Source of the DNA: a virus
IMG/VR virus record: IMGVR_UViG_3300032132_000733
Coordinates: 1 to 33,725 of that record
DNA length: 33,725 nucleotides
Strand: one strand, 5' to 3'
Shown here piece by piece: positions 1-33,725 of the stretch. Position 1 is the stretch's first letter. The number at the start of each line of letters is the position of its first letter. A program made the translations under genes and the position numbers. The notes under the pieces were generated by a model. It searched no databases, was not told the DNA's origin, and worked only from the letters and a program-made list of their open reading frames with translations.

Positions 1-375
1 ATGAAAAAGCCCCGCAAGATTGTGTCCAATCACCCCAACATCATCAGACAATTCAACGCCCTTGAAATTGATGCCCAAGCCAAACTGCTGCTCGAACTGG
101 CCAACCACTTTGACCTCTCACTTCTCCAGCGCCAATCTTATTTGAAAGACGAACTGCTGAAAGTGATTGATGCCGAAAAACGCAGCACTAGCGTGAAGGC
201 GTTTGCCAAAGCCGCTTTACCAGCCGCGAAGCGTGAAAGGGCCAAGGCCAGGCCTCAATATCAAAGCCGCAAGGACAAGAAGCTGTTTTGGGCTGGCAGG
301 GGTTCTCACCCTCGATGGCTCCGCGAGGAAATGAAGGCCAGCGGGAAAAAGCTGGACTGGTTCAAAATCAAGTGA
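1..375 (+). CDS. H-NS family nucleoid-associated DNA-binding protein
   Basis: This 124-residue protein ends in a clear H-NS C-terminal DNA-binding domain (about residues 86-124). An aromatic-rich strand is followed by the AGRGSHPRWL segment, which matches the GRG.P.WL minor-groove loop of the family, and then by a G..L..F.I ending. The N-terminal 60 residues are helical and leucine-rich, as expected for the oligomerisation region. H-NS proteins coat AT-rich DNA and silence transcription. A phage copy could silence host or phage genes or interfere with host H-NS. The ATG is the first base of the window, so the ribosome binding site and promoter are not visible. A terminator-like hairpin lies about 240 bases downstream. 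The family call is firm; the role in infection is inferred. Confidence 0.88.
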   Translation: MKKPRKIVSNHPNIIRQFNALEIDAQAKLLLELANHFDLSLLQRQSYLKDELLKVIDAEKRSTSVKAFAKAALPAAKRERAKARPQYQSRKDKKLFWAGRGSHPRWLREEMKASGKKLDWFKIK

Positions 376-419
376 GAGTCTCTTATGGCTGGTTGTGGAA
401 GTACGTGTTGTGCCATTTC

Positions 420-640
420 TAGAGTGGCGCCTGACGGAAAAAACCTGAAAAGGCCCCGCACCCAGCGCCATTTACGCGCAACTGGAGCGGTCTGCGAAAG
501 CAGGGAACGCACCAAGCCTCTGAAAGGGAATAGCTCTGTTGCCAGCATGTAGCGAGTGGCGCCGCTGCTCGGCTGGCAAGAACCCGCTAAGCCTAGCTGT
601 TCTGTCAGCCAGCCCCTTCGGGGGCATTTTTATTGCCCGG
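420..640 (+). ncRNA. Candidate structured leader or small RNA (no family recognised)
   Basis: The 333-base gap between the H-NS gene and the next gene holds no convincing ORF but several strong pairings. There is a CTGC-GAAA-GCAG hairpin with a GNRA tetraloop near 492-503. A perfect 8-bp stem, TTGCCAGC (539-546) with GCTGGCAA (572-579), encloses an inner helix. The GGCTGGC strand at 571-577 could instead pair with GCCAGCC at 608-614, which overlaps the 5' side of the terminator hairpin at 612-625. Mutually exclusive pairings of this type resemble an attenuator or riboswitch platform controlling the secreted-protein gene at 709. It could also be a free-standing phage small RNA or a structured 3' UTR. 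I recognise no known RNA family. Confidence 0.35.
612..633 (+). terminator. Rho-independent terminator
   Basis: GCCCC (612-616), TTCG loop and GGGGC (621-625) form a compact hairpin with a stable UUCG loop, followed by ATTTTTATT. It can end transcription from the H-NS gene or the structured region before it. It lies about 75 bases before the next start codon, so it could also act as an attenuator. Confidence 0.75.
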
Positions 641-708
641 ACTCTTGCAAATAACTCTCCGATGTTTCACCTATGCCGGATTGCTAACTATATATTTTGG
701 AGCCTTTT

Positions 709-1035
709 ATGAATTTGAAAATGAGCGTGATTGCCGCAGCTATGGTTTTCCCAAGCGTCTGTTTTGCTGAAACCGCGATTGAAGATTTTTGCAGGCAGAA
801 GGGGGAAGGCAATGCCACACAATGTTCTTGTGCCTCTAAGGTCATTTATTCATCCCTGAACCCCACGGCGATAAAGGTAGCAGAGCTAGCCTATTCCAAC
901 GACATAACGGCAGCGAACAGGGAACTGAATAAGCTCGGCCTCAGTGACATGCTAAACATTCAGGCAAACATTAAGGTTGCGTTCTACGATGCCGCCACGT
1001 CCTGCAAAACTCGTGTCCGCATAAGGCTCGATTAA
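709..1035 (+). CDS. Small secreted cysteine-containing protein, unknown function
   Basis: The 108-residue product begins with a typical Sec signal peptide: a basic start (MNLKM), a hydrophobic core, and a likely cleavage after CFA (about residue 20). The mature part has a C(8)C.C cluster near its N-terminus and one more cysteine near the C-terminus, consistent with disulfides in the periplasm. The ATG at 709 is preferred because GGAG lies 7 bases upstream. An in-frame TTG at 697 overlaps that ribosome binding site and is less likely. No family was recognised. It sits between two H-NS-like genes and is one of several exported small proteins in this window, so a role in envelope modification or superinfection exclusion is possible but unproven. 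Confidence 0.7.
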   Translation: MNLKMSVIAAAMVFPSVCFAETAIEDFCRQKGEGNATQCSCASKVIYSSLNPTAIKVAELAYSNDITAANRELNKLGLSDMLNIQANIKVAFYDAATSCKTRVRIRLD

Positions 1036-1108
1036 CCCCACATGCCCTGTTATCGCCGTTGAATGGCGGAACACAAAGCATAGGCTGCCTTCACGGAGGT
1101 AGCAGGGC

Positions 1109-1396
1109 ATGTCTAAAATCGTGAGCGACTTTAAGGCGCTCTCGCTCGATGCGATGAGTGAGGCTTACCTGCGTATCACCGCGGAATTCAACGCAGCGAA
1201 GGATGCAAGGCGGCAAGAGCTGGAATCGCAGATCCGCGCGCTCGGGTTCAAGCCGGGCGAGGGCAAGAAGAAGCCTGAACGCATGCCAAAGTACCGCGGT
1301 CCAAACGGTGAGGTATGGAGCGGCGTCGGCGCGATGGCATCCTGGCTGCGAAAGCTCAAGGAGGCGGGCGAGGAAATTGAGCGGTATCGCACATGA
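1109..1396 (+). CDS. H-NS-like protein with an altered DNA-binding loop
   Basis: This 95-residue protein has an N-terminal helical, charged segment (about residues 5-48) that could dimerise. Its C-terminal domain resembles H-NS: a KYRGPNGEVWSG strand, then WL and a helix ending AGEEIERY. The family's GRG/RGR minor-groove loop is replaced by SGVGAMASWL, so the key arginine and glycine pattern seen in the 1-375 copy is missing. It may bind DNA differently or act by hetero-oligomerising with the first H-NS-like protein or host H-NS. A strong ribosome binding site (GGAGGT) precedes the ATG. An 11-base sequence upstream (1080-1090) recurs before the gene at 9160. Confidence 0.72.
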   Translation: MSKIVSDFKALSLDAMSEAYLRITAEFNAAKDARRQELESQIRALGFKPGEGKKKPERMPKYRGPNGEVWSGVGAMASWLRKLKEAGEEIERYRT

Positions 1397-1606
1397 CTAC
1401 GCATCCTCGCGCGGTCTGTTGCGATACAAGGTGACTGTGCCCATTGCTCCGATCGTGAAGACTGTCAGACAAGCGTCAAAGACGCGCTGCAATAAGCTCG
1501 GGCAAGGTTCGGGTGCAAACAAGGAAATGCAAAGCGCCGCCGTGCCACTTAGCGCGGTTATCTTAAAAGCCGCTTGGATTAGGATAGCTAAAGGATCTTC
1601 TTTCAT
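1397..1606 (-). CDS. Small two-helix membrane protein, unknown
   Basis: The minus-strand frame encodes 69 residues with two hydrophobic stretches (about residues 8-30 and 43-62), separated by a short PEPCP-containing loop and ending in a basic tail (LYRNRPRED). AGGAA lies about 7 bases before the ATG on the minus strand. It converges with the H-NS-like gene, meeting it end to end. The opposite-strand frame over the same bases is arginine/serine rich and looks like a shadow. It could be a small phage membrane protein, but no family is recognised and there is no operon context, so confidence is moderate. Confidence 0.5.
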   Translation of the reverse strand: MKEDPLAILIQAAFKITALSGTAALCISLFAPEPCPSLLQRVFDACLTVFTIGAMGTVTLYRNRPREDA

Positions 1607-1643
1607 CGCTCATTCCTGCCGGGTTTCGGCTCGGATCTGAGAA

Positions 1644-1672
1644 ATGGCCCGATGTGTTTACATCGGAGCCAT
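1644..1672. other. Long imperfect hairpin in a gene-free stretch
   Basis: ATGGC and CCGATGT pair with ACATCGG and GCCAT around a GTTT loop, giving a 12-bp stem with one bulged A. The rest of 1607-1898 contains no ORF I trust: an 83-codon frame at 1644-1895 has no similarity or convincing start. The hairpin lies just upstream of the minus-strand membrane-protein gene at 1397-1606. It could be a terminator for leftward transcription (a short T-rich run follows on that strand) or an RNA processing site. Confidence 0.4.
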
Positions 1673-1898
1673 CCCTCGTTTCCGAGAGTTGACTCCGACA
1701 GGCCCGTCCCACGACGCCTATTCGGGTTCGAACAAAACAAAAATGACCGGGATCAAGCGTGAAACCGGCAGCGCACTCGCGCTGTGGGAGGGTGCCCAGC
1801 TCGGGCAGTCATGCAGTCGGGCGCCTGTGAGGGCGGTATTCTTTCTGCTCCCTGAGAATGGGGACGAAAAAGGGCGCGCGCAAGGCACGAGCTGAAAA

Positions 1899-1928
1899 AA
1901 ATCCGCCTCCCATGTGAGAGGCGGATTT
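1899..1928 (-). terminator. Rho-independent terminator of the 1930-2229 gene
   Basis: A perfect 11-bp stem, AAATCCGCCTC (1899-1909) with GAGGCGGATTT (1918-1928), has an 8-base loop. On the minus strand the stem is followed by a run of T residues. It lies immediately after the stop codon of the leftward gene. Confidence 0.88.
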
Positions 1929-1929
1929 G

Positions 1930-2229
1930 TCAGTGTTGCGCAGCCATCTCGGCCAGCGGGTGGTTACTCGGCACGATCGGCGGGAAGGGCGATGTCCCTT
2001 GCCCGAACTCGATGGACACTGTCGGATCGTAGCCGGTGGCAAGCTGAGCCAGGTGAACGATGCTGAGACGTTGCTCGTCCGATGGAAAATCCTGCGGGCA
2101 AACCACGCCAACACGAACCTCCGGGATAATTTCGATCGGGCAGAGGGCGATGATTGAGCCGTCCTGCTCGATGAAGTGAGTATAGCGCGCGCGGTCGTTG
2201 ACCAGCGCAAAGCTGATTTTCTGAAGCAT
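1930..2229 (-). CDS. Conserved-looking hypothetical cytoplasmic protein
   Basis: This 99-residue soluble protein has no signal peptide or membrane segment. It has a regular alternation of hydrophobic and charged residues and several prolines, suggesting a compact alpha/beta fold. It is monocistronic: its own terminator follows at 1899-1928, and a gap with a possible promoter separates it from the divergent gene at 2335. That layout (single gene, own terminator, opposite strand) is typical of a moron-like accessory gene. I do not recognise a family. Confidence 0.6.
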   Translation of the reverse strand: MLQKISFALVNDRARYTHFIEQDGSIIALCPIEIIPEVRVGVVCPQDFPSDEQRLSIVHLAQLATGYDPTVSIEFGQGTSPFPPIVPSNHPLAEMAAQH

Positions 2230-2277
2230 GATGATGTCTCGCTGTGAGTGGAGGCATCAGCATGATTCAGGAAGTTG

Positions 2278-2283
2278 TATACT
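2278..2283 (+). promoter_or_regulatory. Possible -10 element (TATACT) before the 2335 gene
   Basis: TATACT, in the context TTGTATACTG, lies 52 bases before the start codon. The same TGTATACT octamer occurs at 2778-2785 before the GIY-YIG gene at 2883. Neither has a good -35 hexamer at the expected spacing, so these are weak candidates for phage or activator-dependent promoters. Confidence 0.3.
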
Positions 2284-2334
2284 GCACCTGATTTTGTGAT
2301 TTATTGCAGCTCAGCACAGGGCTTGGGGGGATTT

Positions 2335-2763
2335 ATGATTAGGTTTCGGCAGTACGCCTTGATGTCGGTTTTTGGTTTGATGATCGGGATGGGGAGTGCG
2401 AGCGCTCAAAGCCTTCTAGACATAATCAGCGATGAAAAGCGCCTGACTGAGTCTGTCCGCGATATCGGCGGCTTGCCAGCTAAAGACTTGGATAAACTTG
2501 CAGATGCGTATGCCGCCTGCATTCCCCTCGCACCGGGTGGAAAGATGCGCCCGAACTGCCGTGAGGCTACCGATAGATACCTGATTGAGTTCGACCAGGC
2601 GCGTGCTGTCGATGTCTTATGGGCGCATTTGGTGGCAGCTATCGAAATAGATTGGAAGTTTCGGGAAAAAGATCACCTAAGAGTTATCGATCGCTCCTAC
2701 GCGATTGGCGAAAAGGTACAGGAAGCGATACGGGCTGCGTATCGGTCACCGCGCAGAAACTGA
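2335..2763 (+). CDS. Secreted protein of unknown function
   Basis: From the ATG at 2335 the product has 142 residues and a good Sec signal peptide: MIRFRQ, a hydrophobic core, and predicted cleavage at SASA before QSLL (about residue 24). The start is supported by a strong GGGGGG ribosome binding site. An upstream in-frame start at 2275 would bury the signal sequence and is disfavoured. The mature part is helical and charged, with two cysteines (in AACIP and NCREA) spaced to form a disulfide. No family is recognised. It is one of the single exported genes scattered through the left half of the window. Confidence 0.7.
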   Translation: MIRFRQYALMSVFGLMIGMGSASAQSLLDIISDEKRLTESVRDIGGLPAKDLDKLADAYAACIPLAPGGKMRPNCREATDRYLIEFDQARAVDVLWAHLVAAIEIDWKFREKDHLRVIDRSYAIGEKVQEAIRAAYRSPRRN

Positions 2764-2882
2764 GCAAACTTTGTTGCTGTATACTCAAAAACGCGTCAGC
2801 TTGTAGCTAAGGCCGGTGAGAATGCATCCTTATCGGCCCGACGTTTTCTGCGGTGCATCGTCAAACAACAGAAAGAAGGTGC

Positions 2883-3317
2883 ATGGATGCGTCATCATTC
2901 AGCAATCTCAAATGGGTCGGCGAAGTTAGTTTAGGGCGAGGGCTCTATCGCCTTTATGGCCACAATCATCAAACAGACGAAGACTTTATCGTTTATGTCG
3001 GGCAAGGAAACTGTGTCACAACGCGCGTGTGTTTCCATGACTGTGAAGGCAAGAAGGAATTTTTCAAATTTGATTTCCTGTCACTTCCTGATTCAACCAA
3101 TGAAGAGCTAAACGAGGCTGAGGCCTGTGAAATTTATCGCGCGCGCCCTCGCTATAATCGCAATTTGCCACGCACCAATCGTTTCAAAAAAATTGGTCAG
3201 ATAGCACACAACCTCAAGCGCCCCGTCAGAGATTTGCAAGACTGGGCCGATGCTCATGGCCTATTGCCCCTGTTCGGGCTCTATGACAGCAAGTTATTTG
3301 AGGGGGTGGTGTCGTGA
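2883..3317 (+). CDS. GIY-YIG-like domain protein
   Basis: The 144-residue product has the layout of a GIY-YIG nuclease fold. LYRLYG (about 21-26) stands for the GIY strand, IVYVGQG (36-42) for YIG, TTRVCFHD carries the conserved arginine (R48), and EAEACEIYRARPRYN (78-92) matches the metal-binding glutamate helix and the terminal asparagine. The GIY tyrosine/glycine positions are degenerate, so activity is uncertain. The ATG at 2883 has AAGGT just upstream; an in-frame ATG at 2853 has none. The C-terminal 45 residues may form a small helical DNA-binding tail. Its stop overlaps the GTG start of the replication gene (GTGA, 3314-3317), implying translational coupling. Confidence 0.6.
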   Translation: MDASSFSNLKWVGEVSLGRGLYRLYGHNHQTDEDFIVYVGQGNCVTTRVCFHDCEGKKEFFKFDFLSLPDSTNEELNEAEACEIYRARPRYNRNLPRTNRFKKIGQIAHNLKRPVRDLQDWADAHGLLPLFGLYDSKLFEGVVS

Positions 3318-3994
3318 TCCACTCCTTTCAGACCGAAATTGCTGAGGAGTGCGGCGTTGAGGCGGCAATTATCTTTTCCAACATTCAGCATTGGATTAAG
3401 CACAACACTGCGAACGGTCTGAACGTCCGTGAAGGCTACGTGTGGACGTACAACAGCCGCGCTGCTTGGGTCGAGCAATTCGCCTACATGGGTGAAAAGC
3501 AAATCAGGAATGCGATTGAGGCCCTGGTTCAAGCCGGACTTATCGTGCGTGGCAACTTCAGCGGTGGAAACGTGAACCGTACCTACTGGTACCGTTTGGC
3601 CGAAAGGGCCGAAGCGTTTGGCCCAAAAGACCAAACTAAGTTCGGTCGAAAGGGCCAAACTATTACAGATGATAAACCAGATACTAAACAAACAATCCCC
3701 CTAACCCCCAAGGGGGAGCCGGGCGGCTTCGAAGCATTCTGGTCGATGTACCCGAACAAGGTCGGGAAACCGAAAGCCCATTCGGCATGGCGTCGTCTGA
3801 AACTGACCGAGCAGGTTGCCGTCATCGCCTCGCTACCGTCTTGGAAGGATTGCCGTCAGTGGGTTCGTGACGGCGGGCAGTTCATCCCGCATCCGACCAC
3901 CTTCCTCAATCAACGCCGGTGGGAGGATGATCCCGGTCAACTGATGACGCCTGTTGAATCCAAACCGATAACCGACATGGAGATACCGATGTGA
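3314..3994 (+). CDS. Phage replication initiator-like protein (winged helix + DnaD/O-like C-terminus)
   Basis: The 226-residue protein has an N-terminal winged-helix region (about 1-100) with AYMGEKQIRNAIEALVQAGL followed by a wing and TYWYRL, a pattern common to phage replication initiators. A hydrophilic linker (105-140) precedes a C-terminal segment with FWSMYPNKVGKPKAHSAWRR and FIPHPTTFLNQRRWEDD, a signature of phage O-like/DnaD-related replication proteins. It should bind the phage origin and recruit the loader/helicase. It starts with GTG, overlapping the upstream gene, and its stop overlaps the start of the next gene. Origin repeats were not found by eye. Confidence 0.78.
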   Translation: MIHSFQTEIAEECGVEAAIIFSNIQHWIKHNTANGLNVREGYVWTYNSRAAWVEQFAYMGEKQIRNAIEALVQAGLIVRGNFSGGNVNRTYWYRLAERAEAFGPKDQTKFGRKGQTITDDKPDTKQTIPLTPKGEPGGFEAFWSMYPNKVGKPKAHSAWRRLKLTEQVAVIASLPSWKDCRQWVRDGGQFIPHPTTFLNQRRWEDDPGQLMTPVESKPITDMEIPM

Positions 3995-4626
3995 GCGACA
4001 CCCCAATGGAGAAAATCGAAACCCTGTTCAAGCTGCTGGCTGAACGGTACGGCGCCTACGAGCTGAAACCCGGGCAGAACCTGGAGCTGATCAAGAAGAC
4101 CTGGTGCTACTCGGTTGGCAGATACGCCAAGGCCGATATTAAAGCTGCGGCGCTGTCCTATTTCGCAACCGCGAAATATGCGCGCTGGCCGGAAGAGGGG
4201 CAGATCATCGAGCTTCTTAAAGCTTCTTTCTGCAAGCAGGAGGAGGCTGAGGCCCGTGACGATCGCCCGGAGAACGTGAAAGAGGCCCAACGGCAGGCTG
4301 AGCTGTTTTACCGCAGCATCATGACGATGCGGCCACCTGCTGAGGCCTTCCCGTTCACCTACGTCCACGCCTTCAACCACATCTGCGGGCTGAACGAGAG
4401 CTGGGCGCTTAGCAAGAGTTACGGCTGGCTGATTGGTCAAGCTTGGCTGAACCGCAAGATCCCCGACGACTTCGAGAAGAAGGCCACAGTCTATTTCTCA
4501 GAGATGAAGCGGAGGAAAGATATCTTCGTCGCGGCACAGAAAGCCCACGGGCACATGCGGGTGAACGAGGGGATCATCAAGCCGGTGTTCACAGAGGCCG
4601 CGCCGGCACGGTCGCACGTGGATTAG
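3991..4626 (+). CDS. Putative replicative helicase loader-like protein
   Basis: This 211-residue protein begins at GTG within the stop of the replication initiator. Its N-terminal helical region (residues 1-75) ends with ALSYFATAKYARWPEEGQIIELLKA, resembling the W..y..F..FP..gei segment of phage loader proteins of the G39P/lambda P type. There is no Walker A motif, so it is not a DnaC-type AAA+ loader. The acidic middle (75-95) and helical C-terminus are unassigned. The order initiator then loader is standard in siphoviruses, and that context carries much of this call. It converges with a leftward mini-gene, sharing 4 bases. Confidence 0.55.
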   Translation: MSDTPMEKIETLFKLLAERYGAYELKPGQNLELIKKTWCYSVGRYAKADIKAAALSYFATAKYARWPEEGQIIELLKASFCKQEEAEARDDRPENVKEAQRQAELFYRSIMTMRPPAEAFPFTYVHAFNHICGLNESWALSKSYGWLIGQAWLNRKIPDDFEKKATVYFSEMKRRKDIFVAAQKAHGHMRVNEGIIKPVFTEAAPARSHVD

Positions 4627-4802
4627 CGATGGGTCACCGCCATCCACATCCAGTAGCCTAGCAACACCCACAAGGTCAGCGAAGCGATCCACAAGCCCGC
4701 CCAGCCCAAATAGCCCATCGGCTTCGGCGGGGATGGAGGAGGCGTGGGTTCATCCACGCCACCCTTGATGAGCTTGAGGTTGAGCTGCTTCTTCTCGGAC
4801 AA
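4623..4802 (-). CDS. 59-residue membrane protein with TTG start
   Basis: Translating the minus strand from a TTG at 4800-4802 gives a 59-residue protein. It has a charged N-terminus (SEKKQLNLKLIKGG), a proline-rich hinge (EPTPPPSPPKP) and one strong tryptophan-rich transmembrane segment (about residues 31-56), ending in VTHR. The start lies 12 bases after the stop of the KTSC gene, with GGCGGGCAG between them, so it is very likely translated from the same message. Its last codon and stop overlap the convergent replication gene. No family is recognised. The linker-plus-TM shape would fit a cell-envelope anchor or a partner of the secreted KTSC protein. Confidence 0.6.
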   Translation of the reverse strand: MSEKKQLNLKLIKGGVDEPTPPPSPPKPMGYLGWAGLWIASLTLWVLLGYWMWMAVTHR

Positions 4803-4814
4803 TCTGCCCGCCGT

Positions 4815-5159
4815 TTAGTATTTGGGTGCGCGATGCGTCCGGCAATCGTACGGGCCGTCCTTGCCTGAGCCCTTGATGCTGGCGTTATAAAATCTGCCCA
4901 TGGAGTCAGCAGCCAGAAACGCATCGTACACGTTCGCCGGCATCTCGCAGTAGGGATAATAGGTCGATTGAAGCTGGACGACCATGAACTGCTGCGCCTT
5001 GTCGTAACAGGCGCGGTTGATGAAGCTGCTCCTGGTGATGTCGGTACAGGCAAAGGTCTTCAGGTCGAGCGAGCCGTAATATTTGACGTTGATCGTTTCT
5101 GCCTCCGCCCATGTCGCGGTCGCGAGAGAGGCGGCGATGAGTAGAGCAACGCGAAGCAT
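4815..5159 (-). CDS. Secreted KTSC-domain protein
   Basis: The 114-residue product has a Sec signal peptide with likely cleavage at AEA (residue 20). The mature part ends in a recognisable KTSC domain (about 57-96): hydrophobic strand, YYPYCEMPANVYDAFLAADSMG, then RFYNASIKG. This matches the family pattern Y.Y..VP..vy..l..A.S.G.yfn..Ik. KTSC is a small domain also found appended to lysyl-tRNA synthetase-like proteins, and its function is unknown. Four cysteines (38, 51, 71, 106) suggest disulfides in the periplasm. A secreted version is unusual. It lies downstream of the HEPN gene with a 36-base gap and upstream of a tiny membrane-protein gene. Confidence 0.68.
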   Translation of the reverse strand: MLRVALLIAASLATATWAEAETINVKYYGSLDLKTFACTDITRSSFINRACYDKAQQFMVVQLQSTYYPYCEMPANVYDAFLAADSMGRFYNASIKGSGKDGPYDCRTHRAPKY

Positions 5160-5195
5160 GGCCGTTTTCCCTTTAGCTGAATCGCTTCTACGGAA

Positions 5196-5951
5196 TTAAA
5201 CGAGCGCTAAAACTACGTTATTCACGAGGTCCGTGACCACATCATCCGCTTGTGATTGGACGACAACGACGGCCGAAGGATGTGCGGCGATGTTCCGCTT
5301 GTCCAATTTTTCCTTCAAAATCTTGAAAACGTTGGAGTTGTATAGGCCAGCGGTGTTGCAAATTTCAATTACCTGAGATTCCTTCAGCTCATCTAGGAAC
5401 TCATCGTACTTCGTAATCTTTAAACTCGTCATCTTTTGGTACCGCTTTGAAATAGCGGCGTTGAATTTATCGAGCCTGTCCTGGTCCTTCAAAATCCAAT
5501 CGAGCAAATGTGCGTAGGCGAGATTCCAGGTCATCACGATACAGGCCCGGTACGCTTCGACCTTGTAGCACTTCAGTGCTTCGTCCAAGAACGTGCGCTC
5601 CGCGACGTTTGGAATCTGAGCGGGGAGGGCTGCGAGAATGTTACTCACCTGGATAATACTCTGATGAACTCCGTAACGCTTATCCAATTCGACGCGGACG
5701 GCGCGCTCTAATTTGAAGTTGCCTTGAACCCGCATCAAATCCTTATAGTCCACCATGCGCGGCAAATACTTAGACACCGGAGGGTCAACCAGATGCAGCT
5801 CGCTAAAGCACGCCCGGACGGCGGCGTTATCGAAAGTTTCTCGATTACGGTACGTGTGAAGAAACCAGGCGAACAGCTTTATCCTGTCGCGGGGCTGAAG
5901 CTGGTCGAAACCGCTAACCTGGCTGACCAGGTCACGCAGCTCCATTGCCAC
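5196..5951 (-). CDS. HEPN-domain protein with N-terminal winged-helix-like region (putative RNase/toxin)
   Basis: The 251-residue protein has two parts. Residues about 15-95 look like a winged-helix module (RDRIKLFAWF, AAVRACFSEL, YLPRMV, then a wing ending LERAVRVELDKRYG). Residues about 118-245 fit a HEPN four-helix fold: FLDEALKCYKVEAYRACIVM is the typical long helix, and RNIAAH at 219-224 is an R(N)x3H motif (Rx4H), the signature of HEPN ribonucleases. HEPN RNases act as toxins or abortive-infection effectors. The gene start overlaps the upstream winged-helix gene by 20 bases, so the two are one translationally coupled unit. The exact family is not one I can name, and RNase activity is inferred from the motif only. 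Confidence 0.66.
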   Translation of the reverse strand: MAMELRDLVSQVSGFDQLQPRDRIKLFAWFLHTYRNRETFDNAAVRACFSELHLVDPPVSKYLPRMVDYKDLMRVQGNFKLERAVRVELDKRYGVHQSIIQVSNILAALPAQIPNVAERTFLDEALKCYKVEAYRACIVMTWNLAYAHLLDWILKDQDRLDKFNAAISKRYQKMTSLKITKYDEFLDELKESQVIEICNTAGLYNSNVFKILKEKLDKRNIAAHPSAVVVVQSQADDVVTDLVNNVVLALV

Positions 5952-6540
5952 CCAACTTCTTCACATAATCCAGACCGATGTGATTGATTTCGTAATCACC
6001 GGTATCGTTTTTCACGAAATACTTCTTCGCCTTTAAGTCGCGAAGCGGCTGCCAGAAGTCCGGGATATTTGCCGACCACTCCATGGAGCGGAAGCACGTG
6101 TAGATGTGCGCGGCACCAACCGCATTCGTTGCACGATGCTCTTTCAGCCATGCTGCAGCGATGAGAAACTTCTTGTGCTGGCTGCCGGCATCCTTACCGG
6201 CCGCGAACGACGCGAGAGAAACATCGGCGTGCATGTCCATGGGGATGATGTCGGGTGCCTTCGGCGCCTTGCGCGGGGCACGGCTCCGTGCAGCAACCGG
6301 ACTGGAAGCAGTTTCTTCCTCATCGGCTACGTCTTCGAACTCAGCTTCGACTTCCTGATGCTCGGCCGCACCATTCGATGGTGCCGCGATGCGCTTTATT
6401 GCTGCAACTGGACTTGGCCCGCGAAGAGCGCTGGTGATTGCCTGAGTCACTGACTGAATCTGGTCGTCAGCAATTTCTGCTTCGACCATGATGAACTTGA
6501 TTCGGGAGGTCCCGGTAGGTTTGCTTGAATTCTTTGCCAT
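5932..6540 (-). CDS. Winged-helix partner protein of the HEPN gene (putative regulator/antitoxin)
   Basis: This 202-residue protein has a short N-terminal block (about 13-40, RIKFIMVEAEI then a helix QSVTQAITSALR), a long low-complexity acidic then basic linker (50-98), and a C-terminal winged-helix-like domain (122-195). That domain contains KKFLIAAAWLKEH, HIYTCFRSM, PLRDLKAKKYFV and a wing ending YEINHIGLDYV. The C-terminal domain resembles the N-terminal region of its HEPN partner, so the two may dimerise. It overlaps the HEPN start by 20 bases. The acidic stretch could neutralise an RNA-binding surface. Immediately upstream is an inverted repeat around a -10-like element, suggesting autoregulation. 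Its antitoxin or sensor role is inferred from arrangement. Confidence 0.6.
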   Translation of the reverse strand: MAKNSSKPTGTSRIKFIMVEAEIADDQIQSVTQAITSALRGPSPVAAIKRIAAPSNGAAEHQEVEAEFEDVADEEETASSPVAARSRAPRKAPKAPDIIPMDMHADVSLASFAAGKDAGSQHKKFLIAAAWLKEHRATNAVGAAHIYTCFRSMEWSANIPDFWQPLRDLKAKKYFVKNDTGDYEINHIGLDYVKKLGGNGAA

Positions 6541-6576
6541 TACTCGTTTTCCGAACTAAAGGTGCGAATCAGCTGT

Positions 6577-6618
6577 TGTGGAACAGCCTCATTGTATCTC
6601 CCGGTTGTGGGTTCCACA
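6577..6618 (-). promoter_or_regulatory. Operator-like inverted repeat and promoter for the winged-helix/HEPN operon
   Basis: TGTGGAAC (6577-6584) and GTTCCACA (6611-6618) are perfect 8-base inverted repeats 26 bases apart. Between them on the minus strand lies TACAAT (plus 6591-6596), a good -10 hexamer, with a weak TTGTGT -35 at 19-base spacing. Each half-site is also part of its own small hairpin (GCTGTT/AACAGC at 6572-6587, TTGTG/CACAA at 6605-6621). Half-sites bracketing a promoter are typical of autoregulated toxin-antitoxin or defence operons. Confidence 0.45.
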
Positions 6619-6654
6619 CAAGGTTATTGTGCCCGATTTGTTCCTCTGTCCCCG

Positions 6655-6987
6655 CTAAACCCCTTTATAATGGGCCAAACCGAGCTTCTGCCGGGTCTTT
6701 TGAAGATGCTGCAGGTGCGAACCGTACTTCGCTTCCCAGCTTTTGACGCCTCCGCGGTGAAATTCGTCGTGGACTCGCTTGCTGAGCGGAATTGCCGTTT
6801 CATCCGGCGCCTTCATTCCCATACCGCAACCCCAAGCCAATCCCTTCGGGTGGTGGACTTCATCGCACCGTGCGCCGGTCACGCTGCACGTGAGCGTGTG
6901 GAGCAGTCGCATATGGGGTTTGTTCTCACGCGGCAGGGAAATGCCCAAGATGGGCACGTAGAGCATTTTGGGCGGCTTACTCTTCAA
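6655..6987 (-). CDS. Putative HNH-like nuclease of the DUF968 type
   Basis: The 110-residue protein has a pattern I associate with DUF968/phage HNH-like proteins: LLHTLTCSVTGARCDEVHHPKG, with two cysteines and two histidines that could bind zinc, then MKAPDETAIPLSKRVHDEFHRGG, the PL...H...H segment, then a helix WEAKYG. Such proteins are found in replication/recombination regions of phages and are thought to be nucleases, possibly in DNA processing during recombination. It overlaps the upstream gene by 11 bases and belongs to the leftward operon headed by the ERF gene. Catalysis is not demonstrated for this copy. Confidence 0.65.
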   Translation of the reverse strand: MKSKPPKMLYVPILGISLPRENKPHMRLLHTLTCSVTGARCDEVHHPKGLAWGCGMGMKAPDETAIPLSKRVHDEFHRGGVKSWEAKYGSHLQHLQKTRQKLGLAHYKGV

Positions 6988-7210
6988 GTGCTGGCTTTAC
7001 GAACAAATACTCTCGGTTATCAAACTTATGAAAGTAGGGGCTGCGCTTCAATTTGCCTTGCCCAACCAACTCGCGGCATTTTGAGTCCACTTTCTGGTCT
7101 CGATATCGGAAGCTTGTTGTGAAGCTACCGCGTCGTTTGGCGATCGCTAAAATTTCATCCTTGGTCAGCGGCTTCACCGGACGAAGCTGGTATGGTGGTC
7201 TATAAGTCAT
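6977..7210 (-). CDS. Small basic protein of the recombination operon, unknown
   Basis: This 77-residue basic protein (LTKDEILAIAKRRGSF, then SKCRELVGQGKLKR) reads like a small helix-turn-helix or winged module. A helix, a second helix with a conserved-looking CRELV.QGKL turn, and a terminal strand pair (RSPYFHKFDNREYLFV) fit a winged-helix fold. It overlaps both neighbours by about 11 bases, so it is part of the ERF operon. No family is recognised. A DNA-binding accessory role in recombination or regulation is plausible. Confidence 0.6.
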   Translation of the reverse strand: MTYRPPYQLRPVKPLTKDEILAIAKRRGSFTTSFRYRDQKVDSKCRELVGQGKLKRSPYFHKFDNREYLFVKPALEE

Positions 7211-7424
7211 TCCCTCGCTTTCTCATTGTTTCTCTTTTCTCCGTTCTTCCCACCTTCATTTCCCGAGCTAATCTATTTCTTAGGTCGCGGAGCGCAAATG
7301 CAGTGACCTGCGCATTGGTCACTAATCCTGTCAGGGCTTTTGTCTCTTCAAGCACCGATCGAATATCCGGATAAAGGCGCTCTGTTAGAAGGATCTGTAT
7401 TTGTTGGGCGCGCGCGCGTGTCAT
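7200..7424 (-). CDS. Small helical protein of the recombination operon, unknown
   Basis: The 74-residue product is highly charged and helical, ending in a basic tail (REMKVGRTEKRETMRKRGNDL). It overlaps the ERF gene by 4 bases upstream and the next gene by 11 bases downstream, and that coupling is the main reason to accept it. There is no signal peptide, cysteine motif or recognisable domain. It could be a small nucleic-acid-binding accessory protein. Confidence 0.55.
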   Translation of the reverse strand: MTRARAQQIQILLTERLYPDIRSVLEETKALTGLVTNAQVTAFALRDLRNRLAREMKVGRTEKRETMRKRGNDL

Positions 7425-7969
7425 GCGCTCTGCCCCAAACTCTCACTCATCGCCTTCACACAAGCCCGGATCGTCCATTTCTCGGTCTTGGTGAGCGCTG
7501 CTGCTGTTGAATGCTTTATGTCAGCAGTTCGGAGGTCTTCGAGCGTCTGCGCGGAAAAAATGTCTGCGCATCGATCTTCAAGCGTGGTGGTCGCCGATTG
7601 TGCGTCGTCATCTTCGGTGACGAGGCCGAGCAGCGCCATGATGGAGTACCGCCGACCATAGGTGAGGGCAGAGCCATAAGCTTGAGGGTCATTGGGCTTG
7701 GCTACAGGTACATCAATTGTGCTGCTGATGTATTCCCCGTTTGAATACATCAAAACGGTTTGTAGCGCGGCTCCGTGGCCTTGACCCATAGTTGTCTGAA
7801 CTAGAGAGAAGCCGTGCTTCTCAAGAATTGGTCGTACCACACTCATCACTGTGGTTAGCGATGCATATTTGCCACGCGCACCATCTGTATCCTTGTGGAT
7901 GGGCTTCAGGTCGGCCTGCAGTTTTATAAGCGCGGCGGGCAGTTCTTTAAGGTTCTCCGATTTGAACAC
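7421..7969 (-). CDS. erf: ERF-family single-strand annealing protein
   Basis: The 182-residue protein is a clear ERF superfamily recombinase. It has YASLTTVMSVVRPILEKHGF (about 36-55), a GEYISSTIDVPVAKPNDPQAYGSALTYGRRYS block (77-108) containing the family's hallmark Q.YGSA.TY.RRY, and LLGLVTEDDDAQ. ERF proteins bind single-stranded DNA and promote annealing for phage recombination and genome circularisation. The C-terminal 60 residues are probably an oligomerisation or SSB-contact tail. The GTG start has AAGAAG upstream. It heads the leftward operon and is divergent from the gene at 8091. Confidence 0.9.
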   Translation of the reverse strand: MFKSENLKELPAALIKLQADLKPIHKDTDGARGKYASLTTVMSVVRPILEKHGFSLVQTTMGQGHGAALQTVLMYSNGEYISSTIDVPVAKPNDPQAYGSALTYGRRYSIMALLGLVTEDDDAQSATTTLEDRCADIFSAQTLEDLRTADIKHSTAAALTKTEKWTIRACVKAMSESLGQSA

Positions 7970-7997
7970 GTCACTTCTTTCTGTTGTGAAAGAATCA

Positions 7998-8059
7998 TGA
8001 GTCAGGAAAACATGCGTGGCAAGTGTAAAATCAGTTGACGAGATTCTGCACGTGACTCA
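7998..8059. promoter_or_regulatory. Divergent control region with paired TGASTCA sites
   Basis: The 121-base gap between the leftward ERF gene and the rightward 8091 gene contains TGAGTCA (7998-8004) and TGACTCA (8053-8059), in inverted orientation 48 bases apart. A TTGACG -35-like box lies at 8035-8040 and TATAAA at 8067-8072, but their 26-base spacing does not make one promoter. This is a likely early control region; which protein binds it is unknown. Confidence 0.35.
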
Positions 8060-8090
8060 GCATGACTATAAACAACAGGAGAAAAAGACC

Positions 8091-8183
8091 ATGACCATTA
8101 AGCGATTACTGTTTGTAGGAGCCTGCGCTCAAGCAGGCTGGCTGGGAATGAGCGCTGTGCTCGCCCATGCAATCATCAACTAA
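8091..8183 (+). CDS. 30-residue hydrophobic peptide
   Basis: A 30-codon frame begins at an ATG with a strong ribosome binding site (AGGAGAAAAAGACC before it). It encodes MTIKRLLFVGACAQ followed by a hydrophobic stretch ending in AHAIIN, resembling a short membrane peptide or an uncleaved signal anchor. It is the first rightward gene after the divergent control region and is followed 15 bases later by another gene with its own ribosome binding site. It could be a small membrane-active peptide or a leader peptide. The good initiation site is the main evidence. Confidence 0.5.
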   Translation: MTIKRLLFVGACAQAGWLGMSAVLAHAIIN

Positions 8184-8198
8184 GAGAAAGAGAGGAAT

Positions 8199-8540
8199 TT
8201 GAACGACACCACTCGAAACTACGTAAACCCCGTCATTCGAAACAGAAAAACCTGGGAGGTCTATTCTTGTGGTGACCTTTGCCTCATCACGCTCGATATC
8301 GATACTGGCCAGGTTCTCGTTGAAGGGTCTTATGGACCATATGCGCATCGCTTTCATACTGAGGATATTGTCGCGTTTTGCGCCGACCTCACAGAGAAGC
8401 AATATCTCATGGAGAAGTTCGTGAGCTATGAGGAAAGCCGCGGGCGCAATAAATCGCGTAGAGCAGAAGGCTTTGACTGGTGGTTCGACAATATTTGGCT
8501 TCAGTTTGTCGGCCATCTAACTGCTGAGTTGAATAAATAA
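8199..8540 (+). CDS. Hypothetical early protein, soluble
   Basis: The 113-residue protein starts at TTG with AGAGGAA immediately upstream. It begins with a beta-rich half (TWEVYSCGDLCLITLDIDTGQVLVEGSYGPYAHRF, positions about 18-50, written here only in outline as strand-turn-strand). It ends with a helical half containing tryptophans (EGFDWWFDNIWLQFVGHL). It has no signal peptide or known motif. It is the second gene of the rightward early cluster, where small phage proteins that redirect the host are common. Function unknown. Confidence 0.6.
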   Translation: MNDTTRNYVNPVIRNRKTWEVYSCGDLCLITLDIDTGQVLVEGSYGPYAHRFHTEDIVAFCADLTEKQYLMEKFVSYEESRGRNKSRRAEGFDWWFDNIWLQFVGHLTAELNK

Positions 8541-8600
8541 TCAGGTTCGCGCCCCAAGCGCAAACACACCCATAAACAAGCAACAATGAGGAAAAAACTC

Positions 8601-8840
8601 ATGAGCAAGACAACCACCCCCGCCAAATTCTTTGTCGGGCGTACCAAGACCGATAAAGGTGACAGGCGCTTCCACGTGTTCCGGCAGCGTGTCACCGGGC
8701 GGCTTATCAAGAAGACCGTCGTTGAAGTGATGCAGAAGGACTGGACCGCAGTTAAGCGCAAGTTCTCACGCGCAAGCAGACTGTTCCTCACCCGAGCAGA
8801 AGCACGGCGTGAAAAGCTGTTCTGTGAGGGTAGGGCGTAA
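8601..8840 (+). CDS. Small basic hypothetical protein
   Basis: From the ATG at 8601 (GAGG 9 bases upstream) the product has 79 residues and is strongly basic, with many lysines and arginines spread along its length (RTKTDKGDRRFHVFRQR, KRKFSRASR, RAEARREK). An earlier in-frame ATG at 8586 overlaps the ribosome binding site. The composition suggests nucleic-acid binding. No family is recognised. It belongs to the rightward cluster of short early genes. Confidence 0.55.
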   Translation: MSKTTTPAKFFVGRTKTDKGDRRFHVFRQRVTGRLIKKTVVEVMQKDWTAVKRKFSRASRLFLTRAEARREKLFCEGRA

Positions 8841-8856
8841 CGGGTAGGGTCGTCTG

Positions 8857-9111
8857 ATGAAGATAGTCAGCGACCCATTCAAACCTCTCGGCGAATTCGA
8901 GAAGGCGTTTGCTAAAGCTAAGGCGAGGCTGCTGTTTGAGGAAAACCTCCAGCGGCCTCGTTTGTTTGGTGCAGCCAGGGCACAGCTTTCATCGATCCCG
9001 CTTCACGCACCGGAGGGTTTCTTAGCCAAAACGCACGGGAGGCCGTCTGCATTCAATGATGAATTTGTGAGGCGGGTGTTCCGGAGTGCCTTATCGGGCG
9101 TCACGGATTGA
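8857..9111 (+). CDS. Small hypothetical protein
   Basis: The 84-residue product is soluble and helical at its N-terminus (GEFEKAFAKAKARLLFEENLQ) with a basic, proline-containing C-terminal half. GGGTAGGG precedes the ATG. It sits 16 bases after the previous gene and probably shares its message. It has no recognisable motif, signal peptide or cysteines. Confidence 0.5.
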   Translation: MKIVSDPFKPLGEFEKAFAKAKARLLFEENLQRPRLFGAARAQLSSIPLHAPEGFLAKTHGRPSAFNDEFVRRVFRSALSGVTD

Positions 9112-9159
9112 TATAGGCTGCCTGAATTGGATACGTGAACCTTTGGCAGGGGCTCTATT

Positions 9160-9699
9160 ATGTCGCGGAAATTGCTCGTTTCGATTGTTATTGGCTCGTC
9201 CTTGTTCTCGATTGCAGCAGAAGCCCGTGGCGGCGGAAAGTTTCTCGGTTCATTAGTTGCCAGAGGGGCGGGCAGAGCAGCTGCTGGCGCCGGATCTTCA
9301 TCGTCTGGTGGCATTAAGACCTACGGCCCAGACGTGCTAACTGTTTCCCAGCTTGCTCAGTGCATCAGGACGGCAGGAAAGCTGGACGACGACAGCACGC
9401 GTATCGATGCTGAACGCATCAAGATTGATGCCTGGTCCTCCTCCATCAATACTTCCAAACTGCAGGTGAATGCCGCCGAGAGTGTCGTAGACACGAGAAG
9501 CCAGCGCAGCGTGGATGCATTTAACGTGCTGGTCGATCGGCATAATCAGCTTGTGCAGAGAGGCAAGGCCGCAGGGCTTACTTTCAATGCCGGGGTTAGC
9601 AGTCACAATTCAGATGTGAACGCCTACAACGCGGAATGCGGCAAAAACTATTATCAAAGTGATTTGGATGCCGCCCAGACGCTCGCCAGCGCTAAATAG
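9160..9699 (+). CDS. Secreted helical protein, unknown function
   Basis: This 179-residue protein has a Sec signal peptide with predicted cleavage at AEA before RGGG (about residue 23). A glycine/alanine/serine-rich flexible segment (24-50) follows, then a long helical region (60-175) with a heptad-like distribution, suggesting a coiled coil. There are two cysteines (one near position 67 in LAQCIRT, one in NAECGKN near 166). GGCAGGGG precedes the ATG at 9160. A sequence upstream at 9113-9123 (ATAGGCTGCCT) is identical to one before the H-NS-like gene at 1109. It may be an exported phage protein modifying the envelope; no family is recognised. Confidence 0.65.
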   Translation: MSRKLLVSIVIGSSLFSIAAEARGGGKFLGSLVARGAGRAAAGAGSSSSGGIKTYGPDVLTVSQLAQCIRTAGKLDDDSTRIDAERIKIDAWSSSINTSKLQVNAAESVVDTRSQRSVDAFNVLVDRHNQLVQRGKAAGLTFNAGVSSHNSDVNAYNAECGKNYYQSDLDAAQTLASAK

Positions 9700-9726
9700 A
9701 AAATCCAAGCGCACTTAACGCCGGGA

Positions 9727-9747
9727 GCAGCCATTTAACGTGGCTGC
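9727..9747 (+). terminator. Hairpin after the 9160 gene
   Basis: GCAGCCA (9727-9733) and TGGCTGC (9741-9747) form a 7-bp stem with a 7-base loop, 28 bases after the stop codon. There is no good T-run, so it is a weak terminator or RNA-stability hairpin rather than a classical one. Confidence 0.4.
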
Positions 9748-9813
9748 AAGCGGGTCTTGCAATTAGTTGCACGACTCAGGAACACAGCTGTGCCCGCCAT
9801 AAAGAAGACGGAA

Positions 9814-10001
9814 TATAATCCTAGGTACAAGGAACGCGCCAGTTAGCGAAACGTTGGTTGATTTGGAGTCACGTAATGCGCAAGAGTCTTCACAGTGAGC
9901 GGTAGGGTTCGACTCTAACTAATTGGTAGAGCGAGTTGGGTAAGAACGAACCTAGGACAAAAGCGCAACAACTTGGGTAGCTAACCCAAAGGGTTTTTAA
10001 G
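9814..10001 (+). promoter_or_regulatory. Candidate promoter and attenuator-like leader of the 10002 gene
   Basis: A perfect TATAAT -10 sits at 9814-9819, with no clear -35. The 180-base leader contains no ORF. Just before the ATG, TTGGGT (9973-9978) pairs with ACCCAA (9984-9989). Alternatively, AACCC (9983-9987) pairs with GGGTT (9991-9995) followed by TTT. These two are mutually exclusive and the second is terminator-like. Another TTGGGT lies at 9936-9941. The layout suggests attenuation of the small membrane-protein gene. A tRNA-like string nearby does not fold as a tRNA. Confidence 0.35.
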
Positions 10002-10193
10002 ATGGCTAGTAGCAAAAAACCGCCTTTGTTGGCGGGCGAGAAGCTGCGTCCAAGATTCGGGCAGGCTTATATCCTCGCTCAGTCGGAACACGTCACCAAT
10101 GCCTTTGGAAAAGGTTTAGGGTTCGTGTTGATGGTTTTAGCCATCCTAGCCACGCCAATTTCTTTGGCTTGCATCGCGTTTTTTTCGCGATGA
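10002..10193 (+). CDS. Small membrane protein
   Basis: The 63-residue product has a basic, soluble N-terminus (about 1-35) and one long hydrophobic segment near the C-terminus (LGFVLMVLAILATPISLACIAFF, about 39-61), so it is probably a single-pass membrane protein. Its start follows a hairpin-rich leader by three bases, and there is no strong ribosome binding site in the usual position. It converges with the aspartic-protease gene 12 bases away. A membrane-exclusion or toxic role is possible but not shown. Confidence 0.55.
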   Translation: MASSKKPPLLAGEKLRPRFGQAYILAQSEHVTNAFGKGLGFVLMVLAILATPISLACIAFFSR

Positions 10194-10204
10194 CCAATTG
10201 ACAA

Positions 10205-11359
10205 CTAGTTCCGGGCTTTCTGCTTTAGTTCGAGCAGACCTGATGAAAGTGTAAGGCTATATCGGGACAGGAAGCTCATACCCAGTAAGCCGTCTGTTTC
10301 GGAACCAAAAGCGTCCTTACTGCCTACCGCGATTAAAAGTGGAACGTTCGCAGCCGTAGCATCTCCAACCTTTACGGATTGGGCATAGCCTGTCGCTTGC
10401 TGCATCAAGCCTCCGACGACCTTTACCTCAACAAGGTTAGAAGAGTCGGGAGCGATCCTAGCCCTTGCAGCCATTTCCGGCGTTATTGCTATTGACGTAG
10501 CTCCGGTGTCTAGGATCATTCGGGCGGGCGAGCCATTGATCATTACGTCAATGCGGTTATTCGGCGGAATGATTATGCGAGCAGATCCGTTGGCGTAAGT
10601 TGCTGCGCAGCTACCCTTGCGCGAATACTCTGAGATCAATTGAGAAATCTGCGCGGTCTGTCTCTTCTGCACATTAAATGAGAGATAAGTTTCAAGCGGA
10701 GCAATCGCCTCGCAGGATTTTCCAATTTTATCGTACATCAACGAGACGTAATAAAATTGAGACAAGGCAACATTTGATAGGTCAGGAAAGAGTTGCAATG
10801 AGCTCATGTAATCGGCGAGTGCTGCCTTGTATTCCTTCGCGCGTTCATGCGCTTGTCCGCGCCAGAAGCGATAGTCTTTGCTGGCGGTATCGTACTTTAC
10901 AAGGGCGTCGGCGACTCGAATGGCAGCCTTGTGGTCGCCAACCCTTGTGTAAGCGTTGAAAGCCGATCGCAGCATCTCATCGGATTGAGTGCACTCATTG
11001 CTAAACGCCTCAAGACTCATGGCGCTTTCGCGTGGAAATCCAGCTTTTTCCATGAGCTCGGTCAGCGAAGTAAATGCAACACTGTCACATGGTTCACGCT
11101 TCACCTGGTCAAGATAGCGAGCTGCTTGTCCAAATCTTTCGAACTCTCGTGGGATACTAATCCCCAGGCGCTCATAGACTTTTTTGTAGGGATTGAAGGC
11201 TTCTGAGTTGGTATAGAAATAATATCCGCCGTAGCCAACCGCGGCGACGACCGCTACGAGGCCGGCGAGAATTGGAAGGAAGCGACTTTTCTCTTCTTGA
11301 TAAATTGTATTTGGACGCTCGGCTTTAAAATCGGCGCCAGAACCGCTGTCACTATTCAT
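10205..11359 (-). CDS. Membrane-anchored TPR protein with retropepsin-like aspartic protease domain
   Basis: The 384-residue protein has a hydrophilic N-terminus, one transmembrane helix (about 27-49) and a helical TPR-like region (about 90-250; e.g. AYTRVGDHKAAIRVADALVK and KEYKAALADYMSSLQLFPD are tetratricopeptide-like). The C-terminal domain is retropepsin-like (about 258-378): RIDVMINGSPARMILDTGA puts the catalytic D284-T-G, and DGLLGMSFLSRYSLTL is the second hallmark of clan AA single-domain proteases. With an N-in topology the protease would face the periplasm. Such proteins are bacterial but very unusual in a phage-like region. It is monocistronic on the minus strand. Substrate unknown. 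Confidence 0.82.
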   Translation of the reverse strand: MNSDSGSGADFKAERPNTIYQEEKSRFLPILAGLVAVVAAVGYGGYYFYTNSEAFNPYKKVYERLGISIPREFERFGQAARYLDQVKREPCDSVAFTSLTELMEKAGFPRESAMSLEAFSNECTQSDEMLRSAFNAYTRVGDHKAAIRVADALVKYDTASKDYRFWRGQAHERAKEYKAALADYMSSLQLFPDLSNVALSQFYYVSLMYDKIGKSCEAIAPLETYLSFNVQKRQTAQISQLISEYSRKGSCAATYANGSARIIIPPNNRIDVMINGSPARMILDTGATSIAITPEMAARARIAPDSSNLVEVKVVGGLMQQATGYAQSVKVGDATAANVPLLIAVGSKDAFGSETDGLLGMSFLSRYSLTLSSGLLELKQKARN

Positions 11360-11399
11360 TTATGAAATTCCCCAGACCCGTCTCGAACCTACCATGCGG

Positions 11400-11640
11400 T
11401 AATAGCCCCGCAAGCGATCCACGCACCCAATAACCAGAACATTCTATGGAATTATCGAGGCTTCTCGGTCATAGTTCGAGGCCTCGTCCACGCGGTTACA
11501 CCGCACGGGGAAGTCCGACATCGGGAAACGGCCCAGGTATTCACCCCGGTTTAGGCTAGCGATCGGAGCTGAAGGGCCGTTCGCATGGACCAGGCCACTG
11601 TGTCCAACAACAGGGTCAAGGAGAGGGCGCCAGGGTCATC
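11400..11640 (-). ncRNA. Candidate structured RNA or 5' leader upstream of the protease gene
   Basis: The 353-base gap before the protease gene has no credible ORF but several stems. CGAGGC (11456-11461) pairs with GCCTCG near 11480. GCGGT-TAC-ACCGC lies near 11491. A perfect AACGGCCC (11527-11534) pairs with GGGCCGTT (11574-11581) around a 39-base loop. TGGAC pairs with GTCCA near 11585-11605. The octamer CAGGGTCA occurs twice, 20 bases apart (about 11612 and 11632). Either strand could be transcribed; the minus strand would make it the leader of the protease message. No known RNA family is recognised. Confidence 0.33.
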
Positions 11641-11675
11641 TTTGGCCGTTTGTCCTAACCGCCGTCCTCAACGAA

Positions 11676-11703
11676 AAAGGCCCCATACCGGGGCCTTTGA
11701 TAA
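11676..11703 (-). terminator. Rho-independent terminator of the 11713-11853 gene
   Basis: AAAGGCCCC (11676-11684) and GGGGCCTTT (11690-11698) form a 9-bp stem with a 5-base loop. On the minus strand it is followed by TTTTTCG, so it ends the leftward mini-gene just beyond its stop. Confidence 0.85.
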
Positions 11704-11712
11704 TCCTGCACC

Positions 11713-11853
11713 TTAGTCGATGCTGGAGTTATCCTGGACGATATGCGCGTTGCTTTGGAAAAAGCTCTTCGCGTCCGGGTTAGCTTGCCCTTGTTGGAAG
11801 CTCATATTGGCTACGCCGACAATCAGCGCGCTAACTGCGATAAACAATGCCAT
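11713..11853 (-). CDS. 46-residue secreted or membrane peptide
   Basis: From the ATG at 11851-11853 the peptide starts with a hydrophobic segment (ALFIAVSALIVGVANMS, residues 2-18) and continues as a short polar tail (QQGQANPDAKSFFQSN). The longer frame starting at 11961 would add a non-hydrophobic extension without a good start context and is not preferred. AGG/GAGAAG precede the chosen start. It has its own terminator, so it is a single-gene unit divergent from the secreted-protein gene at 11973. Function unknown; it resembles a small envelope peptide. Confidence 0.5.
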   Translation of the reverse strand: MALFIAVSALIVGVANMSFQQGQANPDAKSFFQSNAHIVQDNSSID

Positions 11854-11972
11854 CCTAGTATCTTCTCGTTGATTTATATCCGCCTTTTGGCGTGCAGGAA
11901 TCATGCGCCAATTGCGGGCGGCTGTGAAGGTGGGATAAGTTATTGAAATTATGAAGTTCACGTAGTGAGGTT

Positions 11973-12251
11973 ATGATGAGAATTGTTATGGCTGGCCTAT
12001 TCATTGCGGCGATCTATCCAGCGGTCGCTGCTCCGCAAAGAGATGAAATGAAAAGCGAAGTCACCGCTTGGTATGTCGCGAATTCCATGTGCAGGGGAAG
12101 TTACCCTGGCAAGAAGCAAGAAGTCTCGTGTGCATTCCGCGATGAGGTTTTAGGCCCAGAGATGGAGAAGGCTGGGATGTGTTACGGCAAGAAGTCTGAG
12201 CCGAACAACGATCTTACTTGGCATAAGTGCGGCTCGAACTCGCGTCGATGA
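11973..12251 (+). CDS. Small secreted cysteine-rich protein
   Basis: The 92-residue product has a signal peptide with likely cleavage at VAA before PQR (about residue 20) and a mature part with four cysteines (in SMCRGS, VSCAFR, GMCYGK and HKCGSN), probably two disulfides. Two overlapping starts (11973 and 11976) share one ribosome binding site (GAGG). It is followed 22 bases later by the DUF4145 gene. I do not recognise the family. The pattern (SP, about 70 residues, four cysteines) resembles several other exported accessory proteins in the window. Confidence 0.66.
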   Translation: MMRIVMAGLFIAAIYPAVAAPQRDEMKSEVTAWYVANSMCRGSYPGKKQEVSCAFRDEVLGPEMEKAGMCYGKKSEPNNDLTWHKCGSNSRR

Positions 12252-12273
12252 AATAGCTTCGATTGGAATTTCA

Positions 12274-13023
12274 ATGACAGTCAACATCACTTACTGGACT
12301 GAGACCTTTGGACAGACTTCAATCCCGCCATTTAGCTGCCCAACTTGCCATCAAGGCACGTTGAGCCAAGTGAAAGATAGTAGAAAGCTTGTTCAATCTC
12401 AGCTTTCAAAGCGAGCTAGGTCTCATGAAGATTGGGACCCTAGTTGGGTCGAGGAACGATTTACATTGTTGATGGAGTGCTCCGCTAGCACCTGTGGCGA
12501 ACTGGTTGTGGTCAGCGGGGATACAGTCGTTGAGGAAGAGTATGACGAGGAATTTGGTCAGGCTTGGGTTTCGAACCTACGGCCTCGAAGCATGTTTCCG
12601 GCGCCGTACATCATCGAACTGCCAAATGAGCTACCAGACTCAGTGCGGAAGGAGCTTGAGCAGGCGTTTGCCTTGTTCTGGAGCGATTTGAACGCGTCGG
12701 CAAACAGGCTGCGCACGAGCTTGGAGCGTGGGCTCGATGAGGTTGGAATAAAGAAGTTTAACAAGACAGGCAGACGTATCAGTCTCCCGTTGGCTCAAAG
12801 AATTAAGCTGTTTGAGAACGCCAATGGGAAAGACCTGTCCGATATATTCAACGCACTGCGACACGTCGGAAATTTGGGCACGCACGCGAGTGTCAGCAGA
12901 ACCGCACTTCTCACCGCATTTACGCTTTACGAGCACGCGCTTGCGGAGTGGTTCGGAGGGCGCGGCAAAAAGATTGCTGCAATGTCTAAGAAGCTGGTGA
13001 AGTCACGAGGTAAAATGAAGTAA
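12274..13023 (+). CDS. DUF4145 (HEPN-clan) protein with N-terminal zinc-ribbon-like motif
   Basis: The 249-residue protein has a CPTC (C22, C25) and C69/C74 set that looks like a zinc ribbon. The body (about 100-225) matches DUF4145: IELPNELPDSVRKELEQAFALFWSDLN, then ASANRLRTSLERGLDEVGI, and NALRHVGNLGTH (R196 and H204), the conserved R..GN...H of the family. DUF4145 is placed in the HEPN superfamily and is found in restriction and defence proteins, but its activity is not established. Just before the terminase genes, this is an accessory cargo position. It could defend the lysogen or counter a competitor; the role is inferred. Confidence 0.7.
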   Translation: MTVNITYWTETFGQTSIPPFSCPTCHQGTLSQVKDSRKLVQSQLSKRARSHEDWDPSWVEERFTLLMECSASTCGELVVVSGDTVVEEEYDEEFGQAWVSNLRPRSMFPAPYIIELPNELPDSVRKELEQAFALFWSDLNASANRLRTSLERGLDEVGIKKFNKTGRRISLPLAQRIKLFENANGKDLSDIFNALRHVGNLGTHASVSRTALLTAFTLYEHALAEWFGGRGKKIAAMSKKLVKSRGKMK

Positions 13024-13063
13024 GAGTTGTCACGTGAGGCGCAGTTGTGAGCATAATCAGCGG

Positions 13064-13435
13064 GTGAGCAGCGGAAAATCAGTGGCGAGACGATCGGACG
13101 GGATGCCGGTTGGCAAGCCGTTTGTGAAGGGCAAATCCGGGAATGAAGCCGGACGCCCGCCTGGCATTCCCAATCTCGAAGCCCGCGTTCGTGCTCTGTT
13201 GGATGGTGACACCGAACTTCCCAAGCCAATAGCTGACGCTATCCGATCGCAGTGTGGCGAAGAGCGGAAGGCGATCGATGCTGTCTTCATCGTAGGCCTG
13301 CTGCAGGCTTTGCAGGGTGATAAGGCGTGGGCTCAGTTCATTGTCGAACGCGGGTGGGGCAAGGTCGCCGATAAGATCGAAGGCGGCGAAACGCCCATAG
13401 CCCACACCTTCACACTCAAAATCGATAACGGCTAA
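13064..13435 (+). CDS. Small terminase-like protein (DUF5681)
   Basis: From the GTG at 13064 the product has 123 residues. The N-terminal GKPFVKGKSGNEAGRPPGIPN matches the KG.SGNP.GRP.G start of DUF5681 proteins that precede large terminases and are proposed to be small terminase subunits. The rest is helical (DAIRSQCGEERKAIDAVF, DKAWAQFIVERGWGKVADKIEGG). It may bind the packaging site and regulate the large subunit. The upstream start at 13034 is possible but lacks support. The large terminase follows 7 bases after the stop. Confidence 0.68.
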   Translation: MSSGKSVARRSDGMPVGKPFVKGKSGNEAGRPPGIPNLEARVRALLDGDTELPKPIADAIRSQCGEERKAIDAVFIVGLLQALQGDKAWAQFIVERGWGKVADKIEGGETPIAHTFTLKIDNG

Positions 13436-13442
13436 GCCGTGA

Positions 13443-14636
13443 GTGGAATACACCTACGTCCGGCCTAAACTTTACGCCAAGCAGTCTGCGGCGTTTTTCA
13501 ACGACTCCCGGTATTCATGGATTGAAGGCAGCACCAAGAGCGGAAAAACCGTCTCGTGCATGGCCTGGCTGTTTGAGCAGGCGCTGCTCTACGGCAAACC
13601 CGGTCGCCAGTTTTGGTGGGTGGCTCCGGTATTCGCCCAGGCGAAGATTGCTTATGGCCGGATGAAGCGCGGACTGCCTCACGCGCTTATCCGCTGCAAC
13701 GACACCGAACAGACCATCACCATCATTCCCAACGGCGCCATCATTTCCTTTAAGTCGGGGGAGAAGCCGGACAACCTGTTTGGTGAGGATGTCTGGGCGG
13801 CGGTGATGGATGAAGCCTCCCGGATGCGTGTTGAGGCTTTCCACGCCGTCCGTTCAACGCTTACCGCCACTCGCGGCCCCATCCGTATCATCGGGAACGT
13901 GAAAGGCCGTAAAAACTGGTTCTATCTCGGCTGCCGTAAAGCAGAGGGCGGTGAAGAGGGGCACGTCTACCACAAGATTATCGCAACCGACGCGGTCGCG
14001 GCTGGCGTCTTCCCCCAGGAGGAGTTAGACGATGCAAGGCGCGCGCTGCCTGATGCAGTATTCCGTGAGCTGTATCTCTGCGAGCCATCCGATGACGGTG
14101 GCAACCCGTTCGGTATCAAATACATCCGGTCAAACATTGCTCCGATAAGCAACAAGGCGCCTGTCTGCTACGGCTCTGACCTTGCCAAGTCCATCGACTG
14201 GACCGTGATCCATGGTCTCGATGAGGACGGATGCACCGCTGAGCACCACAGATTCCAGTTGCCATGGAAGCCGACCATCCAGCGCCTGCGCCTGATCTGC
14301 GGTAGCACCACAACCGCGGTGGACAGCACGGGTGTCGGCGATCCAATCGTTGAAGAGCTGCAAACCAATGCGGACAACTTCATCGGCTACAAGTTTACCC
14401 AGCAAAGCAAGCAAATGCTGATGGAAGGATTAGCAGTTGCCATCCAGCAGAATGAGATTCAATATCCCGAAGGCGTAATCGTCTCCGAGTTGGAAAGCTT
14501 TGAGTACGAATACACCCGAACCGGCGTTCGCTACACCGCACCGGAAGGCCAGCACGACGATTGTGTGATGGCACTTGCCCTGGCCGTGTACGCGAAGAGG
14601 AACCGGGCGCCTGAACCGCAAGGATTGCTATTGTAG
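13443..14636 (+). CDS. terL: Large terminase subunit (TerL)
   Basis: The 397-residue protein carries an ATPase domain with Walker A GSTKSGKT (29-36), Walker B AAVMDEAS with D123/E124, and a coupling motif GNVKGRKNWF. It also carries an RNase H-like nuclease domain with GSDLAKSIDWT (D246), TAVDSTGVGDP (D294) and GQHDDCVMALA (D372/D373). It packages DNA into the prohead and cuts it. It is slightly shorter than most family members (about 420-560 residues), but all catalytic motifs are present. It starts with GTG, 7 bases after the DUF5681 gene, and the portal starts two bases after its stop. Confidence 0.95.
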   Translation: MEYTYVRPKLYAKQSAAFFNDSRYSWIEGSTKSGKTVSCMAWLFEQALLYGKPGRQFWWVAPVFAQAKIAYGRMKRGLPHALIRCNDTEQTITIIPNGAIISFKSGEKPDNLFGEDVWAAVMDEASRMRVEAFHAVRSTLTATRGPIRIIGNVKGRKNWFYLGCRKAEGGEEGHVYHKIIATDAVAAGVFPQEELDDARRALPDAVFRELYLCEPSDDGGNPFGIKYIRSNIAPISNKAPVCYGSDLAKSIDWTVIHGLDEDGCTAEHHRFQLPWKPTIQRLRLICGSTTTAVDSTGVGDPIVEELQTNADNFIGYKFTQQSKQMLMEGLAVAIQQNEIQYPEGVIVSELESFEYEYTRTGVRYTAPEGQHDDCVMALALAVYAKRNRAPEPQGLLL

Positions 14637-14637
14637 T

Positions 14638-15978
14638 TTGAAATTCTGGAGTCCGTTCCGCAAGAAGGCGTTGCCTGCACCGGGCTCCAACGCGTTCTTC
14701 GTCACCGGTCTCTCCAGTGGCGTCACCCGCACCATCAAGACATATTCAGACGAGGGGTATGAGCAGAACCCCATCGTCTACGCCTGCATCTCCCGGATTG
14801 CGGAAGCATGCTCCAGCGTAAAGCTCGAAGTCCACAAGGTGGCTGCTGATGGCAATCGCACCGTTCTCAATAAACACCGCCTACTGGATCTGCTGGCCAG
14901 ACCCAATCCGACACAGTCCTGGACCGATTTCATCCAGGAACTGGTCGCTTGGCACCGGATTGCGGGCGAAGCCTTTATACTGCGTCTCCCGGAGAAGGGG
15001 CCTGCTGCGGAGCTGTATCTGCTCGACCCGTCATCCATGGATATCGAGAAGGACAAGAACGGCAGCGCTGTTCCACTGGCTTACCTGTACGGCACTGGTG
15101 AGAAGCGGAAGCGCTTCCCGGTCAACGTCGTCACCGGGGAAAGCCAGGTCTTGCATATCAAGACCTTCAACCCGTCCGATCCGTTCCGTGGCCTTCCTCC
15201 CATGAAAGCCGCTGCCCGTGCTGTGGATACCCATAATCACGGCGCGCAATGGAATTCCAACCTGTTGCTGAACGGCGCGCGTCCGTCCGGTATCGTTGAA
15301 TTTGATAAGGTTTCACCGACCGAGGCTACCCTGTCGCAGCTGCGTGAGTTCTTCAAGAAGGCTTGGCAGGGCGTCAAGAACGCCGGCAACGTGCCTATTC
15401 TCACCGGAGGCGCCAAGTTCACTGCACTCTCTCATACGCCTAAGGACATGGATTTCGAGAAGAGCATGGGCGAGGCGGCAAAAAACACCGCCCTCGTGCT
15501 CGGTGTGCCGTTGCCTCTCGTCACCATGGAAGCCTCCACGTTCTCGAACATGGAAGCCGCCGAGGAACGGCTATGGGTCGATACCATCCTGCCACTGCTG
15601 AACCTCATCATGGGGTCGCTGACCAACTTCCTGCTCCCGCTGTACGGCAAGACCAGCGATGCGAAGGAAGTGCTTGCCTACAATTCCGATAGTGTGCCTG
15701 CACTGGAGGCCCGTAGAGAGCGTTTGTTCAAGCGGATGGGGCAGGCGGTCAAGGATACCTTGATTACGCCTGATGAAGCCCGTGCAGAATGCGGCTTCGA
15801 GGAAGTGGGTGGGCCTGCTGGTTCGCTGCTCGTGGCCGGCACGATGAAGACGCTCGATCATATCAACGACAAGCCCGCTGCACCGATCGCGCCCGCTGAT
15901 ATTGGGAAAGCGTTGAAGTCCTGCGGCTACACCGATGAGGAAGTGACCAAGGTGCTTGCGGAGCAGTTCGGTGTTTAA
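14638..15978 (+). CDS. HK97-family portal protein
   Basis: The protein starts at TTG 14638 (LKFWSPFRKK), right after the terminase stop, giving 446 residues; an ATG 63 bases earlier would overlap the terminase in another frame and is rejected. It has the HK97 portal pattern: VTRTIKTYSDEGYEQNPIVYACISRIAEA, then LLARPNPTQSWTDFIQELVAWHRIAGEAF, ARPSGIVEF and FSNMEAAEERLWVDTILPLL. Portals form the dodecameric ring at the capsid vertex through which DNA passes. Context with the terminase and head genes is standard. Confidence 0.95.
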   Translation: MKFWSPFRKKALPAPGSNAFFVTGLSSGVTRTIKTYSDEGYEQNPIVYACISRIAEACSSVKLEVHKVAADGNRTVLNKHRLLDLLARPNPTQSWTDFIQELVAWHRIAGEAFILRLPEKGPAAELYLLDPSSMDIEKDKNGSAVPLAYLYGTGEKRKRFPVNVVTGESQVLHIKTFNPSDPFRGLPPMKAAARAVDTHNHGAQWNSNLLLNGARPSGIVEFDKVSPTEATLSQLREFFKKAWQGVKNAGNVPILTGGAKFTALSHTPKDMDFEKSMGEAAKNTALVLGVPLPLVTMEASTFSNMEAAEERLWVDTILPLLNLIMGSLTNFLLPLYGKTSDAKEVLAYNSDSVPALEARRERLFKRMGQAVKDTLITPDEARAECGFEEVGGPAGSLLVAGTMKTLDHINDKPAAPIAPADIGKALKSCGYTDEEVTKVLAEQFGV

Positions 15979-15995
15979 CAACAGAAAGTGAGGAT

Positions 15996-16133
15996 ATGGA
16001 CGAGGTTCGTATTGCGAGATGTGTGGTTGCAGCCGTGTGCTTCATTGGCTCTGCTGTTTTAGCTTACCGGGAAAAGACTGGTTGGGGTTGGCTATGCTTC
16101 TGCGGCTTTATCGCCACTCCTCCGATTGAATGA
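15996..16133 (+). CDS. 45-residue membrane protein between portal and MuF-like gene
   Basis: A 45-codon frame with AGGAT upstream encodes a hydrophobic segment (about 9-23, CVVAAVCFIGSAVLA), a YREKTGWGW turn and a second short hydrophobic stretch (LCFCGFIATPP). Its stop overlaps the start of the next gene (ATGA at 16130-16133), so translation is coupled. It lies at a position where phages often carry tiny unexplained genes. Function unknown. Confidence 0.6.
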   Translation: MDEVRIARCVVAAVCFIGSAVLAYREKTGWGWLCFCGFIATPPIE

Positions 16134-16888
16134 GCATCAAAGCTGCCATTGAGAAGTCACGCTGGGAAGCGCTGATGCAGTCGGTCGAAGGGCCGTATGC
16201 TGCCGAGGTCTTCGACGAGAAAAACCGCTACATCACCGAAGCCTCCACCGTCTTCCCAAGTACCCAACGTCTCGAAGACAAGCTGTTCGATTATCACCGC
16301 GCCGCCATGACCGCGATTGCGGTAAAGTACCAGGGCATCGCCATACGCATCGCCCTGGTCGAGACATTGAAGCAGGTGAGGGCGCTGCAGGTCAAAACCG
16401 ATTGGGATAAGCTGTGGCTGTACCTCATCCGTAAATGGATGGCTGAGTACGGCTTACAGGCGGCAAAGGAGACCGCGGAAACCACCCGCGCTGATATACA
16501 GACGATTATTGATGTGGCATTGGCTCACGATGTCGAGTTCAACCCCGTCGCTGTCGCAACCGAGCTGCTGAAGGCGAGAGACCTGAGCGCGCCGCGGGCC
16601 GAGACCATCGCCCGCACCGAAACCCACAACGCGATGATGTTCGCCAGTGTCGAGGGTGCCAACGCAGTCGCCCGTGAAGATGGGATAGCGCTGAACAAAA
16701 AGTGGGTGCCCGTGCAGGATGGACGCTCCCGCGTATCTCATGCTGCCATGGCTAGCCATCCCGCTATCGCGATGGATGCTGACTTCAACGTGGGCGGTGT
16801 TGCGATGTCGCGTCCAGGTGATCCGCGTGGTGGTGCAGCCAACTGCATCAACTGTCGCTGCGTCCTCGCATATGAGGTCGTTCAATAA
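16130..16888 (+). CDS. MuF-like head morphogenesis protein
   Basis: The 252-residue protein is helical for about 150 residues and ends in a MuF domain. ARTETHNAMMFASVEGA is followed by KKWVPVQDGRSRVSHAAM, DADFNVGG, and PGDPRGGAANCINCRCVLAY, which is the conserved cysteine-rich ending. MuF-like proteins are minor head proteins that sit near the portal and may be injected. No C-terminal toxin is fused here. The ATG overlaps the stop of the small membrane protein. Confidence 0.9.
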   Translation: MSIKAAIEKSRWEALMQSVEGPYAAEVFDEKNRYITEASTVFPSTQRLEDKLFDYHRAAMTAIAVKYQGIAIRIALVETLKQVRALQVKTDWDKLWLYLIRKWMAEYGLQAAKETAETTRADIQTIIDVALAHDVEFNPVAVATELLKARDLSAPRAETIARTETHNAMMFASVEGANAVAREDGIALNKKWVPVQDGRSRVSHAAMASHPAIAMDADFNVGGVAMSRPGDPRGGAANCINCRCVLAYEVVQ

Positions 16889-16945
16889 TTTCTTGCGCGG
16901 TGAATCAGGTTGTGAGTCTAATGAGTGAAGAGAAAGTTTCGATGA

Positions 16946-17620
16946 GTGACGCTGAATAAGAAGCATATCGAGTTCGCTGCCGAGTTTAAGGCAATCGGTG
17001 ATGCCGACAGCGGCGAGTTTGAAGGCTACGGATCGGTATTCGGAAACGAAGATTCCTACGGCGAGATTGTAGAGAAGGGCGCGTTTGCCGAGAGCTTGAA
17101 AAAGCACGGGCTACCCAAGCTTCTGCTCCAGCACTCGTCCTGGATGGTTGGTGGTATCTACTTAGAAGCCCGCGAAGACGAAAAGGGCCTTTATGTTCGC
17201 GGCAAGCTCAACCTAAAGGTACAGGCCGCATTTGAAACCTACGAGCTTCTGAAGCAAGGCGCACTGAGCGGTCTCTCCATCGGCTTCAAGACCCTCATCC
17301 ACGAATACAATCGAGATACCGAGGTCGTGCACATCAAGAAGGTGCGCCTCTACGAAGTTTCTGTTGTGACGTTCCCCGCCAACGAGAAGGCGACCATTTC
17401 AGCGGTTAAGTCCGCACCGGAGAGCATCCGGGACTTTGAAAGATTTCTGCGAGAGGCAGGATACAGCCAAGAGGACGCGAAACTAATCGCCTCCAAAGGC
17501 TACCGTGCATTCGAGACCCGCCGCGAGGGTGGTGACGCTGCATTGGCACTGGACGCGCTGCAAGGCGCACTAGACCAATTAAGAAAGTCACTCCCAAGTG
17601 GACCACACACAAGCAATTGA
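16946..17620 (+). CDS. HK97-type prohead protease
   Basis: The 224-residue protein matches the U35 prohead protease family: FEGYGSVFGNEDSYGEIVEKGAF (26-48), the catalytic histidine in LLLQHSSW (H63), the serine in GALSGLSIGF (S108 or S111) and the acidic residue in RLYEVSVVTFPANE (E137). It cleaves the delta domain of the capsid protein during maturation. It starts at GTG. Its stop lies within the capsid gene, overlapping by 23 bases, so the pair is coupled. The C-terminal 55 residues are a probable cleavable tail. Confidence 0.92.
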   Translation: MTLNKKHIEFAAEFKAIGDADSGEFEGYGSVFGNEDSYGEIVEKGAFAESLKKHGLPKLLLQHSSWMVGGIYLEAREDEKGLYVRGKLNLKVQAAFETYELLKQGALSGLSIGFKTLIHEYNRDTEVVHIKKVRLYEVSVVTFPANEKATISAVKSAPESIRDFERFLREAGYSQEDAKLIASKGYRAFETRREGGDAALALDALQGALDQLRKSLPSGPHTSN

Positions 17621-18839
17621 GAAGCTTACCGAGTCGGTAGGCCTCATCACCAAGGGCTTCGATGAGCTGAAGAATGCTCACGAAGTCAACAAAACGACTG
17701 GTGGCGCAGCCGCCCAGGCGATGATTGACAAGCTGGCCGATGATATCGGCATCAAGCTTGAAAGCGTCCAAACCCAGCAACAAAAGCTCGAGGCCGCAAT
17801 GCAGCGCGTTTCCGTCACTGACGGCAGCGATGCAGCCAAGGCGACCCGCGCCATGGAGAAGAAGGCGCTCACCACCTATCTGCAAGGCGGCGACAAGGCG
17901 TTCCTGAAACTGAATGCCGACGAGCAGAAAGCCATGTCTACGGATGACAACCCGAATGGCGGTTATCTCGTTCCGGTCGGCACCCTTGGCATGATCAATG
18001 GCCGTATCTTCGAAACGTCGCCCATGCGCAAGCTGGCGACTGTGCGTCCGACCGCGCTTAAGTCCGTCACCGTCGATATCGACGATGACGAAGCCGATGG
18101 TCGCTGGGAGGGTGAGGGCACCTCTCAGGGTGAAACCGATACCCCGGAAACCGGCCAGATCGAAATCGTCGCCCGAAAGATGGAAGCTGAACCCCGCGTC
18201 ACTGTCGAGGATCTGCAGGACTCCGCGCTTGATCTGGAACCCTGGCTCGCTGGCAAGGTGTCCGACAAGTTCAGCCGCATGGAGAACGCAGCGTTCGTCA
18301 ACGGCACTGGTCCGCTGAAGCCCCGTGGCTTCCTGACCTACGGTGCATGGTCCAACGCCGGCGTCTATGAGCGTGGCAAGATCGAGCAGCTGCTCTCTGG
18401 CAGCACCTCTGATGTCACCCCGGAAAACCTGATCGACCTGCAGGGCGCGTTGCTCGAAGGTTATCAAAATGGTGCCAACTGGAGCATGAACCGCTCCGTC
18501 CTCACCAAGATCATGAAGATCAAGGGCACCGATATGTACCGGTTCCTGAATCTTCAGCCCGCGACTGGCCCACAAGGTCAGGTGCTCGGTGCGGTGATGA
18601 GCTTGCTGGAGAAGCCCGTCGTGCTGATGTCCGACATGCCGACCATCACCTCCGGCTCCCTGTCGATTGCCTACGGCAACATGAGCAAGAGCTACACCAT
18701 CCTCGATCGTGTCGGTGTGAGCGTTCAACGTGACCCCTACACCAGCAAGGGCCGCGTGAAGTTCTACACCACGAAACGAGTAGGTGGTGCGGTGACCAAC
18801 TTCGATGCTCTGAAGCTCATGAAGTTCGCGACCAGCTAA
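17598..18839 (+). CDS. HK97-type major capsid protein
   Basis: The 413-residue protein has a helical N-terminal delta domain (about 1-110, coiled-coil-like) and then the HK97 fold. It contains NPNGGYLVPVGTLGMINGRIFETSPMRKLATV, RWEGEGTSQGETDTP, EIVARKMEAEPRVTVEDLQDS and the FVNGTGPLKPRGFLTY loop typical of this family. The GTG start is inside the protease gene. It forms the icosahedral shell after removal of the delta domain. A very long antisense frame across the gene is a codon-bias shadow. Confidence 0.95.
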   Translation: MDHTQAIEKLTESVGLITKGFDELKNAHEVNKTTGGAAAQAMIDKLADDIGIKLESVQTQQQKLEAAMQRVSVTDGSDAAKATRAMEKKALTTYLQGGDKAFLKLNADEQKAMSTDDNPNGGYLVPVGTLGMINGRIFETSPMRKLATVRPTALKSVTVDIDDDEADGRWEGEGTSQGETDTPETGQIEIVARKMEAEPRVTVEDLQDSALDLEPWLAGKVSDKFSRMENAAFVNGTGPLKPRGFLTYGAWSNAGVYERGKIEQLLSGSTSDVTPENLIDLQGALLEGYQNGANWSMNRSVLTKIMKIKGTDMYRFLNLQPATGPQGQVLGAVMSLLEKPVVLMSDMPTITSGSLSIAYGNMSKSYTILDRVGVSVQRDPYTSKGRVKFYTTKRVGGAVTNFDALKLMKFATS

Positions 18840-18863
18840 GATAAACAACGAAAGTCCAACACA

Positions 18864-19274
18864 ATGGCTTCCTTTGATATGCACAGTGACATCCTCGCCA
18901 AAGTGGCGAAGAACACTGCTGCGATTGCCTCCAGCACCACAACTGCGGGTGTCATCATCGACACCCTCGGTTATGAGGCGCTGGAATTCCTGATGCAGTC
19001 CGGCGCATGGACGGACGGCACCTACACCCCTCTGCTTGAGGAAAGTGACGACTCCGGCCTGTCCGGCTCCAACGCCGTTGCGGATGAAGATCTGCTCGGC
19101 CTGGAGTCTGCTGCGGCGATCGGTGCTGCCAACACCGTGAAGCGCATCGGTTATCGCGGTCACAAGCGCTACGTGCGCCTGTCCATCGTGAGCGCTGGCG
19201 TCACCACGGGTGCCACCATCGGTGCGACCGCCATCCTTGGCCGTCCCGCCGTTCGTCCGGCTCCTGCCAACTAA
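18864..19274 (+). CDS. Putative head structural or decoration protein
   Basis: The 136-residue protein follows the capsid gene directly. It has an alanine/threonine-rich N-terminus (TTTAGVIIDTLGYEALEFL) and a beta-rich body with LLEESDDSGLSG and KRIGYRGHKRYVRLSIV, ending in a proline-rich tail. Proteins of this type and position are common in HK97-type phages and usually form capsid or head components, perhaps decoration. No exact family is claimed. Confidence 0.6.
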   Translation: MASFDMHSDILAKVAKNTAAIASSTTTAGVIIDTLGYEALEFLMQSGAWTDGTYTPLLEESDDSGLSGSNAVADEDLLGLESAAAIGAANTVKRIGYRGHKRYVRLSIVSAGVTTGATIGATAILGRPAVRPAPAN

Positions 19275-19322
19275 AACGGGGCGGGTAACACCGCCCTCCA
19301 ATTTTAAATGAAAGATACTGCA

Positions 19323-19544
19323 ATGGTCGCAATCAAAATGACCCGCAACAGCCGCGGTTCGCCCGACGGGCACTCCGTAAAGCACTATGCGGAAGGCGAA
19401 GAATACGATGTGCCGGAATCTCTGGCTAAGGACTTCGTCGAGACCGACAAGGTTGCTGAGTACGTGACCGAGAAGGTCGCGGAGAAGGCTGACAAGCCCA
19501 CTAAGAACAAGGTCGAGAAGGTCGCGGAGAACAAGGCCGTCTAA
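19323..19544 (+). CDS. Small head-region protein with charged C-terminal tail
   Basis: The product has 73 residues from the ATG at 19323. MVAIKMTRNSRGSPDG, then HYAEGEEYDVPESLAKDFVE, matches a small family encoded between capsid and connector genes in many siphoviruses. The ending is a lysine/glutamate repeat (VTEKVAEKADKP, NKVEKVAENKAV), probably helical. An earlier ATG at 19308 is possible. Function unknown, presumably structural or assembly-related. Confidence 0.58.
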   Translation: MVAIKMTRNSRGSPDGHSVKHYAEGEEYDVPESLAKDFVETDKVAEYVTEKVAEKADKPTKNKVEKVAENKAV

Positions 19545-19545
19545 G

Positions 19546-20162
19546 TTGAACCGCCGTTCGCCCGTTCTCGTCAGCGCGCCGGCCACTGAGCCGGTTGCGT
19601 TGTCGGATGCCAAGACCTTTCTCCGGGTCGATGGTAGCGAGGACGACGCCCTGATTACCTCACTGATCGCGACCGCCCGCCGCGCCTGTGAGGAATACAC
19701 GAAGCGGGCCTTCATTACACAAACATGGAAGCTGGCTCTCGATCGGTTTCCTTGCGATGAAGACTGGGATGAACTCGAATATATGCTGGGCCTTTCGGCT
19801 CAACGCCCAATCCAGCTTCCCCGCCAGCCAATTCAGTCCATCGCCTCCGTCAAAACCACCGACGCTTCCAATACCCAAGCCACTGTTGCGCTGAGACATA
19901 CACCCTCGATACATCTGGTAGCCGCGTCCTGCTGAACGACGGTTTCATGTGGCCGTCGGATTTACGTGAAGCCGCGGCGGTCGAGGTCGTCACCATCAAC
20001 GGATACGGCGATGACGCAGCGGATGTGCCCGAACCCATCAAGCAGGCCATCCTGCAATACGTTTATTCGATGTTTTACAGCAAGCAATGCAGTGACCTAC
20101 CCGAGGGCTGCAAATCGCTTCTGGCGCCGTTCTGCGCAGCGGAGGCGTTCGGTGCATGGTAG
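19546..20162 (+). pseudogene. Head-tail connector (gp6-like), split by an apparent one-base frameshift
   Basis: The first frame (TTG 19546 to a stop near 19935) matches gp6-like connector proteins: SAPATEPVALSDAKTFLRVD, then ACEEYTKRAFITQTWKLALDRFP, then IQSIASVKTTDASN. Continuity is lost around 19888-19891, but the -1 frame continues the family pattern: YTLDTSGSRVLLNDGFMWPSDL, then VEVVTINGYG, DVPEPIKQAILQYVYSMFY, to a stop at 20160-20162. A missing G at GCGGCT to GCGCT would explain it. There is no slippery sequence, so a deletion or an assembly error is likelier than programmed frameshifting. The next gene overlaps the true stop (ATG 20156), which supports the longer reading. Confidence 0.75.
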
Positions 20163-20533
20163 CTTGCAAGTGTGGCGAGGATTTTGGCTCCAACGCCAAT
20201 AACCGCATCATCGTTCAAACCAAAACCCTTGTTGCCGACAACGCAGGCGGCTGGGTGGAATCGTGGGCGGATGCCCTGACCCTTTGGGCGGTGATTGAGC
20301 CGATGTCGGGTAGGGAGATGTTCATCAGCTCCCAGCTTCAAAGCCGGGTCGATGCCCGTATCACCATCCGCTACCAGTCCTCCCTGGCTGATACGACCGA
20401 AGGTTCCAAGTTCCGCGTCAAGTTCGGTACGCGCATATACAATGTGAAGGCGGTCAAAAACCTCGCCGACGACATGAAGACCGAAGGCAAGCGGTATCAG
20501 CAGCTTCTCTGCACCGAAGGGGAGCCGTCTTGA
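20156..20533 (+). CDS. Head-tail adaptor/stopper protein
   Basis: The 125-residue protein matches the SPP1 gp16-like head-tail adaptor family. It has a beta barrel with NRIIVQTKTLVADNAGGWVESWADALTLWAVIEPMSGREMF, then ARITIRYQS and RIYNVKAVKNLADDMK. It seals the portal-connector complex to the tail. The start overlaps the end of the connector gene by 7 bases. Confidence 0.82.
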   Translation: MVACKCGEDFGSNANNRIIVQTKTLVADNAGGWVESWADALTLWAVIEPMSGREMFISSQLQSRVDARITIRYQSSLADTTEGSKFRVKFGTRIYNVKAVKNLADDMKTEGKRYQQLLCTEGEPS

Positions 20534-20974
20534 GTGGCTGTCCGGAACGCCGACAAAATCATCCGCAGGCTGGCTCAGCTACCCATTGATACGCGCCGTG
20601 GTATCGGAACCGCTCTCGCCGTCTCCGTTGTTGAGATGGATGCCTACGCCAAGAAGAAGATCCAGGGTGGGGCGAGGAGCGGTCGCACCTATCGCCGTCG
20701 CACCGTCAGCCATAAAGCATCAGCGCCTGGCGAGTTTCCGAAGACCGATACCGGTCAGCTCGTGGCATCGCTGTATTTCAAGGTGGCTGCGAACAAGCTC
20801 TCCGCTTTCTTCGGCACCAAGCTCAATTATGGGAAGTATCTCGAATATGGCACTAGCCGCATGCGGGCTCGTCCGTGGCTACACCCAACGCTGAAGGCCA
20901 ACACGAAAGCCATTCGCGAGAGAATAAGGGCTGCCGTAGCAGAGGCGCTGAGGAAAGCGCAGCGCCGTGGATAG
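20534..20974 (+). CDS. HK97 gp10-like tail-completion/neck protein
   Basis: The 146-residue protein starts at GTG, directly after the adaptor stop. Its ASAPGEFPKTDTGQLVASLYF and LEYGTSRMRARPWLHPTLKAN match the HK97 gp10-like family, basic proteins of the head-tail joining region. The N-terminus is helical and basic. It overlaps the next gene by 8 bases. Confidence 0.85.
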   Translation: MAVRNADKIIRRLAQLPIDTRRGIGTALAVSVVEMDAYAKKKIQGGARSGRTYRRRTVSHKASAPGEFPKTDTGQLVASLYFKVAANKLSAFFGTKLNYGKYLEYGTSRMRARPWLHPTLKANTKAIRERIRAAVAEALRKAQRRG

Positions 20975-21362
20975 CGCTCTTGCACTCATCGAGGCTGTTA
21001 TCGCTACGCTGAAGGCTGATACCGCCTTGGCGGCATTGGTTGGCGATCGGGTTTATACCGATGTCCAACAGAAAGCGGCGTTCCCATATCTGGTTATCAG
21101 CGTGGACAGCGAAGCCTTCGCTGCAAATGACTTCAGCGGCCAATCGCACTCACTGCGCCTCCAGGCGTTCAGCCAGAAGCCCGCGGTGACGGAAGCGCTG
21201 GGTATTCGCAAAGCAGCACTCGAAGCGCTTGACCGGAAAGAGGGCGATATCGCGCTCTCCGGACTCGTGAAGTGCGAATACTCAGGTTCAAGCACGATGT
21301 TTCAGGAGGACGATGGGAAAACATGGCAAGCCATCGGCGAAATTGAAGTGATCGTTGTTTGA
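20967..21362 (+). CDS. DUF3168 neck/tail-completion protein
   Basis: The 131-residue protein has the DUF3168 pattern. LIEAVIATLKADTALAALVGDRVYTDVQQKAAFPYLVISVDSE is followed by LRLQAFSQKP and the C-terminal strand IGEIEVIVV. The family is the SPP1 gp17-like tail-joining protein. A GTG start overlaps the gp10-like gene. Confidence 0.85.
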   Translation: MDSALALIEAVIATLKADTALAALVGDRVYTDVQQKAAFPYLVISVDSEAFAANDFSGQSHSLRLQAFSQKPAVTEALGIRKAALEALDRKEGDIALSGLVKCEYSGSSTMFQEDDGKTWQAIGEIEVIVV

Positions 21363-21418
21363 TGTTGCACGAAGGAAAAATTTGACTCACGATGAACCAT
21401 AAAGAAAGGGTCCGCTAA

Positions 21419-21826
21419 GTGGCTCCACAAAAAGGACGCGCAGTCCTCATTAAATACAACACGGGCACAACTATCTTTGCCGCTATCGGCGGTGCACGTG
21501 AAATCACCCTCACCATTGCCAACGAACCGGTCGATGTCACCAACGCGGATAGCGCTGGTGTTCGTCAACTGCTGGAAGGTGCAGGCGTCAACTCGGTCAG
21601 CATCAAGCTGCAGGGCGTCTACGTCGATGATGCAGCGCTCGAAGCACTTCGCACCGATGCTGCCACCAACGTCCACCGAAAGTTCCAGCTCACCATTCCT
21701 GGCACCAACACGGTGACCTATGAGGGCATATTCATGATTGCTTCCTTCGAGGAAGCTGGCTCCTACAACGGCGCCATGACCTACAACATTACGCTCGAAA
21801 GCGCGAGCGCTGTGACGATCACCTAA
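21419..21826 (+). CDS. Major tail protein (TP901-1 family)
   Basis: The 135-residue protein begins APQKGRAVLIKYNTGTT and contains FAAIGGAREITLTIANEPVDVTNADSAGVRQLLEGAG, the signature of TP901-1-type tail tube proteins, then TYEGIFMIASFEEAGSYNGAMTYNITLESA. It forms the tail tube hexamer rings. GTG start; its stop overlaps the start of the next gene. The preceding 56-base gap (21363-21418) probably holds its ribosome binding site (AAAGGG). Confidence 0.92.
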   Translation: MAPQKGRAVLIKYNTGTTIFAAIGGAREITLTIANEPVDVTNADSAGVRQLLEGAGVNSVSIKLQGVYVDDAALEALRTDAATNVHRKFQLTIPGTNTVTYEGIFMIASFEEAGSYNGAMTYNITLESASAVTIT

Positions 21827-22170
21827 TGGCTGACGCTCTTCGCAACGAGGTTGGCATCGACCTCGATGGACAAACCCGCACCATGCGGGCCACGTTCGCT
21901 TCGATCCGTGGTATCGAACGCGACCTCAAGACCAACCTTGTACCGCTGATTGAGAAGCTGGGTCGTGGTGATGTTGGTATCGAGCAGGCTGCCGTTATCG
22001 TCTTCCACGGTCTGCGCGGTTTCGGAGATACCGAGCTGAACCTTGACCAGGTCGGTGAAGCGATTCTCAAGACCGGGCTCGGTTCCGTTATGATGCCTGT
22101 GGTCGAATTCCTTTCTCAAGCCATGCAAGGCGTGACGCTGGGAAAGCCGCAGGAGGCAGCCCCCGTCTAA
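21826..22170 (+). CDS. Tail assembly chaperone (GTA gp10-like)
   Basis: The 114-residue protein has a beta strand ADALRNEVGIDLDGQTRTMRATFASIRGIERDL and a helical body (EQAAVIVFHGLRGFGDTELNLDQVGEAIL), as in the GTA gp10-like tail proteins of alphaproteobacterial phages. It should bind the tape measure during tail assembly. Its start overlaps the tail-tube stop. Five C residues just before its stop could allow -1 slippage into the following frame. Confidence 0.75.
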   Translation: MADALRNEVGIDLDGQTRTMRATFASIRGIERDLKTNLVPLIEKLGRGDVGIEQAAVIVFHGLRGFGDTELNLDQVGEAILKTGLGSVMMPVVEFLSQAMQGVTLGKPQEAAPV

Positions 22171-22175
22171 CCACG

Positions 22176-22379
22176 CTGCCGTGGGAGGACATCATGTCCT
22201 CCGCGCTGGGGATACTGAAGTGGCAGCCTGAAGTGTTCTGGGGCAGCACGCTTTACGAATACACTGCGGGCATGAAGGGCCACTTGCTCTCCCAAGGCAT
22301 CAGCACTACTGAGCCGATGACAAGAAACGAATACCTCGCAATGAAGCGAGAGGACGACAAGAGAAAGCGAGGGCATTGA
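22176..22379 (+). CDS. Second tail assembly chaperone (TAC_6-like), start uncertain
   Basis: The protein has the family's LPWEDIMSSALGILKWQPEVFWGSTLYEY core. The usual PW.D.M segment begins upstream of the only ATG (22194), so either a non-standard CTG start at 22176 or -1 frameshifting from the preceding chaperone is required. At least 61 residues follow from 22194. CCCCC at 22160-22164 is a candidate slip site, because the CCC codon can re-pair one base back. Such -1 fusions are typical of tail chaperones. The stop overlaps the tape-measure TTG. Confidence 0.62.
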   Translation: MPWEDIMSSALGILKWQPEVFWGSTLYEYTAGMKGHLLSQGISTTEPMTRNEYLAMKREDDKRKRGH

Positions 22380-24322
22380 GTTTCGATCCGCTTCTCGTCG
22401 AGATTAAAGCTACCGATAGCGGCTTCACGGCTGCCATCGTCAAGGCCCAAGGCCAAATCAAGCGTTTCGAGACCGAAACCAACCAGAGCGTTGCCTCAGT
22501 CAGCAACGTACTTGGACGCCTGCGTACGCAGGTACTGGCGTTCGTGTCTGTGTGGGGTGCCTTCCGCCTAGGTAAGGGCTTGGTCGATGCCGGCGTTCAA
22601 ATGCAGCAGCTCACTGCGAAGATGGGTGCTGCGACCGGCAACGCTGAGATTGCAGCCGCATCACTGAAGTTTGTTAGGCAGGAAGCCGAAAGGCTCGGTC
22701 TTGATTTTCGTTCAACCGCAGATGGCTTCGCCAGCTTTGCCGCGTCGGCGCTGCGTTCTGGCCTCACATTCGAGGAAACGAAAAACATTTTCACCGGAGT
22801 AAGCGAAGCCGCAACCGGAATGCGCTTGTCGGCTGAGCGTACCTCACTCGTGTTCGTGGCTCTCTCGCAGATGGCCAGCAAGGGCACCGTCAGCATGGAG
22901 GAACTGAAGCAGCAGTTAGGGGAAAGCTTGCCTGGTGCCATGCAGGTGTTCGCGAAAGCGATGGGCAAGGGGAATGCTGAGTTCATCAAGATGATCGAGA
23001 ATGGGCAAGTCACTACCCGCGATCTCATCAAGCTGGGCGATGGTCTGCGTAAGGACTTCGGCGGAGCAGCTGAGGAAGCATCTAAAGGCGCTCAGGCAGC
23101 TTTCAACAGGTTCGGCAACGCGCTCTTCGAGCTTCAGACGAAAGTAGCAAATAACGGGTTCTTGGACAGCGTAACGAAGTCCGTTCGGGATTTGACAACC
23201 CAGCTAAACGATCCCGCAACGATAGAGGGATTGAAGGCGTTCGCGGAATACCTCGGGGATATTGTGAGTGTCGCCGCAAAGGCTGCATCAGCCATCGGAA
23301 ACACCCTGACCCACTTCCGAGACAGGCAACTTGCCTTTAAGGAACTGCGCGCAGAAGGCAAGTTCTTCGTCAGCGAGGATCAGATTCAAGACAAGGTTCA
23401 AACCATCCAGCTCCGTCGTCAGGTGTTGAATGCGCCTTATACGCCATCCACGCCACCGCCTTCCGTTGATCCGAATTACACACTTGGAAAGAGCAGTGCG
23501 CCCGCAGTTTCTGCCGCAGCCCAGAAAGCCGCAGATATGCGCGAGCAGTTGCGTAACCGCGTCCAGTCCATGAATGCCGGCCTTATCACCGAAGACGATC
23601 CGAATAAGGTCAACAGCGCCCAAGCGATGGCCTCGCTGAACAAGCGTTACGAGGAAGAGCAGGATTTGCTTGATAAGGCTCTCAAGAAAAAGGCGATAAC
23701 CGATGAGGAGTTCAAGGAAAACTCCCTCAAGGTTGAGCTGGATTATCAGGCCCGCATGGCAGAAATCCGTAAGCAGTACCGCGATGAGCTGCTGAGTGAT
23801 GAGCAAGCCTTTGCTGAAGGTTTTCTCGGTATCGAGCTGACCCTTCAGGATAAATCGCTAACGGAGCAGGGCCGTGGCTTCCGCGACTCCATCCAGCAGG
23901 CTGCCCAGCACAATCGAACCTTCTTCCAGCTTGAAAAAGCCGCTGCCCTGGCGCGCGCTCTGCTGGCTGCACGTCAATCAGTAGTCGATGCCTACCGTTT
24001 CGGTACGTCTTTGGGTGGTCCCGTCCTCGGTGCTGCATTTGCCGGTGTTGCCGCTGCAGCTCAAGCCGCCAACATCGCTGCTATCGCTTCAACCTCGTTC
24101 GGCGGAGGTGGCGGGGTGTCTTCGTCTGGCGGGGGTGGAGGCGGTGGTATCTCATCGGACGCCAGCAGCGCAGGTTCGCAGAAGCCGGATATCGGCGCGA
24201 AGTCGATATACATCAATCTCCAGGGCGATGATCAGGAGATTTGGTCGAAGAATAGCGTCCGCAAGCTCATTGAAAAGATTAACGACGCCGTGGGTGACGG
24301 CACAAGAATTGCGTTCGCGTAA
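22376..24322 (+). CDS. Tail tape measure protein
   Basis: The 648-residue protein has a hydrophobic N-terminal helix region, then the tape-measure domain (about 75-230). That domain contains LKFVRQEAERLGLDFRSTADGFASFAASAL and TSLVFVALSQMASKGTVSMEELKQQLGESLPGAMQVFAKAMG. A long helical centre (about 290-530) follows, then a glycine-rich linker near 575-595 and a short C-terminal domain. At about 1.5 Angstrom per residue this suggests a tail near 95-100 nm. It starts at TTG, overlapping the previous stop. Confidence 0.9.
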   Translation: MSFDPLLVEIKATDSGFTAAIVKAQGQIKRFETETNQSVASVSNVLGRLRTQVLAFVSVWGAFRLGKGLVDAGVQMQQLTAKMGAATGNAEIAAASLKFVRQEAERLGLDFRSTADGFASFAASALRSGLTFEETKNIFTGVSEAATGMRLSAERTSLVFVALSQMASKGTVSMEELKQQLGESLPGAMQVFAKAMGKGNAEFIKMIENGQVTTRDLIKLGDGLRKDFGGAAEEASKGAQAAFNRFGNALFELQTKVANNGFLDSVTKSVRDLTTQLNDPATIEGLKAFAEYLGDIVSVAAKAASAIGNTLTHFRDRQLAFKELRAEGKFFVSEDQIQDKVQTIQLRRQVLNAPYTPSTPPPSVDPNYTLGKSSAPAVSAAAQKAADMREQLRNRVQSMNAGLITEDDPNKVNSAQAMASLNKRYEEEQDLLDKALKKKAITDEEFKENSLKVELDYQARMAEIRKQYRDELLSDEQAFAEGFLGIELTLQDKSLTEQGRGFRDSIQQAAQHNRTFFQLEKAAALARALLAARQSVVDAYRFGTSLGGPVLGAAFAGVAAAAQAANIAAIASTSFGGGGGVSSSGGGGGGGISSDASSAGSQKPDIGAKSIYINLQGDDQEIWSKNSVRKLIEKINDAVGDGTRIAFA

Positions 24323-25113
24323 TGGGCTTCATCGTTCTCCCATCCATCTCCGCAGGCACTTCCAAGGCCCGCATCGGTTACGAAAACCATCTGGAGACCG
24401 CAAGCAGTGTGGTGGCGACGACTGAGGATGCGGATTTCCCGGTAGCAAACGTCTACGACTGGCTCACGTTCGATTTCTTTAAGCCGACTGGAACGGGCAC
24501 CACCAACATCGATGCAACCTTTGCAGAGCCCGTTACGGCGGATTACTTCGCTTATTACAACCAAGACCTCTTCAACCTGTCAGGCATCATCAAGCTCCAG
24601 TATTGGGATGGCTTGGCGTACCAGAACTGCTTCGCCGCGATCTCGCCTGCGGATAATTCGCCGCAGATGAAGGTGTTCGCTGCGAAAACATCAGACAAAT
24701 GGCGCGTCGTCGTCACATGCTCCAGCGTCTTCAGTCTGGGGTGCGTGTCGTTCGGAACACACCTTGCTCTGCAATACGGAATGTATCTCGGCTGGACGCC
24801 TCCGGTTCTCGCCCGCGATACCCAGCTCGTCACCAGCCGTTCTGATGGCGGTGCGTTCCTCGGCCGGAGCGTGATTGCCAAGGGCATCAAGACAGACCTC
24901 ATCCTGCAGTATGCAACCGATCTATGGACGCGGACATACTGGACGCCGCTTATCAAGCATATCGAGCAGAAGCCGTTCTTCTTCATGCCCAATGTCGAGG
25001 ATTACCCAACTGAAGCCGCTTACTGCTGGGTTGAAGAGGCGATACCGCCCCCGACGCATACCCACTTCGGCTTCATGGGAACGACGATCCCGATCAAGGG
25101 TCTCGTTGAGTGA
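24322..25113 (+). CDS. Distal tail protein
   Basis: The 263-residue protein follows the tape measure by overlap (stop and ATG share a base). It is beta-rich, with NHLETASSVVATTEDADFPVANVYDWLTFDF and paired tryptophan/tyrosine strands, and ends KPFFFMPNVEDYPTEAAYCWVEE. In the order tape measure, distal protein, hub it corresponds to the Dit-like position of siphoviruses. The sequence is not close to a family I can name with certainty. Confidence 0.6.
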   Translation: MGFIVLPSISAGTSKARIGYENHLETASSVVATTEDADFPVANVYDWLTFDFFKPTGTGTTNIDATFAEPVTADYFAYYNQDLFNLSGIIKLQYWDGLAYQNCFAAISPADNSPQMKVFAAKTSDKWRVVVTCSSVFSLGCVSFGTHLALQYGMYLGWTPPVLARDTQLVTSRSDGGAFLGRSVIAKGIKTDLILQYATDLWTRTYWTPLIKHIEQKPFFFMPNVEDYPTEAAYCWVEEAIPPPTHTHFGFMGTTIPIKGLVE

Positions 25114-26843
25114 GCTTCGATGATCTCCGCGTAAAGGTCGGTCGCAAGCCGATTACGATTGTCGAGCTGGTTCTCGATACCTGTGCCAACGTCTACGGCA
25201 CATCTCCATGCACCGCAGCTGTTGGCGTCACTGGTGCGCAGAAGTGCTTCAACACCTACAAGACGTGCCAGGACACCGCGAATTATGCGAAGTCGTCCAA
25301 GACGTATCGGTTCACAGAGGAATCCTCGTACCTCCCGATCGGGGAGAACATCTTTCCCTGCATCACCGGGCTGGATATCGCTCCCACCCAAATCGATGCC
25401 AAGGGGTTCTCGGTCAGCGCGTCGGTCACAGTCACGCTTAAAGACTTCCCGCACCATGACCGTGGCATAGATCCCTATGCCTCTACCAGAGGCAGCGTAC
25501 AGGGTTCCTTCTTCGGCAAGCTGCGGGCACGCAACATCTACATGGAAAACCGGGTGCTCAAGGTCAGCACTGGGTATATCGATAACAACCGGGTCATCTA
25601 TTCCCAGAGCCGTACTTACTTCATCGATCGGATGGAGGGGCCGGACGCCAACGGCGTCGTCAAGGTCTACGGCAAGGATGCGTTGCGGTTTGCTGATGCC
25701 GAAAAGGCAAAGGCTCCGGCACAAAGCTCGGGGCTGCTGAATGCCGATCTCACCGACTTAGCAACCTCACTGACACTCATTCCAACAGGGGTAGGCAACT
25801 CCTACGCGGCTTCTGGCACAATCCGCATCGATGATGAGGTGATGACCTATGCCAGCAAAAGCGGAGACACCTTAAACGGCCTTACAAGGGCTACTGACGG
25901 CACCACGGCGGATACCCATGACCAGGCGGCGAAAGTGCAGCAGTGCCTGCGCTACACCGCCCAATCCATCACATACATCCTGAATGATCTATTCACGACC
26001 TATGCGGCGCTCGACCCGGCCTACATCCCGTTAGCTGACTGGACGCTGGAGAACGACACTTGGCTTTCCACCTTCCAGTCCACAGTCCTCATCACCGACC
26101 CGACTGGGGTGAAAGACCTCGTCGAAGAGATTATTGAGGCCACGGGCTGCATCCTGTGGTGGGATGACATCGCCGCGGAGATCAAGTTCAAGGTGTTGGC
26201 ACCTCCGTTGCCCACTGATCCGCCGATGCAGCTCGATGAAACCAGCAACATCCTCGCCGGCTCGTTTGCTGTTGCCGACCAGCAAAAGGAACGGGTTAGC
26301 CAGGTCATCAATTACTATCTGCTGAAATCCCCGATTGCCGATCTGAAACGGGAGAACTTCAACAGCGTCTCTATTCAGGTCGATACGACCGGGGAGAGCC
26401 TCAACGCCTACGGCACCAGCAATGCGCGGGAAATCCTGAACCGCTGGGTGCCAACCGACCAGCTTGCCGCGGAAATCGGTGCCCGGCTCCTTACCCGGTA
26501 CAAAGAGACGCCGCGGCAAATCTCCTTCAATCTCGATGCAAAGGACGCAACCCTGAAGACCGGCGATTACGTCGATGTTCTATCCCGGCTCATTCAGGAT
26601 ACTGCGGGTAATCCGGTGCGCATTCGCTACTTGGTCACCGAAAGCCGGGAGATGGTGGTCGGCAGCACCTACGCCTACAAGGCGTTACAGGTGCAAAGCG
26701 CCTCGGGTAGTGCAGCTCTCATCGCCCCAGATGCTACACCCGACTGGACCGCAGCAAGCGACACTGAACGCCGGTCATATATGTTCATCAGCAATGACGC
26801 TGGACTCATGAGCGACTTGGCGCAAGGGCCGCACATCGTATAG
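25110..26843 (+). CDS. Tail hub/tip protein
   Basis: The 577-residue protein starts at GTG within the previous stop. The N-terminal region contains six cysteines between residues about 17 and 90 (DTCANVYGTSPCTAA, KCFNTYKTCQD, FPCITG), a trait of hub proteins in GTA-like tails. The middle has a beta-rich insertion with DEVMTYASKSGDTLNGLTRATDGT. The C-terminus carries a barrel with RQISFNLDAKDATLKTGDYVDVLSR. It is probably the central hub/tail-tip protein that joins the tail tube to the adsorption apparatus. Confidence 0.68.
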   Translation: MSFDDLRVKVGRKPITIVELVLDTCANVYGTSPCTAAVGVTGAQKCFNTYKTCQDTANYAKSSKTYRFTEESSYLPIGENIFPCITGLDIAPTQIDAKGFSVSASVTVTLKDFPHHDRGIDPYASTRGSVQGSFFGKLRARNIYMENRVLKVSTGYIDNNRVIYSQSRTYFIDRMEGPDANGVVKVYGKDALRFADAEKAKAPAQSSGLLNADLTDLATSLTLIPTGVGNSYAASGTIRIDDEVMTYASKSGDTLNGLTRATDGTTADTHDQAAKVQQCLRYTAQSITYILNDLFTTYAALDPAYIPLADWTLENDTWLSTFQSTVLITDPTGVKDLVEEIIEATGCILWWDDIAAEIKFKVLAPPLPTDPPMQLDETSNILAGSFAVADQQKERVSQVINYYLLKSPIADLKRENFNSVSIQVDTTGESLNAYGTSNAREILNRWVPTDQLAAEIGARLLTRYKETPRQISFNLDAKDATLKTGDYVDVLSRLIQDTAGNPVRIRYLVTESREMVVGSTYAYKALQVQSASGSAALIAPDATPDWTAASDTERRSYMFISNDAGLMSDLAQGPHIV

Positions 26844-26877
26844 AGTCTCGCCATTCTTTATCTGTATTGGGGGAATT

Positions 26878-27972
26878 ATGTTCAGGTCCGTACCATTTTT
26901 AGCGGCGCTTATTGGTTTTTCCTCCCCATCGTTCGCAGCTGAGGCTATTCAGACCGACTGGGTCAAACAGTGCGCTAAGACAACCAGCACCACCCGATGC
27001 GTCACGATCTCTCACGTCTCGGAAGTTGGCGGAAAGCTTGATGTCGCCGTCGCATTGGTGGCCACACCGGACGCTTCGAAAGATTACATTCGCATCGCTG
27101 CCCCGCTCGGCCTGCAACTCGTGCACGGCCTACGGTTGGTCATGGACGATGATAAGTCGGTCTACAAATTTCATCACTGCAGATCAGAAGGGTGCGTAGC
27201 CAATATCGTTGACCTAAAAATCGCCGAGAAAATGCGAAAAGCGAAGGAGCTCAGCGTCCAGATGATAAAGTCGGACGGCAGTGTTCTGAGTGCAAAATTC
27301 TCAATGGCCAACTTTAAGACCGCCGAATCCAACAAGTTAGTATCGTTGAAAACGAAGGGGGGCAGTGAGCAAGACAAGATGGACTTCGACGTGTTTCTTG
27401 GCGATCCTCCGAAGTCCACCACGACAGAAGAATTCACCGTTCCGCTCGCATTCTCGGGCTGGTCAAAGTTTTGTAACGAGAAAGCCTGCTTTGTCGGGAT
27501 GGATGGAAAACTGAGCACCGGAGGCAACATGATCGGTGCGGTTTTGATCGAGCCGAAGGATAACAACGATAAGAAGCGAATTCTGCGGATCACGCTTCCC
27601 CTGAAATTCTATCTGCCGAAAAAGCCCCAGCTCTCGATTGATGGATTCTCTCCACTTACGAGTGATTTCGTCATCTGCTTTAATAACGGATGCATGATTG
27701 ATTTCGATGAGGCGTCACTTCTGAATGCGCTTAAATCCAGCAAAGAAATGTCAATTACCGCAACGACGACACAGGGTGATGCGTGGCGCGCGGTTATTCC
27801 ATTAAGCAGCTTTTCCAAAGCTTATGATGGTCCCTCCGTCACAGAAGAGGCTGTCAAAGAGACAGTCAAAAAACAAACCGAACAAGTGAAGAGGAGCGGT
27901 AAGCGACTGGAACGATGGAAGGGGCCAAAGATGACCCTATATGTTTCAAAAGGATTCGCTCCAGAACCATGA
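26878..27972 (+). CDS. Secreted tandem IalB (invasion-associated locus B) domain protein
   Basis: The 364-residue protein has a signal peptide with cleavage at SFA or FAA (about 20). The first IalB-like domain (26-148) has DWVKQCAKTTSTTRCVTISHV, IRIAAPLGLQLVHGLRLVMD and HHCRSEGCVANIVDLK. A second, shorter copy (190-315) has SKFCNEKACFVGM, ILRITLPLKFYLPKKPQLSID and ICFNNGCMIDFDE. The cysteine pairs (32/41, 101/106; 199/204, 267/272) repeat in both. The tail (320-350) is basic and helical. IalB is a periplasmic protein of alphaproteobacteria linked to invasion. GGGGGAA precedes the ATG. Here it sits within tail genes with 35 bases before and an overlap after, so its role is open. Confidence 0.75.
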   Translation: MFRSVPFLAALIGFSSPSFAAEAIQTDWVKQCAKTTSTTRCVTISHVSEVGGKLDVAVALVATPDASKDYIRIAAPLGLQLVHGLRLVMDDDKSVYKFHHCRSEGCVANIVDLKIAEKMRKAKELSVQMIKSDGSVLSAKFSMANFKTAESNKLVSLKTKGGSEQDKMDFDVFLGDPPKSTTTEEFTVPLAFSGWSKFCNEKACFVGMDGKLSTGGNMIGAVLIEPKDNNDKKRILRITLPLKFYLPKKPQLSIDGFSPLTSDFVICFNNGCMIDFDEASLLNALKSSKEMSITATTTQGDAWRAVIPLSSFSKAYDGPSVTEEAVKETVKKQTEQVKRSGKRLERWKGPKMTLYVSKGFAPEP

Positions 27973-28052
27973 AGGTTGACGAGATTCCTTCCGCAGATGA
28001 TTATCTGCTGAGGGAAAGCTCGCTGATTGACAACTTTTACTGTTCTCGCTGA
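27969..28052 (+). CDS. 27-residue frame preceding the tail-tip gene, possibly its true N-terminus
   Basis: A short frame overlaps the IalB stop as ATGA and encodes MKVDEIPSADDYLLRESSL followed by IDNFY. The next gene starts TTG 28027 within it, in the +1 frame, and continues VLADGTLAQDKP. The pieces DDYLLRE, IDNF and VLADGTLA look contiguous in the combined reading. One extra T in TTTT at 28035-28038 would join them into one protein. So this is either a true coupled mini-gene, a programmed +1 site, or the broken 5' end of the next gene. Confidence 0.4.
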   Translation: MKVDEIPSADDYLLRESSLIDNFYCSR

Positions 28053-28710
28053 CGGCACACTTGCGCAGGACAAGCCGCTTACCCAATCCGTCACGCGTGC
28101 ACTTCGTGATAATCCGCTAGCCATTGCGGAAGGCGCTTCCGGCGCACCGGCGATAAGGGGCGTAAATCCTTCAACCGTTATGACGGTTCCGACCGCTGTG
28201 GCATCAATCGTTATCACAGATTTGCCTGCCGCCGACCTTATCGAGTTTGAGCTGCTGAGACTGCGTCCGGTTACCAACGCTGCGGTTCTCTATGCGCAGG
28301 TGTCGAAAGACAATGGCGCAAATTGGGTTTCCGGATATCTCTATGCAAAAAGCATCTCGGAAATTTCTACGGGAGGCTCAGCTGCTGGCGCGAACGAGGG
28401 CGCCTATATCAGCTCCGAAGTAAAGGTGAGCCAAGTTTCCGGTGGTGTCGGGAACGGCGGTGGTAGTCACCTCAATGGCGTATTTAATCTCTTCAACAAT
28501 GGCTCAACCGCGCACTTCAAGGGAATGACTTGGGCTGTTACACATTCGAACGGCGCGACAGGTGGCACGGCAGTCGTCAATGGTGGCGGAACCATTTCGG
28601 GTGTTGCTACTGGTGATCCCATCAACGCCGTCAAATTCTTCTTCTCCACAGGAAACATCGCCGCGGGACAAATTACGGTTCGTTCGAAGCGAACAGCGGT
28701 CGCGAACTAA
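28027..28710 (+). CDS. Tail-tip or fibre-related protein
   Basis: The 227-residue frame opens TTFTVLADGTLAQDKPLTQSVTRALRDNPLAIAEGASGAP, a segment I associate with phage tail proteins preceding fibres (SLRDNP.AIAEGA.GAP). The rest is beta-rich and glycine/serine-rich (GGVGNGGGSHLNGVFNLF, TGGTAVVNGGG). GAGGGAAAG precedes the TTG start. Its stop overlaps the ATG of the next gene, so the tail genes are coupled. Confidence 0.62.
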   Translation: MTTFTVLADGTLAQDKPLTQSVTRALRDNPLAIAEGASGAPAIRGVNPSTVMTVPTAVASIVITDLPAADLIEFELLRLRPVTNAAVLYAQVSKDNGANWVSGYLYAKSISEISTGGSAAGANEGAYISSEVKVSQVSGGVGNGGGSHLNGVFNLFNNGSTAHFKGMTWAVTHSNGATGGTAVVNGGGTISGVATGDPINAVKFFFSTGNIAAGQITVRSKRTAVAN

Positions 28711-29444
28711 TGCAAAAATTCGCAGAAACTCTCACCTACAAGAACTCTCGCGGGGTTCTTGCAGTCGCTCCAGGCGCGCAGCTTTCTGTGTTTGAAGAGG
28801 GGACGGCTGTCTTGGCGTCGACCTATGCGGATGATGAAGCCACACCACTCGATAATCCCCTGACCGCCGACGAACGTGGGCTCGTCCAATTCAAGCTCCC
28901 GAACGGCACCTATGATTTCGTCTACAGTAACAGCGTCGGCGAGGTAAAGGTTGACGGGATTATTGCCAGCGATGGCACCGGAGGCGGTGGCGGGCAAGAA
29001 GTTTCGAGCGAGGTCGATACGGTCGTCGTGTGCGACACGTCCATGCCATGTGACGATACCGTTCCCCAGAACACCGAAGGCACAGAGGTCGCCACTAAGG
29101 CGATTACTCCAGCCAATGCCAGCTCGGTATTGGAAATTACCTATCTCCTAACTGGCTCGGCGACCGGCACGATGTTCCTTGGCGCCGCGGTATTTAAGGA
29201 CTCTGATGCATCCGCTTTAGTCGGCTCGGTTTCTATGGAGCAACTAACAGGCGCGAACCAGAAGGCTCAAATGAGCTGGACGTTCCGGGTAGCCGCGGGA
29301 AACACATCAGCACGAACCTACAAGCTGCGTGCGGGACCGCATAACGACCAAACCTTCTACGTCAACGGCGACAGTGCCGGCGCGAGATTGCTTGGTGGCA
29401 ACGCCAAGGCTCAGATAATCATAAGAGAAGTCCTCCCTGCATGA
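28710..29444 (+). CDS. Tail fibre-like protein
   Basis: The 244-residue protein has an N-terminal ETLTYKNSRGVLAVAPGAQLSVF domain with LTADERGLVQFKLPNGTYDFVY, the loop pattern of small baseplate or fibre domains, then a GTGGGGG linker (about 90-95) and a C-terminal beta domain (about 100-240). It overlaps genes on both sides. It is likely a receptor-binding or tail-tip accessory protein. Confidence 0.6.
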   Translation: MQKFAETLTYKNSRGVLAVAPGAQLSVFEEGTAVLASTYADDEATPLDNPLTADERGLVQFKLPNGTYDFVYSNSVGEVKVDGIIASDGTGGGGGQEVSSEVDTVVVCDTSMPCDDTVPQNTEGTEVATKAITPANASSVLEITYLLTGSATGTMFLGAAVFKDSDASALVGSVSMEQLTGANQKAQMSWTFRVAAGNTSARTYKLRAGPHNDQTFYVNGDSAGARLLGGNAKAQIIIREVLPA

Positions 29445-30550
29445 AGCTTTTAGCTGCTCTCCTGTTTGCGCTCACCTCGTCGGTGGGCGTGGTCGCACAG
29501 GATTCGTATGTCGATTCCGATGTCTCTAATACACGCGTCAGTACAACCCAGCTTTATGCGGCTTCCGGTGCGATCAATGCTCTGAAGGTAAGCGGCACAG
29601 CAAACGTATCAGGCACGCTCCGGGCAACAGCCTTGGTGGGGGATGGCTCCGGTCTCACCGGCATCCCTGCGGGTACTTCCTCACCCAGCTATTACGCGGT
29701 GCTGAACGTGCCTACGCCTCTCCAGGCCGTTTCCAATAGCGCTGCCATCGTCATGTCCGGGATTAGCGCCACAAACGTCTCAGTGACGGGGAACGTGAGC
29801 GCTGCAAAGTTCTACGGTGATGGCGCTGCTTTGACGGGTCTTAGCAATTCTCCGAGCTGGTACGCGGTGCAGGGTATCCCTACCGCTGTTCAAAATGTTT
29901 CCAACGGTCTCATCATCTCTGCCACCACGCATAACGGCTTTTACGCCAGCTACACCACGCTGGCCGCAGGGTTGGTGACCGCTCCGACTGTCTCGGGTAC
30001 CAACGTAATCAGCATGACCGCGCTTGGCGCCATCGGTGGACCGATGATGTTCTGCGGCGGGCAGTGGTCGTTACGTTCCAATAGTTTCGCGGCGCTGTAC
30101 CTGAATGCTTGTTATGACTTTATGTTTGATTCAGCGGATTCCACTGGCGGTTTCAAGCCGACGGGGGATTTGGCTTACAATATCGGCGCCCCGACACTGC
30201 GCTGGGGGCACGCCTACTTTGGAACCGTCAGCGCGACAAGTTACGCGGGTAGCAACGCCATTTTTCACAGCGTAACATTCACTGGAAGCCCGACAACGGC
30301 GCTAATTAAGGGCTTCAATACGGGGGCGATTACCAGAATTGCGTCCGGACAATATGGCGTGTCCTTCTCCACTCCGGCGCTGGATACGAGCTATACGCTC
30401 GTGTGTACGGCAATGAGACTGACGAATAGCGTCTTTGTATCCATCGATAACAGCTTTCCACCACGCATAGATGGATATGTTCTGCGCGTCATTGATGATA
30501 CCTCGGCCTTCCGTGACAGCGGTCGAGTGTCTTGCATGGGTATTCAGTAA
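29441..30550 (+). CDS. Tail fibre with N-terminal signal-peptide-like segment
   Basis: The 369-residue protein starts with MKLLAALLFALTSSVGVVAQ, a strong signal-peptide-like segment with a possible cleavage at VAQ. It continues with two imperfect repeats, GDGSGLTG...SPSYYAV..PT (about 67-99) and GDGAALTG...SPSWYAV..PT (about 126-155), typical of tail fibres. A C-terminal beta region follows with DTSYTLVCTAM and two cysteine pairs. Exported fibres are unusual because virions assemble in the cytoplasm, so the hydrophobic start may be a tail-anchor or a true export signal. Its stop (TAATGA) overlaps the next start. Confidence 0.7.
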   Translation: MKLLAALLFALTSSVGVVAQDSYVDSDVSNTRVSTTQLYAASGAINALKVSGTANVSGTLRATALVGDGSGLTGIPAGTSSPSYYAVLNVPTPLQAVSNSAAIVMSGISATNVSVTGNVSAAKFYGDGAALTGLSNSPSWYAVQGIPTAVQNVSNGLIISATTHNGFYASYTTLAAGLVTAPTVSGTNVISMTALGAIGGPMMFCGGQWSLRSNSFAALYLNACYDFMFDSADSTGGFKPTGDLAYNIGAPTLRWGHAYFGTVSATSYAGSNAIFHSVTFTGSPTTALIKGFNTGAITRIASGQYGVSFSTPALDTSYTLVCTAMRLTNSVFVSIDNSFPPRIDGYVLRVIDDTSAFRDSGRVSCMGIQ

Positions 30551-30819
30551 TGACACCAAACTGGATCGAGAAACTTGCTGATTGGGGCTGGGAGGCCTTT
30601 ACGACTGTATTCATTGGCGCGTTTGGTTGGGTTTGGCATATGGAGCGTCGGTTCTCCTCGTTCCGTCTCCACGTGTCGGAGAACTACGTCAAGAAGACCG
30701 ACATCATTCTTCTCAAGGAAGATATTGCCGCCGACTTCAAGGATGTGAAGGCTAGCCAGGCGCAGATCCTCGATCTCCTGCTCCAGAGGAAAATCGGAAC
30801 GACTGCCCGCCGTAGATGA
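30550..30819 (+). CDS. Membrane protein of the lysis cassette (XhlA-like or holin-like)
   Basis: From the ATG at 30550 the product has 89 residues. A tryptophan-rich hydrophobic segment (about 6-27, ADWGWEAFTTVFIGAFGWVWH) is followed by a basic region and a helical C-terminus (LLKEDIAADFKDVKASQAQILDLLLQ). Hemolysin XhlA-like lysis proteins have the opposite arrangement, so a spanin or holin accessory role cannot be ruled out. It overlaps the fibre stop and the lysozyme start, placing it in the lysis cassette. Confidence 0.58.
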   Translation: MTPNWIEKLADWGWEAFTTVFIGAFGWVWHMERRFSSFRLHVSENYVKKTDIILLKEDIAADFKDVKASQAQILDLLLQRKIGTTARRR

Positions 30820-31229
30820 GCTACCGCGATATCGTCCGCGAACTTGTTATCAGCCACGAAGGGCTGAGGCTCAAGCCGTACCCCGACACAGTCGGAAAGC
30901 TGACGATCGGCGTTGGCCGTAATCTCGATGACAAGGGAATCTCCAAGCAAGAAGCCATGATGATGCTCGATGCTGACTTGGCAGATGCGGAGCGGGATGC
31001 CGTTTCCGTCGTGCCGTCGTTTGTGGCGCTATCCGCGAACAGAAAGGCCGTCCTCATCGATATGGCGCTGAACCTCGGTCGGACTCGTCTGGCTGGCTTC
31101 AAGAACATGCTGGCACGCATCGATAGCGCAGACTTCGAAGGCGCCGCAGCGCAGATGCTCCAAAGCAAATGGGCCAGACAAGTCGGCGTGAGGGCAACGC
31201 AGCTCGCGCACCTCATGCGTACCGGATAA
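30816..31229 (+). CDS. Endolysin, GH24 T4-type lysozyme
   Basis: The 137-residue enzyme has the GH24 catalytic triad at correct spacing: E15 in SHEGLR, D24 in PYPDTVG and T30 in LTIGVG, with GRN following. The C-terminus matches the family's helical end (ALNLGRTRLAGFKNMLARI, WARQVGVRATQLAHLM). It cleaves the MurNAc-GlcNAc bond of peptidoglycan in the periplasm. It has no signal peptide and needs a holin. It overlaps the upstream membrane protein by 4 bases. Confidence 0.95.
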   Translation: MSYRDIVRELVISHEGLRLKPYPDTVGKLTIGVGRNLDDKGISKQEAMMMLDADLADAERDAVSVVPSFVALSANRKAVLIDMALNLGRTRLAGFKNMLARIDSADFEGAAAQMLQSKWARQVGVRATQLAHLMRTG

Positions 31230-31291
31230 TCGAAATTCTTTGACAAGATTCCACGTTGGACTCAGGCTTCACTCAAACAAAGGGTAAAGAA

Positions 31292-31612
31292 TTGAACCTC
31301 CTCGGAATTGGCGCGCTGCTGAGCGCAATCGTAGACCTAGTTTCTAAAGTCATGGACGGGAAGAAAACCAAGGCGGGCCTTGGCGTGGTTGCTGTTGGCG
31401 CGGCAATTCCGGCACTTTCTTTCTTCGGCGTAGACGTTACTCCGGACGCCGTTGTCAGTGCGGTAAATCAAGTTCTGGCGCTGTTCGGCTATCATGTTGT
31501 AGGCGATGCCGCACAAGTCGCGCAAACGTTCCTCGGCAGCCTGGTCAGCCTCATCGGTAGCGTGATTGCCCTTTATGGGTACGCGAAAAAAGGCCAGTTG
31601 ATTTCCAAATAA
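31292..31612 (+). CDS. Holin-like membrane protein
   Basis: From the TTG at 31292 (AGGG about 8 bases upstream) the product has 106 residues. It has a membrane-like N-terminus (LNLLGIGALLSAIVDLVSKVM), a basic segment (DGKKTKAG), a second hydrophobic stretch (LGVVAVGAAIPALSFFGV), and a third at the C-terminus (FLGSLVSLIGSVIALYGYAKK). Several transmembrane segments next to the lysozyme make a holin role likely, but no named holin family is recognised. The next gene overlaps its stop. Confidence 0.62.
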   Translation: MNLLGIGALLSAIVDLVSKVMDGKKTKAGLGVVAVGAAIPALSFFGVDVTPDAVVSAVNQVLALFGYHVVGDAAQVAQTFLGSLVSLIGSVIALYGYAKKGQLISK

Positions 31613-31761
31613 TGTGGCTCGTCTGGCTCGTTGTTGCGATCTGCTTCGGCATGATGGTGCTGAGTTCTCTGATTGGGCTGCTGGCTAACACAGCGGCCAT
31701 TTTGACCTTTGGGGCTTTAGTCGCCGCCGGCATTTGGCTTTACCGGCGATGTGGAATGTAA
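31612..31761 (+). CDS. 49-residue two-helix membrane protein
   Basis: The product MWLVWLVVAICFGMMVL followed by LIGLLANTAAILTFGALVAAGIWLY has two transmembrane stretches and a basic end (RRCGM). The ATG overlaps the holin-like stop by one base, and the gene itself overlaps the next by 13 bases. It is probably a lysis or membrane accessory protein, perhaps a second holin or antiholin. Unnamed family. Confidence 0.6.
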   Translation: MWLVWLVVAICFGMMVLSSLIGLLANTAAILTFGALVAAGIWLYRRCGM

Positions 31762-31871
31762 TTGCCTCCATCATCGGGTGGGGTTTGATAATCGCCGGCG
31801 TCTATGCCTATGTCGCTATCCGAGGTGGATACCTCTTTCTTCATTACTTCTTCGAGGCGCTATTCAAATAA
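31749..31871 (+). CDS. 40-residue membrane peptide
   Basis: The product MWNVIASIIGWGLIIAGVYAYVA followed by RGGYLFLHYFFEALFK has one transmembrane segment and an aromatic tail. It is the last gene of the morphogenesis/lysis operon: the terminator starts three bases after its stop. It starts inside the previous gene. Function unknown; a holin, antiholin or spanin-like part is possible. Confidence 0.55.
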   Translation: MWNVIASIIGWGLIIAGVYAYVAIRGGYLFLHYFFEALFK

Positions 31872-31873
31872 AT

Positions 31874-31897
31874 AACCCCGCCGTAGCGGGGTTTTCG
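31874..31897 (+). terminator. Rho-independent terminator of the late operon
   Basis: AACCCCGC (31874-31881) and GCGGGGTT (31886-31893) form an 8-bp stem with CGTA loop, followed by TTTTC. It ends the long rightward operon and, in reverse, may end the leftward gene at 31898-32143. Confidence 0.9.
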
Positions 31898-32143
31898 TCA
31901 GTGTAGGGTTCGTTGAATCACCATCATCAGCTCTTTCAGGAAGTGTGAAACCATTTCCTGGCGCCGCCCTTCAAGAGCAGGGAGACAAGCGATGATCGTG
32001 GTGCTGATGGAAAAGGCTTCGTCAATCGTCACCTCGTCCTCGTTCAAAAGGCTCTCCGCGAGGGTTTGGGGGAGTGTTTCCATCCACGCGAGATATTCAG
32101 CCTTCGTACCGGGGAAGAGTGAGCGTTTGAGCTTTACGTCCAT
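31898..32143 (-). CDS. Small acidic hypothetical protein
   Basis: The 81-residue protein is helical and acidic (TLAESLLNEDEVTIDEAFS) with a hydrophobic stretch (SISTTIIACLPALE) too short for a confident TM. The ATG at 32141-32143 has GGAG close upstream on the minus strand. It converges with the lysis operon and shares its terminator. A terminator-like hairpin directly upstream (32155-32182) suggests attenuation. No family is recognised. Confidence 0.55.
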   Translation of the reverse strand: MDVKLKRSLFPGTKAEYLAWMETLPQTLAESLLNEDEVTIDEAFSISTTIIACLPALEGRRQEMVSHFLKELMMVIQRTLH

Positions 32144-32154
32144 GGGTACTCCAT

Positions 32155-32182
32155 AAAAAAGACCCCGGCGTTTCCACCGGGG
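32155..32182 (-). terminator. Terminator-like hairpin upstream of the 31898-32143 gene
   Basis: CCCCGG (32163-32168) and CCGGGG (32177-32182) form a hairpin; on the minus strand it is followed by TCTTTTTT. It lies 12 bases before the start codon of the leftward gene, so it may attenuate that gene or isolate it from read-through. Confidence 0.65.
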
Positions 32183-32252
32183 CTGTCCAAGACGGACAAG
32201 TTCGCCCGGTGGGGGCTTCGCTAGCGCGCTGCGCTGTTCATACAGCTTCCCG

Positions 32253-32783
32253 ATGCGGCGCGGCTGCGCTACAATCGAAGTAAGGAAAGCTGAGATATTG
32301 GAATGGAGACGATTGCCAGAACCGCACGCTAACTATGAAGTTAGCAGCGCCGGAAACGTGCGGCACGTTAAGTGGAAAAAGGTACTTTCAACCCGGATTA
32401 GCCGGGGATACGTCTGCGTGAATCTAGCACGTGGCAAAAATCCTGTGAAGGTCGGCGTGCATCGTTTGGTGGCTTACGCATTTTACGGCGAACCAGCCGC
32501 TTGGCGAAATTATGCCTGCCATAAAGATGGTGACAGGAAAAACAATGTGCCTGAAAACATTTATTGGGGCACACCCGCAGAAAACTCCGCCGATTCTATT
32601 AGACACGGAACGAAACCCCGCGGAGAGCGATGCGGCGTGAGCAAATATACTGACGGCAAAGTGAAGCAGATACGGGCACTCAGCGTATTGGGCGTTCCTG
32701 ATTGCGAGATTGCAAGGCTGCACAATATGCCCCATCCGACTGTCAGGGATATTCGGCGCCGGCATACATGGACACATATTTAG
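32253..32783 (+). CDS. NUMOD4/HNH homing-type endonuclease
   Basis: The 176-residue protein has a NUMOD4 domain (about 17-40, EWRRLPEPHANYEVSSAGNVRH) and an HNH domain (about 68-112, with VHRLVAYAF, NYACHKDGDRKNNVPENIYWGT; H70, H90 and N97/N98). A C-terminal helix-turn-helix (about 130-172, KVKQIRALSVLGVPDCEIARLHNMPHPTV) would provide DNA binding. It is a free-standing homing-endonuclease type, a selfish element common in phages. A start at the TTG 32298 with AAGGA upstream is a plausible alternative to the ATG 32253. Confidence 0.85.
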   Translation: MRRGCATIEVRKAEILEWRRLPEPHANYEVSSAGNVRHVKWKKVLSTRISRGYVCVNLARGKNPVKVGVHRLVAYAFYGEPAAWRNYACHKDGDRKNNVPENIYWGTPAENSADSIRHGTKPRGERCGVSKYTDGKVKQIRALSVLGVPDCEIARLHNMPHPTVRDIRRRHTWTHI

Positions 32784-32804
32784 AGGGGGCCTAAGCCCCC
32801 TCTA
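32781..32804. terminator. Perfect hairpin between convergent HNH and ArdC genes
   Basis: TAGAGGGGGC (32781-32790) and GCCCCCTCTA (32795-32804) form a perfect 10-bp stem around CTAA. The HNH stop codon lies in the stem. It has no clear T-run on either strand, so it probably ends transcription from both sides only partially or stabilises the RNA ends. Confidence 0.6.
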
Positions 32805-32807
32805 TCG

Positions 32808-33725
32808 TTAGTAAGGTATGGCGTCTGCCATGTCGTTTGCAGGCTGTTTTTCAACGGCCGGTGTATCATCCTGAACCGCCAAGGACTGTTCAAAAATGTA
32901 ATTGGCAGCTTGGCTGGCATAGCTCGCGGCCGTGAAGATGGCTTTATCGTCACCTTCGAGAATTTTCAGCCAGTGGTCGATATAGGAAGCTGAACGAAAG
33001 CCTGCCTGAATTCCCAGCCTGGCGCAGATAAACGCGCTACCAAGCTCGGCCACCAATTCCTCGAAGCTATACGCTTTGTCGCCAAAGCGCTTGCCGAAGG
33101 TTCTTTCCAAGCGTTTCTTTGCGCCGGTCCAGTGAATTCCCTCGTGCCACATCGTATTCCAATAATCCACTTCGGTTTTGAAGCTTCCGTAGGGGGGCAT
33201 CACGATTTCATCGCGGGAGGGATAGAACGCGGCGGTGTTTCCGCCGTGCGTCACCTTCATGCCGGCGTCCTTCACAAGTTGAAGGGCGTTGTCATAGGTG
33301 ACTTCTTCCTCCAGCGCCGGCGGCGGTTCGGAGTAATGAGGGGGCACGTTGTCGAGCTGGGCGATGTTGAACACCGGGTAGGTCTTCAGCATCGTGCTTT
33401 TCTTCGTAACCCCGTCTTCTTCCTTCTCCATCCGCTTTACGAAAACGACCTGAGAGGCCTTTTCGCCCTTACGGACGCTTGCGCCGATTTGGTTTGCCTG
33501 CTGGAAGGTCGCCCAGCCGTGGGTGGGGTAGCCCTTGTCCAGTGCATGTGCCCAAAGGATGAGGACATTGATGCCGCTGTATGGTCGGCCGGAGACGACA
33601 TTCCCCGGTAAAAGGCTTACGCCTTTTGATTGGCCTGACCACGGTTTCACCCATATAGGGACTCCTTCCTTCAGTTCTTGTATGATGCGTTCGGTGACTG
33701 ACGAGTAGAGTTCGGATGTTTTCAT
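32808..33725 (-). CDS. ArdC-like antirestriction protein with zincin metalloprotease domain
   Basis: The 305-residue protein has the ArdC N-terminal ssDNA-binding domain (about 1-130): ERIIQELKEGVPIWVKPWS, GRPYSGINVLILWAH, THGWATFQQANQIGASVRKGEKA and TYPVFNIAQLDN. Its C-terminal metallopeptidase region has WHEGIHWTG (H194, E195, H198) and a FEELVAELGSAF helix with a likely third ligand. ArdC proteins counter type I and II restriction and bind ssDNA, and are common on plasmids and some phages. The start codon is the last base triplet of the window, so its promoter is not visible. Confidence 0.9.
   Translation of the reverse strand: MKTSELYSSVTERIIQELKEGVPIWVKPWSGQSKGVSLLPGNVVSGRPYSGINVLILWAHALDKGYPTHGWATFQQANQIGASVRKGEKASQVVFVKRMEKEEDGVTKKSTMLKTYPVFNIAQLDNVPPHYSEPPPALEEEVTYDNALQLVKDAGMKVTHGGNTAAFYPSRDEIVMPPYGSFKTEVDYWNTMWHEGIHWTGAKKRLERTFGKRFGDKAYSFEELVAELGSAFICARLGIQAGFRSASYIDHWLKILEGDDKAIFTAASYASQAANYIFEQSLAVQDDTPAVEKQPANDMADAIPY

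Follow-up and report, generated by a model that had tools for sequence, protein, structure and literature searches.

What does an HIV-protease-like enzyme do as an extra gene in a virus of soil bacteria? The case arises in a viral record, 33,725 bases long (here 'the window', meaning the whole stretch of DNA that was analysed), one gene of which joins a transmembrane (TM) helix, a TPR-like arm and a retropepsin-like protease domain in a single protein. To our knowledge, few substrates of bacterial retropepsins are known, and gene linkage provides a short list of candidates for this one. Relatives occur on mobilizable DNA elements, and two homologues adjoin genes for exported proteins of kinds that the virus has too, which suggests a mobile envelope-modifying kit.

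The window is an HK97-type siphophage. PHROG matches include head morphogenesis and neck genes besides the terminase, portal, head maturation protease, major head, major tail, tape measure and tail fibre genes that give substance to the 'phage-like region' of the initial annotation; further genes encode a replication initiation protein, an ERF annealing protein, an endolysin, an HNH protein and an ArdC-like protein. The record is taken to be a phage because its head-tail block (13443-26843, plus strand) is common to sister phages. Both ends of the window fall on start codons, which suggests that the record was trimmed at gene calls. No integrase was found within the window, and two sister records carry one near an end; we infer that the phage exists as a prophage. 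An Rfam search of the window gave no match.

The retropepsin gene lies at 10205-11359 on the minus strand, a strand left unstated when the interval was first noted. The plus strand here is full of stops, and an open frame of 384 aa fills the interval exactly on the other. Pfam, the structure model and the alignment all agree with the earlier description of a TM helix, a TPR-like region and clan AA motifs (DTG and DGLLGMSF) in one protein. The single TM helix, the anchor, spans codons 27-51 (11207-11281, minus strand; mean hydropathy 2.14 from residue 27). The helical region follows at codons 59-249 (10613-11185, minus strand) and the protease domain at codons 257-380 (10220-10591, minus strand), with the codon of the catalytic Asp284 at 10508-10510 and the hydrophobic-hydrophobic-Gly (psi loop) motif D356-G-L-L-G360 at 10280-10294, both on the same strand. 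Clan AA membership follows from residues 270-366, which match PF13975 gag-asp_proteas at 1.5e-19 (70.8 bits; gathering cut-off 28.2) and PF13650 at 7.4e-19 (68.7 bits; gathering cut-off 24.3). TPR models match residues 135-193 at 2.7e-6 yet stay under their gathering scores (TPR_16, 28.1 against 32.7; TPR_14, 22.4 against 23.5), so the arm is called TPR-fold and not a Pfam TPR member. VIA Z scores of 14-15 to TPR domains over ~120 residues are supportive only, as helical repeats generally score high; the VIA list holds TPR structures only, being filled by the arm, and is silent on the protease domain. Against the NCBIfam model TIGR02281 (clan_AA_DTGA) the protease domain scores 47.8 bits (E 1.5e-12), below the curated cut-off of 57.95, and the window protein is therefore not filed under that family. 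PGAP does place full-length homologues there, and the label is carried by Phyllobacterium homologues. A second TIGR02281 match, covering the protease domain alone, is present in four of four genomes checked.

The initial annotation had proposed a fold match to retropepsins as a check, and the predicted structure provides one. The model was built from an alignment of 43 sequences reaching down to ~25% identity and has, as a single chain, a pLDDT of 89.5 and a pTM of 0.80. It consists of one long helix (27-51), a helical arm (59-249) and a beta domain (259-380). In the PDB, Foldseek puts the Rickettsia retropepsin APRc first, with 5c9f at E 1.4e-7 and TMt 0.72 (24% identity over 132 columns), and ranks TPR proteins lower. 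A single D-T-G-A per chain, the L358 L359 G360 psi-loop motif and the retropepsin chain fold of the model all agree with this assignment. Invariant throughout the 43 sequences are N275 G276, D284 T285 G286 A287, D356 G L L G360 and S362 F L. Among close relatives the TPR and protease parts are conserved to a similar degree, as might be expected if the protease domain were vestigial and the protein a TPR scaffold without catalytic activity. This is very unlikely, given that both D-T-G-A and DGLLG are retained down to ~25% identity.

Four cysteines (91, 123, 216 and 251) are also invariant in the alignment, the first three within the TPR-fold region and Cys251 just past its end, and the window protein has no other. 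As C91/C123 and C216/C251 flank helical hairpins in the helix list of the model, two disulfides are likely to staple these hairpins. The near-identical viral copies L005 and L006, discussed below, differ here: L006:2753-3892 is without one of the four conserved cysteines, which the L005 copy retains. The N-terminal anchor is a TM helix in the window protein, a lipobox-like LIAGC in L005 and L030 (the form of Burkholderiales and of the L005 phage) and signal-peptide-like in L016; these types were read by eye from the sequences, crude automated classes being inconsistent (20 of 60 'none'). This variety of anchors across the family fits a periplasmic body, and the protein is predicted to sit at the periplasmic side of the inner membrane. 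Pfam, the model and Foldseek thus support, as probable, the membrane-anchored protease on the periplasmic side that was originally envisaged.

Several known proteins resemble it in part. PerP of Caulobacter crescentus cleaves PodJ in the periplasm. Like family members here it is alphaproteobacterial, but it is a host cell-cycle gene and not cargo, and it is likened by description, being cited in PMC4140852 as a retroviral-type aspartic protease. APRc (RC1339 of Rickettsia conorii; PDB 5c9b, 5c9d and 5c9f) shares the retropepsin-like fold with one DTG per chain and has a membrane-anchored N-terminus with the C-terminal protease outside the cytoplasm (PMC4140852). Unlike the window gene it is a Rickettsia gene and not phage cargo, and that account of it gives three predicted TM helices and makes no mention of TPR. 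RloA and RimB of Pseudomonas are retropepsin-like dimers with DTGA, and RloA is secreted to the envelope; TPR is not mentioned for them either (PMC12239564). RloA and APRc are thus precedents for envelope retropepsins (PMC12239564, PMC4140852). A retropepsin-type fold like that of the window protease domain also appears in three BFVD models of tailed-phage proteins (A0A8S5LJK9, A0A8S5QUR9 and A0A8S5S0H9), which differ in having 12-20% identity over 134-180 columns and, at 142-182 aa among the matches listed, in being too short for the TM-TPR architecture. In view of these models, the initial remark that no tailed phage is known to use such a protease is only partly right. In the open-access PMC literature no paper was found that couples a retropepsin-like protein with a prophage, or a retropepsin with an adhesin and type I secretion.

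Whether the gene is cargo can be judged from related phages, as the initial annotation had advised. Four sister phages (G001-G004) share the head-tail block with the window at 40-82% protein identity, the part 22376-26843 being unseen in G004, a shorter record. The retropepsin gene, together with two genes for exported-looking proteins considered below, is absent from all four sister records, which may be incomplete. For head maturation the phage encodes another protease, of a separate family, at 16946-17620 on the plus strand (PHROG 80, 8.8e-56). From the lack of the gene in the sisters and the separate head protease, the retropepsin gene is read as phage cargo (a 'moron'). The same two facts tell against a morphogenesis protease for capsid or tail proteins, a role that the position of the gene 2 kb upstream of the terminase gene might suggest; the TM anchor and the invariant cysteines, moreover, point to the periplasm, and we give this role next to no probability. 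The GC content of the gene is 50.0% as against 57.0% for 13034-26843, and its neighbours are likewise at 48-54%. Promoter and terminator sites around the gene are about as numerous as in shuffled sequence. Its protein (P0001) has no significant match among PHROG families (best E 0.019).

The retropepsin does not represent a phage family; its family is a chromosomal one from Rhizobiales and Burkholderiales, the orders to which the matches listed in a genome scan belong. GenBank phages gave no match to the proteins P0001, L005 or L016, and viral contigs, searched with P0001 alone, gave none either. In the tree, which like the bit scores covers the matches listed, the window protein groups with L007 (a Bradyrhizobium metagenome-assembled genome, 74% identity) and L199 (68%) within a clade that also contains L200, L201 and L008 (support 99/100). 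L007, the closest homologue among these matches, adjoins core-looking genes, which might mean that host DNA was wrongly included in the viral record or that the assembly is a chimera. Phage genes nevertheless flank the retropepsin on both sides (ERF at 7421-7969, and the terminase gene at 13443 ~2 kb away), DNA similarity between the window and L007 ends at the gene, and a family member is present in a second, unrelated phage, so an artefact of this kind is extremely improbable.

The sole other viral matches among those listed are L005 and L006, copies in a different phage that carries an integrase, a YqaJ recombinase and Mu gp45-like and baseplate J proteins. Their retropepsins nest within Paraburkholderia and Burkholderia sequences, and from this it appears that two unrelated phages acquired family members separately. 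The TM-TPR-retropepsin architecture, annotated and yet undescribed in the open-access PMC literature and collections searched, would then have entered two phage lineages independently. Approximate dN/dS estimates (0.07 for L200/L201; 0.17-0.21 for L005/L030) point to purifying selection; between the window gene and L007 or L199, dS is saturated. A search of the 297 family genomes for the terminase gave none at E 1e-150, though so stringent a cut-off does not establish that it is missing.

The clade of the window protein itself appears to be mobile. It comprises 11 other loci (L007, L008, L199-L202 and L209-L213) at 45-74% identity, and seven of them (L008, L201, L202 and L210-L213) have two type IV coupling proteins no more than ~10 kb away, together with two MobA/MobL relaxases and, mostly, a serine resolvase. 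Two of the seven, L212 and L213, are retropepsin copies in one genome. Gene calls in these loci come from a simple ORF picker, and boundaries and gap sizes are approximate. The L007 and L199 copies look foreign on account of their composition, being AT-rich islands of 50-51% GC in GC-rich chromosomes of 61-62%, and L209 is a 5.9-kb contig too short for its mobile context to be judged. Apart from the copies in the L005/L006 phage, the homologues among the matches listed are chromosomal or lie on mobilizable elements. The repeated capture of the gene by mobile elements suggests that its function helps the element or its host. The mobilizable elements form a family of their own, with cargo of exported and fibre-like proteins.

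The initial annotation also mentioned many small exported proteins nearby. By eye this is plausible for genes at 697, 2275, 4815, 9160, 11973 and 26878, and relatives of two of these lie beside retropepsin homologues in other genomes. The gene at 9160-9699 (plus strand) encodes a small exported-looking protein of 179 aa, and in L209 a relative (32%, E 5e-19) is found on the upstream side of a retropepsin homologue, ~37 bp away. The gene at 26878-27972 (plus strand) encodes an exported-looking IalB-domain protein of 364 aa, and in L210 a relative (39% over full length, E 3e-80) is found on the downstream side of another, ~36 bp away. The IalB-like gene appears to be a clean one-gene insertion between conserved tail genes, as the sisters lack a gene there: homologues of 25110-26843 and 28027-28710, between which it sits in the window, are ~53 bp apart in G001. 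Within the 297 family genomes, where there are eight retropepsin loci, the IalB-like protein has two matches at E 1e-30, the single full-length one being the L210 neighbour, and the 9160 protein has three at 1e-8, one being the L209 neighbour. The chance of landing next door is ~1e-5 to 1e-4 per gene on the assumption of ~5,000 genes per genome, which is small even over the ~35 accessory genes tried, although the pairs to test were picked post hoc and each adjacency is seen in a single genome. A counterpoint to linked function is that cargo genes gather on mobile DNA whether or not they act together. Viral contigs gave no match to either protein. In the window itself neither gene is in an operon with the retropepsin, since the IalB-like gene is 15.5 kb away and 9160-9699 is on the opposite strand.

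These adjacencies lend indirect support to the idea that the retropepsin processes neighbouring exported proteins. Our preferred reading, to which we give an even chance, is that the gene is mobile cargo for an anchored, periplasm-facing, dimeric aspartic protease that cuts exported proteins, with which a prophage would alter the envelope of its lysogen. One N-terminal helix would hold the protein in the inner membrane, and the disulfide-stapled TPR arm and C-terminal retropepsin domain would project into the periplasm. Two copies would dimerise around a common active site to which each contributes its Asp284; the arm would capture exported proteins and the protease would cut them. Likely targets would be the co-travelling exported proteins, above all the IalB-like and 9160-9699 products, and host envelope proteins. 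The protease would act on the lysogen envelope when expressed from the prophage.

The protease might instead serve host fitness only, acting like RloA on the host's own envelope proteins, with the exported neighbours as hitchhikers. Most family members occupy fixed chromosomal positions where relatives of IalB or 9160 are missing, and RloA is reported to affect osmotic tolerance, cell shape and biofilm in Pseudomonas (PMC12239564). Relatives of the phage's own exported genes do, however, adjoin retropepsin homologues twice, in separate genomes; this speaks against the reading, which we take to be possible though improbable. Entry of phages and entry through T4SS both use envelope proteins. A prophage protease, probably periplasm-facing and found on phages and mobilizable elements alike, could thus remove or alter a surface receptor and so block related phages or conjugative elements. 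A weak PADLOC match (PDC-M08B, 22 bits) might be cited for such superinfection exclusion, but it covers the generic protease domain only, and the identity of P0001 as PDC-M08B was rejected as generic similarity. Chromosomal copies without phage links are common, and no receptor or exclusion partner was identified; exclusion is clearly unlikely.

Processing of exported partners, the preferred reading, has also to be set against the gene neighbourhoods of other loci, which vary. Lipoprotein-like genes adjoin the retropepsin or lie close to it in L008, L211 and L213, and in L201 the gene for a 672-aa secreted-looking protein, which shares a domain with an adhesin beside the plasmid homologue L004, adjoins or is near it. 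Beside the retropepsins of L007 and L200, no exported partner is obvious. A further counterpoint is that other clades pair the retropepsin with different genes. In 14 Bradyrhizobium loci of a distant clade (29-32% identity), it lies directly upstream, on the same strand, of a gene for an exported-looking TPR-caspase (PF00656). In Rhizobium, most copies and an L,D-transpeptidase gene are transcribed towards each other; the window has neither of these partner genes. Tentatively, and with a rather low probability, Rhizobiales phages and mobilizable elements may share a portable envelope-processing module, in which the retropepsin travels with its own exported substrates (IalB-like and 9160-type) and would remodel the surface of a new host to the element's advantage. 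In the open-access PMC literature and collections searched, no description of such a protease-substrate pair on phages was found.

Other features of these loci may be recorded. On the Ochrobactrum plasmid pLM19O2 (L004), a retropepsin homologue has the gene for a 2593-aa adhesin on one side and an ABC/HlyD pair for type I secretion on the other, an arrangement that resembles adhesin-processing systems (the LapG-like or autotransporter-processing protease class) by gene proximity in this one plasmid. A general link of the family to giant adhesins and type I secretion was not adopted, as it is clear in L004 only and weak in L017. L016:9923-12823 and other Bradyrhizobium loci combine a TPR-retropepsin and a TPR-caspase, so that what looks like one operon encodes two TPR-armed proteases. 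The window frame at 17406-19715 (minus strand, 769 aa) is antisense to head-protein genes; alignments of the sisters with it are fragmentary, and it is probably a codon-bias artefact. The 251-aa protein at 5196-5951 (minus strand) has a weak PADLOC PD-T7-3 match (24.3 bits) and a match to PHROG 27609. Finally, the phage and the mobilizable elements have other features in common: an ArdC-like antirestriction protein is encoded at 32808-33725 (minus strand) and in a retropepsin-bearing element (L201:387-1539), and signal-peptide-like, fibre-like proteins of the window (29441-30550) and of L211 (11534-13150) share a short GNVSA.KF.GDG..LTG repeat.
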